A stretch of 64,000 nt of DNA from Pseudonocardiaceae bacterium (lineage in GTDB: Bacteria; Actinomycetota; Actinomycetes; Mycobacteriales; Pseudonocardiaceae): the NCBI GenBank assembly GCA_009377865.1, contig WHTH01000004.1, forward strand, positions 1 to 64,000, in the 5' to 3' direction. The notes under the pieces are model-generated. The model was given only the letters and a program-made list of their open reading frames with translations. It searched no databases and had not been told where the DNA came from. The first letter of the stretch is position 1. Each line of letters opens with the position of its first letter. Position numbers and translations under genes: made by a program. Positions 1 through 64,000 of this stretch are shown in pieces.

Positions 1-1
1 C

Positions 2-556
2 AAGACCCATGAGGTCCTCAAGCGTGCGATGGGCGGCGTGCTGTTCATCGACGAGGCCTACTACCTCTACCGGGAGGAGAACGAACGCGACTACGGGCAG
101 GAGACCATCGAGATCCTGCTGCAGGTGATGGAGAGCCAGCGTGAGGACCTGGTGGTGGTGCTGGCCGGCTACAAGGATCGGATGGACCGGTTCTTCGGGT
201 CGAATCCCGGGATGAGCTCGCGGATCGCCCACCACCTCGACTTCCCCGACTTCAGTCTCGACGAGCTCGACCAGATCGGGCAGCTCATGGTCCGGGCGGA
301 GGGGTACGCCTTCACCCCGGAGACGGCCGAGACGTTCCGGTCCTACCTGGAGCGCCGCAGTACCCAGCCGTGGTTCGCCAACGGCCGCAGCGTGCGCAAC
401 GCGATCGAGCGTGCCCGGTTGCGCCAGGCCAACCGGCTGATCGAGCTGGGACGGCCCGTCGACAAGGACGACCTGACGACGCTGGCCCCCGAGGATTTCC
501 TCGCGAGCCGGGTCTTCCAGGGCGGCACGGACCCCACCGGGCACCCGGACGGGTAA
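2..556 (+). CDS. cbbX: CbbX AAA+ ATPase (red-type Rubisco activase), C-terminal part
   Basis: The gene enters from the left edge; the frame is open from base 2, so only the C-terminal ~184 residues are seen. They contain the Walker B strand [13 protein letters not shown], the sequence [19 protein letters not shown], the sensor region [12 protein letters not shown] and the [12 protein letters not shown] arginine-finger block, all very close to CbbX proteins. CbbX is a hexameric AAA+ motor that remodels inhibited form-IC Rubisco by pulling on the large-subunit C-terminus. Rubisco genes would be expected just left of the window, implying Calvin-cycle capacity; that is inference. The family call is firm because EccA-type AAA+ proteins lack the DYGQE block. 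Confidence 0.9.
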
Positions 557-616
557 CCGACCCCCGGCAAGGCCGCCGCGCTGCGGACACTCGGCTGGTC
601 GTGATCTGATTCGAGC

Positions 617-1315
617 ATGGTCGAGAACACCTTGCAGAACGTCAGCTTCCCCAGCAACGGGTCCACCGCGCACGGCTACCTGCGGGCGCCCGAGGCCGGC
701 AGCGGCCCCGGTGTCGTCGTGATCCAGGAGTGGTGGGGACTGACCAGCCACATCGCCGACGTCACCGACCGGCTCGCGGCGGCCGGTTTCGTCGCGCTCG
801 CCCCCGACCTGTTCGGCGGCACCACCACCCACGACGCGGACGAGGCCGGCCGACTCATGAGCGAGCTGCCGGTCGACCAGGCAGCCACCGACCTCGCCGG
901 TGCGGTCGACTTCCTGCTCGGGCACGACTCCGTCACCAGTTCCCAGGTCGGCGCCGTCGGGTTCTGCATGGGTGGCGGGTTCGTGCTGGTGCTCGCCGCG
1001 CAGCAGGGCGACAAGATCGGCGCCGCGGTACCGTTCTACGCCGTGCTGGGGCAGGACTACCCGAGCTTTGCGAACCTGACCGCGCCGACGCTCGGCCACT
1101 TCGGCGAGCACGACGACATGGGGCTCAAGCCCGATGCGGTGCGTGCGCTGGCCGACCGTATCGAGCAGGAGTCCGGGCGACGGCCCGACTTCCGCACCTA
1201 CCCGGCCGGGCACGCGTTCTGCAACGACGAGAACCTGCTGGGCACCTATGCGCCCGAGCAAGCCTCCAAGGCGTGGGACGCCACGATCGACTTCCTGCGC
1301 TCCAACCTGCGCTGA
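617..1315 (+). CDS. Dienelactone hydrolase family protein
   Basis: A 232-residue alpha/beta hydrolase of normal family length. The nucleophile elbow is GFCMGGG (Cys nucleophile near residue 117), the conserved EWWG glutamate loop lies near residue 38, and the catalytic His sits in YPAGHAF near residue 200, giving the Cys-Asp-His triad of dienelactone hydrolases. The known reaction is hydrolysis of dienelactone to maleylacetate in chloroaromatic breakdown, but many actinobacterial paralogues have unknown substrates and no aromatic-degradation genes lie nearby. Cytoplasmic: no signal peptide. Starts at ATG 617, 60 bases after cbbX, and is convergent with the next gene, whose stop is only 4 bases away. 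Confidence 0.88.
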   Translation: MVENTLQNVSFPSNGSTAHGYLRAPEAGSGPGVVVIQEWWGLTSHIADVTDRLAAAGFVALAPDLFGGTTTHDADEAGRLMSELPVDQAATDLAGAVDFLLGHDSVTSSQVGAVGFCMGGGFVLVLAAQQGDKIGAAVPFYAVLGQDYPSFANLTAPTLGHFGEHDDMGLKPDAVRALADRIEQESGRRPDFRTYPAGHAFCNDENLLGTYAPEQASKAWDATIDFLRSNLR

Positions 1316-1319
1316 GTGC

Positions 1320-2531
1320 TCACGCCTTCGAGCGCGCTCCGAAGGCGAGGATCGACGCGGTGAACCCGTGCAGATGGTTGCGGCCGCCGACCGGGCCGAT
1401 CTCGCCTGCCGCGAAGAACCCGGCCACACCCGCGATACCGAGGCCACTGCGTACCGCCTGCACGTCGTGATCGGCGCTGGGGAACATGGCCGTGCCGCGG
1501 CCGTTGCAGGAGAACAGCAATGCCCCGCCGACGGGGTCGGCGTCGTCGCGGGAGCGGGAGAACAGCTCCGCGAGGTCCTCGTCGGCGGCGACGGCGTCGC
1601 GGACCTGGAAGCGCACCGTCCGGCCCACCTCCACCACGTCCCCGATCCCGATCGCCTGGCGGTCCCGGTCGGCGCCGACGACACCGCGGACGAGGAAGTC
1701 GCCCCGCTCGTGCTCCGCGGCGTACTCGTCCATGGCGATACCGATGTGCAGCCCCTGCATGGCGGCCTGCTGGTCCTCGGGCGGCAGCTCCTGGATGATC
1801 TGCTCGAGCTTGGACAGCGCGGGCACCCCGGCCAGCTCGAGCAGCATGTTGTTCGCTGCCTTGGTGACGGTCATCGGGGGGCCGACAGGACGGCACCCCT
1901 GGCTGACGAGGGCACGGGCTGCCACCTGGCCACCGAGCAGCACACCGACCGCTCCCTGCTCGACGCGCCGGCCGTCGATGAACAGCCGGACCGATCCCGG
2001 TCCACCCGCTCCGCTGGCCATACCACCGACGAGCGGGAGACCGGGCAGTAGCTCGCCGGAGCTCTGCACGAAGCCGTCCACCGGGAACGTGTAGGGATCG
2101 GCGAGCAGCATCGCAACCTCGTCATCCCCGCGCTCGTCGTCGTCGCGCCCGTCTGGCATCCCCGAGACGCCGATGCGGTCCTCGACCCGGACCGGCTCGA
2201 GGTGCAGCGGGGTGCGCCGGACACCGGGCAGACACGCGGCCCACGCGCTGACCGCACTGGTCGCCTCCACCCCCCGGCCGCCGCCGATGACCCCTCCAGC
2301 GCTGCAGCCCACGGACGTCGCGGCACCGGCGACCTCCATCGCCCGCAGCCCGGCGGCCTCCACGGTGTCCGGATCATCGCCGCAGACGAAGAAGCACAGC
2401 AGATCGGGGCGGCGGCCCTCCAGCGGTTCGACCGCCTGTGCCACGGCGGACTCCGCTGCCCGGACGAGGTCGGAGTCCTCGGCCAGGCCATCGCCGAAGT
2501 GATAGCCGAGATCGTTGACGACTGGCAGCAC
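1320..2531 (-). CDS. FIST N/C domain sensory protein
   Basis: About 403 residues with the FIST architecture. The N-terminal half has GYHFGDGLAED and the glycine-rich segment SVGCSAGGVIGGGRG; the C-terminal half has LVGGMASG, GAVGVLLGG, the block GDFLVRGVVGADRDRQAIGIGD, and GALLFSCNGRG with GFFAAGEIGPVGGRN. FIST domains are thought to bind small ligands, possibly amino acids, in signal transduction; no output domain is fused here, so it may act as a stand-alone sensor. The second of two in-frame GTG codons (2531) is preferred because AGGAGG lies 5 bases before it. A LLM-type oxidoreductase lies ~110 bases upstream on the same strand. Confidence 0.82.
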   Translation of the reverse strand: MLPVVNDLGYHFGDGLAEDSDLVRAAESAVAQAVEPLEGRRPDLLCFFVCGDDPDTVEAAGLRAMEVAGAATSVGCSAGGVIGGGRGVEATSAVSAWAACLPGVRRTPLHLEPVRVEDRIGVSGMPDGRDDDERGDDEVAMLLADPYTFPVDGFVQSSGELLPGLPLVGGMASGAGGPGSVRLFIDGRRVEQGAVGVLLGGQVAARALVSQGCRPVGPPMTVTKAANNMLLELAGVPALSKLEQIIQELPPEDQQAAMQGLHIGIAMDEYAAEHERGDFLVRGVVGADRDRQAIGIGDVVEVGRTVRFQVRDAVAADEDLAELFSRSRDDADPVGGALLFSCNGRGTAMFPSADHDVQAVRSGLGIAGVAGFFAAGEIGPVGGRNHLHGFTASILAFGARSKA

Positions 2532-2641
2532 CGGCACCTCCTATAGCGATCGCATCCCTCATTCTCCGCCCCGGTGCCGCCGTCCGCCAGCCTCGATCGT
2601 TGCCCGGACCTCTCACCCTGATCCCGTTCTGGTTCCAGCGG

Positions 2642-4372
2642 CTAGAAGGGTGACGGGCCGCCGAACATCTCGCCGATCCGGTACGCCAGCTCGGGGTCGC
2701 CCTCGAGGAGGATGCGGTCCTCGAGCAGCAGCCTCATCGGCGTGACGCTACCGGCCGCGAGCCGCGCGAAGTCGGCGACCGACAGGCGTACCAGCACCGC
2801 GGGGTCGGGCGCATCGCCGACCCGCGCCGTGGCGCGCCCGTCGCGGACCTCGATCGTCCAGCTGCGTGGTTCGCCGTGCGTGGGCCGCAGCTGGTAGCAG
2901 ACGGTGCCCGTGAACTGCGGGGCGAGCGCGGGGTTGTAGCTGCGGGCCATCGCGTTGAACATCACTTGCTGCACCCCCCGGTTGCCGACGTAGCGCTCCA
3001 ACTGGGCGTCGGAGGTACCCGCGACCAGCCGCGCGAGACCCGACAGGGTGGAGTCGCGCGCCGTGGCCACGGCGTTGCCCGCCAGCTCGCGCAGCCCGGG
3101 CAGCGCGGCCCTGCGGGCGCGGGCGAGCTCGGCCTCCTCGTCGATGCGGTAGGGGCCGGGCAACGACCGGGCGGGCGCGCGGCGCGCCATGGCCTTGTCG
3201 ACGGCGGGGGCGAGCCGTTCTGCCTTGGCGCGCTCGCGCTCCTCGCGCCCATCGAGAAACCGGGGCGCCACCTCCGCGCCGAACAGCTCCAGGCTCTCGC
3301 AGACGTGCTCGTGGCGGTTGGGGCCCGCCTGCAGCACGAAGATGACCTGATCGACGCCGGCCGCCTCGTACCGCGCCACCAGCTCGGTGACCTGGGTGGG
3401 GGTGCCGATCGCACCGCGCAGCGAACCCATGCCCTGTTGCAGCATCCTCACCCCCAGCGGCGCGGCCCGCGGCGTGACGATGTGACGGGCGAAGCCGGCG
3501 TCGGCGCGGCCGGCGCCGAACTCCTGCCACACGTCGGTGATTCCCGGGTGGTGGTTGCCGGCGCCGTAGTAGTGCGCCAGCGAGAAGCCGAAGAAGTGCG
3601 CGCCGTCGATGCCTCGCTCGATCGCCTCCGCCTCGTCGTGGTGGATCATCATCGGGACCACGACGGCGAGGTTGGGGTTGACGGTGAAACCGGCGGGCAC
3701 GCACTCCTCGGAGGTCAGCAGATCGTAGTACTCGCGGACCCACTTGCCCGCGTCCTCGGGTTCGACGAACGAGAACGACAGCGCGCCCATCCCAGTGCGC
3801 GCGGCCAGCTGAATGGTCTCGCGGCGGCTGCAGGCGACCCACAGCGGCGGGTGGGGCCGCTGGGCGGGTTTGGGGATCACGTTGCGGGGCGGCATCCGGA
3901 CGAACTGGCCGTCGGCACCCGCGAACGGCTCCTCGACGAACATCCGCGTGATGGTGTCGACCGACTCGTGCCACATCGCACGCTTGTCCGACCGCGGCAC
4001 CCCGAAACCGCCGAGCTCGGCGGCGGAGCTGGCCTCCCCGGTGCCGAACTCGACACGCCCGCCCGAGATCAGGTCGAGCGTGGCGATCCGCTCGGCCACC
4101 CGGGCGGGGTGGTTGACCGGGTGCGGGACCTGCACGATGCCGTGCCCGAGTCGGATGCGGCTGGTGCGCTGGCTCGCCGCGGCGAGGAAAACCTCGGGCG
4201 CCGAGGAGTGCGAGTACTCCTCCAGGAAGTGGTGCTCGACCTCCCACAGGTAGTCGATGCCGACCCGGTCGGCGATCTCGACCTGTGCCAGCGCGTCGGC
4301 GAGCATCCGCTGCTCGGCGCCGTCCTGCCAGGGTCGGGGCAGCTGGCGTTCGTAGAAGATCCCGAATCGCAT
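2642..4372 (-). CDS. LLM-class flavin-dependent oxidoreductase fused to an SCP-2 domain
   Basis: 576 residues from the ATG at 4372 (MRFGIFYERQLP). The first ~370 residues are a bacterial luciferase-like TIM barrel: WEVEHHF, the RIRLGHGIVQVPHPVNHPARVAERIATLDLISGGRVEFGTG region, and RPHPPLWVACS. The next ~90 residues are Arg/Ala-rich. The last ~110, from roughly AMARSYNPALAPQFTG to the end, match SCP-2 sterol-transfer-like domains. LLM enzymes use FMN or F420; the substrate is not predictable. The fusion suggests a lipid or sterol-like substrate presented by the SCP-2 domain, an inference. Four bases separate it from the stop of the upstream small gene, so the two are probably cotranscribed. 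An ATG at 4393 is an alternative start. Confidence 0.85.
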   Translation of the reverse strand: MRFGIFYERQLPRPWQDGAEQRMLADALAQVEIADRVGIDYLWEVEHHFLEEYSHSSAPEVFLAAASQRTSRIRLGHGIVQVPHPVNHPARVAERIATLDLISGGRVEFGTGEASSAAELGGFGVPRSDKRAMWHESVDTITRMFVEEPFAGADGQFVRMPPRNVIPKPAQRPHPPLWVACSRRETIQLAARTGMGALSFSFVEPEDAGKWVREYYDLLTSEECVPAGFTVNPNLAVVVPMMIHHDEAEAIERGIDGAHFFGFSLAHYYGAGNHHPGITDVWQEFGAGRADAGFARHIVTPRAAPLGVRMLQQGMGSLRGAIGTPTQVTELVARYEAAGVDQVIFVLQAGPNRHEHVCESLELFGAEVAPRFLDGREERERAKAERLAPAVDKAMARRAPARSLPGPYRIDEEAELARARRAALPGLRELAGNAVATARDSTLSGLARLVAGTSDAQLERYVGNRGVQQVMFNAMARSYNPALAPQFTGTVCYQLRPTHGEPRSWTIEVRDGRATARVGDAPDPAVLVRLSVADFARLAAGSVTPMRLLLEDRILLEGDPELAYRIGEMFGGPSPF

Positions 4373-4376
4373 GCCG

Positions 4377-5006
4377 TCAGCTTCGCGCTCCATCGCCTCC
4401 GGCGGAAGGGTGGTGCACCGCTGCGAGAAGTGACGCGTAGCCGCGGACCAGCGCGGCACGTTGCTCGGCCAACCGGGGGCTGGCCGGGTCACAACCCGCG
4501 GCGACCCAGGAATCGGAGATCCGCATCGCGTCGGCGCGTCCTTGCGCGGCCGCGCGCACGGACTCGCCGGGCAGACCGTAGACGTAGCCGTAGAGCGCGG
4601 CCAGGGCGTCGACGAGCTGCCCGTCACCGTCGGACGGGCGTTCGCGCTGGCGCTCCCGGTGCGCCCGCCACCAGCGCAACTCGAGGCGGGACGCCTCAGC
4701 GGGGTCGTAGACGGCGCCGTGCGTGCGGGCCACCAGCTCGTAGAACCGGCACATCAGCCGCTGCGCCCGTAGGGGGTCGTTGTGCGGGTAGGGCGCCCAG
4801 ACCTGGTTGGCGCGCAGCACGTAGAAGGCCCCGAGCAGGGTGCGCGGCCACGGCATCCGGAACCCGGCTCGGACCATCCCGACCGCGCACGCCAGCACCT
4901 GCGCCCAGCGGTGCCGGTAGTAGGCGACCCACGCCCCGCACTCCCGCCGCCCGATGACGACCGGGTCGAACGACCGCATCGGGCTGGTCCCTGACCGTGT
5001 ACGCAT
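4377..5006 (-). CDS. Conserved hypothetical protein, cotranscribed with the LLM oxidoreductase
   Basis: 209 residues from ATG 5006, chosen because AGGAGGG lies 4 bases upstream; longer readings add an unlikely N-terminus. The protein is rich in Arg, Ala and Trp, with amphipathic helices (GAWVAYYRHRWAQVLACAVGMVRAGFRMPWPRTLLGAFYVLRANQVW) but no clear transmembrane segment or catalytic motif. I do not recognise the family. It runs into the LLM-SCP2 gene with a 4-base gap or an overlap, depending on that gene's start, so a joint function in the same oxidation reaction is possible. Confidence 0.6.
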   Translation of the reverse strand: MRTRSGTSPMRSFDPVVIGRRECGAWVAYYRHRWAQVLACAVGMVRAGFRMPWPRTLLGAFYVLRANQVWAPYPHNDPLRAQRLMCRFYELVARTHGAVYDPAEASRLELRWWRAHRERQRERPSDGDGQLVDALAALYGYVYGLPGESVRAAAQGRADAMRISDSWVAAGCDPASPRLAEQRAALVRGYASLLAAVHHPSAGGDGARS

Positions 5007-5144
5007 CCGCCCTCCTGGAGCGGAGCATATCCCGCGCATTGAAATGATCTTGGTGTTGTCCATGAACTCGACGCGACAGGGGTTACCGGGCTGGGCAACC
5101 CCCACGGTGTCGAGTTCACGGACGGGAGTGGGCCGCACGCCGGA

Positions 5145-6728
5145 TCAGCGCCAGGCCGGCAGCCACAGCTCGGCGTTCCAGTGCTCGGGCGTGATCGAGT
5201 CGCCGACGAGGATCGGCCACAGCCACACGAAGTTGGCCACTACCAGTCCGACATAGATCGCCACGACGAGCAGCCCGGTACCCCTGCGCTCGGAACCCGC
5301 GTTCGCGCGCCCCATGATGTCGCCGAGCGCGAGCGTCACCCCGATCACGAAGAAGGCCGCGATCGGGGTCATGTAGAAGAAGTACATCTGTCGGTCGAGG
5401 TTGGCCAGCCACGGCAGCCAGCCCGCCGCGTACGCCACCAGCACCGAGGCGTAGCGCCAGTCGGCCGCCGTCACCGCCCGCCACAACGCCCAGCCGAGCA
5501 CCGGCAGCGCGAGCCACCACAGCGCCGGGGTGCCGATGAGCATCACCGCGCTCACGCAGTCGCCTCGGCCGCAGCCGGGGGCCGCCGCACCGGACTCGTA
5601 GTAATACAGCATCGGCCGCAGCCCCATCGGCCAGCTCCACGGCTTGGACTCCCAAGGGTGCGGCTGCGAGGGGGTGGCCAGGTCCGTGTGGAAGTCGAGC
5701 ACCTGGCCGTGGTAGTACCACAGCGAGCGCAGCACGTCGGGCACGAACCAGAATGTCGAGCTCTCGCCGATCTGGCTTCCCACGGCGTACCGGTCGGTGC
5801 CGGTCGCGCTGGCGAACCACGCCCACCACGTCGCCAAGTATGCACCGATCGGTACCGCGGCCAGCGCCCACGATGCCGGTGGCAGGTCACGCACCGCGGT
5901 GCCCAGCCAGGGTCGGTGCAGCCCTGCGGCGCGGCGCGCGCAGACATCCCACACCACGCTGAGCACGGCGAACGTGGCGAGAAAATAGACCCCCGACCAC
6001 TTGGTGCCGCACGCCAACCCGAGCAGCACCCCGGCACCGAACCGCCACCACCGCACGCCGAGCCTCGGCCCGAGCGCGTGATCACCGATGCGGCCCTGCG
6101 TCACCACGTCGGCGAGCCGTTCGCGGACCTGCTCGCGGTCGACGACCAGGCAACCGAAAGCGGCGAGTACCAGCACCGCGAGGAAGACGTCGAGCATCCC
6201 CATCCGGGCCTGCACGTGGCTGGCGCCGTCCGCGATCAGCAGCACACCGGCGACGGCGCCGAGCAGCGTCGACCGGGTCATCCGCCGCACGATCCGCACG
6301 ATGAGCAGGACGGCGACGATGCCCGCGAGTGCGGCGGAGAACCGCCAGCCCCAGCCGTTGTAGCCGAGCAGCAGCTCGCCGAGTGCGATGAACTGCTTGC
6401 CCAGCGGCGGGTGCACCACCAGCTCGTAACCGGGGTTGTCCTCGACGCCGCCGTTGCGCAGCATCTGCCAGGCCTGTGGCACGTAGTGCTTCTCGTCGAA
6501 GACCGGGGTGCCGCCGTCGGTGGGGTGACCCAGATTCCAGAACCGCACCAGCCCGGCGAGCAGCGCGAGGCTGATCGCGACCGCCCATCCCCTGGCGCGG
6601 TCGTGCAGCGTGCGGGGCAGCAGCCGGCTCAGCGGCCCCGGCGGCGGCCCCTGCTGCGGCGGCAGCTCGCCGACACCCACCAGCGGGTCGTCGGCGCGCT
6701 TGCGGCGCGCCTGGGGCGCCAGGGTCAC
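5145..6728 (-). CDS. pmt: Protein O-mannosyltransferase (Pmt/GT39)
   Basis: 527 residues, a multi-span membrane protein. After a ~45-residue cytoplasmic N-terminus, the first helix (AVAISLALLAGLVRFWNLG) is followed by the catalytic acidic motif in PVFDEKHYVPQAW. Around ten further hydrophobic segments follow, with a conserved HPWESKPWSWPMGLRPMLYYY loop and a Trp-rich C-terminus. Pmt transfers mannose from polyprenyl-phosphate-mannose to Ser/Thr of exported proteins on the outer face of the membrane. GTG 6728 is taken as the start. In mycobacteria and relatives pmt sits head-to-head with rsmI, exactly as here, with a 50-bp palindromic element in the shared leader. Confidence 0.92.
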   Translation of the reverse strand: MTLAPQARRKRADDPLVGVGELPPQQGPPPGPLSRLLPRTLHDRARGWAVAISLALLAGLVRFWNLGHPTDGGTPVFDEKHYVPQAWQMLRNGGVEDNPGYELVVHPPLGKQFIALGELLLGYNGWGWRFSAALAGIVAVLLIVRIVRRMTRSTLLGAVAGVLLIADGASHVQARMGMLDVFLAVLVLAAFGCLVVDREQVRERLADVVTQGRIGDHALGPRLGVRWWRFGAGVLLGLACGTKWSGVYFLATFAVLSVVWDVCARRAAGLHRPWLGTAVRDLPPASWALAAVPIGAYLATWWAWFASATGTDRYAVGSQIGESSTFWFVPDVLRSLWYYHGQVLDFHTDLATPSQPHPWESKPWSWPMGLRPMLYYYESGAAAPGCGRGDCVSAVMLIGTPALWWLALPVLGWALWRAVTAADWRYASVLVAYAAGWLPWLANLDRQMYFFYMTPIAAFFVIGVTLALGDIMGRANAGSERRGTGLLVVAIYVGLVVANFVWLWPILVGDSITPEHWNAELWLPAWR

Positions 6729-6755
6729 GCGCCCGATCGTATGTGCCCGCGGCCT

Positions 6756-6805
6756 GTGAGTGGCGAATGGTGCGCCCGCTCGCATCCATCAGCAGAGCCA
6801 CTCAC
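6756..6805. repeat. 50-bp palindromic element (copy 1) between pmt and rsmI
   Basis: Terminal inverted repeats GTGAGTGGC and GCCACTCAC (9 bp, perfect) bound a 50-bp unit in the divergent intergenic space. Read on the minus strand it begins GTGAGTGGCTCTGC and ends CGCCACTCAC, the same termini as the element at 16340-16390, so it belongs to a dispersed family rather than being a private terminator. Confidence 0.65.
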
Positions 6806-6827
6806 GACCGCGCGTAGCGTGCACGGC

Positions 6828-7673
6828 GTGGTCGTCGACGGTCCCGGCAAGCTGGTGCTGGCGGCGACCCCGCTGGGTGATTCGCGGGACGCGTCACCAC
6901 GACTGCTCGAGGCGCTGGCCACCGCCGACGTCGTCGCGGCCGAGGACACCCGCCGGCTGCGCTCACTGGCGACCGCGCTCGGCGTCACCGTGACCGGCCG
7001 GGTGGTGTCGAACTACGACGCGGTGGAGGCGGCCCGCGCCCCGGCTCTGCTCGACGCCGTGCGGGACGGCCGGACCGTACTGGTGATCACCGATGCGGGC
7101 ATGCCCGCGGTGTCCGATCCGGGCCTGCGGCTGGTGTCGGCCGCGGTCGCCGAGGAGTTGACGGTGACGTGCCTGCCGGGACCGTCGGCGGTGACCACCG
7201 CACTCGCCCTGTCGGGCCTACCCTGCGACCGGTTCTGCTTCGAGGGCTTCGCGCCACGCAAACCGGGCGCTCGCCGTCGGTGGCTGGCCGGTCTGCTGAC
7301 CGAGCCGCGCACCTGCGTGTTCTTCGAGTCACCGCATCGGGCGGCCGCGACCCTCGCCGATGCTGCCGACGTGCTCGGCGGACAGCGCGCCGCCGCGGTG
7401 TGCCGCGAGCTGACCAAGCCGTACGAGGAGATCCGCCGTGGTGGTCTCCGCGAGCTGGCGTCCTGGGCGGCCGACGGCGTGCGCGGCGAGGTGACCGTGG
7501 TGCTGGCCGGCGCCGCCCCTGCCGCCCCCCCGGACGTCGCCGACCTGGTGCCCGAGGTGGTCTCCCGGGTCGGGACGGGTCGGCGCCTCAAGGACGCCGT
7601 GGCCGAGGTCGCCGAGCACCACGGTGTGCCCAAGCGCGCGCTCTACGACGCCGCCCACCAGGGTGGTGAGTGA
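6828..7673 (+). CDS. rsmI: 16S rRNA (cytidine-1402-2'-O)-methyltransferase RsmI
   Basis: 281 residues of the SAM-dependent tetrapyrrole-methylase fold, matching RsmI in length. Visible motifs are LVLAATPLGD, AAEDTRRLR, VLVITDAGMPAVSDPG (SAM loop), CLPGPSAVTTALALSGL, FEGFAPRK and CVFFESPHRAAATL, then KPYEEIRRGGL and a short C-terminal helical domain. RsmI 2'-O-methylates C1402 in the ribosomal decoding centre. GTG 6828 is chosen because VVDGPGKLVLAATPLGD is the natural N-terminus. The last codons and stop lie in the left arm of a large palindrome shared with the convergent pabB gene. Confidence 0.95.
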   Translation: MVVDGPGKLVLAATPLGDSRDASPRLLEALATADVVAAEDTRRLRSLATALGVTVTGRVVSNYDAVEAARAPALLDAVRDGRTVLVITDAGMPAVSDPGLRLVSAAVAEELTVTCLPGPSAVTTALALSGLPCDRFCFEGFAPRKPGARRRWLAGLLTEPRTCVFFESPHRAAATLADAADVLGGQRAAAVCRELTKPYEEIRRGGLRELASWAADGVRGEVTVVLAGAAPAAPPDVADLVPEVVSRVGTGRRLKDAVAEVAEHHGVPKRALYDAAHQGGE

Positions 7674-7708
7674 TTTTTGGTGCTATAACCCCAAAAATCA
7701 CTCACCAC
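7663..7708. terminator. Bidirectional terminator-like perfect palindrome between rsmI and pabB
   Basis: Two 18-base arms (GTGGTGAGTGATTTTTGG at 7663-7680 and its exact complement at 7691-7708) flank a 10-base loop. Each arm carries the last codons and TGA stop of one of the two convergent genes, and each contains a T5 run on the coding side. The structure can end transcription from both directions. Confidence 0.8.
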
Positions 7709-8960
7709 ACTCGAGGAGTGCGAGGAGTGGGGCGGCCTTGGTCTCGCACTCGGCCCACTCGGCGTCGGGGTCGGAGTCGGTTGTGATGCCGCCGCCCACC
7801 CCGAACCAGACGTCGCCGCCGTGGAACTCGCAGCTGCGGATGGCGACGTTGAGCTCGGTTCCCGCCACCGGGGAGGCCAGCCCGACGGCACCGCAGTAGA
7901 CCTCCCTCGGTGCCGTCTCGAGCGCGGTGATCACCTCCAGCGCCCGTGCCTTCGGTGCCCCGGTGACCGAGGCGGGTGGGAACGTCGCGGCGAGCAGCAC
8001 GGCGTCGTCGAAGTTCGCGTCGTCGGCACTTGCCAGCCGTCCGGTGACGGTGGACACCAGGTGCCACACACCGGGGTGGGGCTGCACCTCGAGCAGTCGA
8101 GGCACCGTCACGCTGCCCGTCTCGCATACCCTGCCGAGGTCGTTGCGCGCCATGTCGACGATCATCACGTTCTCCGCGACGTCCTTGGCCGAGCTGCGCA
8201 GCCGCTCGGCGTTGGCCGCATCGGCATGCCCGCGACGGGGCAGCGTGCCTTTGATCGGGGCGGTCGTGACGGTACGACGGTGGCGCGCGAGGAACAGTTC
8301 GGGGGACAACGAGGCGACCGATCCCCAGCTGCCGGTGACGAACGCGGCCCGTGCCGGGCCCAGCCGGGCGATTCCGGTGGCGAACACGTCCAGCGGGTCA
8401 CCGGCGAAGCGGGCGGTGAACCGGGTGCACACATTGACCTGATAGATCTCGCCCGCCGCGATCTGCTCGCGCGCCCGGCGGACTGCGGCGCGATAGGCCG
8501 ACGGGTCCGGGTACTGCAGGTCTGAGGTGGACCACTGCGGGGGCGAGGGCTCCTCGCGGTCGGTCACGAGCCGGGCCAGCTGCTCGCACCGGCCGGTGCG
8601 GTCACCGTCGACGAGTTCCTCATACCACCAGGCGCCGTCCCGGTCGTAGCGCAGCACATGATCGGCCCAGCCCCACGCGGCCGGTGGCAGCCGACGACCC
8701 GCCGCAGCAGTGCCCGGATATCCCAGGTAGCCGATCCACCCGCCGCCCACGACGCCGGGAGCACCGGTCACCGCCGGCAGTGATGGCGGCGGGCCCGACG
8801 CGGGTTCGACCCGTACCGACGGGGCGAGCACGGCCCCGCCGCCGAACCAGTCGCCGGCCAGCGCTGCTGGTGCGGGCAGCCCGAGCCGCCGCGCTCGCAG
8901 GTTCAGCCGGCGCAGTACCTGCCAGGGTGGGGCGGTGCCGGGCAACCGCCGGGCGAGCAC
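7698..8960 (-). CDS. pabB: Aminodeoxychorismate synthase component I
   Basis: About 420 residues with GTG 8960 as the best start; the exact start is uncertain because the frame stays open into the upstream gene. The C-terminal chorismate-binding domain is clear: QIAAGEIYQVNVC, SPELFLARH, the PIKGT motif with the lysine that forms the covalent intermediate in PabB, ENVMIVDMARNDLGRVC, VWHLVSTVTGRL, FPPASVTGAPK and GVGGGIT. The product joins chorismate and ammonia into aminodeoxychorismate for p-aminobenzoate and folate. No pabA or pabC is adjacent. The stop lies inside the palindrome shared with rsmI. Confidence 0.88.
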   Translation of the reverse strand: MLARRLPGTAPPWQVLRRLNLRARRLGLPAPAALAGDWFGGGAVLAPSVRVEPASGPPPSLPAVTGAPGVVGGGWIGYLGYPGTAAAGRRLPPAAWGWADHVLRYDRDGAWWYEELVDGDRTGRCEQLARLVTDREEPSPPQWSTSDLQYPDPSAYRAAVRRAREQIAAGEIYQVNVCTRFTARFAGDPLDVFATGIARLGPARAAFVTGSWGSVASLSPELFLARHRRTVTTAPIKGTLPRRGHADAANAERLRSSAKDVAENVMIVDMARNDLGRVCETGSVTVPRLLEVQPHPGVWHLVSTVTGRLASADDANFDDAVLLAATFPPASVTGAPKARALEVITALETAPREVYCGAVGLASPVAGTELNVAIRSCEFHGGDVWFGVGGGITTDSDPDAEWAECETKAAPLLALLECGE

Positions 8961-9001
8961 GCGAAGTGCCGGCTGCGTCCGCTGTGCCGGGTGCGCCGGA
9001 T

Positions 9002-10543
9002 TCAGGAGCCGGCTCCGACGAGTTCGGCGTCGGCGGGCGCCCGCAGCAGGTAGCTGTCCGGGTCGAAGCGCCGGGTCAGCCTGCGGAAGTGGCTGGTGAA
9101 GCCGGGCCACAGGGTGGTGTTGTGCCCTGCCTCGTCGAGGTACCAGCTGGCGCATCCGCCGGTGGCCCAGACTGTGTGCCTGGTGCGGGCCGCCACCTCG
9201 GCCACGAAGGCCGACTGCGCCCCCGGCCGGACCTCGACCGACCGGATCCCGCGGGCGTCCATCGTGCGCAGCGCGTCGAGTACGTACTCGACCTGTGACT
9301 CGATGGCGAGCACCACCGAGTTGTGCCCGAGCGCGCTGTTCGGCCCCAGCAGCAGGAACAGGTTGGGGAAGCCCGCCACCGTGGTGCCGAGGTAGGCCTG
9401 CGCGCGGGGGGACCACCGGTCGGCGAGCAGCCGGCCGTCGCGGCCGTGCAGCCGGCGGGCGACCGGTGGATCGGTCACGGCGAACCCGGTGCCGAAGATG
9501 ATCGTGTCGACCTCCCGCTCGGCCCCGTCGACGCCGATGACCGAACGCGGGCGCACTTCCCGGATCGGTCCGCTGACCAAGTCGACGTTCGGCCGCCGCA
9601 GCGCCGGGTAGAAGTCGCTGGACCGCAGCACCCGCTTGCATCCCATCGTGTAGTCGGGGGTCAGCGCGGCGCGCAGGCCCGGCTCGGGCACCTGACGGCG
9701 TAAATGCAGCCGGGCTGCCAGCCCCGCCATCCGCATCACCCGCGGGGAGGCGAAGCCGATCATCGCGCACTCCCGTCCCCAGTAGACCGCGGCGCGCAGC
9801 GCCCGCTGCAGACCGGGGATGGCGCGGTAGGCATTGCGCTCGGCTGCCGACCGGGTGCGGTTGCTGCGCGGCAACACCCAGGGCGCGCTACGTGCGAAGA
9901 CGTGCAGCGCAGCCGCCTGCTCGGCGATCTCGGGCACGAACTGCACGGCCGAGGCGCCGGTACCGACGACGGCGACGCGGGCTCCGGCAAGATCACGGGA
10001 GTGCTCCCAGCGGGCGGAATGGAAGGCTGCGCCCTCGAAGCGGTCGAGCCCGGGTAGCTCGGGAACCGCGGGTTCGGACAGCTGACCGGTGCCGCTGACC
10101 AGCACGGTCGCGGTGAGCTGCCGTTGCGTTGTCTCGATCACCCACCGCATCGTGTCGCCGTCCCAGCGCGCGTCGAGCACCTCGTGGTGGCATCGCAGGT
10201 GCCGGCGCAGCCCGAAACGGCGGGTACAGGCGCGCAGGTAGCGCTGGATCTCCGGCTGTGGCGAGAACGAGCTGCTCCAGCCCGGGTTGGGGGCGAAGGA
10301 GAAGGAGTACAGCGCCGACGGCACGTCGCAGGACGAGCCCGGGTAGGTGTTGTCGCGCCACGTGCCCCCGACCTCGCCGGCTCGTTCGAGCACGACGAAG
10401 TCCTCGATGCCCTGCTGCTTGAGCCGGATCGCCATGCCCAAGCCCGCGAACCCGGCGCCGATGACGGCGACCCTGACATGCGGCGCGTCGCCCTGCGAGT
10501 CCTCTGGCAGCGGGGCGGTCGGCAGAGGGCGTAACTCCGTCAT
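9002..10543 (-). CDS. FAD-dependent Baeyer-Villiger-type monooxygenase
   Basis: 513 residues. The N-terminal dinucleotide fold has GAGFAGLG (about residues 29-36), then GGTWRDNTYPGSSCDVPSALYSFSF. The BVMO fingerprint FxGxxxHxxxW appears as FEGAAFHSARW near residue 168, and a second NADPH-binding fold carries VVGTGASAVQ. GTGF and LLLGPNSALGHNS complete the class B flavoprotein pattern. These enzymes insert oxygen next to a ketone using FAD, NADPH and O2; the substrate is unknown. Starts at ATG 10543. It is followed at a distance of about 40 bases by pabB on the same strand, probably without functional connection. Confidence 0.88.
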   Translation of the reverse strand: MTELRPLPTAPLPEDSQGDAPHVRVAVIGAGFAGLGMAIRLKQQGIEDFVVLERAGEVGGTWRDNTYPGSSCDVPSALYSFSFAPNPGWSSSFSPQPEIQRYLRACTRRFGLRRHLRCHHEVLDARWDGDTMRWVIETTQRQLTATVLVSGTGQLSEPAVPELPGLDRFEGAAFHSARWEHSRDLAGARVAVVGTGASAVQFVPEIAEQAAALHVFARSAPWVLPRSNRTRSAAERNAYRAIPGLQRALRAAVYWGRECAMIGFASPRVMRMAGLAARLHLRRQVPEPGLRAALTPDYTMGCKRVLRSSDFYPALRRPNVDLVSGPIREVRPRSVIGVDGAEREVDTIIFGTGFAVTDPPVARRLHGRDGRLLADRWSPRAQAYLGTTVAGFPNLFLLLGPNSALGHNSVVLAIESQVEYVLDALRTMDARGIRSVEVRPGAQSAFVAEVAARTRHTVWATGGCASWYLDEAGHNTTLWPGFTSHFRRLTRRFDPDSYLLRAPADAELVGAGS

Positions 10544-10645
10544 GGGTGTCGTCCTCCGTGCGTGCGCGCGACCGCCCGGTCGCGGACGGCCCCACGTCCA
10601 CGGTATCCCGCTACTCGGCGTGACTGGACCGCGCCGCTACCAACC

Positions 10646-10676
10646 TGATAGCGCAACCTCCGATTCAGCGCTATCA
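10646..10676. promoter_or_regulatory. Inverted-repeat operator of the antitoxin/PIN-toxin pair
   Basis: TGATAGCGC (10646-10654) and GCGCTATCA (10668-10676) are perfect 9-bp arms 13 bases apart. They end on the first possible ATG (10676) and stand 9 bases before the preferred ATG at 10685. Ribbon-helix-helix antitoxins typically bind such repeats to autorepress; that role is inferred from position. Confidence 0.6.
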
Positions 10677-10684
10677 TGTTGTCC

Positions 10685-10966
10685 ATGAAGCAGCTCATCA
10701 CGCGGATCGATGACGACTTGCACCGCCGGCTCAAGCAACGAGCGTCGGAGCAGGACCGTTCGCTCAACGATCTGGTCAGCGGTGTGCTCGCTGCCGCTGT
10801 CCAGGACGACGCGGCGTCGCTGCGTCGGCGCATCGACCGCTCCGGGCTGCGGGTGCTGCCGCCGCGGCCCCCGTCGCCCCGGTCGCGTGAGGCGATGATC
10901 GAGCGTCAGCAAGGCAGCGGGCGGGCCGTCAGCGAGGCACTCGCGGCCGATCGCGACCTCAGTTGA
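10685..10966 (+). CDS. Ribbon-helix-helix antitoxin (FitA/VapB-like)
   Basis: 93 residues. The N-terminus KQLITRIDDDLHRRLKQRASEQDRSLNDLVSGVL is a classic ribbon-helix-helix DNA-binding unit; the remaining ~50 residues are Arg/Pro-rich and would wrap the toxin. ATG 10685 gives the normal N-terminus; an ATG nine bases earlier overlaps the inverted repeat. The stop overlaps the TTG start of the PIN-domain gene, so both are translated together, as expected for a type II toxin-antitoxin pair. Confidence 0.8.
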   Translation: MKQLITRIDDDLHRRLKQRASEQDRSLNDLVSGVLAAAVQDDAASLRRRIDRSGLRVLPPRPPSPRSREAMIERQQGSGRAVSEALAADRDLS

Positions 10967-11406
10967 ACCTGCGCTACGCCGACACTTCGGCGCTGGTCCG
11001 CTGCTACTTCCCCGATGAAACCGATCACGACGAGCTTCGCACCGCGCTGCTGGACGGTCGGGAGCCGGTGGTGACCAGCGAGCTGACCCGCCTCGAAATG
11101 ACCAGCGCAGTGCGCTCGGCCCATCGGGCGGGGCGGGTGACCGACCCGGACGGGATACTCGAGGTGTTCGACGTCGACTGCGGCGAGGATGGCCCCATCG
11201 CGCTGCTGCGGCTGCAGCCCGACGTCGTGCTCGGCCTCGCCACGACGCTGCTGTTGGCGCACCCGCTGCGCAGTCTCGATGCCCTGCACCTAGCGGTGGC
11301 CCGGAGCACCGCCGCCGACCTCGCGGCCGGTGAGCCCGTCGTGCTGGTCACCCGGGGTCATCGGCAAGCGGCCGTCGCGGCCGCGCTCGGCATGCCCGTG
11401 GAGTGA
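10963..11406 (+). CDS. PIN-domain ribonuclease toxin (VapC-like)
   Basis: 147 residues from a TTG that overlaps the antitoxin stop. PIN-domain acidic residues are visible: ADTSALV near the N-terminus, [10 protein letters not shown] in the centre and [10 protein letters not shown] plus a late VTRG segment, giving the Mg2+-binding quartet of PilT N-terminus (PIN) nucleases. Such toxins cleave tRNA or rRNA when released from the antitoxin. Length is normal, so the toxin looks intact. Confidence 0.82.
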
Positions 11407-11449
11407 TCTCGTTTTTCGCCCCGATCCCGGCGGCCATAGGCTGGGCGGT

Positions 11450-13240
11450 ATGAGCGATACCCTGCTGACCGCGGTGGCGTGGCCCTACGCCAACGGGCCC
11501 CGGCACATCGGCCACGTCTCCGGCTTCGGTGTGCCCTCCGACATCTTCTCGCGCTACCAGCGGATGGCGGGCAACAAGGTGCTCATGATCTCGGGCACCG
11601 ACGAGCACGGCACCCCGATCCAGGTGCAGGCCGACGCGGAGGGCATGACCCCGCGCCGGCTCGCGGACAAGTACAACCGGATGATCGTCGAGGATCTGCA
11701 GGGGCTGGGGCTGTCCTACGACCTGTTCACCCGCACCACGACGGCCAATCATCACCGGGTCGTGCAGGACCTGTTCCTGGCGCTGCACCGCAACGGCTAC
11801 GTGCTGCCGCGCACCGCGATGGGCGCGATCAGCCCGTCGACGGGGCGAACGCTGCCCGACCGCTATGTCGAGGGCACCTGCCCGATCTGCGGTTACGACG
11901 GCGCGCGCGGTGACCAGTGCGACAACTGCGGCCACCAGCTCGACGCCGCCGACTTGATCAACCCGCGGTCACGGATCAACGGTGAGAAGCCCCAGTTCGT
12001 CGAGACCGAGCACCTGTTCTTGGACCTGTCGGCGTTCACCGAGGCACTGGGCTCGTGGCTGTCCACCCGCACCGAGTGGCGCCCCAACGTGCTCAAGTTC
12101 TCGCTGAACCTGCTCGACGACCTGCGCCCCCGCCCCATCACCCGCGATCTGGACTGGGGGGTGCGGGTGCCGCTGGACGGCTGGCGCGACGCCCCGATGA
12201 AGCGGTTCTACGTCTGGTTCGACGCCGTGATGGGCTACCTGTCGGCGTCGGTGGAGTGGGCCAGCCGCATCGGGGATCCCGACGCATGGCTGGCGTTCTG
12301 GTGCGATCCGCAGGCGCGGTCGTACTACTTCATGGGCAAGGACAACATCACATTCCACTCGCAGATCTGGCCGGCGATCCTGCTGGGGCACAACGGCGCG
12401 GGCGACCGCGGCGGGGACGTCGGCGCGTTCGGCACGTTGAACCTGCCGACCGAGGTGGTCTCGAGCGAGTTCCTCACGATGAGCGGCTCGAAGTTCTCCA
12501 CCTCCCGCGGCACCGTGATCTACGTCGGCGACTTCCTGCGCGAGTTCGGCCCGGACACGCTGCGCTACTTCATCTCGGCGGCCGGGCCCGAGAACCAGGA
12601 CGCCGACTTCACCTGGGACGAGTTCGTCCGGCGGGTGAACTTCGAGCTGGCCAACGAGTGGGGCAACCTGGTCAACCGCGCGATCTCGATGGCGAACCGC
12701 ACCGTCGGCGCGGTCCCGCATCCCGCGACGCCCACCGCCGAGGACGCCGAGCTGCTGGCGACCTCACGTGCGGCCTTCGACACCGTCGGCGCGTTGCTGG
12801 GACGCAGCCGGTTCCGGGCGGCGGCCAGCGAGGCGATGCGGGTCGTCTCGGCGGCCAACAAGTACATCTCCGACCAGGAACCCTGGAAGCGCAAGGACGA
12901 CCCGGAGCGCCGCGACAGCATCCTGCACACCGCGCTGCAGGTCGTCACCGACGCCAACGCGCTGCTGACCCCGTTCCTGCCGCATGCCGCCCAGCAGGTG
13001 CACGAGCTGCTCGGCGGCACCGGGACGTGGTCGGCCCAGCCCGAGATCCGGGAGGTCACCGAACATGACTCGCCGGACTACCCGGTTCTGATGGGCGAGT
13101 ACGCCGCCGAGCAGGCGCGATGGGAGTCCGTGCCGATCGAGGTGGGCCGCCCGCTGGCCAAGCCCACCCCGCTGTTCGCGAAGCTGGATCCCGCGCTCGG
13201 CGAGACCGGCCCGGACTGGGCCCCGATCGCTCGTGAGTGA
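11450..13240 (+). CDS. metG: Methionyl-tRNA synthetase
   Basis: 596 residues from ATG 11450. The HIGH motif is [15 protein letters not shown], the zinc knuckle is [18 protein letters not shown], and the second ATP signature appears as [11 protein letters not shown], a KFSTS variant of KMSKS. The C-terminal helical anticodon-binding domain ([20 protein letters not shown], then SDQEPWKRK) follows. It charges tRNA-Met with methionine in the cytoplasm. There is no C-terminal tRNA-binding domain beyond residue ~590. tatD overlaps the 3' end by 8 bases. Confidence 0.96.
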
Positions 13241-14072
13241 TCGTCGGGAGCTGCCGCCGGCACCGGAGCCGCTGCCCGCCACGGTGCTCGACGCGCACAC
13301 CCACCTCGACGCCTGCGGTGCCACCGACGCGGCCGGGGTGCACGCCGCGCTCGACCGCGCGCAGGCCGTCGGGGTGGCCGGGGTGGTCACCGTCGCCGAC
13401 GACATGGTCGCGGCACGGTGGGTGGTGGCGGCGTCGGGCTGGGACGACCGGGTGTACGCCGCCGTGGGGCTGCACCCCACCCGGACGTCGACGTTTCGCG
13501 ACGCCGACCGCGACGAGATCGAGCGGCTCGTCGGGCAGCCGCGGGTGGTGGCCGTGGGGGAGACGGGTCTCGACTACTACTGGACGCAGGCCGCTCCGGA
13601 GACCACCAGCCCGCCGGAGGCGCAGCGCGAGGCGTTCCGGTGGCACATCGAGCTGGCCAAGCGGGTGGGCAAGCCGCTGATGATCCATGATCGGGACGCC
13701 CACTCCGATGTGCTGTCGATCCTGGCCGACGCGGGCCCGCCGGAGACGGTGATCCTCCACTGCTTCTCCGGGGACGCGGCGATGGCACGGCAGTGCATCG
13801 ACGCCGGTTACGTGCTGTCCTTCGCGGGCCCGGTCAGCTTCCGCAACGCCCGTGCGCTGCGCGAGGCGGCCGTGCTGGTCCCCGACGGCCAGTTGCTGGT
13901 CGAGACCGATGCACCGTACCTGACGCCACACCCACACCGGGGCCGGCCCAACGAGCCGGTGAACCTGCCCTACACGGTGCGCGACCTGGCCGAACTGCGC
14001 GGTCAGGACCTCGCCGAACTGGTGTCCGCGACCCGTGCGACGGCCGGGCGAGTCTTCGGAATCGGGCCCTGA
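13233..14072 (+). CDS. tatD: TatD-family metal-dependent deoxyribonuclease
   Basis: 279 residues from GTG 13233, inside the end of metG. Amidohydrolase-like metal motifs are complete: [44 protein letters not shown] and [16 protein letters not shown]. TatD enzymes are 3'-5' exonucleases implicated in DNA repair and nucleic-acid turnover. The metG-tatD-rpfB-rsmA-ispE order is standard in actinobacteria and supports vertical descent. Confidence 0.94.
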
Positions 14073-14352
14073 CCGTCCGTGGGACTTCGCCGCGGCCGAT
14101 ACCGTTCGTCGCTGCGAGATGCGTGGTCGTCGATACACCGTAGCGGGATGCTTTGCCAGGAGGCGCCAGCGGTTATCGTCCCGTGACCGGTAAGCCGGGG
14201 TGGGGAAGTCCCGGGTACGAGCGTGGTGGGTGCGTGGCCAGCAAGCCTGGACATCCACCGTGCGCAGGTCCGCCGTGGGTCGGGATCGGCGGATCAAGGC
14301 TTGAGTGCTCTCGTGCCGTCCCCTGCCCGGACGCTCGACCACTGGACACCAG

Positions 14353-15450
14353 GTGATTCGGACTCTTCTGAAGGCTGCCCTCGTAGCTCTCATCCTGGCC
14401 CTGACCGCCGGTAGCGCCACCGCCCTCGCCACAAGCAAGACCGTCACACTGGCGGTCGATGGCCAGGAGCGCTCCATCAGCACCTTCGCCGACACGGTCG
14501 GCGGTGCGCTGGACTCGGCGGGCCTACGAGCCGACGACAAGGACACCCTCGCGCCGAGCGCCGGCGCCGACGTCGAAGACGGCAGCCGGATTGTGCTCGA
14601 CCGCGGCAAGCTGATCACCCTCACGGTCAACGGCCAGCAGCGTGAGCTGTGGACGACCGCCGCCACCGTGAACGAGACGCTGCGGCAGATCGGAATGCGG
14701 GCCGACGGCGTGACGGTGTCGGCGGACCGGTCACAGCGCATCCCGCTGCAGGGCATGGCGCTGGACGTGCGCACGGTCAAGCCCACGATGCTCTACGACG
14801 GCGCTGCGCCGCCGCAGATCGTCACGACCGCCGCGACCACCGTCGGCGACCTGCTCGCCGCGCAGGACGTGGTGCTGGGTCCGGACGACACCGTCGTCCC
14901 GGAACCGGCCGCGCCCGTGCTACCCGGGATGCACGTCGAGGTGACCCGGATCGCCATCGAGGAGGTGCGCGAGACCCAGCCGGTGGAACCGCCCGAGGAG
15001 ACCATCGAGGACTCCGAGATGTCCAGCGGTGAGGAGGTCGTCGAGTCGGAGGGCAAGCCGGGTGAGGAGATCGTGACATACCTGGTGACGACCACCAACG
15101 GCAAGGAGACCGACCGCGAGGAGCTCGACAGCGAGGTCACCGCCGAGCCGGAGCCGCGCGTCGTGCGGGTCGGCACCCAGGAGGCCCCCGAGGTGTCCGA
15201 CGGGTCGGTGTGGGACCAGCTCGCCGAGTGCGAGTCCGGCGGTGACTGGTCGACCAACACCGGCAACGGCTACTACGGCGGCTTGCAGTTCGACAAGAGC
15301 ACCTGGGACGCCTATGGCGGCGACCAGTACGCCGACTACCCGCACGAAGCCAGCCGCGAGGCGCAGATCGCGGTGGCCGAGCAGGTCCGAGACGACCGCG
15401 GCGGGTACGGCGCGTGGCCGTCCTGCTCGTCGCAGCTGGGGCTTTCCTGA
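14353..15450 (+). CDS. rpfB: Resuscitation-promoting factor RpfB-like cell-wall lytic transglycosylase
   Basis: 365 residues from GTG 14353. An N-terminal membrane or signal segment ([22 protein letters not shown]) is followed by three DUF348 repeats ([55 protein letters not shown]), an acidic stretch, a G5 domain (about residues 210-275) and a C-terminal Rpf domain. The latter has [27 protein letters not shown] with the catalytic Glu in CESGGDW and the paired cysteine in WPSCS. Rpf enzymes cleave peptidoglycan and promote exit from dormancy. The 280-base leader (14073-14352) holds no structure I can identify; the c-di-AMP riboswitch seen before some rpf genes was looked for and not found. 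Confidence 0.92.
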
Positions 15451-16343
15451 CGAATGACCCCACCTCCGCCGGCCCCGCGCTGCTGGGGCCGGCGGAGCTG
15501 CGTTCGCGGGCGGCACGACTGGGAATCCGCCCGGCCAAGCGGCTCGGCCAGAACTTCGTGCACGACGCGAACACGGTGCGCCGGATCGTGGCCACCGCCG
15601 GGCTCGACCCCGATGACGTCGTGCTCGAGGTGGGTCCCGGCCTGGGCTCACTCACACTTGCGCTGCTGGGGTCCGCGCAGCGCGTGCTGGCCGTCGAGAT
15701 CGACCCGGTGCTGGCGGGGGCGCTCCCGGCAACGGTCTCGGAGCGCGCGCCCGGATGGGCGCACCGGTTGCGGGTGCTGACCGCCGACGCGCTGCGCATC
15801 CAGCAGGGTGAGCTGGTCGACGCAGCCGGCGGGCAGCCGCCCACCGCGCTGGTGGCCAACCTGCCCTACAACGTGGGCGTACCGGTGCTGCTGCACCTGC
15901 TGGCCGAGGTTCCCTCGCTGCGCCACGGCCTGGTGATGGTGCAGGCCGAGGTCGCAGACCGGCTCGCCGCGCCGCCCGGCTCCCGCGACTACGGCGTGCC
16001 CAGCGCCAAGGCGGCGTGGTTCGCCGAGGTGCGACGGGCAGGGCCCGTGCCGCGCGGGGTGTTCTGGCCGGTGCCCAACGTCGACTCGGGGCTCGTCACG
16101 CTGACCCGCCGCCCCCCGCCTGCCGCGGTGATGTCGACGCCGACCGACCGCGTCGAGGTTTTCGCCGTCGTCGACGCCGCGTTCGCCCAGCGCCGCAAGA
16201 CGCTGCGTGCCGCACTGGCCGGTTGGGCGGGCTCGGCGGCGCAGGCCGAGCAGGTGCTGCGTGCTGCCGGCGTCGACCCCTCGGCCCGGGGCGAGCAGCT
16301 CACCATCACCGACTTCACCAAGATCTGCGCTGCGCGCCTGTGA
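15414..16343 (+). CDS. rsmA: 16S rRNA dimethyladenosine transferase (RsmA/KsgA)
   Basis: Up to 309 residues. Motifs: [37 protein letters not shown] (SAM motif I), LAVEIDP and [14 protein letters not shown] (catalytic NLPY), with the C-terminal [13 protein letters not shown] helix. The enzyme dimethylates A1518 and A1519 of 16S rRNA. The start is odd: the only good in-frame initiator is GTG 15414, which overlaps rpfB by 37 bases. The ATG at 15454 is in another frame, and an unusual CTG near 15447 is the alternative. The stop TGA lies inside a 51-bp repeat element. Confidence 0.93.
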
Positions 16344-16390
16344 GTGGCTCTGCCAGTCGCCGGCGAGCCGGTTCTCGCATCGCCACTCAC
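16340..16390. repeat. 51-bp palindromic element (copy 2) between rsmA and ispE
   Basis: It begins GTGAGTGGCTCTGCC and ends CGCCACTCAC. The first 14 and last 10 bases equal the minus-strand reading of the element at 6756-6805, while the centre differs. It overlaps the rsmA stop codon and precedes the ispE start by 22 bases. Confidence 0.65.
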
Positions 16391-16412
16391 GGAACGCCAG
16401 TAGGCTGGAACG

Positions 16413-17378
16413 GTGCTCGCCGTCGTACCACCTCCGGTGACTGTGCGTGTCCCGGCCAAGGTCAACCTGCATCTGGCTGTGGGAGACGCGCGGTCCGACG
16501 GCTTCCATGACCTGGTGACCGTCTTCCAGGCGCTCTCACTGACCGATGAGGTGACTGTCGCCGCTACCGACTCACCCGGTGTCGAGGTGCACGGTGAAGG
16601 TGCCGAGGTGCTGCCGATCGATCACCGCAACCTCGCCTGGCGTGCTGTGGAGGAGCTTGCCGCCCACGCCGGGCGGGAACCCGACGTGCGAGTGGTGCTG
16701 CACAAGGGCATCCCGGTGGCCGGCGGCATGGCCGGCGGCAGCGCGGATGCCGCGGCCACGCTGGTCGGTCTCGCCGCGTGGTGGCGCCTCGACATCGGCC
16801 GCGACGAGCTGGGCACGCTCGCCGCGCGTCTCGGCAGTGACGTGCCGTTCGCGCTGCACGGCGGGACGGCGCTGGGTACGGGGCGCGGTGAGCAGCTGGT
16901 GCCGGTGCTGGCACGGCACACCTTCCACTGGGTCATCGCGCTCGACCACCGTGGACTGTCCACCCCGGGCGTCTACGGTGAGCTGGACCGGTTGCGCGCC
17001 CAGGACTGCCCGCCGCAGCGGCTCGGCCCGCCCGAGCCGCTGCTCGAGGCGATGGCATCGGGTGACCCGCGCCAGCTCGCATTGCTGTTGGGCAACGACC
17101 TGCAAGCCGCCGCGGTCTCGCTGCGGCCGGCGCTGCGCCGCACGCTGCGCGCCGGAGTGGATGCCGGGGCGCTGGCCGGGATGGTGTCCGGCTCCGGGCC
17201 GACCTGCGCCTTCCTGTGCAGCGACGCCGATTCGGCGGTGCGGGTCGCGGCCGAGCTCGCCGGCGAGGGGGTCTGCCGCACGGTCCGGGTCGCCAGCGGG
17301 CCCGTGCCCGGGGCGCGGCTCGTGGAGGAACACCGGCCGGTGCCGCCGCCGGGTCCGATCGAAGGGGCGCACGCCTGA
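16413..17378 (+). CDS. ispE: 4-diphosphocytidyl-2-C-methyl-D-erythritol kinase
   Basis: 321 residues of the GHMP kinase fold. Visible are [14 protein letters not shown], the phosphate loop [20 protein letters not shown], the [20 protein letters not shown] segment and the C-terminal [13 protein letters not shown]. IspE phosphorylates CDP-methylerythritol in the non-mevalonate isoprenoid pathway. GTG 16413 is the start; the stop overlaps the ATG of the ABC-F gene as TGATG. Confidence 0.95.
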
Positions 17379-19222
17379 TGGCCAACCTCGTCAATCTCGA
17401 GGCGGTGTCGAAGTCCTACGGCGTGCAGTCGCTGCTGTCCTGCGTGTCGCTGGGCGTCGACGAGGCGGACCGTATCGGTGTGGTGGGCCTCAACGGCGGC
17501 GGGAAGACGACGCTGCTGGAGGTGCTCGCCGGGATCGAGCCGCCCGATGCCGGCCGGGTCAGCCAGGCGCGCGGCCTGCGGCTGGCCGTGGTGACCCAGC
17601 GCACCGAGTTGCCGGCCGGCGCGACCGTTCGGCAGGTCGTGCTCGATCCGCTGGGCGTGCAGGCCGAGCACGAGTGGGTCGCCGACCCGCGGATCCGCTC
17701 GGTTCTCGACGGGCTCGGCGTCTGGAGTGGATCGCGCAGCGACCTCGAAGCGGACGTGGACCGGATGTCGGGTGGCGAGCGCCGCCGCGTCCAGCTGGCC
17801 GCCGCGCTGGTCGGCGAGCTCGACCTGATCGTGCTCGATGAGCCCACCAACCACCTCGACGTCGAGGGCGTGCGCTGGCTGGCCGATCACCTGCGGACGC
17901 GCCGCTGCGCGGTGGTGGTGGTCACCCACGACCGCTGGTTCCTCGACACCGTGTGCACCCGTACCTGGGAGGTTGTCGACGGACGGGTCGACGGCTACGA
18001 GGGCGGCTACGCCGACTGGGTCTACGCGCGCGCGGAGCGGGCCCGGCTCGCGGCCGCTGCCGAGGATCGGCGACGCAACCTGGCGCGCAAGGAGCTCGCC
18101 TGGTTGCGCCGCGGGCCGCCGGCGCGGACGTCCAAGCCGCGTTACCGCATCGAGGCAGCCGAGGCGCTCATCGCCGACGAGCCGGCACCTCGGGACACCG
18201 TCGAGCTGGTGGCCTTCGCCCGCCGCCGGCTCGGCCGCAAGGTGCTCGAGCTCGAGGACGTGACGCTGTCGATCGGCTCGCGGCCGCTGCTCGGCTGTAT
18301 CCGATCTGACGGCTCCGCCGTCGGGATCCGATCTGACGGCTCCGCCGTCGGTACCACCTGGCGGATCGGTCCTGGCGATCGTGTCGGGCTGGTCGGCATC
18401 AACGGGTCGGGCAAGACGACCGTGTTGCGGCTGCTGGCGGGGGAGCGCGAGCCCGACGCCGGGCACCGGGTGCAGGGCCAGACCGTCCGGCTGGCGCACC
18501 TGGCACAGGAGCTGGAGGAACTGTCCGATTCAGCCGGGGCCGCGCAGCTGCGGGTGCTCGAGGCCGTCGAGCAGGTGGCCCATCGGGTGGTGCTGGGACG
18601 CCACGAGCTCACAGCCTCGCAGCTCGCCGAGCGGCTCGGGTTCCCGGCCTCCCGACAATGGACGCCGGTAGCCGACCTGTCCGGCGGGGAGCGGCGGCGG
18701 CTGCAACTAACCCGGCTGCTGATGGCCGAGCCGAACGTGCTGCTGCTCGACGAGCCGACCAACGATCTCGACATCGACACGCTGCAGCAGCTCGAGGACC
18801 TGCTCGACGGCTGGCCCGGCACCCTCGTCGTCATCTCGCACGACCGCTACCTCATCGAGCGGGTCTGCGACGACGTCGTCGCTCTGCTCGGCGACGGCGG
18901 CATCACTCACCTGCCCGGCGGCATCGAGGAGTACCTCGCGCGGCGCGACACTGCACGTTCCGTCCTTCCGTCCGCGGCCCCGTCGCGCTCGTCGGGCTCG
19001 TCTCCGGCAGCCGACCAACGGGCGGCCCGCAAGGAGCTGACCCGCCTCGAGCGGCAGCTCGACCGGCTCGCCGGCCAGGAGGCCGACCTGCAAGGCCGGA
19101 TCGCCGAGCACGCTGCCGACCCCGATGCGTTCCGCGAGCTGGACGACACGCTGCGCACGGTGCTCACCGAGAAGGACGAGCTGGAGACCCGCTGGTTGGA
19201 GCTCTCGCTGCGTGCCTCGTGA
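17378..19222 (+). CDS. ABC-F family ATP-binding protein carrying an in-frame repeat insertion
   Basis: 614 residues with two ABC domains and no membrane segments. Domain 1 has GLNGGGKTT, MSGGERRRV and LIVLDEPTNHLD; domain 2 has GINGSGKTT, LSGGERRRLQL and LLLDEPTNDLD. Between them is the Arg-rich linker LARKELAWLRRGPPARTSKPRYR typical of ABC-F translation factors, and the C-terminus is a coiled coil (RKELTRLERQLDRLAGQEADLQ). Such proteins act on the ribosome, for example in translation-stall relief or antibiotic protection. Just before Walker A of domain 2, two copies of IRSDGSAVG are inserted where homologues read roughly LLDDVTWR. Confidence 0.92.
   Translation: MANLVNLEAVSKSYGVQSLLSCVSLGVDEADRIGVVGLNGGGKTTLLEVLAGIEPPDAGRVSQARGLRLAVVTQRTELPAGATVRQVVLDPLGVQAEHEWVADPRIRSVLDGLGVWSGSRSDLEADVDRMSGGERRRVQLAAALVGELDLIVLDEPTNHLDVEGVRWLADHLRTRRCAVVVVTHDRWFLDTVCTRTWEVVDGRVDGYEGGYADWVYARAERARLAAAAEDRRRNLARKELAWLRRGPPARTSKPRYRIEAAEALIADEPAPRDTVELVAFARRRLGRKVLELEDVTLSIGSRPLLGCIRSDGSAVGIRSDGSAVGTTWRIGPGDRVGLVGINGSGKTTVLRLLAGEREPDAGHRVQGQTVRLAHLAQELEELSDSAGAAQLRVLEAVEQVAHRVVLGRHELTASQLAERLGFPASRQWTPVADLSGGERRRLQLTRLLMAEPNVLLLDEPTNDLDIDTLQQLEDLLDGWPGTLVVISHDRYLIERVCDDVVALLGDGGITHLPGGIEEYLARRDTARSVLPSAAPSRSSGSSPAADQRAARKELTRLERQLDRLAGQEADLQGRIAEHAADPDAFRELDDTLRTVLTEKDELETRWLELSLRAS
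18299..18351 (+). repeat. Two tandem 27-bp palindrome-bearing units inside the ABC-F gene
   Basis: Units at 18299-18325 and 18326-18351 are near-identical; each holds GACGGCTCCGCCGTC, arms GACGGC and GCCGTC around TCC. Being 27 bases long, they keep the reading frame and encode IRSDGSAVG twice. Confidence 0.85.
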
Positions 19223-19533
19223 GCGCGCCGGCAACGTCGCCGCGGTGCGGATCAAGGCCGCCGGTGGCCGGGAATCGTTCGCCGTCGCCGTGGAATCCAC
19301 TGTGGCCGGCGACGAGGGCGCCGAACGCACCATCCGCCGTGACGGACCACATCACCCCGCTGCTTCAGCACTGACCGGCGCCCTCGGCGGGTACCCGGAC
19401 GCCGTGAAGGGCACCCTCACGGCGTCGCCCGCAGTGAAGGTGCCCTTCACTGCGGGCGTTTGCCGGGCAAGTGCCGTGAAGGTGCCCTTCACGGCGAGCG
19501 GAACGGGCGGAACGGGCGCGGGGGCGACCAGCG
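19223..19533. other. Convergent intergenic region with possible gene remnant and palindromes
   Basis: The 311 bases lie between the stops of the ABC-F gene and pth. The first ~150 read in the +1 frame as an uninterrupted coding-like stretch (AGNVAAVRIKAAGGRESFAVA...), with no credible start of its own and no recognised family; it may be a decayed gene tail. The rest holds three palindromes, listed separately. No RNA gene is seen. Confidence 0.4.
19398..19495. repeat. Three clustered palindromes with GTGAAGG cores
   Basis: Hairpins: 19398-19426 (10-bp arms GACGCCGTGA/TCACGGCGTC), 19429-19455 (12-bp arms, CCGCAGTGAAGG with loop TGC) and 19473-19495 (10-bp arms, GCCGTGAAGG with loop TGC). All centre on GTGAAGGxxCCxTTCAC-like sequence. 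They lie between convergent genes and may end transcription both ways, but the repeated core also fits a dispersed repeat family. Confidence 0.7.
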
Positions 19534-20127
19534 TCAGTGGAACTTGTTCTGCGTCGCCACGAGTCCCTCGGCCAGCAGCGCCTCCACCACGTCGGCGCAG
19601 TGATCGACCAGCATGTCGAGGTCGCGGCGCTGCGCGGCGGGGAAGTCGCGCAGTACGTAGGCGGCCGGGTCCATCCGGCCGGGAGGTCTGCCGATCCCGA
19701 ATCGGACCCGCAGGTAGTCGCGGGTGCCCAGCGACGTCGAGATCGAGCGCAAGCCGTTGTGCCCCCCCTCGCCGCCGCCGCGCTTGAGCTTGACCACACC
19801 GAAGTCGAGGTCCAGATCATCGTGCACCACCACGATATCGGCCGGTGGCACCTTGTAGAACCGCGCCGTGCCGGCGACGGCGCCTCCCGAGACGTTCATG
19901 TAGGAGCGCGGCTCGGCGAGCACCGCCCGGCGCCCGGCCAGCCGCCCCTCCAGCACGTCGGCACCGGCCTTGTGCGCCTTGAACCTGCCTCCCACGCGTC
20001 CCGACAGCACCTGGAGCACCATCGCGCCGACGTTGTGCCGGTTGCCGGCGTAGCCCGGCCCGGGATTACCGAGGCCGACGACCAGGGCGACCTCCCCGGT
20101 GATGCCGTCGCCGACGTCAGCCGTCAC
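19534..20127 (-). CDS. pth: Peptidyl-tRNA hydrolase
   Basis: 197 residues from GTG 20127, which overlaps the end of the upstream gene by 11 bases. The Pth signature is complete: VVGLGNPGPGYAGNRHNVGAMVL with the catalytic His, PRSYMNVSG, VVHDDLDLDFGVVKLKRGGGEGGHNGLRSI and RVRFGIGRPPGR. It frees peptides from prematurely released peptidyl-tRNAs. It is the last gene of the minus-strand block glmU-prs-rplY-DivIVA-like-pth, in common actinobacterial order. Confidence 0.96.
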   Translation of the reverse strand: MTADVGDGITGEVALVVGLGNPGPGYAGNRHNVGAMVLQVLSGRVGGRFKAHKAGADVLEGRLAGRRAVLAEPRSYMNVSGGAVAGTARFYKVPPADIVVVHDDLDLDFGVVKLKRGGGEGGHNGLRSISTSLGTRDYLRVRFGIGRPPGRMDPAAYVLRDFPAAQRRDLDMLVDHCADVVEALLAEGLVATQNKFH

Positions 20128-20647
20128 GGCGCCGTAACTCCTGGGCCACCTCGGCCAGCAGCTCGTCGACGGCGTCCGCGCGGTACCCGGGCACCGCCGA
20201 ACCGGGGGCGAGGGTCGCCGTGGCCACTTGGTCGGCGGACAGCGTGCCGCCACCGTCGAGCGCGGTGGCGGCGCGCTCGAGGAGGGCATCGACATCGGAG
20301 GCGGCGTAGCTGCGTTCCGAACCGGCGGCGCGGGGCAGCCGTACCGCGTGCAGGTCACCGCCGCCGACCAGCCACATGTCGGGTGCGGCGTCGGCCCGGC
20401 GCGCCAGCTCGCGCTGCACCTCGTGCAGGAAGGTGTCCACCTGGTCGCTGTCATACCCCCTGCTGAACAGGGCCGGCCGGGCGAACCCGATGTCACGGAC
20501 GTCGGCAGGGGCCAGGCCGCCCTCGCCGCGCAGCCTTGCCTCCACGAGGTCGAGAAAGGCGTCGACCTCGCTCTCGTCGTATCCCTGGTGGCCGGGCTGC
20601 GGCGGGTCGAACCGCACCTGCCGCACCTGCTCGGGCGTCAGCGTCAT
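20117..20647 (-). CDS. DivIVA-motif protein with four repeated GY-x(5)-VD motifs
   Basis: 176 residues from ATG 20647 with GGAAGGA 7 bases upstream. It carries four related motifs of the kind found at the DivIVA N-terminus: GYDESEVDAFLDLV (22-35), GYDSDQVDTFLHEV (64-77), SYAASDVDALLERA (113-126) and GYRADAVDELLAEV (154-167). The first two follow VRFDPPQPG and IGFARPALFSR, as in DivIVA lipid-binding segments. There is no long coiled coil, unlike Wag31. Actinobacterial DivIVA-domain proteins link to the membrane at poles and septa, so a peripheral membrane role is plausible. The pth start overlaps its end. Confidence 0.7.
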   Translation of the reverse strand: MTLTPEQVRQVRFDPPQPGHQGYDESEVDAFLDLVEARLRGEGGLAPADVRDIGFARPALFSRGYDSDQVDTFLHEVQRELARRADAAPDMWLVGGGDLHAVRLPRAAGSERSYAASDVDALLERAATALDGGGTLSADQVATATLAPGSAVPGYRADAVDELLAEVAQELRRRDG

Positions 20648-20712
20648 GAATGATCCTTCCGATGCACCCGCCGCGCCCGATCGCGGTGGGTGCAGGCCGC
20701 CGATCACGGCGA

Positions 20713-21378
20713 TCAGGACTGCTGGGCGTCCTCGCCTTCGGCTGCCGGCTCGGCCGCCGCCGCCACCTCCTCGGAGGCTTCCTCGACCACGCCGGCGCCC
20801 TCGGTGTCCATCTCCGCTTCGAGGTCCTCCTCGGTCGGCGCGGCGGTCACGTTGACGACCAGGTACTCGGCATCGGTCTGCAGCTCGACTCCGGGGGGCA
20901 GCGATACGTCACCCGCCAGCACCCGGGTGCCGATCTCGGCATCCTGGACCGACACCTCGAACTCGTCGGGGATGTTCATCGCGTCGGCCTCGACCTGCAG
21001 CGAGTTCATGTCCTGGGTGACCAGCGTGCCCGGTGCGGCATCACCGTTGACGACGACCGGGACGTCGACGACGACCTTCTCGCCACGGCGGACCAGCAAC
21101 AGGTCGACGTGCTCGATGTACTGCCGCAGCGGGTGGACGGTGACGGTCTTGGTCAGCGCGAGCTCGTTGGGGCCGGTACCCAGCTCCAGCCGCAGGATCG
21201 CGTTGCTGCCGTGGTCGCGCACCACCCGTGCGAACTCGATCGCCGGCAGCGAGACATGCTTCGGGTCGGTGCCGTGGCCGTAGAGCACCGCGGGGATCTT
21301 CCCGGCACGGCGGGTACGGCGAGCGGCGCCCTTGCCGAATTCGGTACGCGACTCGGCAGCGAGACGGACCTCGGCCAC
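20713..21378 (-). CDS. rplY: 50S ribosomal protein L25 (Ctc/TL5 form)
   Basis: 221 residues from GTG 21378 with AAGGAG 6 bases upstream. The N-terminal 5S rRNA-binding domain reads [32 protein letters not shown], followed by [21 protein letters not shown] and the second TL5 beta domain ([23 protein letters not shown]). The C-terminal ~35 residues are acidic and Ala-rich, typical of the long actinobacterial form. It binds 5S rRNA in the large subunit and in some species responds to general stress. Confidence 0.95.
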
Positions 21379-21576
21379 GATGGACTCCTTAGCGTGCTTG
21401 CGGCGGCTGCGCCCTGGGGGAGGACCCAGGGCGTACAGCGCCGGATGTGGCATCTTGTCGGCGGGACCTGCGGCGGCGGCGGGCGGCGCTCGTGATCGCG
21501 GCTCACGGCGCACGGCGCACGGAATGCGACGCCGCCGCGTCGATGACGAAGAGCCCGATGAAGAGCGGGGCCCTCC

Positions 21577-21598
21577 CTCGCCGAGGCAACCCGGCGAG
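21577..21598 (-). terminator. Hairpin downstream of prs
   Basis: CTCGCCG and CGGCGAG pair over 7 bases with an 8-base loop, 44 bases after the prs stop. The T-run is poor, as is common in high-GC actinobacteria. The remaining 263-base space between prs and rplY shows nothing else recognisable. Confidence 0.4.
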
Positions 21599-21641
21599 TA
21601 TAGGAGCTCATGCGCTGCGTCCCGAAGCGGGGTCCGGTGAC

Positions 21642-22628
21642 TCAGGCGTTGCCGTCGAAGAGGCTGGTCACCGAGCCGTCCTCGAACACCTCGTGGATCG
21701 CACGCGCCAGCAACGGCGCGATGGAGACCACCCGGAGCTGGTCGAAATGCTTGTCCTCGCCGATCGGCAGGGTGTTGGTGAAGAGCACCTCACGGGCACC
21801 GCACCCGCCGAGCCGCTCGGGGGCGGGCCCGGACAGCACGCCGTGGGTCGCCGCGACCACGACGCCCGACGCGCCGTCCTCGAGGATCGCCTTCACCGCT
21901 CCGGCGATGGTGCCGCCGGTGTCGATGATGTCGTCGATCACGACGGCGACGCGGCCTTCGACGTCGCCGACCACCCGGTTGACCATCGCCTGGTTGGGTT
22001 TCTTCGGGTCGCGGGTCTTGTGGATGAACGCCAGCGGGGTGCCACCGAGCGTCTCGGCCCAGCGCTCGGCGAGCCGGACCCGGCCGGAGTCGGGGGAGAC
22101 CACCACGAGGTCCTCGGTCGCGTAGTACTGCTTGATGTGCTGGGCGAGCACCGGCATCGCGAACAGGTGGTCGACCGGCCCGTCGAAGAAGCCCTGGATC
22201 TGCGAGGTGTGCAGGTCGACTGTCATGATCCGGTCGGCGCCGGCGGTCTTGAACATGTCGGCGACGAGCCGAGCGGAGATGGGCTCGCGGCCGCGGTGCT
22301 TCTTGTCCTGGCGGGCGTAGCCCCAGAACGGCATCACGACAGTGATGCGCTTCGCCGAGGCCCGCTTGAGCGCGTCGACCATGATCAGCTGCTCCATGAT
22401 GGAGTCGTTGATCGGTTCGGAGTGGCTCTGCAGCACGAACACATCGCAACCGCGTACCGACTCCTCGAAGCGGACGAAGATCTCGCCGTTGGCGAAGGAG
22501 TAGGCCTCCTCCGGCGCCACCGTGACGTCGAGGTGCTTGGCGACCTCCTCGGCCAGCTCGGGGTTGCTGCGACCGGAGAACAGCATCAGGTTCTTCTTGG
22601 GTGTCGTCGACATCGTCGAGAGGCTCAT
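21642..22628 (-). CDS. prs: Ribose-phosphate pyrophosphokinase
   Basis: 328 residues. Motifs: [69 protein letters not shown] (ATP and Mg sites), [19 protein letters not shown] and the PRPP loop [17 protein letters not shown]. It makes PRPP for nucleotide, His and Trp synthesis. Its ATG overlaps the glmU stop (ATGA), so glmU-prs is one translationally coupled unit, the usual arrangement in this phylum. Confidence 0.97.
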
Positions 22629-24124
22629 GCTCGCTCCTGCTGCTGCTCGGGGTGCTGCTCGTGCTGGTCTTCAGGGGCCTGCGCGGCCTCGGCCGCCCGG
22701 GCGGCTTCGGCAGCCCGGGTGCCGGCTCGCCGCCGGCTCACCCAGCCCGCCACGTTGCGCTGCCGCGCCCTGGCCACCGCCATCGCCCCCGGTGGGACGT
22801 CGGCGGTGATGACGGATCCGGCCGCGGTGTACGCGCCGTCGCCGACGGTCACGGGTGCGACGAACATGTTGTCCGCGCCGGTACGCGCGTGGGCGCCGAT
22901 CGTGGTGTGGTGCTTTGCCAGGCCGTCATAGTTGACGAACACGGTGGCTGCGCCGATGTTCGTCCCCGCCCCGATGGTGGCATCGCCGACGTAGCTCAGA
23001 TGCGGCACCTTCGCGCCCTCGCCGACGGAGGCGTTCTTGGTCTCCACGAAGGCGCCCACCTTGGCCGCGGCCGCCAGCACGGTCCCGGGCCGCAGGTAGG
23101 CGAAGGGGCCCACGCTGACCTGGGGCCCGATGGTGGCGTCGACGGCATGGGTACGCACCACCCTGGCGCCCGCGCCGACCGCGCACCCCGACAGCGTCGC
23201 GTCGGGCCCGATCTGCGCCCCCTCGGCGATGACCGTGCCCGCGTGCAGCTGCACCCCGGGGTGCAGCACGACGTCGGCTGCGAGCTCGACGTCGAGATCG
23301 ACCCGTACAGAGGCCGGATCGACGATGGTGACGCCCGCCCGCATCCAGTGCTCCAGCAGCCGCCGGTTGCACTCGGAGCCCAGGGCGGCGAGCTGGACGC
23401 GATCATTGACGCCCTCGACGAGCTGCGGGTCGGGGCAGCGGTGCGCGCCGACCGGCAGGCCGTCGTCGCGGGCCAGTCCGAGCACATCGGTGAGATAGAG
23501 CTCGCCCTGGCTGTTCGCGGTGCCGAGCCGTCCCAGCGCCGAGCGCAGCACGGTGACGTCGAATGCGTACACCCCGGAGTTGATCTCGACGATGGCGCGC
23601 TGCGGTTCGGTCGCGTCCCGGTGCTCGACGATGCCGGTGACCTCGCCGTCGGGGTCACGCACGATCCGGCCGTAGCCGCTCGGATCGTCCACCGTGGCCG
23701 ACAGCACCGTGACGGCGTGGCGCGCCCGGTGGTGCACGTCGAGCAGCCCGGCGAGGGTGGCGGTGTCGAGCAGCGGCACGTCGCCGTAGCTGACCAGCAC
23801 GGTCCCGGTCAGCTCGGCGGGCAGCATGTCGAGCCCGCAGGCCACGGCATGGCCGGTGCCCCGCTGCTCGGCCTGCACCGGCGTCTCGACGGGCCGACCC
23901 AGCGCCGCCGACAGTTCGTGCAGGTGGGCGGTGACGGCGTCGCGACCGTACCCGACCACGACAGCGAGGTGTTCGGGGTCGAGCCCGGCCGCGGCGCGCA
24001 CCGCGTGCTCGACCAGGGGACGCCCGGCCACGGGATGCAACACCTTGGGGATCGCCGAGCGCATCCGGCTGCCCTCACCCGCCGCGAGCACGATGACGGC
24101 TGCGGCGCGCCCGTTCGGGAGCAT
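22625..24124 (-). CDS. glmU: Bifunctional N-acetylglucosamine-1-phosphate uridyltransferase / glucosamine-1-phosphate acetyltransferase
   Basis: About 499 residues from ATG 24124, preferred over GTG 24142 because AAGGGG stands at proper spacing. N-terminal nucleotidyltransferase: VIVLAAGEGSRMRSAIPKVLHPVAG, QAEQRGTGHAV and LVSYGDVPLL. C-terminal left-handed beta-helix of hexapeptide repeats: GPFAYLRPGTVL, VGAFVETKNASVGEGAKVPHLSYVGDATIG, NIGAATVFVNYDGLAKHHTTIGAHARTGADN. It makes UDP-GlcNAc for peptidoglycan. The last ~45 residues are an Ala/Glu/Gln-rich tail of low complexity. Confidence 0.96.
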   Translation of the reverse strand: MLPNGRAAAVIVLAAGEGSRMRSAIPKVLHPVAGRPLVEHAVRAAAGLDPEHLAVVVGYGRDAVTAHLHELSAALGRPVETPVQAEQRGTGHAVACGLDMLPAELTGTVLVSYGDVPLLDTATLAGLLDVHHRARHAVTVLSATVDDPSGYGRIVRDPDGEVTGIVEHRDATEPQRAIVEINSGVYAFDVTVLRSALGRLGTANSQGELYLTDVLGLARDDGLPVGAHRCPDPQLVEGVNDRVQLAALGSECNRRLLEHWMRAGVTIVDPASVRVDLDVELAADVVLHPGVQLHAGTVIAEGAQIGPDATLSGCAVGAGARVVRTHAVDATIGPQVSVGPFAYLRPGTVLAAAAKVGAFVETKNASVGEGAKVPHLSYVGDATIGAGTNIGAATVFVNYDGLAKHHTTIGAHARTGADNMFVAPVTVGDGAYTAAGSVITADVPPGAMAVARARQRNVAGWVSRRRAGTRAAEAARAAEAAQAPEDQHEQHPEQQQERA

Positions 24125-24235
24125 CCGCGTAACCCCTTCCACGTAGGAGCCTGACGGGCGGTGATCCTACGGGGCGGCGTGGCGTGGCTCTGGCGGCGGT
24201 GGCGAATCGCTCGGCGGCGTGGTTCCCCTACCTTG

Positions 24236-24412
24236 TCACTGTCTTTCGACGCGCTCCACGAGGTAGTCCACAATGGTGTCGTTGGGTTCGGCGCCGTGCT
24301 TGCTTCTCACGTGCTCCCTGATCTTGTTGAGCATGTCCTCTTCCGAGGAAGCCCGAATTTTCGCTCCACACGAGAGCGCTCCGGCGTCTTCTCAAACAAA
24401 GCGGTAGGCCAT
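24236..24412 (-). pseudogene. Small DUF1059-like protein gene with an in-frame TGA at codon 7
   Basis: ATG 24412, with GAAGG 4 bases upstream, reads MAYRFV, then TGA (24392-24394), then EDAGALSCGAKIRASSEEDM and on to IREHVRSKHGAEPNDTIVDYLVERVERQ before a TGA at 24236. The downstream part resembles DUF1059 small metal-binding proteins (A-x-SEEE-x-L...I-x-EHV-x-KHG). The internal TGA stands where such proteins usually have the first of two cysteines; the second is present at codon 15. A one-base change from TGC/TGT would give this. Either it is a nonsense-mutated gene or, less likely, TGA is read as selenocysteine. Confidence 0.6.
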
Positions 24413-24675
24413 GAGACCTTCACCCTCTCTTCGCTAGCTACCGGGCGTTGCACGTCCCCTGATCCGGCTCGACTCTCGTCCAGCTCAGCTCCGCTGTCGG
24501 TCGGACTCTAACTGTCGAACACACCTAGTAGACCATATCAGCCGATGGGCGAGCGAACGCCATACTCGTGACGGTGACGGTCGGTCAGCTCCTCGCGCAG
24601 CGGCTGGGCCGCCTTCGCACCGGACTGCACCGACGATCACGAACGGCTGCGGGGACTTCGCCGCAACCGCAGTGC

Positions 24676-24745
24676 TCCGCCGCCAGGATTCGAACCTGGA
24701 CCATCGGAACCAAAATCCGATGTGCTGCCTTTACACCACGGCGGA
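24676..24745 (-). tRNA. tRNA-Gln (anticodon TTG)
   Basis: On the minus strand a 70-base cloverleaf: 7-bp acceptor stem TCCGCCG/CGGCGGA, T-arm CCAGGTTCGAATCCTGG, and anticodon stem TCGGA/TCCGA with loop TTTTGGT giving anticodon TTG. CCA is not encoded. The 263 bases between it and the DUF1059-like gene hold no other gene I can support. Confidence 0.95.
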
Positions 24746-24883
24746 TCGGCGGGCCGGCGACCGGGGACGGCCGGGTGACCCCTACTGCGTCATGGTGGCA
24801 CGACGCTGTGACACGGGTCCTCGCAACCTGCTCACCGCGCGACGCCGCCGTGTCCCGCTCGGTGCGGCGACACCGGCATGCGT

Positions 24884-26551
24884 TCACGGGGCGGCGGCCA
24901 CGACCCGGTTGCCGCCTGCCTGCTTGGCCCGGTACATCGCTGCGTCGGCCCGGGACAGCACGGTCTCGGGCTCACCCACGGCGCCCGGGTGCAGCGTTGC
25001 CAAGCCGGCTGAGACGGTCACCCCGAACCCCACGTCCGGCGGCAGGGCAGCGACCGCGTCGACGACGCGCTGCACGGCCGCGAGCCCCTCGGCCGGTGTC
25101 GTCCCGGGCATCACCAGTACGAACTCGTCGCCGCCGTAGCGGGTCACCAGGTCGTCGCCGCGCACCGCGGCTGCCATCGCCTTGGCCACCGCCACCAGCG
25201 TCGCATCGCCGTCGGCGTGCGAGCCGGCGTCGTTGACCCGCTTGAGACCGTCGAGGTCGAGCAGTGCCACCCCGACCCAGGACGGGGTGCCGTCGGCGGC
25301 GAGCAGCCGGGAGAGCACCTCGTGCATGGCGCGCCGGTTGGCCAGCCCGGTCAGCGGGTCCTGCGCGGCCGCCACGGTGAGCCGGCCGTGCTCGTGGCGG
25401 AGCCGTTCGTTGGCCAGCCGCGAGCCCAGCTCCTCGGCGCGCGAGCGGCGCAGCGCCCACAGCTCGGCCTCGACCTGTGACAGGTAGCGGCGCAGTGGAT
25501 CGACCGGGCCGCCGTCGTCGGCCAGGCCGACCCGAAGCTCGGCGATCTCCCGGAGCGCGGCGAGCTGCAGCTGTCGCTCGACGTCGCGGTCGGGTTCGGC
25601 GCTGGCCACCTCACCGAGGACGTGCAGCGCGCCGGCGCGGTCACCGTTGCGGTCGAGCAACCGCGACAGTGCGATCCCGGTCATCAGCTTCCGGTCGGTG
25701 CGACGCAGTGTGGGCAGCAGCGCACGCAGCTCCGCGTGCTGCGGGTCGCAACCATCGGCCGCGACCCCCGCGACGTCAGCCAGCGCCAGCGCCGCGCGCA
25801 GCTCGGCGGTGTACTCCTCGCCCAGCCCCTCGTCGGCGGAGCGTCCCTCGTCGACCGAGCCGGCCTCGCCACTCGATCCGGCCAGCCGCTGCCAGTTGCG
25901 CAGCCCCTCGGTTGCCCAGGCTGCGGCCGATCGGTATCGCTCGGCGGCGTCGGCCGGCATCCCGGCGCGCTCCAGACCGAGCCCGTGCACCACCGCGGTG
26001 TGCACCCGGTTCGTCGTGCTGATCACCCGGTGACGGTCGGCGCCGTGGGTGGCGATGTCGGCGTGCGCGCGGTCCAGTAGCGGCTCCGCGTTGTCCTCGA
26101 GGCCGAGATGCACCAGCAGGATGGCGACGTCGGTCAGCGCCAGCCCGCGCTGGTAGGAGGGGATCGCTCCGTCCAGTGCGACCAGCGCTGCCGCGGCCGA
26201 CTCGACTGCCGCGTCGGGACGCCCGTGCGCCAGCGTGATCTGGCCGCGCAGCGCGTGCGCGCCTGCCTCGTACTCGACCAGGTCGTGCGCGACGGCGTGG
26301 CTGACGAGTTCCTCGAGCAGCGGTTCCGCCGGGTGATCGGGGTCGTCGGCCATGTCGCGCACCAGCACGCCCACGCGCATCAGCCGTGCCAGCACGGCGG
26401 CGGGCAATCCGGCTTCGCGAGCCTCGGACAGCAGCGGGTCGACCCCGGCCAGGGCAGCCCGGCGCAGCTCGCGGTCGCCGTCCTGGGCACGGTGGAGCAG
26501 TTCCCAGGCGCGTTGCTGTACCCGATCCTCCTCGGCTGCCGCCGATGTCAT
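24884..26551 (-). CDS. TPR-like helical repeat protein with C-terminal GGDEF diguanylate cyclase domain
   Basis: 555 residues, no membrane segments. Residues 1-~350 are Ala-rich helical repeats of TPR type, apparently a sensor. A coiled-coil stretch (SRLANERLRHEHGRL) leads into DPLTGLANRRAMHEVL, ALLDLDGLKRVND, and the active site RYGGDEFVLV. A product-inhibition I-site RGDD lies five residues before GGDEF, so the enzyme should make c-di-GMP and be feedback-inhibited. ATG 26551. c-di-GMP may influence the surface polysaccharide genes further on, but nothing in the sequence links them. Confidence 0.9.
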   Translation of the reverse strand: MTSAAAEEDRVQQRAWELLHRAQDGDRELRRAALAGVDPLLSEAREAGLPAAVLARLMRVGVLVRDMADDPDHPAEPLLEELVSHAVAHDLVEYEAGAHALRGQITLAHGRPDAAVESAAAALVALDGAIPSYQRGLALTDVAILLVHLGLEDNAEPLLDRAHADIATHGADRHRVISTTNRVHTAVVHGLGLERAGMPADAAERYRSAAAWATEGLRNWQRLAGSSGEAGSVDEGRSADEGLGEEYTAELRAALALADVAGVAADGCDPQHAELRALLPTLRRTDRKLMTGIALSRLLDRNGDRAGALHVLGEVASAEPDRDVERQLQLAALREIAELRVGLADDGGPVDPLRRYLSQVEAELWALRRSRAEELGSRLANERLRHEHGRLTVAAAQDPLTGLANRRAMHEVLSRLLAADGTPSWVGVALLDLDGLKRVNDAGSHADGDATLVAVAKAMAAAVRGDDLVTRYGGDEFVLVMPGTTPAEGLAAVQRVVDAVAALPPDVGFGVTVSAGLATLHPGAVGEPETVLSRADAAMYRAKQAGGNRVVAAAP

Positions 26552-26862
26552 CGCCTACCCGCACCCCCTCGTCCCGGCCACCGGAGCCGCCATGCTGCCA
26601 CGACTGCTACTGCCTGCCGCCCGCCGGTGACGGATTCGTGACAGCCGACAACTCGCCGTGACATACCCACACTTTACGGGCGTGTCTTGGCAGCGGTGGT
26701 GTTCGCAACCTACGGTGGCGTAACCTACGGTTCCGTAGGTCGTGCACCGATCGTCACCCGCGGTTCCGCCACGAGGCCCACAATGACCGTGGGCGCTGGT
26801 ACTCCAGGGCTACCAAGCGCACCCGGCACGAGCCCCTGACGTCTACTGAGGAGCAGCAGCCG
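26552..26862. other. Divergent regulatory region before the desaturase gene
   Basis: 311 bases between the start of the GGDEF gene and the desaturase. The right half carries the candidate promoter and palindrome listed separately; the left half should hold the GGDEF gene promoter, which I cannot place. No small gene is evident. Confidence 0.5.
26687..26740 (+). promoter_or_regulatory. Candidate promoter with palindromic TetR operator
   Basis: TTGGCA (26687-26692) and TACGGT (26711-26716) could be -35 and -10 boxes 18 bases apart. An 18-bp perfect palindrome, ACCTACGG-TT-CCGTAGGT, follows at 26723-26740, and an extra half-site ACCTACGG lies at 26708-26715, overlapping the -10 box. This placement suits repression of the desaturase by the TetR protein encoded just downstream. 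The promoter assignment is tentative; the palindrome is certain. Confidence 0.6.
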
Positions 26863-27804
26863 ATGACGCTGACCGCCGATGCCCGTCCGCAATCCTCGCC
26901 GCCCGAGCCGGTCATCGAGGGCCGACGACCAGCCGGCCAGCACGCGGTCGTCTACGCCTTCATCCTCGTCCCGTTCGTCGCGCTGCTGGCCGCGGTCCCG
27001 TTCGCGTGGGGCTGGGGGCTGGGCTGGGTGGACGTCGCGTTGTTCGTCGGCACTTACTTCATCAGCTGCCTGGGGGTGACGGTCGGGTACCACCGGCACT
27101 TCACGCACAGCTCGTTCAAGGCCAAGCGCTGGTTGCGTATCGCACTCGCGATCACCGGTAGCACGGCCATGCAGGGCCCGTTGCTGCACTGGGTGGCCGA
27201 TCACCGGCGCCACCACGCGTACTCCGACAAGGAGGGTGACCCGCACTCGCCCTGGCTGTTCGGCAGCTCGCCCCCGGCGCTGGTCAAGGGATTCTGGCAC
27301 GCACACATGGGGTGGCTGTTCCAGCGTGACCTGACCAACCCGCGGCGCTTCGTGCCCGACCTGCTGCGCGACCGTGTGCTGGTCCGGGTCAGCAACCTGT
27401 TCTGGCTGTGGACCGGTCTGTGGCTGGCGGTACCGGCTGCCGTGGGCGGCCTGGTGACCTGGTCCTGGTGGGGTGCGCTGACGGCGTTCTTCTGGGCGGG
27501 CCTGGTCCGGGTGTCGTTTCTGCACCACGTCACCTGGGCGGTCAATTCGGTCTGCCACCTGATCGGGCGGCGGCCGTTCGCCACCCGGGACAAGGCCGCG
27601 AACTTCTGGCCGATGGCGATCCTGTCCGCCGGCGAGTCGTGGCACAACCTGCACCACGCAGACCCGACCTGCGCCCGCCACGGCGTGCTGCGCGGCCAGA
27701 TCGACATGTCGGCACGGGTGATCTGGTTCTTCGAGAAGCTCGGCTGGGCATACAACGTGCGTTGGCCCACCTCGCAGCGCCTCGCCAAGATCAGCTCGCG
27801 CTGA
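26863..27804 (+). CDS. Acyl-CoA/acyl-lipid fatty acid desaturase
   Basis: 313 residues, integral membrane di-iron enzyme. Three His boxes are present: HRHFTH (near 79), HRRHH (near 116) and HNLHH (near 265). Hydrophobic segments occur before and between them (AFILVPFVALLAAVPFAWGWGL, ITGSTAMQGPLLHWVA, AAVGGLVTWSWWGALTAFFWAG). Likely a delta-9-type desaturase that keeps membranes fluid; redox partner not nearby. Good SD (GAGGAG) before ATG 26863. The TetR gene follows 43 bases downstream in the same direction. Confidence 0.93.
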   Translation: MTLTADARPQSSPPEPVIEGRRPAGQHAVVYAFILVPFVALLAAVPFAWGWGLGWVDVALFVGTYFISCLGVTVGYHRHFTHSSFKAKRWLRIALAITGSTAMQGPLLHWVADHRRHHAYSDKEGDPHSPWLFGSSPPALVKGFWHAHMGWLFQRDLTNPRRFVPDLLRDRVLVRVSNLFWLWTGLWLAVPAAVGGLVTWSWWGALTAFFWAGLVRVSFLHHVTWAVNSVCHLIGRRPFATRDKAANFWPMAILSAGESWHNLHHADPTCARHGVLRGQIDMSARVIWFFEKLGWAYNVRWPTSQRLAKISSR

Positions 27805-27847
27805 TTCCCGACGGGCCGCCCGGCGGCCGGACTGAGGTGCCTGGCGA

Positions 27848-28528
27848 ATGACGGGACGGCGCACGGCACGGCATGCCGCGGCCGGTGGCGCCCCGGGCCC
27901 GGCAGTGGCGCCGTCGATCGCCCGGGTCAGGATGACCGGCAGGCAGCGCCGGGAGCAGCTACTCGACATCGGTTGCGCGGTCTTCGCCGAGAAGCACTTC
28001 GAGGGCGCCTCCATCGAGGAGGTCGCACACCGCGCCGGCGTGAGCAAGCCGATCGTCTACGAGCACTTCGGCGGCAAGGAGGGGCTCTACGCGGCCGTGG
28101 TGGACCGGGAGATGCGCCGGCTGCTCGACCACATCACCTCGGCGCTGTCGGCGGGCCACCCCCGGGAGCTACTCGAGCAGGCGGCGCTCGCGCTGCTCGA
28201 CTACATCGAGTACTCCTCCGGCGGGTTCCGCATCCTGGTGCGTGATTCGCCGGTGGCCAGTGCGCGCGGATCCTTTTCGAGCCTGCTCAACGACATCGCC
28301 AGCCAGGTGGAGCACGTCCTCGGGCAGGAGTTCGACGCGCGCGGTTATGACACCGGTGTGGCCGGGCTGCTCAGCCAGTCGCTGGTGGGCATGGTGGCGC
28401 TGACCGGGCAGTGGTGGCTCGAGGCGCGCGAGCCTGCCAAGGACGAGGTGGCCGCGCATCTGGTGAACCTCGCGTGGAACGGGCTGTCGCATCTCGAGCA
28501 CGAGCCGCGGCTGCGCACCGCTCGCTAG
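27848..28528 (+). CDS. TetR-family transcriptional regulator
   Basis: 226 residues. After a ~30-residue basic extension, the N-terminal HTH is clear: GRQRREQLLDIGCAVFAEKHFEGASIEEVAHRAGVSKPIVYEHFGGKEGLYAAVVDREM. The rest is an all-helical ligand-binding and dimer domain. Cotranscription with the desaturase and the palindrome upstream of it suggest control of unsaturated fatty acid synthesis, possibly sensing acyl-CoA. That is inference from context. Confidence 0.9.
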   Translation: MTGRRTARHAAAGGAPGPAVAPSIARVRMTGRQRREQLLDIGCAVFAEKHFEGASIEEVAHRAGVSKPIVYEHFGGKEGLYAAVVDREMRRLLDHITSALSAGHPRELLEQAALALLDYIEYSSGGFRILVRDSPVASARGSFSSLLNDIASQVEHVLGQEFDARGYDTGVAGLLSQSLVGMVALTGQWWLEAREPAKDEVAAHLVNLAWNGLSHLEHEPRLRTAR

Positions 28529-28746
28529 CGCCGGATACGTGCCACCCCGCCAGCAGCGGACTGTGGCGGCGGGACGCGCGAGCGCGTAACGATCCTGCGT
28601 CGCATTCGATTATCGCTGCACGGCGGCATCTCGCAGCGACCGGTGGCGGCATGGCAGCACGGTTGGTGAGGCGTCGCGGGGGCAGCACCACGGCCGCGGA
28701 CGGCGATGTCGGCGGCCCTGGTGGCGGGCCTGGAGAGGAGCCCACC

Positions 28747-29223
28747 ATGGACCAGCCGTTGACGTTGGCGACCGTTCTGATCCGGGGCAGGATGTTGCTG
28801 CCCGTCGAATGGGTGTGGCTGGCCCGTGACCCGGCCGCTGTCCGGTTGTGCGTGTCCCGTTCGCAGTACGGGTCGCCTCCCCGCCCGGTTCCGTCGAGGG
28901 AGAACCCGCCGGAGCGCCCCCCGCCCGGGGTGGCGATGTGGTGTGTGGCCCGAGCGCAGCTTCGTGACGCCCTCGCCGGCCGTCGTCCCGGCTTCGGGCA
29001 CGTGGTGCTGGCGACGTCGCCCCACCGGCGGCGGGTGCTGGGCATCGCGCTGTGGACGGCCGACGGGTGGTGGCGAGCCATCACCGACTCCCACGTCGCC
29101 ACACAGTTCCTGGGTGAGTCGTATGCGCACGTCTCATCGGACCGCGAAGCGGTGATGGTAGCTGCTGCCGCGAATCGCCTGGATCCGGCACGCCTCGCTG
29201 AACTCGAGGGCGAGGCGACCTGA
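28747..29223 (+). CDS. Hypothetical protein
   Basis: 158 residues from ATG 28747, with a strong GGAGAGGAG ribosome-binding site. No family recognised. The sequence has a hydrophobic start (LTLATVLIRGRMLLPVEWVWLA), a Pro-rich middle (PPRPVPSRENPPERPPPG) and a C-terminal part with WTADGWWRAITDSHVATQFLG. Codon usage looks coding, and no membrane anchor is convincing. The 218 bases before it contain nothing recognisable. Confidence 0.55.
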   Translation: MDQPLTLATVLIRGRMLLPVEWVWLARDPAAVRLCVSRSQYGSPPRPVPSRENPPERPPPGVAMWCVARAQLRDALAGRRPGFGHVVLATSPHRRRVLGIALWTADGWWRAITDSHVATQFLGESYAHVSSDREAVMVAAAANRLDPARLAELEGEAT

Positions 29224-29249
29224 GGCAGACCGGGCGGGCTGGCCGACAG

Positions 29250-29453
29250 TCAATTGCTGTCGTGGCGGTGCAGATCGTGCTGGGTGTGCGAACCGGCGCC
29301 GGAATTCCCGTTCGGGGACTCCGACGGAGCGTCCGCAGCGGGGGGAGCGTGACGGTCTCGCAGCCGGATCATCCGTCCGAGTAAGAGGGCGAGCGCGATC
29401 GCGAGCATGATCCAGACGACGATCCCGAGGACGATCACCATCGTCGTGCTCAT
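29250..29453 (-). CDS. Small single-pass membrane protein
   Basis: 67 residues: MSTTMVIVLGIVVWIMLAIA plus LALLLG forms one N-terminal transmembrane helix, then RMIRLRDRH and a ~35-residue hydrophilic tail rich in Ser, Asn and His (SHTQHDLHRHDSN). No known family. The positive residues after the helix suggest the tail stays in the cytoplasm; its His content could bind metal, which is speculation. Convergent with the preceding hypothetical gene. Confidence 0.6.
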   Translation of the reverse strand: MSTTMVIVLGIVVWIMLAIALALLLGRMIRLRDRHAPPAADAPSESPNGNSGAGSHTQHDLHRHDSN

Positions 29454-29656
29454 CTGACTCCTGCCGGACGGGGGCTACTTGACCATAACGGCGTCATCGG
29501 TCGCCGCGCAGGCTGACCCACTGGCTCTGGGTCGATCGTGTGATCAGATGCCGCCGATCGCGCAGGTCGCCGGTAACGGACGGCTGCATCGACCCGATCC
29601 CCTGTGCATCGGGCTCACCCGCACGGGCAGGCAGATGGTGATGACGGTGAGATGAG

Positions 29657-30853
29657 GTGATCGTGGGCGTTGTCTACCGGCTCAGCTGCCCGGTGAAGAA
29701 CTACGACTGGGGGTCGGTCGGGGCCCTGTCGCAGCTGCTCGGCCTGCCGGGTGGCGGTGAGCCGGAGGCCGAGTTGTGGATCGGTGCGCACCCGTCGGCG
29801 CCGTCGCTGGCCACCGACACGGTCGGTTGCTGCGTTGCGCTGGACAAGCTCGTCGAAGCCGATCCGCTGCTGGTGGATGGTGCGCCGGGTGGGGCGGGGC
29901 GGCGGCTGCCGCTGCTCAAGGTGCTCGCGGCCGACCGCCCGCTGTCGTTGCAGGTCCATCCGGACGCCGCGCGGGCCGCGCGGCGCTTCGCCCAACAGTG
30001 GCCGGGGTATCAGGATCCGTGGCACAAACCGGAGATGATCTACGCGCTGGAGCCGGTCGAGGTGCTGTGCGGGTTCGTCGCTGCCGCCCGCGCCGCCGAA
30101 CGGCTGGCGGGTCTGGGTGTTGCGGGCCTGGCCGGGCTGGTCGACGTGCTGGGCCGCGGTGACGAGGTCGCCGGCATCCGGCGGGCGATGCGGTGGCTGC
30201 TGACCCTGGCGCCCGGGCACGCGGCCGACCTGGTGACCGACGTGGTCGCCGCCGCGCGGGTGACCGCCGACCCGGCCTATGCCACCGTCGTCGAGCTCGC
30301 AGCCTGGCACCCGCGCGATCCGGGTGTGATCGTGGCGCTGCTGCTCAACCGGCTGACCTTGGCGCCCGGCGAGGCGATGTACGTCGCGCCCAACACCGTC
30401 CACTCCTACCTGCGGGGTGTCGGTGTGGAGGTCATGGCGCCCTCCGACAACGTGCTGCGCGCCGGGCTGACGTCCAAGCGGGTCGACGTCGCCGAACTGC
30501 TCGAGGCCACCGACTACTCGCCGAGACCACCGCGGCTGGTCACACCATCCCGTGTCGGCGTCGAACAGATCTTCGCCCCGGACGTGGACGACTTCGGCCT
30601 GTCGGTGATCTGCTGCCCGTCGACAGCGGCACACGCCTGGCACGACCGGCGACCCCGGACCGTGCTGTGCCTGCACGGCAGCTTCACGCTGACCATCGAC
30701 CACACCGCCACCAGCCTGAACCAGGGCGACGCCGTGTTCATCGGCGCGGGCACCACGGTCGCGCGCCTCGACGGCGCGGGCACCCTGATCAGCGCAGCGC
30801 CACGTGCCACAGCCTTCCAGGCCGAATACAGTAATTCACCCGTACGGTGGTAG
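29657..30853 (+). CDS. manA: Mannose-6-phosphate isomerase, class I
   Basis: 398 residues from GTG 29657 (GTG 29663 is equally possible and better spaced from GAGG). Zinc ligands are visible in LSLQVHPD, WHKPEM and PNTVHSYL, with the catalytic Arg region GLTSKRVDV. It interconverts fructose-6-P and mannose-6-P, feeding GDP-mannose for glycans, polyprenyl-phosphate-mannose (the Pmt donor) and lipoglycans. It stands just before the polysaccharide locus, separated by a 262-base region, so it may be part of that supply or simply housekeeping. Confidence 0.93.
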   Translation: MIVGVVYRLSCPVKNYDWGSVGALSQLLGLPGGGEPEAELWIGAHPSAPSLATDTVGCCVALDKLVEADPLLVDGAPGGAGRRLPLLKVLAADRPLSLQVHPDAARAARRFAQQWPGYQDPWHKPEMIYALEPVEVLCGFVAAARAAERLAGLGVAGLAGLVDVLGRGDEVAGIRRAMRWLLTLAPGHAADLVTDVVAAARVTADPAYATVVELAAWHPRDPGVIVALLLNRLTLAPGEAMYVAPNTVHSYLRGVGVEVMAPSDNVLRAGLTSKRVDVAELLEATDYSPRPPRLVTPSRVGVEQIFAPDVDDFGLSVICCPSTAAHAWHDRRPRTVLCLHGSFTLTIDHTATSLNQGDAVFIGAGTTVARLDGAGTLISAAPRATAFQAEYSNSPVRW

Positions 30854-31115
30854 CGGAACATTCTCTACTACGAAGAGTGCTGGCTTCATACCAGCGCGTC
30901 AACATTTGCCGCAGCTGCGAACCGATTGTCAGATTTCTTACCCCGATCGCTGTAACGAGTGACACACGTTGTGGCGATGTACGGGCCAGGAGAGGGCGAT
31001 CCCGGTCACAGCTGGCTACCGCCCTGCGCAGTCGGCCCGATCTCACCGGACGCGCCCGGCAAGTCGCTTACGCTCCGTGGCCGTCATAGGACGTCGTGCA
31101 TGCGTGGGAGGGGTC
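30854..31115 (+). promoter_or_regulatory. Leader region of the polysaccharide gene cluster
   Basis: 262 bases, AT-richer than their surroundings at the left end. It includes CTGGCTTCATACCAG, a short hairpin with CTGG-T/A-CCAG arms. All eleven downstream genes are packed without gaps, so their main promoter should lie here. I cannot fix -35/-10 boxes. Confidence 0.4.
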
Positions 31116-32570
31116 GTGGCGGTTCAGGTCGATCCGAATGCGAGGATTGAGCGGCGTCGCAGGAGCGTTCCCGTCTCCCGATGGGAGGCCGGTTACCTGC
31201 GAGCGGTGCTGTTCGCCGACCTCGTCATCATCGCGGTCGCGCTTCGCGTCGGGCTCCTGTTCACCGACGGTCGTCTCCTCGGTCAGCTCCCCGGCGCGGT
31301 CGCGGGGATCACGGGTGTGGTGCTGCTCGCCAGTATGGCCACCTGCCGGGTGTGGGAGCAGCGGATCCTCGGACAGGGCGTGGAGGAGTTCCGCCGGCTG
31401 GCTAATGCGGTGCTGGCAACTGTGTTCCTGCTCGGCCTCACCGCGCTGGCGACGGACATCGGGAACTTCCGGCCGTGGGTGTTCGGTGTGCTGCCGGCGA
31501 CCGGACTCTGCCTGGTGACATCCCGGTATGCGATGCGCCGCGTGCTGCACGCGCGGCGCCGGCAGGGCCGTTGCATGTATCCCGTGCTCGTCGCGGGTGA
31601 CCTGGACGGGGTCGCCGACTTCATCGATCGCACCCGCAAGGAGTCGCACAACGGCTGGTTGGTGGCTGGAGTCTGCATCCCCGGCGAGACCAATGATGGC
31701 CCTGCCCACGAGGTCCGGGGAGTGCCGGTGGTGGGCGGGCTGTCCGATGTCCCGGCGCTCGTGCGCGACGGCGGCTACGGCGTCGTCGCGGTGGCGCCGG
31801 CCGCGCACTGGACCCGGCAGCGGCTCCGTGAGCTGGCGTGGGAACTTGAGGGCTCGCCGGCCGAGCTCGTGGTGGCGCCTACGTTGATGGAGGTCACCGG
31901 GCCTCGGCTGCACATCACCCCGGTCTACGGGTTGACGCTGCTGCGGGTCAGCCAGCCGACCTTCACCGGCATCCGCTGGATACTGAAGTCCGTTGTGGAC
32001 CGCGCTGCTGCGCTGCTCGGCCTCCTGGTGATCGCCCCGGTGCTGTTCGCCGTCGCCGTGGCGATCAAGCTCAACGACGGTGGTCCGGTCCTGTTCCGCC
32101 AGCAGCGGATCGGCAAGGGCGGGCGTGCATTCCCGATGCTGAAGTTCCGCTCCATGGTCGTTGACGCCGAACGGCGTCGCGTCGAGCTCGACCACGTCAA
32201 CGAGGGTGCGGGCCTGCTGTTCAAGGTCCGCACCGACCCCAGGGTGACACGTATCGGTAGCGTGCTGCGGCGATACTCCCTCGACGAGTTGCCCCAGCTG
32301 GTCAACGTGCTCACCGGTGACATGTCGATGGTCGGGCCGCGACCGCCGCTGCCCTCCGAGGCGGAGCGGTATGGCTACGACGCCCGCCGTCGGCTGCTGG
32401 TCAAGCCGGGCCTGACCGGACTGTGGCAGGTCTCCGGGCGCAGCGACCTGAGCTGGGAGGAGACGGTCAGCCTCGACCTGCGCTACGTGGAGAACTGGTC
32501 GTTCGCCATGGACGCAGTGATTCTCTGGAAGACCCTGGGCGCAGTGCTGCGAGGTCGCGGTGCCTACTGA
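31116..32570 (+). CDS. Polyprenyl-phosphate sugar-phosphate transferase initiating exopolysaccharide synthesis
   Basis: 484 residues from GTG 31116 with GGGAGGGG upstream. Four N-terminal membrane helices (about residues 25-130) are followed by a nucleotide-binding-like domain (MYPVLVAGDLDGVADFI...), a fifth helix (AAALLGLLVIAPVLFAVAVAI) and the catalytic bacterial sugar-transferase domain with LFRQQRIGKGGRAFPMLKFRSMVVDAE, DELPQLVNVLTGDMSMVGPRPPLPSE and KPGLTGLWQVSGRSDL. It loads the first sugar-phosphate onto undecaprenyl phosphate. It is the first gene of the operon and defines it as a lipid-linked glycan pathway. Confidence 0.94.
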   Translation: MAVQVDPNARIERRRRSVPVSRWEAGYLRAVLFADLVIIAVALRVGLLFTDGRLLGQLPGAVAGITGVVLLASMATCRVWEQRILGQGVEEFRRLANAVLATVFLLGLTALATDIGNFRPWVFGVLPATGLCLVTSRYAMRRVLHARRRQGRCMYPVLVAGDLDGVADFIDRTRKESHNGWLVAGVCIPGETNDGPAHEVRGVPVVGGLSDVPALVRDGGYGVVAVAPAAHWTRQRLRELAWELEGSPAELVVAPTLMEVTGPRLHITPVYGLTLLRVSQPTFTGIRWILKSVVDRAAALLGLLVIAPVLFAVAVAIKLNDGGPVLFRQQRIGKGGRAFPMLKFRSMVVDAERRRVELDHVNEGAGLLFKVRTDPRVTRIGSVLRRYSLDELPQLVNVLTGDMSMVGPRPPLPSEAERYGYDARRRLLVKPGLTGLWQVSGRSDLSWEETVSLDLRYVENWSFAMDAVILWKTLGAVLRGRGAY

Positions 32571-33840
32571 AGCTCGCCCGCGCGTCGATGCCACGGGTAT
32601 CGATGGTCACAAGAATTCTTGCCGGTTGTGCGGCTCGTCGCGGCTGCAGACCTTTCTGGATCTCGGAGCCACCCCCCCGTGCGAACGGTTCCTCACCGCC
32701 GAGCAGCTCGATGAGGCCGAACCGACCTACCCGTTGCACGTGCGGGTTTGCGCCGACTGCCTGCTCGCGCAGCTCCCCCCGATGATCACGCCCGAGGACA
32801 CCTTCACCGAGTACGCGTATTTCTCGTCGTTCTCCGACTCCTGGGTGGCGCACGCCGAGCGGTTCGTCGACGACGCCGTGCGCCGGCTGCGACTGGGATC
32901 CGACTCGTTCGTCGTGGAGGTCGCGAGTAACGACGGCTACCTGCTCCAGCACGCCGTGCACCGGCGGATCCGCTGCCTGGGGATCGAGCCGTCCGTCAAC
33001 GTGAGCGAGGCGGCCCGAGAGCGTGGCGTGCCCACCCGGACGGCGTTCCTCACTCCCGACACCGGTGCAGCGGTGCGCGGCGAGCACGGGCCGGCCGACC
33101 TCGTCGTGGCCAACAATGTCTACGCCCACATCCCCGACGTCGTCGGGTTCACCCGGGGGCTGCGGGAGCTGGTCGCCGATGACGGCTGGGTCTCCGTCGA
33201 GGTCCAGCACCTGCTCACCCTGGTCCGGCACAACCAGTTCGACACGATCTACCACGAGCACTTCCAGTACTACACGGTGGGCACGGCGGCGCGGGCGCTG
33301 GAGTCGGGCGGGTTGGTCCTGGTCGACGTCGAGCTGCTGCCCACACACGGCGGGTCGATCCGGCTGTGGGCGCGGCCTGCAGCGGTGGCGCAGACGCCGT
33401 CGCTCGCCGTGACCTCGGTGCTGGCGGAAGAGCGTGCGGCGGGACTCGACACCCTGGCGGGACACGCCGGTTTCGGACCCGAGGTGGATCGGGTACGGGC
33501 CGACCTGCTGCGGTTCCTGCTCGACGCGTCGGCCGACGGCAAGACCGTGGTGGGCTACGGCGCGCCCGGCAAGGGCAACACCCTGCTCAACTACTGCGGG
33601 ATCCGCACCGACCTGCTGCGCTACACCGTGGACCGCAACCCGTACAAGCACGGCCGGTTCACGCCCGGCATCCGCATCCCCATCCACGCGCCCGAACGCA
33701 TCGCGGCCGACCGGCCCGACTACGTGCTCGTACTGCCGTGGAATCTGCGTGCCGAACTGACCGACGCGCTGTCCTACATCGGTGAGTGGGGCGGCAAGCT
33801 CGTCTTTCCCATCCCGTCCCTGGAGGTCGTCTCGCCATGA
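32560..33840 (+). CDS. Deoxysugar C-methyltransferase (TylC3/NovU type)
   Basis: 426 residues. N-terminal zinc-binding part: CRLCGSS and CADCLLAQ. The central SAM domain has VVEVASNDGYLLQ, VVANNVYAHI and the catalytic-region sequence NQFDTIYHEHFQYYT. The C-terminal Rossmann part has GYGAPGKGNTLLNYCGI and DRNPYKHGRFTPG. Such enzymes add a methyl to carbon 3 of NDP-4-keto-deoxysugars. Starts at GTG 32560, overlapping the previous gene by 11 bases; an ATGA junction couples it to the cytidylyltransferase. Confidence 0.9.
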   Translation: MPTEARPRVDATGIDGHKNSCRLCGSSRLQTFLDLGATPPCERFLTAEQLDEAEPTYPLHVRVCADCLLAQLPPMITPEDTFTEYAYFSSFSDSWVAHAERFVDDAVRRLRLGSDSFVVEVASNDGYLLQHAVHRRIRCLGIEPSVNVSEAARERGVPTRTAFLTPDTGAAVRGEHGPADLVVANNVYAHIPDVVGFTRGLRELVADDGWVSVEVQHLLTLVRHNQFDTIYHEHFQYYTVGTAARALESGGLVLVDVELLPTHGGSIRLWARPAAVAQTPSLAVTSVLAEERAAGLDTLAGHAGFGPEVDRVRADLLRFLLDASADGKTVVGYGAPGKGNTLLNYCGIRTDLLRYTVDRNPYKHGRFTPGIRIPIHAPERIAADRPDYVLVLPWNLRAELTDALSYIGEWGGKLVFPIPSLEVVSP

Positions 33841-34658
33841 AAGTCGTGTTGTTCTGCGGTGGCTACGGGATGCGGATGCGCGATGGCGTGTCCGACGTGC
33901 CGAAGCCGATGGCCAAGGTCGGCCCCAGACCGCTGCTGTGGCACGTCATGCGCTACTACGCGCATTTCGGCCACACCGACTTCGTGCTCTGTCTCGGCTA
34001 CGGCGCCCACCACATCAAGGACTTCTTCCTCAACTACTTCGAGACCGCGTCCAACGACTTCGTGTTCCGCGGCGGCGAGATCGAGCTGCTGTCCTCGGAC
34101 ATCAGTGACTGGACGATCACCTTCGTGCACACCGGGCTCGACTCGCCGATCGGGGAGCGGCTGCGACGAGTGCGCGAACACGTCGACGGCGAGGAGATGT
34201 TCCTGGCCAACTATGCCGACGTTCTCACCGCCGCGCCGCTCGACGACATTATCAGCCGGTTCACAGCCTCCGATGCAACGGCCTCGTTGCTCGCTGTGCC
34301 ACCGCAGTCGGCATTCCACTGCGTGCAGCTCGGCGAGCAGTCGAGGGTGGACGGCATCGTCGCGGTGAACACCATGCCGCTGTGGGAGAACGGTGGCTAC
34401 TTTGTCCTGCGCCAGGAGGTGTTCGACCACCTGCCGGAGAACGGGGACCTGGTCGGCGACGCCTGCACGGAGCTGGCCAAGCGTGGCCGGATGCTGGCAT
34501 ACCCCTATCAGGGTTTCTGGCAACCCGCCGACACCGTGAAGGAGCGGTTGGCCCTGGAGGCGGCCTACGAATCGGGCCGTCGACCGTGGATGCTGTGGGA
34601 ACTGCGGTCCGAACGCAGCCCGCTACAGGACCTCATCGCTGAAGGCGCAGCCAGGTGA
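33837..34658 (+). CDS. Glucose-1-phosphate cytidylyltransferase-like nucleotidyltransferase
   Basis: 273 residues. The N-terminal FCGGYGMRMRDGVSDVPKPMAKVG is the signature loop with catalytic Arg and Lys; LANYADVLTAAP holds the metal-binding Asp, and ENGGYFVLR with GFWQPADTVKERLALE matches RfbF/AscA-type enzymes. It should make CDP-glucose, or a related CDP-sugar, from CTP and sugar-1-phosphate. Together with the adjacent C-methyltransferase this suggests a CDP-linked branched deoxysugar; no separate 4,6-dehydratase is seen in the block. Confidence 0.87.
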   Translation: MKVVLFCGGYGMRMRDGVSDVPKPMAKVGPRPLLWHVMRYYAHFGHTDFVLCLGYGAHHIKDFFLNYFETASNDFVFRGGEIELLSSDISDWTITFVHTGLDSPIGERLRRVREHVDGEEMFLANYADVLTAAPLDDIISRFTASDATASLLAVPPQSAFHCVQLGEQSRVDGIVAVNTMPLWENGGYFVLRQEVFDHLPENGDLVGDACTELAKRGRMLAYPYQGFWQPADTVKERLALEAAYESGRRPWMLWELRSERSPLQDLIAEGAAR

Positions 34659-35323
34659 TGCGCCCGGTGATCCCCGAGCGTCTCGACCACCTGCTGCTGC
34701 TCGGAGCGCACTGCGACGACATCGCCATCGGGGCGGGAGGTGCCGTGCTCGCGCTGTGCCGGGCCCATCCCGGCCTGCGGGTCACCGCGCTCGTGCTGAC
34801 CGGCGCCGGAACCGATCGCGAGACCGAGGAGCGGATGGCGCTGGCCGCGTTCTGCCCCAAGGCTGACGTTTCGGTCACGGTCCTGGACCTCCCCGACGGC
34901 CGCGTTCCGGCGTACTGGGAGCGTGCCAAGGCGGCACTGGAGAAGCTGCGCGCCCGCTGCGATCCGGATCTGATCCTCGCACCCGCCCCGCACGACGCCC
35001 ACCAGGACCACCGCGAGCTCGCCCTGCTGGTTGCGACCGCGTTCCGCGATCATCTGGTGCTCGGCTACGAGATCCTCAAATGGGATGGGGACCTGGTCCA
35101 GCCGCAGGCGTACCTGCCGCTGGACGACGAGGTCCTCGACGAGAAGGTTGCGCTGTTACACGAGCACTACGCCTCGCAGCGGGGCCGGGACTGGTTCAGT
35201 GCCGACGCATTCTCAGGCTTCGCGCGGATCCGCGGCGTGCAGTGCCACGCCCGGTACGCCGAGGCATTCCACGTGTCCAAGTTCGTGCTCGGGGCCGGCG
35301 CGCCCGGCGCCGGGAGGGATTGA
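34655..35323 (+). CDS. PIG-L family deacetylase
   Basis: 222 residues from GTG 34655 (ATG 34658 is an alternative), overlapping the previous stop. Zinc motif: LLGAHCDDIAIGAGGAVLAL near the N-terminus and APHDAHQDHRELALL near 110, the paired motifs of LmbE/PIG-L N-acetyl-sugar deacetylases. It probably deacetylates an N-acetylamino group on a sugar nucleotide or lipid-linked sugar in this pathway. Confidence 0.88.
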   Translation: MMRPVIPERLDHLLLLGAHCDDIAIGAGGAVLALCRAHPGLRVTALVLTGAGTDRETEERMALAAFCPKADVSVTVLDLPDGRVPAYWERAKAALEKLRARCDPDLILAPAPHDAHQDHRELALLVATAFRDHLVLGYEILKWDGDLVQPQAYLPLDDEVLDEKVALLHEHYASQRGRDWFSADAFSGFARIRGVQCHARYAEAFHVSKFVLGAGAPGAGRD

Positions 35324-35327
35324 CATC

Positions 35328-36368
35328 ATGCGGGTTCTGCTCACCGGGCATCAGGGCTACCTCGGCACCGTGCTGGCGCCGGTACTGGCCGCGGCCGGCC
35401 ACGAGGTGGTCGGTCTGGACTCCGGGCTGTTCGCCGACTGCGTGCTCGGCCCCGCGCCACAGGATCCGCCGGGCCTCGCGATGGATCTGCGTGACGTCGA
35501 GCTTGCCGACCTCGCCGGCTTCGACGCGGTGGTGCACCTGGCGGCGCTCTCGAACGACCCGCTGGGCTCACTGGCGCCGCAGATCACCTACGACATCAAC
35601 CAGCACGCCTCCACGCGGCTGGCCACGCTGGCCCGTGATGCCGGTGTGGGGCGATTCCTGTACGCGTCCACCTGCTCGGTCTATGGGGCTGCCGGTGGCG
35701 ACGAGCTCGTCGGTGAGGACGCGCCGCTGTGCCCGGTCACGCCGTACGCGGCGTCCAAGGTGCGGGTCGAGGACGCCCTGTTCGCGCTGGCCGACGACGA
35801 CTTCTGCCCGGTGTCGCTGCGCAACGCGACGGCGTTCGGCTTCTCCCCCCGGCTACGGGCCGACATCGTGCTGAACAACCTCGTCGGGCATGCGGTGCTA
35901 TCGGGTGTGGTTCGGGTGCTGTCCGACGGCACCCCCTGGCGCCCGCTGGTGCACGCCGCCGACCTCGCCGCGGCGTTCCTCGCGGCGCTTGAGGCTCCGC
36001 GCCAAGCGGTGCACGGGAAGGCCTTCAACATCGGCAGCGAGACCAACAACGTCACGGTGGCACAGATCGCCGACGCCGTGGTCGCCACCGTGCCCGGCTC
36101 CACGCTGGCGATCACCGGCGAGAACGGTCCGGACCCCCGCTCCTACCGGGTGGACTTCTCGGCCGTTCGCGCTGCGCTTCCGGAGTTCGATCCGCAGTGG
36201 ACGATCGAGGCGGGTGCCCGTGAGCTGTATCGCGCCTACCTCGCTCACGGCTTGACCCAAGAGGGCTTCGACCGCCGGTTCACCCGGTTGGCCCGGCTCT
36301 CCGACCGGCAGGCAGCCGGTGAGCTCGCCGCGGACATGCGGCCGGTGCGCGCGGGGGCGACGCCGTGA
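35328..36368 (+). CDS. NAD-dependent epimerase/dehydratase (extended SDR)
   Basis: 346 residues from ATG 35328, with GGGAGGGA upstream. Cofactor motif TGHQGYLG at the N-terminus, VVHLAALSNDPLG, STCSVYGAAGG and catalytic YAASK; RPLVHAADLAAAFL and FNIGSETNNVTVAQI support a sugar-nucleotide SDR. It may catalyse 4-epimerisation, reduction or dehydration of the CDP-sugar. The exact reaction cannot be read from sequence. Confidence 0.88.
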   Translation: MRVLLTGHQGYLGTVLAPVLAAAGHEVVGLDSGLFADCVLGPAPQDPPGLAMDLRDVELADLAGFDAVVHLAALSNDPLGSLAPQITYDINQHASTRLATLARDAGVGRFLYASTCSVYGAAGGDELVGEDAPLCPVTPYAASKVRVEDALFALADDDFCPVSLRNATAFGFSPRLRADIVLNNLVGHAVLSGVVRVLSDGTPWRPLVHAADLAAAFLAALEAPRQAVHGKAFNIGSETNNVTVAQIADAVVATVPGSTLAITGENGPDPRSYRVDFSAVRAALPEFDPQWTIEAGARELYRAYLAHGLTQEGFDRRFTRLARLSDRQAAGELAADMRPVRAGATP

Positions 36369-37480
36369 GGTGTCGCGGGTGCGACTCGGGCCACGTGATC
36401 CGAGTGGTGGATCTCGGGCACCAGCCCGGCGCCGACTGCTTCCCGCCGGCGTCGACCCCCGGGGACGACCCCCGCTGGCCGCTGGAACTGTGGCTGTGCC
36501 GGACCTGCACCCTCGTCCAACTGGGCCCGGTCGAGCCGCAGCTGCCGGAGCCGCCGCTGGCCGTCGAGTCGGCCACCAGCCTCGCGCACGCCGAGACGTC
36601 GGTGGGCGAGCTCGTCCGTGACCATCCGGAGATCGTCGGCGCGACCGTGGCGGAGTTCGACAGCCACCACGGTGGATCGTGGCTGTCGCACCTGCAGGCG
36701 GCGGGCTGCCGGACTGCGGCCGACGGCGAGCGAGCCCAGCTCGTCGTCGACGTGCACGGTCTGGCCCACCAACCCGCGATCGGCCGCTCGTTGGCGGAGC
36801 GGGCCGAGCGGCTCGCCCCTGGTGGCCTGCTCGTGATCGAGTTCCACCACCTGCTGCCGCTGCTCGTCGAGAACCAGTTCGACACCGTCCGGCACGGGCA
36901 CTGGTCGTACCTGTCGCTCGGTGCCGTGAGCCGGCTGGCCGCACCACTGGGCCTCGCCGTCGTGGCCGCGCGCCAGGTCCCATTGTTCGGCGGCAGCCTG
37001 CAGGTGATGCTGCGCCGCGCGGACGGGCTGGAGGTGGCCGACGCCTCGGTCAAGGCGGTCCTCGCCGACGAAGCGGCGGCCGGGCTGGCCGACCCGGAAC
37101 GACTCGCCGGGCTGCATGCCGCCGCGCACCGGTCCGCCGGCGCCCTTCACGACTATCTGGTCGCCCAGCGAGCGCAGGGCCGGACCGTGCTCGGGTACGG
37201 GGCACCGTCGAAGGCGCCGGTCCTGCTCGACGTCAGCCGGGTGGGCCCCGACCTGCTGCCGTTCACCGTCGACGCCGCCCCGGGCAAGCACGGGCGCCGC
37301 ATCCCGGGCGCTGCAGTACCCATCCGGCCGGTCGCTGATCTCCGCGCCGCCCGCCCCGACGTCGTCCTCATCCTGACGTGGGACATCGCCGACGAGGTGA
37401 TCTCGGCGCTCGAGTCGGACGGCGGTTGGGGCGCGGAGTACCTGGTCCCGATGCCCGCCCCGCACGTCGTCACCCGCTGA
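36365..37480 (+). CDS. C-methyltransferase-like protein with a degenerate SAM site
   Basis: 371 residues from GTG 36365. It shares the layout of the gene at 32560: zinc-type N-terminus (CRGCDSG and CRTCTLVQL), middle domain with ENQFDTVRHGHWSYLSLGA, and C-terminal GYGAPSKAPVLLDVSRVGPDLLPFTVDAAPGKHGR. The SAM motif I position reads VAEFDSHHGGSWL instead of VVEVASNDGYLLQ, so the glycine loop is lost, and the segment is shorter. It may be inactive or may act without SAM. Probably a diverged duplicate. Confidence 0.8.
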   Translation: MRCRGCDSGHVIRVVDLGHQPGADCFPPASTPGDDPRWPLELWLCRTCTLVQLGPVEPQLPEPPLAVESATSLAHAETSVGELVRDHPEIVGATVAEFDSHHGGSWLSHLQAAGCRTAADGERAQLVVDVHGLAHQPAIGRSLAERAERLAPGGLLVIEFHHLLPLLVENQFDTVRHGHWSYLSLGAVSRLAAPLGLAVVAARQVPLFGGSLQVMLRRADGLEVADASVKAVLADEAAAGLADPERLAGLHAAAHRSAGALHDYLVAQRAQGRTVLGYGAPSKAPVLLDVSRVGPDLLPFTVDAAPGKHGRRIPGAAVPIRPVADLRAARPDVVLILTWDIADEVISALESDGGWGAEYLVPMPAPHVVTR

Positions 37481-37488
37481 GCCCGCCG

Positions 37489-38820
37489 ATGTCTTCCCGA
37501 CTCCGACTCCACTCGGCGGCTCGGTCCCGTACCGGCCGTGCGACAGCCGGGCGGCTCAGCTGGGGTCTCGCCGACCAGGCGGTGTCGAGCCTGACCAACT
37601 TCGCCGTCGGGATCTACGTGGCACGCTCGCTCGGCGCGACGGCGTTCGGCGTCTTCACCCTCGCATGGGTGACCTACGGCGTGGTCCTCAACGTGTCACG
37701 CGGGCTCGCCACCGATCCCCTGGTGGTGCGGTTCAGCGGAGTGCCCACTGAGTCCTGGCGAGCGGCGGTGTCCCGGTCGTCGGGCACCGCTCTACTCGTT
37801 GGTCTCGTCTCGGGCGCGGTCAGCGTGCTCGCCGGCATTGCGCTCGGTGGCGCGCTCGGCGCCGGCTTCGTCGCCCTCGGTCTCGTCCTGCCGGCCCTGT
37901 TGCTGCAGGACAGCTGGCGCTTCGCGTTCTTCGCCGCCGGGCAGGGTCGCAAGGCGTTCGTCAACGACATCGTGTGGGCAGCGGCGCTGGTTCCCGCACT
38001 CGTGTTCGCGGCCGAACGCGGGAGTGTGTTCGGATTCGTGCTGGCCTGGGGGTTGTCCGGTGCGGTCGCGGCCGGTTACGGATGCGTCCAGATCGGGCTG
38101 CTGCCCCGGACTGCCGGGATGCGTGCATGGCTGCGGCAGCAGCGTGACCTGGGTCCCCGTTACATGATTGAGAACGTCAGCAACAGCGGTGCCTCGCAGC
38201 TGCGGATGTACGGGCTGGGTGCGATCGCGGGGCTCGCCGACGTCGGAGCCATCCGCGGTGCCGAGCTGCTGCTCGGTCCGTTCCTCGCCCTGCTGATGGG
38301 GCTGAGCCTGGTGGCGGTTCCGGAAGCGGCGCGGGTGCTCCGACGCTCGCCGAGCAGGCTGCCGCGGTTCTGCCTGCTCCTCGGAGGAGGGCAGGCCGCC
38401 ACCGCCCTGCTGTGGGGCCTGACGCTGCTGCTTCTGGTGCCCGATGCCGTCGGCCGGCTCGCCCTCGGCTCCGTCTGGGAGCCCGCTTCGGCGCTCATCC
38501 TGCCGGTCACACTCTCGGTGACAGGCGCCGGCATCGTTGCCGGAGCGGCGGCCGGGCTGCGCGCGCTCGGTGCTGCTCGCCGGAGCCTGCGCGCGCAACT
38601 GTTCGCGTCCGCCGCGTACCTGGGCGGCGGGCTCGCCGGCGCGAGCGTGGCCGGGGCGTTCGGCACGAGCTGGGGTTCGGCGCTCGCCATGTGGCTCGGC
38701 GCCGCGGTGTGGTGGTTCCAGCTCCGCGCCGGGCTCCGCGAGCTCGCAACCCCAGCGGCGCCCGGCGACCCTGTCGCGGCCGCGACACAGGTCGACCACG
38801 AAGAGATGAGGATCTCATGA
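37489..38820 (+). CDS. Polysaccharide flippase (Wzx/MATE-like, MOP superfamily)
   Basis: 443 residues with about 12 hydrophobic segments, beginning GRLSWGLADQAVSSLTNFAVGIYVARSLGATAFGVFTLAW, the usual N-terminal motif of O-unit flippases. Later segments include LGLVLPALLLQDSWRFAFFA and MYGLGAIAGLADVGAIRGAELLLGPF. It should move the lipid-linked repeat unit to the outer face. Starts at ATG 37489, 8 bases after the previous stop, and overlaps the next gene by ATGA. Confidence 0.85.
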   Translation: MSSRLRLHSAARSRTGRATAGRLSWGLADQAVSSLTNFAVGIYVARSLGATAFGVFTLAWVTYGVVLNVSRGLATDPLVVRFSGVPTESWRAAVSRSSGTALLVGLVSGAVSVLAGIALGGALGAGFVALGLVLPALLLQDSWRFAFFAAGQGRKAFVNDIVWAAALVPALVFAAERGSVFGFVLAWGLSGAVAAGYGCVQIGLLPRTAGMRAWLRQQRDLGPRYMIENVSNSGASQLRMYGLGAIAGLADVGAIRGAELLLGPFLALLMGLSLVAVPEAARVLRRSPSRLPRFCLLLGGGQAATALLWGLTLLLLVPDAVGRLALGSVWEPASALILPVTLSVTGAGIVAGAAAGLRALGAARRSLRAQLFASAAYLGGGLAGASVAGAFGTSWGSALAMWLGAAVWWFQLRAGLRELATPAAPGDPVAAATQVDHEEMRIS

Positions 38821-39764
38821 GCCGCGTTCCCCGGTTGAGTATCGGCCTTCCCGTCTACAACGGTGAGCAGTACCTAGCCGAAGCACTCGACGCCCTCCTC
38901 GGCCAGAGCTACGAGGACTTCGAGCTGATCATCTCCGACAACGCCTCCACCGACGGCACCGCAGACATCTGCCGTCACTACGCGGCGCAGGACCCCCGGA
39001 TCCGCTACATCCGCCAGCCCCACAACATCGGTGCCGCCCCGAATCACAACGTCGTGTTCCGGGAGGCACGTGGCGAGCTGTTCAAGTGGGCGTCGCACGA
39101 CGACCTGTACGGCCGGGAGCTGCTGCGGCGCTGCGTCGAGGCGCTCGATGAGCACCCTCACGTCGTGCTCGCCCACGCCTGGCACGCCATCATCGACGGC
39201 GCGGACGCTGTCACCGAGAGGTTCGACTACCGGCTGGCCACGGACTCCCCGCATGCGCCGGAGCGCTTCCGGAGCCTGCTGTTCGCCCCAGGTGGCGACG
39301 ACTTCTACGGGGTCATCCGGGCCGAGGTGCTGCGCCGGATCGCGCCGCTCGACAGCTACCACCACGCGGACCGGACCATCGTCGCCGAGATCGCCCTGCA
39401 CGGCCCGTTCCACCAGGTACCCGAGCTGCTGTACTTCCGCCGCGACCACCCCACCCGGGCCGAGCGGGCGAACCCGACCAAGCGCACCCGCTGCGCCAAC
39501 CTGGACCCGCGCCGGGTCGACCGGCTGCGGCACCCGACCGTCCGGTTGCTCGCCGACTACGTCTGGGGATTCGTCGGGGTGGTCCGCCGCGCCCCGCTCT
39601 CGCCCACGGATCGGCGGCAGTGCTACCGCTACCTCACGCAGTGGCTGGCGAGCCGCGCCCTGCCCCAGCGGTTGCGCCCGGCCGCGGAACCGCCCGCCCC
39701 TGGCAGCGATGCGCTCACCGTCGCCGTCGACACGGTTGTCCCGGGGCGGAGGCCGACGTCGTGA
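38817..39764 (+). CDS. Family 2 glycosyltransferase
   Basis: 315 residues. GT-A fold: PRLSIGLPVYNGEQYLAEALDALLGQSYEDFELIISDNASTDGT, then KWASHDDLYG with the DD metal-binding pair. The C-terminal region has no membrane helix. It transfers a sugar to the growing repeat unit on the cytoplasmic face. Donor unknown. ATGA overlaps at both ends place it firmly in the operon. Confidence 0.9.
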   Translation: MSRVPRLSIGLPVYNGEQYLAEALDALLGQSYEDFELIISDNASTDGTADICRHYAAQDPRIRYIRQPHNIGAAPNHNVVFREARGELFKWASHDDLYGRELLRRCVEALDEHPHVVLAHAWHAIIDGADAVTERFDYRLATDSPHAPERFRSLLFAPGGDDFYGVIRAEVLRRIAPLDSYHHADRTIVAEIALHGPFHQVPELLYFRRDHPTRAERANPTKRTRCANLDPRRVDRLRHPTVRLLADYVWGFVGVVRRAPLSPTDRRQCYRYLTQWLASRALPQRLRPAAEPPAPGSDALTVAVDTVVPGRRPTS

Positions 39765-41056
39765 CCTCGCGCGGCATTGCCGGGAAACGAAGGCAGTCCA
39801 CGGCTACGGGTCCTCGGGTGGGGCTGTTCGGTCTGCTGGGCGCGGGCAATATCGGTAACGACGGGTCCCTCGAGGCTGTGCTCGCCTACCTCCGGGTCGA
39901 GCACCCCGACGCGACCCTGGGCTGCCTGTGTTCCGGGCCCGAGCAGGTGACAGCGCGATACGGGATCCCGGCCACACCACTGCACTGGTATGACGCGCAC
40001 GTGCGGGCGGCCTCGCGCGTGGCGACGGCTGCCGCGAAGGCGGTAGGGAAGGTCCTCGACGCTTACCGGACGCTGGCGTGGGTGCGTCGGCAGGACGTTG
40101 TGATCGTGCCCGGCGCGGGCGTTCTCGAGGCGACACTTCCGCTGCGACCGTGGGGATTCCCTTACGCCCTCTTCTTGGTCTGTGCATCCGGAAGGCTTCT
40201 CGGGACGAGGATCGCACTTCTCAACGTGGGAGCGGAGGTCATCGAGCAGCGTCCCACCCGGTGGCTGATCACCTCGGCGGCAAGGCTGGCCCACTACCGG
40301 TCCTTCCGCGACACCCACTCGAAGGGCGCGATGCGCAGGATGGGCGTCGACACGTCGGGGGATGAGGTCTACGCCGACCTGACGTTCGCTCTGCCGTCAC
40401 CTCCTGTCGCCCCGGGCGGTACGGGGACAGTCGGCGTCGGTGTCATGGCATGGCACGGTGGGAACGGCGACCGCCGGCGTGCCGACGAGATCCACACCGC
40501 ATACATGGCCGCAATGAAGCGCTTCGTCCGGTGGCTCGTCGACAACGGTCGCCGGGTCAGGCTGTTCACCGGCGATCAGCTCGACGAGGTCGTCGTGCGC
40601 GAGATCATCGCCGACCTGCGAGCACACCGGTCCGTCGTCGAGGTGTCGCGGGTCGTCGCCGAACAGACGTCCTCGTTGGACGACCTGATGCAGCAGATGG
40701 CGTCCGTCGACACCGTCGTCGCCACGCGTTACCACAACGTGGTGTGCGCGCTGCGGCTGGCGAAACCCACAGTGTCGATCAGCTACTCCACCAAGAGTGA
40801 CGCCCTCATGGCAGAGATGGGCCTGGCCGACTTCTGCCAGCCCGCCCGTTTCCCCGACGTCGAGCGCCTGATCGAGCAGTTCGCGGCACTCGAGAGCCGG
40901 AGCGGCCAGCTGCAGCGCACCATGGTGGAGCGGAACCGCGCGAACGCACGGCGGCTCGCGCACCAGTACGCGGTCCTGTCCGCCACGCTGTTCCCCAGGG
41001 CCGAGCCGCCACCGCTCGCTGTCAGGGCACGGACCGATTCCCAGGAGATCTCGTGA
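39761..41056 (+). CDS. Polysaccharide pyruvyl transferase family protein
   Basis: 431 residues from GTG 39761. GLFGLLGAGNIGNDGSLEAVL near the N-terminus, VIVPGAGVLEATLPLRPWGFPYALFL, and the C-terminal VDTVVATRYHNVVCALRLAKPTVSISYSTKSDALM are typical of the PS_pyruv_trans family (CsaB/WcaK). Family members add a ketal-linked pyruvate from PEP, giving the polymer a negative charge. Some act as other transferases. Confidence 0.85.
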   Translation: MTSRGIAGKRRQSTATGPRVGLFGLLGAGNIGNDGSLEAVLAYLRVEHPDATLGCLCSGPEQVTARYGIPATPLHWYDAHVRAASRVATAAAKAVGKVLDAYRTLAWVRRQDVVIVPGAGVLEATLPLRPWGFPYALFLVCASGRLLGTRIALLNVGAEVIEQRPTRWLITSAARLAHYRSFRDTHSKGAMRRMGVDTSGDEVYADLTFALPSPPVAPGGTGTVGVGVMAWHGGNGDRRRADEIHTAYMAAMKRFVRWLVDNGRRVRLFTGDQLDEVVVREIIADLRAHRSVVEVSRVVAEQTSSLDDLMQQMASVDTVVATRYHNVVCALRLAKPTVSISYSTKSDALMAEMGLADFCQPARFPDVERLIEQFAALESRSGQLQRTMVERNRANARRLAHQYAVLSATLFPRAEPPPLAVRARTDSQEIS

Positions 41057-41601
41057 AAGCCATACCGGTTCCCGGTATCGCCGGTGTGTTCCTCTTCGAA
41101 CCCACGCCGCACGTCGATGAGCGCGGGTTTTTCTGCCGCACCTTCGACCGGGATGTCGTCCGCTCCGTGGGCATCGACCCGGACGGGTTCGCTCAGGACA
41201 GCCTGTCCCGGTCCGCCAAGGGTGTCGTGCGGGGCATGCACGTGCGCTCGGGCGCCGGCGAGGCGAAGCTCGTGCGCTGTTCGTTCGGCGCGGTGTTCGA
41301 CGTCGTCGTGGACCTCCGTCCGGGTTCGCCCACGTACCGCAACCAGGAGTTCTTCGAGCTGTCCGGTGATACCCAGGTCTCGCTCTACGTGCCTGCCGGC
41401 TGCGCGCACGGGTTCCAGGCGCTGACCGATCCCGCCGACGTGTCCTACCGGATCGATCGGCCACACGACCCGACCGAGGACATCTCGATCGGTTTCGCCG
41501 ACCCCGAGTTGGCCATCCCCTGGCCGCTTCCTGTCACGCTGATGTCGTCGCGGGACAGGGAAGCGCCGTCACTCGCCGAGGCAACGAGGGCGCTGACATG
41601 A
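41053..41601 (+). CDS. dTDP-4-dehydrorhamnose 3,5-epimerase-like protein
   Basis: 182 residues of the RmlC cupin fold. PGVFLFEPTPHVDERGFFCRTF, FAQDSLSRSAKGVVRGMHVRS with the catalytic-type His, AVFDVVVDLRPGSPTYRN and SLYVPAGCAHGFQAL are visible. It would epimerise C3 and/or C5 of an NDP-4-keto sugar. There is no rmlA/B/D nearby, so its substrate is more likely the CDP-sugar of this pathway than dTDP-rhamnose. Starts at GTG 41053. Confidence 0.87.
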   Translation: MKAIPVPGIAGVFLFEPTPHVDERGFFCRTFDRDVVRSVGIDPDGFAQDSLSRSAKGVVRGMHVRSGAGEAKLVRCSFGAVFDVVVDLRPGSPTYRNQEFFELSGDTQVSLYVPAGCAHGFQALTDPADVSYRIDRPHDPTEDISIGFADPELAIPWPLPVTLMSSRDREAPSLAEATRALT

Positions 41602-42923
41602 CGATCACTGATCGGTTCCTGCCGCGGTCCGACGAGATGAACGCCCGGCTGCACCAGATGGTGCCGGGCGGCGCCCACACCTACACCAAAGGCGACGACC
41701 AGTATCCCGAGGGTCTTGCCCCGATGATCTCCCACGGGCGCGGCGCCCAGGTGTGGGACGTCGACGGCAACGAGTACATCGAGTACGGCTCCGGACTGCG
41801 TTCGGTCAGTCTCGGACACGCCCATCCGCGAGTGCTCGAGGCCGTGCGTCGCGAGCTCGACCGTGGTGCCAACTTCGTGCGGCCCAGCGTCGTCGAGGTC
41901 GAGGCGGCGCAACGCTTCCTGGAGACCGTGCCCACCGCCCAGATGGTGAAGTTCGCGAAGAACGGCTCGGACGTCACCACGGCCGCCGTGCGGCTGGCCC
42001 GAGCTGTCACGAATCGCCCGCTGATCGCCATCTGCGGTGACCAGCCGTTCTTCTCCACCGACGACTGGTTCATCGCGACCACACCGATATCGGCGGGCAT
42101 ACCCGAGCAAGTCGCCGACCTCACCGTGTCCTTCCCATATGGCGATCTCGACGCCACCGACGAGCTGCTCCGGCGCCACGACGGCCAGATCGCCTGTCTG
42201 ATCCTCGAGGCTGCTACCCAGCACGACCCGCCTCCCGGGTATCTGGCGGGGCTGCGCGACCTCGCGCACCGGTACGGCTGCATTCTCGTGTTCGACGAGA
42301 TGATCACAGGGTTCCGCTGGTCCGAGGCGGGCGCTCAGGGCCTGTACGACGTCGTCCCGGACCTGTCGACGTTCGGCAAGGCGCTGGGCAACGGCTTCGC
42401 CGTCTCGGCGCTGGCCGGGCGGCGGGATGTGATGGAGCGGGGCGGTCTGCACCACTCCCAGGAGCGGGTGTTCCTGCTTTCCACCACCCATGGGGCCGAG
42501 ACGCACTCGTTGGCGGCCGCTATGGCCGTGCTGAAGACGTATGTGGAGGAGGGGACCACCGCTCAGTTGCATGCACTCGGGGAGCGGCTGGCCGCCGGCG
42601 TTCGGGACGCTGCCGCTGGCATGGGTGTCGCCGACCACGTCGTCGTCCGCGGCCGTGCCAGCAACCTCGTCTTCGCCACCCTCGACGAGAACCGGCAGCC
42701 GTCGCAGGACTACCGGACACTTTTCCTGCGCCAGCTCATCGCCGGCGGGGTCCTGGCCCCGTCCTTCGTCGTCAGCAGTGCGCTCACCGAGGAGGACGTA
42801 GATCGGACCGTCGACGTCGTTGCGCAGGCCTGCGCCGTGTATCGCAAGGCGCTCGACGCCTCGGATCCAGCCGCGTGGATGGGTGGGCGGTCTGTCAAGC
42901 CCGTCTTCCGCCGCTTCGCCTGA
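41598..42923 (+). CDS. HemL-like class III aminotransferase
   Basis: 441 residues, PLP-dependent. HQMVPGGAHTYTKGDDQYP, WDVDGNEYIEYGSGLRSVSLGHAHP, MVKFAKNGSDVTTAAVRLAR, LVFDEMITGFRWSEAGAQG and the Schiff-base region STFGKALGNGFAVSAL show a complete glutamate-1-semialdehyde-aminomutase-like fold. In polysaccharide loci such enzymes aminate or isomerise sugar or C-chain intermediates; heme synthesis is unlikely here. Last gene of the plus-strand operon. Confidence 0.88.
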   Translation: MTITDRFLPRSDEMNARLHQMVPGGAHTYTKGDDQYPEGLAPMISHGRGAQVWDVDGNEYIEYGSGLRSVSLGHAHPRVLEAVRRELDRGANFVRPSVVEVEAAQRFLETVPTAQMVKFAKNGSDVTTAAVRLARAVTNRPLIAICGDQPFFSTDDWFIATTPISAGIPEQVADLTVSFPYGDLDATDELLRRHDGQIACLILEAATQHDPPPGYLAGLRDLAHRYGCILVFDEMITGFRWSEAGAQGLYDVVPDLSTFGKALGNGFAVSALAGRRDVMERGGLHHSQERVFLLSTTHGAETHSLAAAMAVLKTYVEEGTTAQLHALGERLAAGVRDAAAGMGVADHVVVRGRASNLVFATLDENRQPSQDYRTLFLRQLIAGGVLAPSFVVSSALTEEDVDRTVDVVAQACAVYRKALDASDPAAWMGGRSVKPVFRRFA

Positions 42924-42986
42924 GCGGTCGGTCGCGAGGTGCGGGCTCGGTTGGAAGTCGTAGGTAGGAAAGACTACTCTTGAGGT

Positions 42987-43214
42987 ATGAGAGCTGTCGT
43001 GTCCGGGAAGGGCCAGGTCACGATTCCCAAGGCGGTGCGTGACCGGCTGGGGATCAGCGCGGGCCAGGTGCTCGATTTCGACGACGAGCAGGGCACGCTC
43101 GTCGCACGGAAGGTTGCGGAGTTCGATCCGATCGACGATGTGTACGGGATCCTCGACCTGCCCGGAGGAACCGATGCGTTCGTCGCCGATGCCCGCGGGA
43201 CATCCGGTCCGTGA
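42987..43214 (+). CDS. AbrB-type antitoxin (VapB-like)
   Basis: 75 residues with the SpoVT/AbrB swapped-hairpin signature SGKGQVTIPKAVRDRLGISAGQVLDFDDEQGTLV. The C-terminus is the toxin-binding tail. Stop and the GTG start of the PIN gene overlap by 4 bases. The pair lies between the polysaccharide operon and the XRE/lasso block. Confidence 0.88.
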   Translation: MRAVVSGKGQVTIPKAVRDRLGISAGQVLDFDDEQGTLVARKVAEFDPIDDVYGILDLPGGTDAFVADARGTSGP

Positions 43215-43639
43215 TCACGGCTGTTGACTCGAACGTGGTCCTCGACGTCCTGTCAGCCGATCCGGCCTTCGGCTGGGCATCCCGAGAGGTCCTGCGGTCG
43301 TGTCGCACAGAGGGTGGTTTGGTGGCGTGCGAGGTGGTCTGGGCCGAGGTGAGGGCCGCCTTCTCCGAGGCCGAGCGGTTCGCCGATGTGATGGACCGGC
43401 TGGGCATCCGCTTCACGCCCTTGCAGCAGGAGGCGGCCAGCCGCTGCGGCGAGACCTGGCGGCAGTACCGCGAGCACGGAGGCGCCCGGGACCGCGTGGT
43501 CGCAGACTTTCTCGTCGGAGCGCACGCCGCCCTCGTCGCCGACCGCCTCCTCACCCGAGATCGCGGGTTCTTTCGCAGCTACTTCACAGACGTCACCGTG
43601 CTCGACCCGTCGCGGAGCATCCCTCCGCAACGGGGCTGA
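43211..43639 (+). CDS. PIN-domain toxin (VapC-like)
   Basis: 142 residues. AVDSNVVLDVLSADPAF carries the first Asp; VWAEVRAAF, GARDRVVADFLVGAHAALVADRLLTRDRGFF supply the remaining acidic residues of a PIN nuclease. Intact length. Cognate antitoxin directly upstream. Confidence 0.87.
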   Translation: MITAVDSNVVLDVLSADPAFGWASREVLRSCRTEGGLVACEVVWAEVRAAFSEAERFADVMDRLGIRFTPLQQEAASRCGETWRQYREHGGARDRVVADFLVGAHAALVADRLLTRDRGFFRSYFTDVTVLDPSRSIPPQRG

Positions 43640-43669
43640 CTCAGTCTGATCCGTCGCCGCTGCGGTCGG

Positions 43670-44401
43670 TCAGCCGGTCGACCAGGTATGCCGTCGCCAG
43701 CACCACCACCGGCGCCGCGCGGGCCACCGCTGACCCCGTTCTGGAACCGAAACGGGGTCAGCTGCCGGCCGGGAACCCCGTTCTGGAACCGAATCGGGGT
43801 TTGGGGCAGTGTTACCAGCTCGAGGCAACGGGGACCTTGTGGGTGTCTCAGGGTGCCGACGCACGCAGGCCCGCTGTGGTGGCTGCGCCGCCAGCCGCTC
43901 CGCGATCGGCTCTGCGGGACCGGCTGCGTTCGAATATGCAAGCGAGACGTGCGGGCGGAAGCTGTCGGCATCCTCGGGCACCCGATCTGGCCCCCACACG
44001 TCGGCGATGGCGGCGCGGACTGTGCCGCGCAGTGCGATGATCGGTTCTGCTGGTTGCACGGGCAGTTTCAGGGCCTCGGGATCCAATCGGGCGGGACCGA
44101 GTGTCACCGTGAACGGCGCCAGCGCGGCGCAACGTTGCTGGGCAGCGTGGGCGATCGCAGCAACGTCCGCGCGGTCCACGGTGTCGGTGAACCCGATGCC
44201 CTGCATGGTCAGATGTAGCCAGCGGGGCGGGATCGGGTCCAGCGTGGGCACCCCTTCGATTGTCGGGGCGTAGTCCGCGGCGAGCTGATGTGCGGCTGGC
44301 TGGTTATCGAAGGTGACATGCCAGGTGTAGAAGGATCGCCCCGCCCGCCAGCCGGGTCGCCACCACCAGTGATCCCGCATCGCAGGCGCCGTCTCGGTCA
44401 T
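43670..44401 (-). CDS. 2'-5' RNA ligase / cyclic phosphodiesterase family protein with altered C-terminus
   Basis: 243 residues from ATG 44401. The two HxTx-like motifs are HLTMQG (near 62) and HVSLAYSN (near 150), as in 2H phosphoesterases. After residue ~165 the sequence turns Pro/Arg/Ser-rich and runs through two palindromic repeats (NPDSVPERG and DPVSVPERG), so the normal C-terminal beta strands are missing or shifted out of frame. The reading frame downstream of the repeats looks more coding-like in another phase (APVVVLATAYLVDRLTDR). Four bases separate it from the XRE regulator, so they form an operon. Confidence 0.65.
   Translation of the reverse strand: MTETAPAMRDHWWWRPGWRAGRSFYTWHVTFDNQPAAHQLAADYAPTIEGVPTLDPIPPRWLHLTMQGIGFTDTVDRADVAAIAHAAQQRCAALAPFTVTLGPARLDPEALKLPVQPAEPIIALRGTVRAAIADVWGPDRVPEDADSFRPHVSLAYSNAAGPAEPIAERLAAQPPQRACVRRHPETPTRSPLPRAGNTAPNPDSVPERGSRPAADPVSVPERGQRWPARRRWWCWRRHTWSTG
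43732..43801. repeat. Two palindromic units with CCCCGTTCTGGAACCGAA cores
   Basis: Unit 1 (43732-43759) has 9-bp arms GACCCCGTT/AACGGGGTC around CTGGAACCGA; unit 2 (43774-43801) repeats it with A and T changes. They lie inside the 3' part of the 2'-5' RNA ligase gene. The arm sequence GACCCCGTT/AACGGGGTC recurs in the hairpin after the lasso precursor. Confidence 0.75.
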
Positions 44402-44405
44402 TCGG

Positions 44406-45635
44406 CTACGCCACGCCGACGAACCCGGCCATCTCGCGCAGGTCCCGGCGGCCGCGGCGGTCCCGGCGCAGCATCTGGTTGAGCATGGAGCGGACCCGTT
44501 TGGTGAACAGCAACTGCTCGGGGGCAGCCGCCCGGGCGGCAGTGAGCGCGGCGAGTGCCTCGTCGTCGTGGCGGCGCAAGTGGTGCGCCCATCCGACCGT
44601 GATCAGGTGCGAGGCGCGGCGCTCGGACAGGTGGTCGGGCAGCGCGGTGGTATCGACGTGCTGGGCCTGGTCGATCGCGTCGACCGCGTCGCCCATCTCG
44701 GTCGCCAACCACACGCGGTGGATCGCGACGTTGGTCGGGCCGAATGCGAACCAGAAGTCATTTCGCTCACCGGTCAGCGCGGCGGCGCGGTCACACTCAG
44801 CGAGATAGTCGCGGACCGTGGTGTGATCACCCGAGGTGGCCGCGCCCACCGCACCCTTGAGCATCAGCGCGCCGTAGACGGAGGCGTGCTGCGGGCTGCG
44901 TTCGACATCGGGCCGCAGCGCATCGGCAGCGGAAACCGGCAGGTCGGTGGACTCCGACACACGGCCGGCGTGGCGCAGCACCACGGCCAGCCGCCACGCC
45001 GCCCCGGCGACGAGCAGCGGCTGCTCGCTGCGTTCGGCTGCCGCCAGGTCGCGTTCGGCGGCGATCCATGGCAGGTCCGGTTCCCCGATCCGGTCTAACA
45101 TCCCGGAGGTCACCCGCCAGATCAGCGACAACAGCCCGAACCCGCGGCGCTGCTGCTGCCCGCTGGTGGTGTGCGCGGCATGCCAGCCGTCGGCGATCAG
45201 GTCCGGCAGCAGCGGTCCCAGCGTCGACCACCGCTCGGTTTGCGAGCACTCGAACGCGAACCCGGTGCGCCGCCGCAGCTCATCGACGTCGACCGGCGCA
45301 CGGTCCAGCACGCCGAGCAGACCGGCCAGTCCGTCGTAGCGCAGCATCGCCGACTTGATCGCTGGCACCGTGTCTGGTGCGGTGCCGATCACCGAGTCGC
45401 GTAGCTGGCGGGGCCGGGCAGTGAAGTGCGTCGGCAGCAACCGGACCGGTTCGACGCCCAGCGCGTCGGCTACCGCGACGATGGTCGACAGCCGGTCGAG
45501 ATCGCGGGCGCCGCGCTCGAATTGCGACAGCCATTCGGTGCTGCGTCCGAGCAGGCCGGCCAGCACTTCCTGCGTCATGCCCTTGCGCCGCCGGTAGTAG
45601 GCGATGCGCTCGCCAACGGTGGCGTCGTCGGTCAT
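44406..45635 (-). CDS. XRE-family regulator with TPR-like C-terminal domain
   Basis: 409 residues from ATG 45635. The N-terminal HTH is GERIAYYRRRKGMTQEVLAGLLGRSTEWLSQFERGARDLDRLSTI. The remaining ~330 residues are helical repeats resembling the ligand-binding half of actinobacterial Bld/XRE-TPR regulators. Adjacent to the lasso cluster, and homologous to the broken gene at 51530-52580 on the cluster's other flank. Target unknown. The next gene on the same strand is the 2'-5' RNA ligase family gene. Confidence 0.88.
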   Translation of the reverse strand: MTDDATVGERIAYYRRRKGMTQEVLAGLLGRSTEWLSQFERGARDLDRLSTIVAVADALGVEPVRLLPTHFTARPRQLRDSVIGTAPDTVPAIKSAMLRYDGLAGLLGVLDRAPVDVDELRRRTGFAFECSQTERWSTLGPLLPDLIADGWHAAHTTSGQQQRRGFGLLSLIWRVTSGMLDRIGEPDLPWIAAERDLAAAERSEQPLLVAGAAWRLAVVLRHAGRVSESTDLPVSAADALRPDVERSPQHASVYGALMLKGAVGAATSGDHTTVRDYLAECDRAAALTGERNDFWFAFGPTNVAIHRVWLATEMGDAVDAIDQAQHVDTTALPDHLSERRASHLITVGWAHHLRRHDDEALAALTAARAAAPEQLLFTKRVRSMLNQMLRRDRRGRRDLREMAGFVGVA

Positions 45636-45711
45636 GTGCCCGAGTCTACGAAAACGAACCCCAACACTGCGTTGGGGCTGGCGAGGCGCCTCGTCCTTAC
45701 GGTTCGACGCC

Positions 45712-45813
45712 ATGCGTTACTCGATCACCCGCTGGCTGGTGCCGATCACGCGCAGTCCGCACCGGTCCTGCCGCGATGGGCGCCACCGCAGACTGTTGGG
45801 AGTGGCACAGTGA
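45712..45813 (+). CDS. Possible short peptide gene
   Basis: 33 codons (MRYSITRWLVPITRSPHRS and on), ending at a TGA that overlaps the GTG of the next gene. No strong ribosome-binding site. Divergent from the XRE gene, 76 bases away. It could be a translational leader for the next gene; I do not recognise it. Confidence 0.3.
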   Translation: MRYSITRWLVPITRSPHRSCRDGRHRRLLGVAQ

Positions 45814-46115
45814 CCGGTCAGCCACCCGAGGCGCTGCTGCGGCAGTTGTCGGCCGAGCGAGGCTGGCGCGGGTCGCTGCTGTGTGACCGGCACGGTCGGC
45901 CGGATGTGGTGGTCGCGGTGCGGGTGGGGCCGCGCTGGACCGACTCGGTGGCCATCGCGGGGGAGACCGACACCGTGGCCATGCGGCACCGCACCCGCGA
46001 CGACTCCGATCTGGTCGTGCCCGCCGCGCTCGGCGGCGACTCCGGGGCGGTGTGGCAGCGGCACGGCAGGTGCGCCGAGGTGCTCGCCGAGGTGCTGGCA
46101 CTGCCACACAGTTGA
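45810..46115 (+). CDS. Hypothetical protein beside the XRE regulator
   Basis: 101 residues from GTG 45810: QLSAERGWRGSLLCDRHGRPDVVVAVRVGPRWTDSVAIAG and a mixed alpha/beta C-terminus. No family recognised and no membrane segment. The position opposite an XRE-TPR regulator is common for small partner proteins in actinobacteria. The next 196 bases to the lasso genes hold the expected promoter, which I cannot place. Confidence 0.5.
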   Translation: MTGQPPEALLRQLSAERGWRGSLLCDRHGRPDVVVAVRVGPRWTDSVAIAGETDTVAMRHRTRDDSDLVVPAALGGDSGAVWQRHGRCAEVLAEVLALPHS

Positions 46116-46311
46116 GCGCGTGCGCGTCCTGACACCGCGAGCACGCGCACCCCGGATGGCTGATCAGGACCCTGGCGGGTAACGCTCAGCTGATTGCGAG
46201 CGAAGAACCTTACGAAAAGCCGCGACTCGCGTGCTGCTCGAATTCTCGCTGCTCCCCCATCCTCAGCCGCATGCCAGCCAGGCGCCACGCTCCATTCCGG
46301 GAAGGTGCACG

Positions 46312-46563
46312 ATGCGTCTGCAATCAACGAATATCTCGGCACGCACGATCGGTGACGAGACTATCGTCCTCAGCTTGCCGTCCTCGAGCTACTTCACGAT
46401 CACCGGCGTCGGAACCAGAGTGTTCGAGCTGCTGGCCGAGGACACGTCACTCGACGAGCTCGTGGAAACCATCGTCGACGAGTATGAGGTCGACCCCGCG
46501 ACCGCGCGGCACGACATCGAAGCCTTTATCGATCGGCTCCGCGCCGTCGAGCTCATCCACTGA
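46312..46563 (+). CDS. Lasso peptide B1 protein (PqqD-like RiPP recognition element)
   Basis: 83 residues from ATG 46312 with GGAAGGTG upstream. The PqqD fold is recognisable: ETIVLSLPSSSYFTITGVGTRVFELLAEDTSLDELVETIVDEYEV, then DIEAFIDRLRAVELI. In lasso pathways B1 binds the precursor leader, chiefly its YxxP segment, and presents it to the B2 peptidase. Both partners are present: B2 immediately downstream and a precursor with YEAP. Confidence 0.9.
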   Translation: MRLQSTNISARTIGDETIVLSLPSSSYFTITGVGTRVFELLAEDTSLDELVETIVDEYEVDPATARHDIEAFIDRLRAVELIH

Positions 46564-47010
46564 TTGTCCAGCCGGGAACGGGACGCGGTGAGAATGCGCA
46601 GATGGGCGCTCGGTGCCTGGGAGATCCTCCGGGCGCTCGGGCCGATGGTCGTGATCGAGATCAGCTTGCGGACCAGCGACCTGCCGACGACGTGCCGGCG
46701 GCTGGGGGTGGCCTACGACCTCGACAGTCCGGCGGCGCCGGGAGCTGTACTCGCGGTGCTGCCGCGGCGGCGCCGGCGGGTTGTCCTCGCCTCGCTCGCC
46801 GTCGTCTCCCGCTGGCCGGCCGGGGACACCTGCCTGCGGCGGTGCCTGCTGATCGGCCACCGGCTGCGCGGACTAAAGCCGGTGCTGCGGATCGGAGTGC
46901 GACGGGACACCGCCGGTGCGTTCTCGGCGCACTCCTGGCTCGAGTTCGCCGGCAGAACCCTCGATCCCGCGGCCTTCGAGTTCGCTCCTCTCGGCTCGAC
47001 CGATCAATGA
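46564..47010 (+). CDS. Lasso peptide B2 leader peptidase (transglutaminase-like)
   Basis: 148 residues if TTG 46564 is used, directly after the B1 stop; GTG 46588 gives 140. The catalytic Cys lies in GDTCLRRCLLIGHRLRGL (Cys90), His in SAHSWLEFAG (His123) and Asp in RTLDP (Asp134), the Cys-His-Asp triad of the B2 family. It cleaves the leader after the conserved T-x dipeptide of the precursor. Coupled to B1 and followed within 8 bases by the kinase. Confidence 0.9.
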   Translation: MSSRERDAVRMRRWALGAWEILRALGPMVVIEISLRTSDLPTTCRRLGVAYDLDSPAAPGAVLAVLPRRRRRVVLASLAVVSRWPAGDTCLRRCLLIGHRLRGLKPVLRIGVRRDTAGAFSAHSWLEFAGRTLDPAAFEFAPLGSTDQ

Positions 47011-47017
47011 GGTGGTC

Positions 47018-47962
47018 ATGCAGCACTGGTACCGCGCCCACGGCCTGGTCATCTGCAGTGAGGTCGAACTCGCGATGCAGCCAGGCATGCCGACCTCCGG
47101 GCCACCTGACCTGGTGCTGCGCCGAGGGGCCACGCGGGCGATACCGTCCGACCATCCGCCGGGTGGCCGGCTGGCCGGGTTGAGCAAGCCCGACGGCACG
47201 CTCCGTTACAGCCTCTGCCGGGACCGGGACCGGGTGGTTCTGCGCTATCCCGGCCTGTGCGACTTCGTCGGCGACCGGACCCTGGGCGACGTCACCGTTG
47301 ACCTGCATCCTGGGGCCGATCCGGGTTTGATCGCGGTGCTGGCGGCCGGTGCCCTATTGGCGGTGCATCTCAGGCTTCGCGGGGAGCTCGTCTTGCACGC
47401 CAGCGCCGTGCAGCTGGGCGACGGGGCGCTGGCGTTCGTCGGGGCGTCCGGGATGGGCAAGTCGACGCTCGCGGCGTTGCTGTGCACGAGCGGCCACCGG
47501 CTGGTGACCGACGACGTGTTGCGCGTGGACCTGACGGACGGCGTGGTCGTCCACCCGGGCAGCACGGAGAGCCGGTTGCGCGCGAACGCGCACCAGCTCG
47601 CAGACACCGCTCCCGCCGGTGCCGTTCGCCCCACCGCTGACGGGCGGCTCGCGCTGCGGGCACCTGCCCATGCCGGCGAGCCGTTGCCGCTCGTCGCCTG
47701 CCTGGTGCCGCTGCCCAGCCGCAATGCGGTGGAGGTCTCGGTGCAGCGGCTGGCCGGGCCCCGGGCACTGTTGCGGATGCTCCAGTTCCCGCGGGTCGTC
47801 GGCTGGATCGAGCCGGCATCGACGGCCCGTGAGTTCCAGGCGCTCGCGGACCTGGTCGGACAGGTGCCGATCTTCGAGGCGAGGGTTCCGTGGGGCCCGC
47901 CGTTCTGGCCGGACGTCGTGCCCGGGCTGCTGGACGGCGTTGCGGTCTCGGCTCAGCGGTAG
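47018..47962 (+). CDS. HprK-like serine kinase of the lasso pathway
   Basis: 314 residues from ATG 47018. The HPr-kinase-type P-loop is GASGMGKST (142-150), preceded by LVLHASAVQ with the conserved HAS, followed by TDD (164-166) in GHRLVTDDVLRVD. Long N- and C-terminal regions are variable. In paeninodin-type clusters such kinases (PadeK, ThcoK, PsmK) phosphorylate the C-terminal Ser of the precursor. The precursor here ends in Ser, which fits. The 3' end overlaps the convergent exporter gene by 10 bases. Confidence 0.88.
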   Translation: MQHWYRAHGLVICSEVELAMQPGMPTSGPPDLVLRRGATRAIPSDHPPGGRLAGLSKPDGTLRYSLCRDRDRVVLRYPGLCDFVGDRTLGDVTVDLHPGADPGLIAVLAAGALLAVHLRLRGELVLHASAVQLGDGALAFVGASGMGKSTLAALLCTSGHRLVTDDVLRVDLTDGVVVHPGSTESRLRANAHQLADTAPAGAVRPTADGRLALRAPAHAGEPLPLVACLVPLPSRNAVEVSVQRLAGPRALLRMLQFPRVVGWIEPASTAREFQALADLVGQVPIFEARVPWGPPFWPDVVPGLLDGVAVSAQR

Positions 47963-49731
47963 GCCGACGACTGCAGGCTGTAAAGCTCCGCGTACTGCCC
48001 GGCCCTGGCGATCAGCTCGTCGTGTGTGCCGCACTCCACGATGCGCCCGCCGTCCAGGACGTAGATCCGATCGGCGAGCCGGGTGCTGGAGAACCGGTGC
48101 GAGATCAGCAGCGCGGCGCGGCCGCCCAGCACGGCGCGGACATCGGCGAACAGTTCGTACTCGGACCGAGGATCGAGGGCGGCGGTCGGCTCATCGAGCA
48201 CGACCAGCGGCGTGTCCCGGTACAGCGTGCGGGCGAGCGCCACCCGCTGCCACTGGCCGCCCGAGAGGTCCGTCCCCTCGTCAAGGTCCCGGCCTAGCAT
48301 GGTGTCCAGGCCGTGGGGTAGCTCGCGCACCGCGCCGAGGACGTTGGCCCGCCGGGCTGCCTCGGTGACCGCGTCCTCGCTCGCTGACCGGTCCCCGTCG
48401 CTGATCACGATGTTGTCGCGCAGCGTCATCTGGTAGCGGACGAAGTCCTGGAAGATCACGCTGACGGACGCCCGGATGTCGGGTGCCGGGACGGCGGCGC
48501 CGTCCCAGTGTCGTGTCCCCGTGGTGGGCTCGTACAGCCCGGCCACGATCTTGGCGAGGGTCGTCTTGCCGGACCCGTTCTCACCCACCAGCGCGACGAC
48601 CTCACCGGCGCCGATCTCGATGTCGACGGAGTTGAGCGCGGGCCGATCCTGCTGAGGATAGCTGAAGCTCACCTCGTGCAGCGCGATCCGCTCGGTGAGC
48701 GGATGCTTGCGGCCCGGTGGCGGCGCCGCGGGCCCGGAGGCCACGAAGCGGTGCAGGTCCGCGAGGAACGGGGCCGACTCGATCAGGCCGCTCACCGAGG
48801 TGAACAGCGTGTTGAGCTGCCCGGACAGCAGCCGCACCGCGATCGCCGCCGCACCGGCCTCGGCCAGGTCGATCCGGCCCTGGTTCACCAGCTCTACGAT
48901 CGCCAGCAGCGCACCAGTGAGCGCCACGGCGACGCCGACGGTCGTCAGGACGGCGATCAGCTGGCGGCGGCGGACCTGCGCGCGCATCTCCGAGGTGACC
49001 TCGCCGTTGAGGGTCTGGTGCCGTTCCCGGAGCGGGCGGGTCGAGTCGAACGCGCGGAGTTCGGCTGCGAAGGGCCGCTGGGTGAGCAGTTGCCGGAGGT
49101 AGGTCCGGCGGCGGAACGACGCGGTCAGCCGCTGCGCGAAGGCGAACTCGGTGCGGCTCGCCCACCTGGCCAGCAGCACCGCCGGCAGCCCCGCGGCCAG
49201 CAGGATCGGCACCAGCAGCGGCTCGACCCCGACCAGCACGGCGGACATGGTGACCACCCCGAGCAGGCTGCCGGTGAGACCGAGCAGTGCCGTGGTGACC
49301 ATGAACGGGCGGGTCACCGCGTTCTGCTGCACCCGCTCGAGGGCGGTGGCGAAGCCGGACGACTCGTAGGTGAACAGATCGGCGCGCGCCGTCGTGTCGA
49401 GCACCCGGTCCCAGACCCGCTGCGACACGCGCTCGCCGAGGAGCCGGTGCTGCTGGGTCTGCAGCGCGCCGACCGAACCCGAGAGCGCAGTCATGAACGC
49501 CAACGCGAGCAGCGCGGGCGTCAGGCCGATGGCGGCCTGCTCAGGCTCCAGGAGTGCATCGAAGGTGAGCATTGCGGCGGCGACGACGCCCAGCGCCGCG
49601 GTCGCGCCGACGATCTGGAAGGCCGCCGCGACGATCGTGCCCAGCCGGTCGGCCCGCGCAACCTCCCGTGCGGCGCCCGCGATCAAACGAGGCGTGGCCG
49701 CGGAGGCCTTCGCGAGTCGGGTCAGGCGCAT
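47953..49731 (-). CDS. ABC exporter of the lasso peptide
   Basis: 592 residues from ATG 49731. The N-terminal ~330 residues form a six-helix transmembrane domain, and the C-terminal ATPase has GENGSGKTT, FQDFVRYQMTLRDNI, LSGGQWQRVALART and VVLDEPTAALD. It is a half-transporter without a C39 peptidase domain, as in other lasso clusters where B2 removes the leader. It would export the mature peptide and give self-immunity. Divergent from the precursor genes. Confidence 0.9.
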   Translation of the reverse strand: MRLTRLAKASAATPRLIAGAAREVARADRLGTIVAAAFQIVGATAALGVVAAAMLTFDALLEPEQAAIGLTPALLALAFMTALSGSVGALQTQQHRLLGERVSQRVWDRVLDTTARADLFTYESSGFATALERVQQNAVTRPFMVTTALLGLTGSLLGVVTMSAVLVGVEPLLVPILLAAGLPAVLLARWASRTEFAFAQRLTASFRRRTYLRQLLTQRPFAAELRAFDSTRPLRERHQTLNGEVTSEMRAQVRRRQLIAVLTTVGVAVALTGALLAIVELVNQGRIDLAEAGAAAIAVRLLSGQLNTLFTSVSGLIESAPFLADLHRFVASGPAAPPPGRKHPLTERIALHEVSFSYPQQDRPALNSVDIEIGAGEVVALVGENGSGKTTLAKIVAGLYEPTTGTRHWDGAAVPAPDIRASVSVIFQDFVRYQMTLRDNIVISDGDRSASEDAVTEAARRANVLGAVRELPHGLDTMLGRDLDEGTDLSGGQWQRVALARTLYRDTPLVVLDEPTAALDPRSEYELFADVRAVLGGRAALLISHRFSSTRLADRIYVLDGGRIVECGTHDELIARAGQYAELYSLQSSAYR

Positions 49732-49870
49732 CGGCAAATAGTAGCCCGTGCCAGCAGCGTAAACGGCCGACTACAGATCGCGATGCACTGTAACGGATTC
49801 CCCAGCCAACCCGACCTCCCTCCTAAGGGGCTCCGGCCCGGAATTCTGCGGAACACGGAGGGAGTGAGAG

Positions 49871-49990
49871 ATGAAGAGGAAGTATGCCCCCACCGTGCAG
49901 GACCGGGTCGCTTCACGAACTGACCCCGAGGTAGGCGAGCCAGTCGGCTCGACGCCGAATTTCAATGCAGGCGCGCTCCTCGGTGTCTGA
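49871..49990 (+). CDS. Short peptide gene upstream of the lasso precursor
   Basis: 39 codons: MKRKYAPTVQDRVASRTDP, ending NFNAGALLGV before TGA 49988. GGAGGGAG lies 6 bases before the ATG, a near-ideal ribosome-binding site. The start resembles the precursor leader (Tyr at position 5, then AP and a hydrophobic residue two positions on), and the end shares GAL with the precursor core. No Asp/Glu lies 7-9 residues after any likely T-x cleavage site, so a normal lasso ring cannot form. It could be a diverged second precursor, a leader peptide or noise. Confidence 0.5.
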   Translation: MKRKYAPTVQDRVASRTDPEVGEPVGSTPNFNAGALLGV

Positions 49991-50081
49991 CGTTCTCGTG
50001 ACCGGCAGGGTCGCGTCGGATTCCGACAGCCGAGATCACGAGTACCCGTCTGCCCCTACGACGCGCGTGAGGAGGTGTACC

Positions 50082-50216
50082 ATGCGCCAGCCCTACGAGG
50101 CTCCGGAAATCACCCTGTTGGGATCGGTCACGGAGCTCACTCAACAGGACAGCTTCGCCCTCAGTTTCGATGGCGCGCTGTTCCGCGGCGACGACCCCGA
50201 TCCAAGCTACTCCTGA
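50082..50216 (+). CDS. Lasso peptide precursor
   Basis: 44 residues from ATG 50082 with AGGAGG 6 bases upstream. Leader residues 1-21 hold Tyr5, Pro8, Ile10, Gly14 and Thr20, which become Y-17, P-14, I-12, G-8 and T-2 if cleavage follows Gln21, exactly the canonical lasso pattern. The 23-residue core would start QDSFALSFD, with Asp9 as ring acceptor, a 9-member macrolactam. The tail contains RGDD and ends PDPSYS; its C-terminal Ser is the expected kinase target. The acidic, Ser-ending tail recalls paeninodin. Gln at core position 1 is unusual. Confidence 0.92.
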   Translation: MRQPYEAPEITLLGSVTELTQQDSFALSFDGALFRGDDPDPSYS

Positions 50217-50225
50217 GGTAGTCAG

Positions 50226-50261
50226 CAACGGGGTCGGCGGGCCAACTCGCTGACCCCGTTG
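50226..50261 (+). terminator. Hairpin between precursor and cyclase genes
   Basis: CAACGGGGTC (50226-50235) and GACCCCGTTG (50252-50261) pair over 10 bases with a 16-base loop, 10 bases after the precursor stop. It may act as an attenuator or mRNA stabiliser giving more precursor than enzyme transcript, a common RiPP arrangement. Confidence 0.65.
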
Positions 50262-50298
50262 GCCCGTTCCTGTCGTGACTTCAGCCTAGCCATAGGGG

Positions 50299-51516
50299 AT
50301 GTGCGTGGCTCTGTATCAGATGGATCCATTGGAGATTGCCGGGGGCTGGATCCACGGCTACGAAGTGGACCCGCTTCCCCCGGGGCCGCACGCGGACCCT
50401 CGGCAGGCGCTCGACGAGGTCTTGCTCCGGTACCTGGTCCGGTCGCCCTGCCTCATCGCCTTCTCCGGTGGCAGGGACTCCTCCGCTCTTCTCGCCGTGG
50501 CCGTCGCACTGGCCCGCCTGGAGGGCCTGCCACTGCCGATCCCGATCACGCTCACCTACCCTGACGCGACGGACACCGACGAGGCGGATTGGCAGGCCCA
50601 CGTGCTCGATCACTTGGGCATCACCGAGCGTGTCGTGCTCGTGGTGCACGACGAGCACGACATCGTCGGACCGATCGCCACCCCGCTGCTGCACCGCCAC
50701 GGCCTCATGTGGCCACCGAATGTGGCTCCGACCTGGCGAATGATGGACCGGGCGCGCGGCGGGGTGCTGCTCACCGGTGAGAGCGGGGACGAGGTCTTCG
50801 GCATCAAGCGGATCACCCCGCTGATCAAGGTGCTGAAGGCCCGGGGTAGGGCAGATCGTCGGCTCTACCTGCACGCCGCCCGAGCGCTCGCGCCGGCCTG
50901 GTTCCGTCGACGGGTGGCCCGTCGGCAGCGGTACCGGCAGCCCTGGCTGCGGGAGCACGTCGAAACGCTGCTGGCCCGCCGGTATTCAGAAGATGTCGCG
51001 GCCTACGCGCTGCACGCAGGTCGGCACGCCTGGCAGTTCGTGGCCCGGCGTGGTACGCGGCGGGGGTACGAGACGTTTCGCACGCTCGGATCGGAGATCG
51101 GTGTCGAGTACGGTCATCCCTTCCAGGACGCCGGTTTCGTCGGCGCGGTGGCGGCCGCGGCCGGATTCTGGGGCTGGACCGGGCGGACCACGACCATGCG
51201 TTACTTGTTCGACGATGTGCTGCCGCGCGCGGTCCTCGAGCGGCGCACCAAGGCGACCTTCAACACGGCAGTCTTCAGAGAGCACACTCGGGATTTCGCG
51301 CGGCAGTGGAACGGTGACGGTGTTGACACGGAGCTGGTCGACCCGGATGTGTTGCGGGAGAATTGGCTCTCGGACTTCCCGCACGCGCCCTCGACGGTCC
51401 TGCTGCAGCAGGCGTGGCTGGCCACGACATGCATCAGCCACCGGTCGCCGGTATCTCGGGGAAGTACGGACCCCGGCCGCTACGCTCGTGGTGGACATAG
51501 ACGGCCCCTTGAGTGA
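50299..51516 (+). CDS. Lasso cyclase-like asparagine synthetase homologue lacking the glutaminase domain
   Basis: 405 residues from ATG 50299. The PP-loop ATP site SGGRDSSALL begins at residue 56; GVLLTGESGDEVFG and GVEYGHPFQDAGFVGAVAAAAGF match the synthetase domain of AsnB/McjC proteins, which activates the ring Asp by adenylation. Canonical lasso C proteins have ~580-650 residues with an N-terminal glutaminase-like domain; only ~50 residues remain here. Position right after the precursor argues that this is the working ring-forming enzyme. Confidence 0.87.
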   Translation: MCVALYQMDPLEIAGGWIHGYEVDPLPPGPHADPRQALDEVLLRYLVRSPCLIAFSGGRDSSALLAVAVALARLEGLPLPIPITLTYPDATDTDEADWQAHVLDHLGITERVVLVVHDEHDIVGPIATPLLHRHGLMWPPNVAPTWRMMDRARGGVLLTGESGDEVFGIKRITPLIKVLKARGRADRRLYLHAARALAPAWFRRRVARRQRYRQPWLREHVETLLARRYSEDVAAYALHAGRHAWQFVARRGTRRGYETFRTLGSEIGVEYGHPFQDAGFVGAVAAAAGFWGWTGRTTTMRYLFDDVLPRAVLERRTKATFNTAVFREHTRDFARQWNGDGVDTELVDPDVLRENWLSDFPHAPSTVLLQQAWLATTCISHRSPVSRGSTDPGRYARGGHRRPLE

Positions 51517-51529
51517 GAGCGGCAAGCAA

Positions 51530-52580
51530 GTGGACGAGAACGAGCGCACCATCGGCCGCCGGCTGCGCGAGATCCGCATCTGGCGCCGTAAGACGCTCAA
51601 GGCCGTGGCCGAGCTGGCCGGGATCAGCGAGGGCCACCTGTCCCGCATCGAGCGTGGCGAGCATGCCGTTGACCGCCGCTCCCTGATCGTGAAGCTGGCG
51701 AACGCCCTTCAGGTCGCCCCATCGGACCTGACGCAGCTTCCCATGCCGCCACCGGCCAACGGTGACGCCGATGCGACGATCGATGCGGTGCGGCACGCGA
51801 TGATGGCCGTCAGCCGCGGCCGGCCCGGTGGGGAAGTGCGCACCGTCGACGAGCTGCGCGCTCGAGTCGAGGCGCTGGCTCCGGCTAGGGATCGGGACCT
51901 CAAGGAGGTGGGCGCTCGATCTGCGCTGGCAGGCGGCGTCGCTGGCGCAGCAGGCGGCGCAGGCGCGAGACACCCCGACCGCGCTCGGGCTCGCGGCGTT
52001 CGGGGCGGGGCTGGAGATGCTTGCCGGAGGGGCGTTCGAGCTGGCGGAAGCTGAGCTCGCCTCGGTGACGGTGCCGACGACGAGCCCGGAGTCGACCCAG
52101 CTCGCGGGGATGCTGTTCATGCAGCGGTCGCTGGTGGCGGCGGCGGCGGAGCGGCCCGCGGACGTGTCGGGTCCGCTCGACGAGGCCGGGCAGCTGGCGC
52201 AGCGCACCGGTGAGGGCAACGCCTACGGGTTCGGGTTCGGGCCGACGAACGTCGGGTTGTGGCGCATGGCGTCCGCGCTGGAATCGGGCGACTACGACCG
52301 GGTTGTCAGCATCGCCGAAGGGCTGCACCCGGAGGCGCATCACTCCCGGGAGCGGCAAGCTACCTACTGGCTGGACTTCGGGCGGGCGGCGGCTCGGTTG
52401 CGAGGCCGCCGGGATAAGGCTGTGGTGGCGCTGCGGCGTGCTGAGCAGTTGCACCCGACGCGGGTGCTGCGTAACCCGCTCGCCCGCGACACAGTGGCCG
52501 AGCTACTCACCCGCGCCCGCAGGGACGCGGGCGGCCGCGAGCTGCGCGGCCTCGCCTACCGGATGGGCGTAGCTGGCTGA
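51530..52580 (+). pseudogene. XRE-TPR regulator gene disrupted by deletion and frameshift
   Basis: From GTG 51530 the first frame encodes MDENERTIGRRLREIRIWRR and the HTH KTLKAVAELAGISEGHLSRIERGEHAVDRRS, then runs to about 51905. There the homology jumps to another frame, WALDLRWQAASLAQQAAQ, ending at 52580. Compared with the intact paralogue at 44406-45635, roughly 60-75 central residues are missing. The first frame continues nonsense to a stop at 52054. A truncated HTH protein could still be made. Confidence 0.75.
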
Positions 52581-52680
52581 CCGGCCGAACTTGCCCGCGA
52601 GGCAAGTCCATCGCGCCCGAACGGGTGAGCTTGTGCCGCACACAAGATCACCCTCGCCGGCTTTCATAGCGTCTCGCCAC

Positions 52681-52938
52681 ATGACCGGACACACCGCAGG
52701 CGAGAGATACCGATTCGCCGTCCACGCGCAGCGCACCGACCCGCAGACCGGCGCCAGGGGTGGCGCCTGCACGCTGCTCGTGATCCGCCTCGATGACCAA
52801 GTGCTGCTGCTACACCACGGCGCGCTGTCGACGGGGGCGGCGCTGACGCCGAAACAGGCCGCCGAGCTTGCCGACTGCATGGCCACGGCCGCCGGCGTCG
52901 ACCGCAGCAAGCCGGACCGGAGGCACAGCACGCAATGA
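52681..52938 (+). CDS. Hypothetical small protein
   Basis: 85 residues from ATG 52681: RYRFAVHAQRTDPQTGARG, then TLLVIRLDDQVLLLHHGALSTG and a C-terminal helix (LTPKQAAELADCMATAAG). No known family. ATGA overlap with the next reading frame. It follows the broken XRE gene as small partner genes often do. Confidence 0.45.
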   Translation: MTGHTAGERYRFAVHAQRTDPQTGARGGACTLLVIRLDDQVLLLHHGALSTGAALTPKQAAELADCMATAAGVDRSKPDRRHSTQ

Positions 52939-53246
52939 CTGCGGCGATCCGGGTCAACCCGACCGACAGCGGCGACGAGGTGGGCTACGCCGGACCCGCC
53001 CACGCGGCGGGGATGACCGGGACTGTCACAGGTGCGCAGCGAGCCGACGTGGGTTCAACTGCCCGAGCCCGCCGCTCACTCCGCGAAGTCGGTCACGTGA
53101 CGATCGGGCAGGCAACGATGCCCGCCGAGTTCACGCCCGGAACTGGCCGAGATCACACACCACGACGACGAGGACTTCGTCCTCGACGTCCTGCGACGCC
53201 GCGGCCGGGGAGCCTGTCACTGAGCTTCCCGGCAAGCGGCCTGTGA
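52935..53246 (+). CDS. Doubtful hypothetical gene, possibly frameshifted
   Basis: 103 residues from ATG 52935. The first ~50 look plausible (AAIRVNPTDSGDEVGYAGPAHAAG), the last part is Arg/Pro-rich shadow-like sequence. In another frame around 53130-53220 the reading RPELAEITHHDDEDFVLDVLRRRGR looks coding, so the real gene may have shifted. This would fit decay of the neighbourhood after the XRE deletion. Confidence 0.3.
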   Translation: MTAAIRVNPTDSGDEVGYAGPAHAAGMTGTVTGAQRADVGSTARARRSLREVGHVTIGQATMPAEFTPGTGRDHTPRRRGLRPRRPATPRPGSLSLSFPASGL

Positions 53247-53289
53247 GCTAGCGGGTGAGGCACGACGACCGGCGCGTGCCGGACAGGGA

Positions 53290-54441
53290 CTATCGCGCTG
53301 CGGCGCGTCCTCGCCGCACCTCCCGGAGCGCGAAACGGAACCGGGCCAGTGCCGAGGCGTGCCGCCCTGCGGTGTACTGCCGGTCGGGAAGGACCAGTGC
53401 GCGCAGGTAGGCCGCCTTGGCCCGCAGGCCCGGTATGACGGGCAACGTCGCGAGTGCCTGCGCGGCAAACGTCTTGTCGTACCGCGTGTGCAGCGCCAGC
53501 CTGGCCAGGTCTCGCCGGCTCGGGACATGATGCTGCGCCCACAGCGCGAGCTCACCGGCGGCGGGAATGCCCAGCAAGCGGTGGGCATCGGCAACCGCCG
53601 CGGCCACGACCGCCTCGACGCCCCAGGCCGAGGCGAGCTGGATGAGGGTCTCGCCGTCCTGGCCGGGGTCGGGAAGCATTTCTGCGACGTCGCGCAAGGA
53701 CGCCAGGCGCAGCGGCCAGTCGCCCAGCGCAGCGTGATAGCACGCGTGCATGAGCCTGTTCGGGCGCGAGAGAGCACGCAGCGATCGTCCCCCGACGGTG
53801 AATTCCTGCCCACAGTCCCAGAGCCCGTCGATGTCGACGAGGACCCCCCAGGGCCCGAGCACGAAGGTCCGATGTAGATCCAGTTCGAATCCCGCGGGGC
53901 TGCGCAGCGTGGTCCCCTTGTCGAACCGGCGGTCGAAGCCGGGCCGTGGCTCCGCCAGGGTGCGCACGAAGCCGGCCGCCACGAGGACCCGGACGGCGCG
54001 GTCGATGTCCACCGGGCGGACGAGGATGTCGAGGTCGATGAACGACCGCAGCGCCGGTTGCTGGTAGTCCAGATGTGCGACTGCGCTGCCTTTCAGCACC
54101 CTGGTCTCGATGGCGGACTCCGCCAGCAGGTCGACGACGGCGATCAACTCCCGCTCGAGGGAGAGGGCGCGGACCATGCCTGACCGATGGGCGGATCGGG
54201 CTTGCTGCGCCTGAGTTTCGGTGACTGGCAGCGCACCGCCGTCGATCGTTGCCCGCAACAAGCCGGTCACGCGATGGGCGCGTGCTGCTGGGAGGACCGA
54301 CGCCCAGGCGCCGTCATCGAGCGGCTCCCGGGGGAAGGCCCGGCTCGCACCGGGAAGTCCGAAGCCGGCCACCGCGAGAAGTGGCGGCGGGTAGCTGTCC
54401 GCACCGCACAGGCTGCGCGTCATCGTGGCCGGCCCCTTCAT
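53290..54441 (-). CDS. Nucleotidyltransferase family protein of the lasso-associated type
   Basis: 383 residues from ATG 54441, overlapping the glycosyltransferase stop as ATGA. The active-site pattern of the NTP_transf_5 family is visible: LKGSAVAHLDY, RSFIDLDILVRPVDIDRAVRVL with the Asp-x-Asp pair, and FELDLHRTF. Such proteins recur in lasso clusters that contain an HprK-like kinase (for example pseudomycoidin, where PsmN is tied to sugar attachment). Here it is transcribed with glycan genes, so it could serve either the peptide or the polysaccharide. Confidence 0.8.
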   Translation of the reverse strand: MKGPATMTRSLCGADSYPPPLLAVAGFGLPGASRAFPREPLDDGAWASVLPAARAHRVTGLLRATIDGGALPVTETQAQQARSAHRSGMVRALSLERELIAVVDLLAESAIETRVLKGSAVAHLDYQQPALRSFIDLDILVRPVDIDRAVRVLVAAGFVRTLAEPRPGFDRRFDKGTTLRSPAGFELDLHRTFVLGPWGVLVDIDGLWDCGQEFTVGGRSLRALSRPNRLMHACYHAALGDWPLRLASLRDVAEMLPDPGQDGETLIQLASAWGVEAVVAAAVADAHRLLGIPAAGELALWAQHHVPSRRDLARLALHTRYDKTFAAQALATLPVIPGLRAKAAYLRALVLPDRQYTAGRHASALARFRFALREVRRGRAAAR

Positions 54442-55640
54442 AGTGCCTCGCGTGAGCCGGACCCCGCGATGGCCGCCTCGTAGCCCGCGACCAGGCGTTC
54501 CAGCCCGACCGACGGGGTGAAGCCCTGCTCATACCGGCGCCGGGCGGCCGCGCCCATCGTCCGGTTCTCCTCGGGAGTGGCCACGACGCGCCGCAGGCAA
54601 TCGGCGAGCGAGCCCGGGTCGTCCGGTCGGTGCAGCAGGCCGGTCGCCCCGTCCTCGACGAGCTCGACGAACGCGCCATGGGAGGCGGCCACCGCGGGAA
54701 CGCCGGCCGCCATCGCCTCCACGATCACCAGGCCGAACGTCTCCAACCAGGTCGACGGCGCCACCACGGCCGCCGCACCGGCCACCAGGTTTGCGCACTC
54801 GGTCTTCGACTGCAGACCGAGGTACCGGACGTCGTCGCGGTCCCGCGCCCACCGCGACACCTCCTCCTGCAGCGGTCCGGTACCCGCAAGGACCAGCGGT
54901 ACGCCGATGCCACCGCGTGCGGCGATCGCGTCCCATGCCGACATGAGCAGCCGGATGCCCTTCTCGGTGGTCAGCCGCCCGAGGTAGAGCACGTGCTCGC
55001 CCGGACCGTCGCGACGAGCACCCGGGTCGGCCACGAAGTTGTGCTTGACGGCCAACCGCTCGGCCGGCATGCCTGCCTGGATCAGGATCTTGCGCTGGGC
55101 GTCGGAGATGCAGAAGAACCGCTCCACGCCCGACCACCAGCGGCGACGGTTGGCGACCATGTTCACCGCTATCGGGACGGTGGCCAGGCGTGAGCCCCGG
55201 TAGCACCCGTGACGCAGCGCGGGTAGCGGGAGCCGGCGGGTGCAGTCCGTGCACACGTGCCCGTCGCGGTAGAGGGTGCCGGGCGGGCACACCATCATGT
55301 AGTTGTGCAAGGTTGCGACAGCGGGGACCCCCACGACGGCGCACGACGTCACGACCGACGGGGACAGTAGCGGGAACGTGTTGTGGATGTGCACCACATC
55401 GGGCCGCTCCACCCGCAGGCGGGCCGCGAGTTCGGCGCGCACCGCCGCGTTCCACGGAACGCGGAAGGGGACAGCAGCCTTCTCGAGCACAGACATGGCG
55501 GCGATGTCGTCGCTGCGTCGCTCGAAGGTGCTGACGTGGTGCCCGGCCTCGGCGAGAAGAGTTCGTTCCTGGTCGACCACCCGGTCCTCGCCGCTCGGCT
55601 GCTCGGACCGATACCTGTTGTAGACCACCAGCACCTTCAT
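54438..55640 (-). CDS. Family 4 glycosyltransferase
   Basis: 400 residues from ATG 55640. The N-domain has YRSEQPSGEDRVVDQE and VVHIHNTFPLLSPSVV; a Cys-rich insert CPPGTLYRDGHVCTDC is common in this subgroup. The C-domain has LYLGRLTTEKGIRLLMSAW, GLQSKTECANLVAGAAAVVAPSTWLETFGLVIVEAMAAGVPAVA with the E-x7-E motif. It should transfer a hexose to the lipid-linked unit. Overlaps its neighbours at both ends. Confidence 0.9.
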   Translation of the reverse strand: MKVLVVYNRYRSEQPSGEDRVVDQERTLLAEAGHHVSTFERRSDDIAAMSVLEKAAVPFRVPWNAAVRAELAARLRVERPDVVHIHNTFPLLSPSVVTSCAVVGVPAVATLHNYMMVCPPGTLYRDGHVCTDCTRRLPLPALRHGCYRGSRLATVPIAVNMVANRRRWWSGVERFFCISDAQRKILIQAGMPAERLAVKHNFVADPGARRDGPGEHVLYLGRLTTEKGIRLLMSAWDAIAARGGIGVPLVLAGTGPLQEEVSRWARDRDDVRYLGLQSKTECANLVAGAAAVVAPSTWLETFGLVIVEAMAAGVPAVAASHGAFVELVEDGATGLLHRPDDPGSLADCLRRVVATPEENRTMGAAARRRYEQGFTPSVGLERLVAGYEAAIAGSGSREAL

Positions 55641-56899
55641 CGGTCGGTCGCTCCGCTCCCGGGATGGATTCGCGTGCCCTGGATCAGCAGCGAAGTCGCC
55701 ACGGCAAGGTGCAGCAGGTAGGGAGACGCGTCGCCGAGACCTACCTCGGTGTACGAAGCGACGGTGCAGTAGACGATCAGGAAGATGGCGCAGGCGCGGG
55801 CCGGGGACGGGCGTCGTAGCGCCGCGGTGATGATCAGGACGCCGAGAACGGCGACCACGAGCAGGATTCCCGCCCAGCCCTGCTCGTGGTAGATCGACAG
55901 CCAGCTGCTGTCGATCGGGAGGCCGCCGAACGACTTGTCCGTCAGACCCATCCCGAGCAGCTGCTCGCGCACGGTTCGCTCCTCCGCGAGCAGGTCGTCC
56001 CACACCTTCTGCCGACCGGTGAGGTTGGCCAGCTCGTCGGCATCCTGCCCGCGCCGCAGCCAGGTCAGGATGATCTGGCTGAACGCCAAGGTGACCAGGA
56101 CCCCGAGTCCGGCGGCTGCCGCGAGGGCGCGCCGGGCACGCGGGTCGGTGAAGGCCATGCTGCAGCCGGCCACGGCCAACGCGGCGACGAAGCCGAGCAG
56201 CGCGGTGCGGGTGTGGGTGAGCAGCAGGAGAGCGACCGCAGGAACGGCGACGACGGCAGCGCTGCGGCCGTCGATGGTCCGCGTGATCCAGAGCACGATG
56301 GCCAGGCCGGCCGCGACCGCACAGTACTGGCCGACCTGAGGGGCCGGGATCGGCCAGATCACTCCGACCAGTCGGCCCCCCGGGCCGGAGAGCGCACTCC
56401 CCGGTGAGATCGCGAAACCGGCGAGCACCGTGAGGAGCACCCCGCCCAGCGCGTACACATGGAAGCGGACGAACCGCAGATCGCCGGCCCGCCACCATCG
56501 AGTCAGCAGCCACAACGTCACGACGAACAGCCCCAACCGCGCGGCGCGGAACAGCGAACCGAACCCTGAGTCGAGTTGCATGCTCGACATGACGCTGACG
56601 ACCGTCAGCAAGCTCAGCAGCAGCAGGTACGCACTCGGTCGCACCCGAACGCGGGGGTTGAGCAGCAGCGCCAGGGCGAACGCGACCAGCAGCGCGCCCA
56701 TCGTGACCAGCTGCGTGACCAGCCGCGGAATCGGGACGATGGTCTCCGCACCCTGGGTACCGAGCGTGTTGACGAGCAACAGACCCCAAGCCACCCCGAC
56801 CAGCCTCGGGATGCGGACGTCGCCCACGCCGGCGGCCGGCTCGACCAACGGTGGTGTCGTCGTTGTGGTGCTCCCGCGGGCACGACGCGGGTCAGTCAC
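55637..56899 (-). CDS. O-antigen ligase/polymerase-like membrane protein (Wzy)
   Basis: 420 residues from GTG 56899, preferred for GGGAGG 4 bases upstream. About ten transmembrane helices, a large loop after LSGPGGRLVGVIWP, and the Wzy_C-type region LGMGLTDKSFGGLPIDSSWLSIYHEQGWAGILLVV. Such proteins polymerise or ligate lipid-linked repeat units outside the membrane. Together with the flippase at 37489 this gives a Wzx/Wzy pathway split across the lasso block. Confidence 0.85.
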   Translation of the reverse strand: MTDPRRARGSTTTTTPPLVEPAAGVGDVRIPRLVGVAWGLLLVNTLGTQGAETIVPIPRLVTQLVTMGALLVAFALALLLNPRVRVRPSAYLLLLSLLTVVSVMSSMQLDSGFGSLFRAARLGLFVVTLWLLTRWWRAGDLRFVRFHVYALGGVLLTVLAGFAISPGSALSGPGGRLVGVIWPIPAPQVGQYCAVAAGLAIVLWITRTIDGRSAAVVAVPAVALLLLTHTRTALLGFVAALAVAGCSMAFTDPRARRALAAAAGLGVLVTLAFSQIILTWLRRGQDADELANLTGRQKVWDDLLAEERTVREQLLGMGLTDKSFGGLPIDSSWLSIYHEQGWAGILLVVAVLGVLIITAALRRPSPARACAIFLIVYCTVASYTEVGLGDASPYLLHLAVATSLLIQGTRIHPGSGATDR

Positions 56900-56917
56900 C
56901 GTGCCTCCCACGTGGCA

Positions 56918-58480
56918 TCAGCAGTCCCCTGGGTCTGCGACGCCGTCGAAGGTGCTGCCCGGGTCCTGGTTGTACGGCTGGGCCTGCCATTGGGCGGTCT
57001 CGATCGGTTCGCTGGTGTCGTAGGGCAGGAAGGTCCAGGGTCCGGTGTAGGTGTTGTCGTACCACCGGTTGTCCTGGCGGAAGGTGATCGCCTCCTGGAC
57101 GACGGACTCCTGGTAGGGGGACCAGTCCGGATACGTGCCATAGTTCGACAGCAGCGCCATGCGGGCGGCGAATCCCTCGGCACAACCGACGACCGACGGG
57201 TCGTAGCTGAACGTGTTGTCGTGGACGTCGATTCGCTGGGTCTTCCACCGGCAGTCGTCGTAGCGGGGTGGGCTGGCGATACCGGGCTGGGTGCACTCGG
57301 ACGGGGAGGACACGAGCGGGGTGCAGGTTCCGGTCGAGGTGTTCGAGGGACTGTTGCAGAACCGGTCGGCGTTCTCCCACGCCGTGATACCCGACCAGTT
57401 GTCCTCGAGGACGTTGTCGTATATCTCGATCCTGTCGGTGCGGGCCGGGAGGCGTGGTTCACCGCCGGCTTCACTCAGGTAGATCGTCCCGATCGGGAAG
57501 CTGTCCCCGCTGTCGGCGAACTCCTTGCCCGCCACCCAGGTGTTCTGACGAATGGTGTTGTCGCGAATGATCACGTTGTAGCCGGTCTCATAGAAGATCG
57601 CTTCGGAGTCGTTGCCCTCGATCAGGTTGCCCTCGATCAGGAAGTCGTTGTTGTTGGTATCCGCCCACAGTCCGGCGCCCCGGTTGTCGTGGACCCAGTT
57701 GTCGCGCACGTCTGCGCCGTCGACGGACCAGAACTTCACGCCTCCGCTGCAGCCGCACCCCTCGACCTTGCTCTCCCAGTCCTCGGTGTTGTTGCCGACG
57801 ATCTCGTTGCCCTCGACCACGAGGTCGACGATTCCGTTGCCGGCCTGGTAGGCGTTCATTCCGTACTGGCCGTTGTTGCGCAGGCAATTGCCGCGAACCT
57901 GCTGGCTGGCTCCCGCCATGAGCCCGGCGCCGCGGTTGTCCTCGATGGTGTTGTGCTCGATCACCCACCCGTTGCCGGAGTTGTGGTTGACGACCCCCTG
58001 ATCCTGGGGCGGAACGAACCCCCGGACCGTGAGGTGGCGGATCGTCACGTTCTCGGCATCGGTGGTGAAGGCGTACTGGTTCTTGTCGCGCCCATCCACG
58101 ATCGCACCTGGCGCGCCGACGTAGGTGTTGCCGTCTTTGGCCTCGACCTGCGCGAACTGGCCGTCGCTGAGGGTGTGCGTGCCGGAGGCCAGCCAGAATG
58201 TCGTCCCGGCTGGATTGCCGTCGTTCTTGTCCACGAGGTCGCCCTGGACAGCCGGATCGATGGTGATCGCGTCCGGCGGTGGTGCGGCCGGCCCGGGGAC
58301 CGTGTTGTCGCACACCGCGTCCACCTCGCCGGTGAGTGCCGGTGCCGGGGCCGACTCCGAGCCGGATCCGGCGGACGCCCCCGGATCCGGTGTGGTCGTG
58401 CAGCCCGCGAGGACGATGCCCAGCACCAGCAGAGGTGCCAGCAAACTCAGGCCACGCAGCGGCACCGTGCGGTTGACCAT
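56918..58480 (-). CDS. Right-handed parallel beta-helix lipoprotein
   Basis: 520 residues from ATG 58480. A lipoprotein signal peptide ends in LVLGIVLAGC, followed by a Gly/Ser/Ala linker. From about residue 75 the sequence repeats in ~22-residue turns rich in Asn, Asp and Gly (TIRHLTVRGF, VIEHNTIEDNRGAGL, VVEGNEIVGNN, IRDNTIRQNTW, IYDNVLEDNWSG), a pectate-lyase-like solenoid. A Cys-rich loop (KVEGCGCSGGVKFWS) and other cysteines may form disulfides. Probably a cell-surface polysaccharide-binding, -lyase or -epimerase protein acting on the polymer of this locus. Confidence 0.85.
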   Translation of the reverse strand: MVNRTVPLRGLSLLAPLLVLGIVLAGCTTTPDPGASAGSGSESAPAPALTGEVDAVCDNTVPGPAAPPPDAITIDPAVQGDLVDKNDGNPAGTTFWLASGTHTLSDGQFAQVEAKDGNTYVGAPGAIVDGRDKNQYAFTTDAENVTIRHLTVRGFVPPQDQGVVNHNSGNGWVIEHNTIEDNRGAGLMAGASQQVRGNCLRNNGQYGMNAYQAGNGIVDLVVEGNEIVGNNTEDWESKVEGCGCSGGVKFWSVDGADVRDNWVHDNRGAGLWADTNNNDFLIEGNLIEGNDSEAIFYETGYNVIIRDNTIRQNTWVAGKEFADSGDSFPIGTIYLSEAGGEPRLPARTDRIEIYDNVLEDNWSGITAWENADRFCNSPSNTSTGTCTPLVSSPSECTQPGIASPPRYDDCRWKTQRIDVHDNTFSYDPSVVGCAEGFAARMALLSNYGTYPDWSPYQESVVQEAITFRQDNRWYDNTYTGPWTFLPYDTSEPIETAQWQAQPYNQDPGSTFDGVADPGDC

Positions 58481-58503
58481 TGCGGGCATCTCCTCGATCG
58501 GGC

Positions 58504-60489
58504 TCACGAGTCGAAGCGGAGCAGTGTGTTCAGGGTCGCGGTGCCGGGCTCGGCAAACCCGCGCCCGACCAGGGTCACGGCAGGTTCCCGGCGGCCGAAT
58601 CCGGCCGAGTACCAGCCCAGTGGCGGGTCGGTCTCGCCGCGGTGCGCCGTCCAGGTGAGCTCACCGGGGAGGTCGAGCACGGCGGTCCGATCACGGCTGC
58701 GGTCGGTCCACCGGAGCAGTGCCCGCGTCCCTTCGAGATCCACGGCGATCCGGGGTCCGAGGTGGAAGGCCAGCCTGCACTCATGCTGCCGGGAGCTGAC
58801 GACTTCATCTAGCACGCGCAGCTCCCGCGACGCGCTGTCGAGTTCGACCGACCGGCGGTGCATCGTGGGGCGGCCGCGGCGGCCGTAACCCTGGTGCTCG
58901 GCTCGCCAGCGCGAGACACCCTCCGGTTGGGCATGGGCGACGAGCACCCGGCTGCGGGCGTGCCGCGTCCACAGGAACGGACCGCCGGACGTCGACTGGT
59001 CCTCGCCGCCGAGCTCGAGGGTGTTGTGCCCGAGGGTCGAGCGGAAGTATGACCGCCACTCGGGCTCGCCGTGGTAGCAGTAGCAGCCGGGATCGGCGAG
59101 CACGTCGACCCCGTCGTAGCGGAGCTCTACTGACAGCGCGTCGGCGTGCGCGTGCGCGGCGATCGATCCGAACCCGTGCGGCCCGGCGTCGCATCGGCAC
59201 CAGATCTCACCCGAAGGGTGCGGCGCGCGCAGGATCGTGAGCCCCGCATCGGCGAAGTGCGGCGGGCGGTGGGCGGGTCGGGTGGCAGCGGGCCAGTGCG
59301 GCCCGCAGAGCGCGGCGAGCAGGGGAGTGCGGACATCATCGCTATCCACCGCCGGCCACCAGGGCAGCCGTCCGAACAGCACATCCCCGGTACGGAGCAG
59401 GGACGCCCAGCGGTCCACCGCTGCGCCGTCGACGACCAGGCCGCGGCCGTCGTCGGCGTCGCCCTGGCGGGGCGGCTGCAACTCGGTGTCCACGACAGCG
59501 GCGAGCGCGTCGGTCATCCGCAGCAGCACCAGCCACGTCGACTCGGGAACCGGCACACCGGCGGCATCGGCCTCGATCGCGGCCGCCAGTCCGAGCTCCA
59601 GGACGAGACCGTGGTACTCGGTGGCGAGCTCGCGATTGAGCCCCGATCCGAAGGTGTTGCGCTGCAACTGCTCGTCCAGCGACCGCATCGCGCCGGTCCG
59701 CCAGCGCGCCGACCCAGCGAACCAGGGAAACGCGCACGCAGCTGCAAGCTGACCGGCCGCTTCGGCGATGACGTGGTTGTTCGCCGACGAGCCGCGACTG
59801 GGGAAGGCGGCGAGCCAGCGCTGGTGGTGCCAGACCTGGTGCAGCGCCTCCGGGTTGTCCTCGAACAGACCCGGTGCGCCGGACCAGCCGTCGAGCAGCC
59901 GGCGGACCCACACCCACGACAGCAGCCGGATACCGAGTTCGATGCCGCTGACCCAGTGCACCCCGCGCAGCGGCGGGTTCGCTGCCCACCACGCCTTCAG
60001 GTGGTCGGCCACCCGGCAGGCGTAGCGGTCGTCGCCGCTCAGCGCATAGGCCGCCGCGAGGACGGTGAGGTGCTGGTGGCGCGACGGCTCCCACAGCTGC
60101 TTGATGTCCCCGACGGCGTGCTCGTTGCGGTAGTCGATGTCGAAGGCGTAGGCGTCCTCCTGCGCCCGGCGCCCGGTCCGTGGGTCGAACGACCAGTCCG
60201 GGTTGACCAGATCGTCGCGAGTGATGCCGAAGTAGTCGGCGTGCCCGTCCATGATCCGGTCTGCCGTCGCGATCAGGCGTGCCCGGGCCTCGTCGGGAAC
60301 CGACGCGAGGGCGTCGTCGGGGAGCGCGCCCGCGAACCGCCGGTCGGGCAGCGAATCCGACCCGCTCGACGCCGGTCTGTCGAGCCGCCCGCGCCATCGC
60401 TGGATCCGCACGGCCGTGACCGCGCGGCCCACGATCTCGCGCGGCCCCATCCGGGACAGCCGCCGCAGGTACCAGCCGAGGTCCATCAT
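58504..60489 (-). CDS. Heparinase II/III family protein (polysaccharide lyase-like)
   Basis: 661 residues from ATG 60489. N-terminal (alpha/alpha) toroid-type region: FDIDYRNEHAVGDIKQLWEPSRHQHL, WVSGIELGIRLLSWVW, SRGSSANNHVIAEAAGQL. The C-terminal beta-sheet domain has GSIAAHAHADALSVELRYDGVDVLADPGCYCYHGEPEWRSYFRSTLGHNTLELGG. No signal peptide seen, as usual for this group in exopolysaccharide loci, where it is often paired with the bi-domain oxidoreductase upstream. It may trim or epimerise the polymer; the substrate is unknown. Confidence 0.88.
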   Translation of the reverse strand: MMDLGWYLRRLSRMGPREIVGRAVTAVRIQRWRGRLDRPASSGSDSLPDRRFAGALPDDALASVPDEARARLIATADRIMDGHADYFGITRDDLVNPDWSFDPRTGRRAQEDAYAFDIDYRNEHAVGDIKQLWEPSRHQHLTVLAAAYALSGDDRYACRVADHLKAWWAANPPLRGVHWVSGIELGIRLLSWVWVRRLLDGWSGAPGLFEDNPEALHQVWHHQRWLAAFPSRGSSANNHVIAEAAGQLAAACAFPWFAGSARWRTGAMRSLDEQLQRNTFGSGLNRELATEYHGLVLELGLAAAIEADAAGVPVPESTWLVLLRMTDALAAVVDTELQPPRQGDADDGRGLVVDGAAVDRWASLLRTGDVLFGRLPWWPAVDSDDVRTPLLAALCGPHWPAATRPAHRPPHFADAGLTILRAPHPSGEIWCRCDAGPHGFGSIAAHAHADALSVELRYDGVDVLADPGCYCYHGEPEWRSYFRSTLGHNTLELGGEDQSTSGGPFLWTRHARSRVLVAHAQPEGVSRWRAEHQGYGRRGRPTMHRRSVELDSASRELRVLDEVVSSRQHECRLAFHLGPRIAVDLEGTRALLRWTDRSRDRTAVLDLPGELTWTAHRGETDPPLGWYSAGFGRREPAVTLVGRGFAEPGTATLNTLLRFDS

Positions 60490-62762
60490 GCGTGGACCCC
60501 GCTCGTCGAAGCTCCGTTCGTCGAAGCCGCGGTCGTCGCGGGAGCCGCGAGTCGCACCGGTGCCGCGGTCGCGAGGCTGGTGGCCACCGCGAGCGTCGCC
60601 CGTGTTGTCGAAACCAGCGAGTCGACCGGAACCGGCATCTGCCCACCGGACCGGACCGCCGTCACGAACGCGTCGAGCTCGGCGCGCTGGCCCTTGTCGC
60701 TGCCCCGGGCCATCCGAGGCAATGCCAGCCGGGGAGCCGACCAGCGCTTCCGGCCGAAGACCGACGCGCGCTGAAAGTCATCGAGGCGCAGGACCTTGCC
60801 GTCGGCCATGAGGTCGATGGTCTCCTTGGGGAAACCGGTGGACCCGGTCGTCGCGTAGGTGATCACTGCGGTGGAGCCGTCGCCGTAGTTCAGCACCACC
60901 TGCAGGTCGGTCTGGCCCGGTGTCGCGCTGCCGAAGACCGCCGTCGGGTCGCCGTCGAGCAGCCAGCTGACGGTGTCGACGAAGTGCCCGCCCTCGCCGG
61001 CGAACCGCGATCCCTCGCTGTCCTGCTGGCCGTACCAGCTCCCGTGGTCCAGCTGCCCGGCGTTGACCAGGTACCTGACGGTCGCGGGCCCGACCCGCCG
61101 GCCCAGACGCTGCTTGGCCTGGCCCAGCAGCGGCGCGAAGCGGCGGTTGAACCCGACCTGCAGCCGGTCGTTGCCCGACTCCTCGATCGCGGCCAGCACC
61201 CGACCGAGCTCGGCGTCGGTGAGTGCGAGTGGTTTCTCGACGAAGGCCGCCTTGCCGGCGAGCAGGGCGCGGCAGGTCAGCTCGGCGTGCGAGCTGTGCC
61301 GGGTCACCACGAACACCGCATCGACGGCCGGGTCACCGAGCACCGCGTCGACGTCGGTCGCGGCCGAGGCGAAGCCGAACCTGCGCGCGGCGTTGGCGCC
61401 CGACAGTGCCGAGGTCGTGACGACCTGCCGCAGCTCGACGTCGTCGCGCTCGGCAAGGTGCGGCAGCAGCATCGACGAGGCGTAGTTGCCGGCGCCGACG
61501 AAGGCGACGCGCAGCGCCTGATCCGGTCGGGGCCGGCCGGGTCGGGCGGTGGCGGCCTGCCGTGGCGGGCTGTGGGTGTGGCCATTGGACGGCAGCGCCG
61601 CCGGTGCCGGCTCGTGCGCCGCGAGGGGGTCGGTGGGCCGGTCGGCGTACCGGAACAGCACGGCAACGGCCTTCAGCTCGCCACTGTCCAGCGCCTGGTA
61701 GGTCTCGACCGCGGCCGAGAAGTCAGCGACGTGCGAGATCAACGGCTCGACGTCGACGCGCTTCCTGGCGATCAGGTCGAGGAAGCACTCGAGGTTGCGC
61801 CGTTCGGTCCAGCGCACGTAACCGATCGGGTAGTCGCGGCCCTCGAGCTCGTAGGATGGGTCGTAGCGGCCCGGCCCGTAGGACCGGGAGAAGCGGACGT
61901 CGAGCTCCTTGCCGTAGTAGGCGTTCCACGGCAGGTCGAGGCGACACTTGCCGATGTCGACGACGCGGCCGCGGTCGCGGGACAGCCGCGCGGCCAGCTC
62001 GACGGGCTCGTTGCTGCTGCCGCCGGCGGTCAGGTAGACCTGATCGACGCCATGGCCCCCGGTGAGCTCGCCGACCGCGGTGTCGACCACACCGGAACCG
62101 GGGTTGCTGCAGACCAGCGCACCGGCCCGTTCCGCCAGCTCGCATCGCTGCGGATCGGGGTCGACGCCGACCACCCGTGCCCCCGAGGCGACCAGCAGCG
62201 TCACCACGAGCTGCCCGATGAGGCCGAGACCGATGACCAGCGCGGTGTCGCCGAGCTGCGGCTCACCGCGCCGCACACCCTGCATGGCGATCGAGCCGAC
62301 GGTGCCGAAGGCGGCGTGCCGGGCGGCGACACCGCCGGGGACGCGGCAGTAGAGGTTCTTCGGAACCCAGTTGAGCTCGCCGTGCAGCGCGTGCTCGTTG
62401 CCTGCGCAGGCGACGAGGTCGCCGACCGCGACGTCGGTGATACCGGCCCCGAGCTGCTGCACGACGCCGCACAGCGAGTAGCCCAGCGGGGTGTAGGAGT
62501 CGAGGCGGTTGTTCACCTTGCGGTAGGTGGCGGCCAGCCCGTTGGTGGCCACGCTCTGCATGACCTTGGCGACCTGGTCCGGCCGGGCGCGGGCCTTGGC
62601 CAGCATCGACATGCCGGCCTCCCCGACCTTCATCAGCTCGGTTCCGGTGGAGATCAACGAGAACCGGGTGCGGACGAGCACGCCCCCCGGCTTGCACGCC
62701 GGGGTCGGGACCTCGAGCAGGGCCAGTTCCCCGGTCTTGTAGTTCTGCACGACCTGCTTCAC
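60486..62762 (-). CDS. Bi-domain oxidoreductase: zinc alcohol dehydrogenase fused to Gfo/Idh/MocA
   Basis: 758 residues from GTG 62762 (GAGGGG 7 bases upstream). Residues 1-~370 are a medium-chain dehydrogenase (LVACAGNEHALHGE, ALVIGLGLIGQLVVTLLVASGARVVGVDPDPQR). A Pro/Ala linker follows, then residues ~405-740 form an NAD-binding sugar oxidoreductase (LRVAFVGAGNYASSMLLPHL, VTRHSSHAELTCRALLAGKAAFVEKPLALT). Such fusions occur in surface polysaccharide clusters next to heparinase II/III genes; the reaction is probably oxidation or isomerisation of a sugar nucleotide. Confidence 0.9.
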   Translation of the reverse strand: MKQVVQNYKTGELALLEVPTPACKPGGVLVRTRFSLISTGTELMKVGEAGMSMLAKARARPDQVAKVMQSVATNGLAATYRKVNNRLDSYTPLGYSLCGVVQQLGAGITDVAVGDLVACAGNEHALHGELNWVPKNLYCRVPGGVAARHAAFGTVGSIAMQGVRRGEPQLGDTALVIGLGLIGQLVVTLLVASGARVVGVDPDPQRCELAERAGALVCSNPGSGVVDTAVGELTGGHGVDQVYLTAGGSSNEPVELAARLSRDRGRVVDIGKCRLDLPWNAYYGKELDVRFSRSYGPGRYDPSYELEGRDYPIGYVRWTERRNLECFLDLIARKRVDVEPLISHVADFSAAVETYQALDSGELKAVAVLFRYADRPTDPLAAHEPAPAALPSNGHTHSPPRQAATARPGRPRPDQALRVAFVGAGNYASSMLLPHLAERDDVELRQVVTTSALSGANAARRFGFASAATDVDAVLGDPAVDAVFVVTRHSSHAELTCRALLAGKAAFVEKPLALTDAELGRVLAAIEESGNDRLQVGFNRRFAPLLGQAKQRLGRRVGPATVRYLVNAGQLDHGSWYGQQDSEGSRFAGEGGHFVDTVSWLLDGDPTAVFGSATPGQTDLQVVLNYGDGSTAVITYATTGSTGFPKETIDLMADGKVLRLDDFQRASVFGRKRWSAPRLALPRMARGSDKGQRAELDAFVTAVRSGGQMPVPVDSLVSTTRATLAVATSLATAAPVRLAAPATTAASTNGASTSGVHA

Positions 62763-62772
62763 TGTCGTCCCC

Positions 62773-64000
62773 TCACCTGTGCAGCTCGACCGGCATCGAT
62801 GGTTGGCTCGCGCTCGCGCCGGCACCGGCCGCCGTCGCGCCGCGGTACCAGTACTCCAGGCTCACGATGTGCCACAGATGCTTGGACCGGTCCTGCTGCC
62901 CGGAAGCGTCCTCGGCGACGAGCCGCTGCAACGCCTCGCGCTGCAGGAACCCGGACGACACCAGCACCCCGTCGTTGACGACCTCGCGCACCAGCGGGGC
63001 GAGGTCACGACTCATCCACGCCCGCAGCGGCGCGCTGAACAGACCCTTCGGGCGGTACACGATCTCGCGCGGCAGGATCGACGACGCGGCCTGCTTGAGC
63101 GCGACCTTGCCCTGCCGCCCGACGATCTTGCGGTTGCCCGCGATGCTGAACGCCGCCTTGACGACATCGACGTCGACGAACGGCACTCGCACCTCGGTCG
63201 AGGCGGCCATGCTGGCCCGGTCGGTGTAGGCCAGGTTCAGGCCCGGCAGGAACATCCGGGCGTCGGCCAGGCACATCCGGTTGACGTGGTCGCCGAGCGC
63301 GTTGTCGCCGTAGGTGTCGGCGTGCTCGGTCAGCACGTCGTCGACGGTCCCGGCGAGGTCGGGGTTGACCAGGTCGAGCAGCTCGAGGCGGTCGTACATG
63401 GTGTAGCTGCGACGAAACGCGGTCTCCTCGGGCAGGTCGGCGAAGGACAGGAAGCGCTTGGCGAACCGGACCGAGCGGTATCCGCGCCGCGACGTGGCCA
63501 CCGGCAGCCGGTCGACGGCGGCTTGCAGCGGCCGGCGCACCGGCTGCGGAACGCCCTGGTAGCGCACGGCGAGCAGGTTCGCCAGGTGCTTGCGGTATCC
63601 GGCGAACAGCTCGTCGGCGCCCATCCCGGACAGCATCACCTTGACGCCGGCCTCCCGGGCCGCGGAGCAGATCAGGAACGTGTTGATCGCGGCCGGGTCG
63701 CCGATCGGCTCGTCGAGGTGGTAGGTCATGTGGGGCAGCAGGTCGAGGATCCGCGGCGCGATCTCGATCTCCTGCAGGTCGACGCCGAAGCGTTGCGCGA
63801 CCTGCCGGGCGTAGCGCAGGTCGTCGGGCATCGCCTCGAACTTCGCGTCCTCGGACCGGAACCCGATGGTGTAGGCGGAGATGCCGGGCTGGTGTTGTGC
63901 CGCCAGCGCGGTGAGGTAGCTGGAGTCCAGCCCGCCCGACAGGAACGTCGCGACCGGGACGTCGGAGAGCATGTGACGCCGGGTCGAGTCGGCGATGATC
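62773..64000 (-). CDS. AsnB-type asparagine synthetase/amidotransferase, C-terminal part
   Basis: The gene enters from the right edge; about 409 residues are visible. The frame reads RRHMLSDVPVATFLSGGLDSSYLTALA, the PP-loop, then LSGMGADELFAGY and the C-terminal VALKQAASSILPREIVYRPKGLFSAPLRAW. The N-terminal glutaminase domain must lie outside the window. In polysaccharide loci such enzymes amidate uronic acids or related sugars. 10 bases separate its stop from the bi-domain oxidoreductase start. Confidence 0.92.
   Translation of the reverse strand, partial: IIADSTRRHMLSDVPVATFLSGGLDSSYLTALAAQHQPGISAYTIGFRSEDAKFEAMPDDLRYARQVAQRFGVDLQEIEIAPRILDLLPHMTYHLDEPIGDPAAINTFLICSAAREAGVKVMLSGMGADELFAGYRKHLANLLAVRYQGVPQPVRRPLQAAVDRLPVATSRRGYRSVRFAKRFLSFADLPEETAFRRSYTMYDRLELLDLVNPDLAGTVDDVLTEHADTYGDNALGDHVNRMCLADARMFLPGLNLAYTDRASMAASTEVRVPFVDVDVVKAAFSIAGNRKIVGRQGKVALKQAASSILPREIVYRPKGLFSAPLRAWMSRDLAPLVREVVNDGVLVSSGFLQREALQRLVAEDASGQQDRSKHLWHIVSLEYWYRGATAAGAGASASQPSMPVELHR

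Follow-up and report, generated by a model that had tools for sequence, protein, structure and literature searches.

The gene cluster described here is a variant of the paeninodin/pseudomycoidin kind, likened to these systems by gene content, motif and C-terminal Ser, and it probably encodes a lasso peptide pathway with a minimal cyclase. The window, i.e. the whole stretch of 64,000 nucleotides that was analysed, covers positions 1 to 64,000 (forward strand) of contig WHTH01000004.1 from Pseudonocardiaceae bacterium GCA_009377865.1. The genes for B1, B2, an HprK-like kinase, an ABC exporter, the precursor and the cyclase are all open frames within 46312–51516 and match their families, the kinase below cutoff (Table 1), which bears out the earlier note's proposal that an actinobacterium has a complete lasso cluster with a kinase. 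The same note had described a compact cluster of 5.2 kb; these six genes are there, but the cluster goes on past 51516 as far as 54441, where a PF14907 nucleotidyltransferase (N) is encoded. Nor is the cluster a singleton. Among 390 Pseudonocardiaceae genomes surveyed, 24 carry a strong cyclase match, and 23 family clusters were read, namely that of the window and 22 others.

Table 1 Features of the lasso cluster and its flanks in the window.
Feature	Position	Strand	Evidence and remarks
Upstream exopolysaccharide-type genes: epimerase, C-methyltransferase, GT2, pyruvyl transferase, class III aminotransferase	35031..42923	+	Pfam
B1, PqqD-like leader-binding protein (RRE)	46312..46563	+	PF05402 60.4 bits, cutoff 23.4
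B2, transglutaminase-like leader peptidase	46564..47010	+	TTG start; NF033537 47.8 bits, cutoff 33
HprK-like precursor kinase	47018..47962	+	PF07475 E 1.7e-6, 28.1 bits, below cutoff 33.3
ABC exporter (D)	47953..49737	-	PF00005 104.9 bits; opposite strand
AGGAGG, likely precursor ribosome-binding site	50070..50075	+	Sequence; 6 nt before ATG
Precursor A (type A2)	50082..50216	+	NF033521 lasso leader 22.2 bits, cutoff 19
Minimal lasso cyclase C	50299..51516	+	PF00733 72.4 bits, cutoff 21; 405 aa, Asn-synthetase domain only
PF14907 nucleotidyltransferase (N), proposed phospho-Ser modifier	53290..54441	-	PF14907 125.6 bits, cutoff 31.2
Downstream exopolysaccharide-type genes: GT4, beta-helix protein, heparinase II/III, Gfo/Idh fusion, Asn synthase	54438..63972	-	Pfam

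Precursor and leader-processing proteins

Precursor A2 consists of a leader of 21 and a core of 23 amino acids (QDSFALSFDGALFRGDDPDPSYS). The leader fits the rule Y-17/P-14/G-8/T-2 exactly, as claimed before, and the precursor also exceeds the cutoff of the NCBI lasso-leader model. The exact pattern was found in one short open reading frame of the 64 kb, and 60 simulated first-order Markov sequences of the same length as the window did not contain it; a chance match was thus rejected. A ring between Gln1 and Asp9 is predicted for the core, with Ser23 as the end of the tail, and the paeninodin core likewise has about 23 residues. Both marks of a lasso precursor, the YxxP...G.....T leader and an Asp or Glu at core position 7–9, are therefore present. 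Asp9 and the C-terminal Ser are kept in 33/33 intact family precursors, the cores being otherwise variable, which agrees with the earlier statement that the core ends in Ser as in paeninodin-type precursors. Residue 1 of the window core is Gln, as it is in the relative L070. Gln is unusual at this position of a lasso core and can form pyroglutamate, which counts against the lasso reading. A scan of positions 49700–50320 for promoters and terminators found none.

In the PDB, a B1 profile built from 11 homologues matched the lasso proteins TbiB1 (5v1u, E 5.7e-16), 9x90 and TfuB1 (6jx3), and B1 scored under the cutoffs of both lasso PqqD models (50.6 of 80 and 45 of 70 bits). The B2 residues Cys90, His123 and Asp134, pointed out in the earlier note, are invariant in 14/14 aligned rows; a PDB search with the B2 profile gave no match. 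Taken together, NF033537, PF05402 and the TbiB1/TfuB1 matches identify the RRE-type B1 and the transglutaminase-like protease B2 of a lasso system. The HPr-rel-A system also combines an HprK-like kinase with a PqqD-like protein. Membership in it was rejected, because both window proteins score below cutoff (kinase, TIGR04352, 40.6 of 200 bits; B1, TIGR04353, 27 of 35 bits).

Compared with a sister species, pN/pS is 0.25–0.40 for six genes and 0.64 for the precursor, from which the cluster genes look to be under selection. A pseudogene cluster was rejected, since all frames are open and these values are low enough to look selected.

Nucleotidyltransferase and polysaccharide locus

We take PsmN of the pseudomycoidin cluster to be a member of the PF14907 family, and by family and cluster content N would, in our reading, be the counterpart of PsmN and BsfN. 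The structure model of N bears a weak resemblance to ANT(2'')-Ia. The psm cluster comes from another phylum than the window cluster and has a different gene order and different cores. Common to both, according to the excerpted reports, are the kinase and the nucleotidyltransferase, the mark of the pseudomycoidin type, and in the psm system of Bacillus pseudomycoides the phosphorylated C-terminal Ser bears one or more hexoses (PMC9266682, PMC8498205). Because N belongs to the cluster, as in the pseudomycoidin and bsf systems, the product may carry a hexose in addition to the phosphate. The mass given in the earlier note, core minus water plus 80 Da, is therefore one among the expected masses and not the sole one; calculated for the window core, the neutral monoisotopic masses are 2488.08 for the lasso, 2568.05 with HPO3 added, and 2730.10 and 2892.15 with one and two hexoses as well. 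The note's new phosphorylated lasso peptide from an actinobacterium is upheld with regard to the cluster and the C-terminal Ser, though phosphate may not be the only modification.

It is possible, though in our view the less probable assignment, that N serves the polysaccharide locus instead of the peptide, in which case the product would be phosphorylated only, as held before. In L085, N is kept in the locus with no convincing remains of other lasso genes, N of the window adjoins the GT4 gene, and we know of no product of this family. Against this alternative, N occurs in 20 of the 23 clusters that were read in the family: homologues of 55–80% identity were found in 19 of the 22 others, and the remaining three (L063, L066, L073) are stretches ending nearby. 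Moreover, of the 20 fetched locus versions lacking a complete cassette, only three (L078, L085, L096) have N at full or nearly full length, and in two of these three B1 and B2 persist as well. Homologues of the exporter are present in all 22 other clusters (71–86% identical in 21, 50% in L063).

Glycan genes on both flanks, as seen in the earlier note, are confirmed, and the flanks form a locus common to relatives. The upstream aminotransferase lies in the fetched stretch of 20/22 other family clusters, the downstream beta-helix protein in that of 16/22 and GT4 in that of 10/22. Matches to the locus heparinase (identity of at least 65%) occur in 22/24 carriers compared with 90/366 other family genomes, and in 21 carriers heparinase and cyclase are on the same contig. 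The cluster is a frequently lost cassette of a conserved exopolysaccharide-type locus. Since 90 of the 112 heparinase-bearing family genomes are without a strong cyclase match, the polymer can do without the peptide, and the idea that the cassette is obligatory for the polysaccharide was rejected.

This independence of the polymer, together with the general point that gene co-location is not co-function, makes it very unlikely that the phosphorylated tail of the lasso is bound to the polysaccharide. In such a scheme, the kinase and the PF14907 enzyme would convert the C-terminal Ser to a tail activated by phosphate or by a nucleotide, and this tail would be linked to the glycan by a phosphodiester to give a lasso-glycan conjugate at the surface; in two-module species, one set of B1, B2, kinase and exporter would deliver two lassos via two minimal cyclases. 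The scheme draws on the position of the cluster within a polysaccharide-type locus and on the nucleotidyltransferase-fold enzyme beside the kinase. It also draws on rumen lasso clusters of Butyrivibrio, which share HPr kinase and nucleotidyltransferase and hold glycosyltransferases (GT2, EpsH); these are in silico predictions from Firmicutes, and the excerpted account describes no two-module arrangement or minimal cyclase (PMC7533575).

Minimal cyclase and two modules

Cyclase C is without the N-terminal amidotransferase-like region of about 200 residues, and the family profile begins at residue 198 of AsnB 1ct9. The pade cyclase of the paeninodin cluster is full length. The PP-loop SGGxDS of an Asn-synthetase-like cyclase (S56, G57, G58, D60, S61) is invariant in 21/21 C/C' rows, as are G160 and G163, and K318 is found in 19/21. 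The curated lasso-cyclase models gave 20.5 of 525 (NF033535) and 32.3 of 300 (NF033561), with the alignments starting no earlier than model positions 261 and 218, respectively. We take the short cyclase as a variant because these models do not define the class. An in-frame stop lies one codon upstream of the ATG, and in 22/22 family clusters the C match starts 26–153 bases past the precursor stop. The missing region therefore has no room, and a hidden upstream N-terminal domain was rejected. The predicted structure is mediocre (pLDDT 72); its Foldseek matches to TsnB9, beta-lactam synthetase, human asparagine synthetase and carbapenam synthetase (TM-score 0.34–0.49 by query length) support the superfamily of the modelled cyclase only. 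A PDB search with the cyclase alone gave no match, and a literature search for lasso, glutamine amidotransferase and cyclase found nothing.

Relatives carry one, two or decayed copies of the gene set (decayed in L037, L078, L087 and L096). These decayed copies, the last ~28 residues of the window cyclase, which align poorly with relatives, and the adjoining frame-split regulator gene could suggest that the short cyclase is degenerate or a helper, that no lasso forms and that the cluster is a decaying remnant. We consider this very unlikely in view of the seven invariant cyclase residues, a cyclase pN/pS of 0.32 and the lack of space for a full form.

Judged by sequence, two modules share B1, B2, kinase and exporter in this family: A2 with C, as in the window, and A1 with C'. 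C and C' form two distinct clades with good support. In 22/22 clusters, A2 and C are found together. For A1 and C', the two-by-two table over 23 clusters is 10/1/1/11, with one exception each way (Fisher p = 1.1e-4, shared ancestry ignored). L064 (G407) has an A1-like precursor and no C', and L069 (G299) has C' with a frame-broken A1; both count against this reading of the modules. Weak C' matches (30–32%) in L085 and L088 overlap other genes and are taken as chance. A literature search for lasso clusters with two cyclases found no paper.

Predicted phosphorylation, proposed pathway and meaning

In the kinase, H127, the residues G142/S144/G145/G147/K148/S149 and D165-D166 are invariant in 17/17 rows, so that the His-Lys-Asp-Asp set of paeninodin-type kinases (H127, K148, D165, D166) is complete, and the C-terminal Ser of the paeninodin type accompanies it in all 33 precursors. 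Kinase family, catalytic motif and invariant Ser suggest phosphorylation of this Ser. That the kinase targets another residue, e.g. the ring Ser3 present in the window core, as the excerpted report describes for BsfK and BsfA (PMC10368454), is most unlikely and was rejected, since the family cores do not conserve Ser at position 3 but have it as the last residue in 33/33 precursors, and BsfA itself ends in Asp.

From gene content, catalytic residues, leader rule and the conserved Asp9 and Ser, all established in the sequences, we infer the following chemical steps and their probable order, as well as the biological role and any connection with the polysaccharide. B1 would bind the YxxP leader, and the kinase would phosphorylate Ser23 of the linear precursor. 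B2 would then cut after Gln-1, and cyclase C would use ATP to activate the side chain of Asp9 and couple this to the Gln1 amine, so that a 9-residue ring forms around the tail. The PF14907 enzyme would place a hexose on the phosphate, or else a nucleotide or a sugar phosphate, and finally the ABC protein would export the product at a cell surface where the locus polysaccharide would also be made.

As far as the excerpted sources describe them, kinase-bearing lasso clusters come from Firmicutes and Proteobacteria, including Bradymonas. The paeninodin cluster (pade, Paenibacillus dendritiformis) shares B1, B2 and C and likewise has an HprK-like kinase, by which the C-terminal Ser is phosphorylated; it belongs to Bacillota and, unlike the window family, has no two-module organisation in the excerpted descriptions (PMC9266682, PMC8498205). 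The bsf cluster of Bradymonas sediminis has A, B1, B2, C, D, kinase and nucleotidyltransferase in common with the window, but differs, according to the excerpted report, by phosphate on Ser3, a C-terminal Asp in the precursor and Ile at -2 (PMC10368454). Our findings extend these known clusters by a conserved family from actinobacteria that has both kinase and nucleotidyltransferase. Lacking the N-terminal region, a cyclase of ~380 residues would, if active, be a smaller starting point in vitro and would reveal what that region is dispensable for. With its two modules, the family offers a natural experiment on precursor choice by a lasso cyclase, as two precursors use a single leader-binding protein and protease, yet separate cyclases. 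The fixed site in a polysaccharide-type locus is a lead on the role of phosphorylated lassos.

Gene content of the lasso cluster

Features in and around the lasso cluster (positions in the window)
Feature	Position	Strand	Basis
MazE/AbrB-like antitoxin and PIN-domain protein	42987-43639	+	PF04014, PF01850
2'-5' RNA ligase superfamily protein	43670-44401	-	PF13563
Second Xre-type regulator	44406-45713	-	
B1	46312-46563	+	PF05402, 60.4 bits (cutoff 23.4)
B2	46564-47010	+	NF033537, 47.8 bits (cutoff 33)
HprK-like kinase	47018-47962	+	
ABC exporter	47953-49737	-	
Precursor (A2)	50082-50216	+	NF033521 lasso leader, 22.2 bits (cutoff 19)
Cyclase (C)	50299-51516	+	PF00733, 72.4 bits (cutoff 21)
Frame-split Xre-type regulator	51476-52580	+	
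Nucleotidyltransferase	53290-54441	-	PF14907, 125.6 bits
Asn synthase, 399 aa	62773-63972	-	PF00733, 297 bits

The cluster in the window is a lasso cluster of the paeninodin/pseudomycoidin kind. All six lasso genes named in an earlier note from the sequence alone are present with open frames, and that reading was right in kind but incomplete, as the cluster is longer than first reported and extends beyond the cyclase to a nucleotidyltransferase. The exact leader pattern proposed there (Y-17/P-14/G-8/T-2) is borne out, occurring once in 64 kb and in 0/60 first-order Markov simulations; AGGAGG stands before the precursor start. Five of seven tested precursors of relatives also exceed the NF033521 cutoff, with those of L029 and L066 below it.

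B1 scores under the cutoffs of two lasso PqqD models (50.6 and 45 bits against 80 and 70). A profile of 11 B1 homologues matched four PDB sequences with E ≤ 0.1, namely TbiB1 (E 5.7e-16), the lasso PqqD chaperone 9x90, the PqqD family protein 9x8z and TfuB1. The B2 triad Cys90-His123-Asp134, also recognized earlier, is conserved in all 14 aligned rows. The kinase stays below the cutoffs of PF07475 (28.1 vs 33.3) and TIGR04352 (40.6 vs 200); its residues H127, K148, S149, D165 and D166 are conserved in 17/17 aligned rows, and according to the review PMC9266682 kinases acting on lasso precursors have the motif His-Lys-Asp-Asp. The exporter is encoded on the strand opposite to the other five genes. 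All 23 Pseudonocardiaceae clusters examined contain B1, B2, kinase and exporter; in two of them (L066, L071) B1 and exporter lie several kilobases away from B2 and kinase.

The nucleotidyltransferase was found in 20/23 family clusters, the remaining three (L063, L066, L073) being stretches that end nearby. Its predicted model (pLDDT 73.8) has a weak likeness to ANT(2'')-Ia (E 2.7e-4) and a still weaker one to FKRP (E 0.033). As in the window, kinase and nucleotidyltransferase stand together in the psm and bsf clusters (PMC9266682, PMC10368454, PMC8498205). In psm, the presence of one or two hexoses at the phosphorylated Ser is connected with PsmN, and whether PsmN is itself the hexose transferase is left undecided (PMC9266682, PMC8498205). 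Between cyclase and nucleotidyltransferase lies an Xre-type regulator gene split over two frames and overlapping the cyclase gene end, for which no convincing counterpart was found in the loci of 14 relatives. The second one, on the other flank, shares 31-33% identity with it in the matching parts.

The source genome comprises 4.0 Mb in 121 contigs, the one with the window having a length of 119,584, and the sister species G001 is the sole genome listed from the same genus. Against G001, pN/pS is 0.38 for B1, 0.34 for B2, 0.40 for the kinase, 0.27 for the exporter, 0.32 for the cyclase and 0.25 for the nucleotidyltransferase, compared with 0.64 for the precursor; the genes look maintained and the core freer to vary.

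Two precursor/cyclase modules and a short cyclase

The cyclase search (E ≤ 0.001) was positive in 37/390 family genomes and in 17/150 near genomes. Carriers were defined by a strong match (E < 1e-50; 24/390), and 23 of the 24 clusters were examined (window, L024-L030, L032, L063-L076), G410 with its 3.8 kb contig being left out. The core search gave 42 rows. Five of these were discarded as chance matches, one in another frame of the window and the others in L030, L067, L070 and L075. We also discarded four precursors whose clusters do not belong to the family (L031, L033, L035, L036); their last residues are S, P, D and N, respectively, and that of L031 has no acidic residue at core positions 7-9. 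All 33 retained precursors (22 A2, 11 A1) carry Asp9 and a final Ser, neither of which the search required. Position 1 of the A2 cores is Ala in 15, Ser, Gly or Gln in two each and Val in one, the Gln1 cores being those of the window and L070. L063 (2376-7404) has a different gene order and a 40-residue core ending in GVVIVS, unusually long for a lasso core.

Cyclase C occurs in 22 clusters and the A2 precursor in the same 22. A second cyclase, C', sits between B1 and B2 in 11/11 cases. Its partner A1 accompanies it in ten clusters, nine of which also hold A2 and C and one (L032) only A1 and C'; L069 has C' with a frame-broken A1 that has lost P-14, L064 lacks C' and holds a precursor resembling A1, and 11 clusters have neither (Fisher p 1.1e-4 for the 10/1/1/11 table of 23 clusters, a test that ignores shared ancestry). 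A 40-protein tree places the 11 C' rows and the 22 C rows in separate clades, with support of 100/100 and 100/99, respectively. This pairing and the separate clades suggest that each module has its dedicated cyclase, with B1, B2, kinase and exporter common to both.

Lasso-cyclase models score far under cutoff for C, curated ones aligning only from model positions 261/668 and 218/561, and the first residue of asparagine synthetase B (1ct9) that the cyclase family profile covers is 198. A stop codon stands one codon ahead of the cyclase ATG. Since only 26-153 bases separate precursor stop and C match (22/22 family clusters) and 11-113 bases B1 and C' match (11/11), the ~200 absent N-terminal residues would not fit in any member. 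In the alignment, S56, G57, G58, D60, S61, G160 and G163 are invariant (21/21 rows), and K318 is kept in 19/21. All 18 structural matches of the predicted cyclase model (pLDDT 72.0) with E ≤ 0.001 belong to the Asn-synthetase superfamily (TM-scores 0.34-0.49), and they confirm superfamily membership only.

The glycan locus and probable loss of the cassette

The flanking genes encode a Bac_transf-family sugar transferase, C-methyltransferases, an epimerase, a GT2, a polysaccharide pyruvyl transferase and a class III aminotransferase, then a GT4, a beta-helix protein, a heparinase II/III, a dehydrogenase fusion and an Asn synthase. In stretches of ~20 kb or shorter around the 22 other family clusters, homologues were found of the aminotransferase (20/22), the beta-helix protein (16/22) and GT4 (10/22); the epimerase gave one 37% piece only, and no counterpart of the Asn synthase was found. 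The latter, the second Asn synthase of the region, might act as an amidotransferase in making the polysaccharide. Between aminotransferase and lasso cluster lie the PF04014 and PF01850 genes, likely a toxin-antitoxin pair, with the RNA ligase superfamily gene nearby.

Heparinase (identity ≥ 65%) is present in 112/390 family genomes, 22/24 carriers vs 90/366 others (Fisher p 4e-11, ancestry ignored). In the two negative carriers, G312 and G410, the contig that holds the cyclase is 8.2 and 3.8 kb long, respectively. Heparinase and cyclase are 5.2-18.2 kb apart in 21 carriers and on different contigs in G181. Among loci fetched from 20 of the 90 heparinase-positive non-carriers, a sample that is not random, five keep pieces of the cassette: L078 (B1, B2, kinase, cyclase fragments, nucleotidyltransferase), L096 (7059-9580; B1, B2, kinase and nucleotidyltransferase, with no precursor, cyclase or exporter found), L085 (nucleotidyltransferase only), L087 (35 residues of the nucleotidyltransferase) and L083 (the exporter). 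The other 15 showed no trusted piece, L092 and L093 spanning the locus only partly. In L037, additional to the 20, B1 and the nucleotidyltransferase remain along with 60 residues of the cyclase. The simplest reading is an old cassette at this location that has often been lost.

Relatives in the phylum and the predicted product

In a wider survey of 326 genomes from the phylum, the cyclase profile (E 1e-30) matched three, namely our own, G563 with two copies and G598, and the kinase profile (E 1e-10) 22, our own included. G563, from a distant family, encodes at ~4633-15891 of L110 two candidate precursors, two short cyclases, B1, B2, a kinase and a weak nucleotidyltransferase match; one candidate core has a final Ser, the other two Cys and a final Gly. 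Candidate precursors accompany kinase, B1 and B2 in G459, G455 and G533. Given these four gene sets, kinase-bearing lasso-like clusters are found in several families of the phylum.

The literature describes kinase-bearing lasso clusters in Firmicutes and Proteobacteria (PMC8498205), ruminal Firmicutes (PMC7533575) and Bradymonas (PMC10368454). Glycosyltransferases beside them are already known: Butyrivibrio clusters with HPr kinase and nucleotidyltransferase also hold GT2 and EpsH (PMC7533575). Among the papers listed by the literature searches, which included PMC13352647 and covered few subscription journals, there was no kinase-bearing case from actinobacteria, no cluster with two cyclases and no minimal cyclase; the RODEO survey may list such clusters.

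We infer both the biological role of the cluster in the window and the chemistry of its product, which would most likely be a lasso peptide with a 9-residue ring and a phosphate on the last Ser, perhaps also bearing a hexose on that phosphate.
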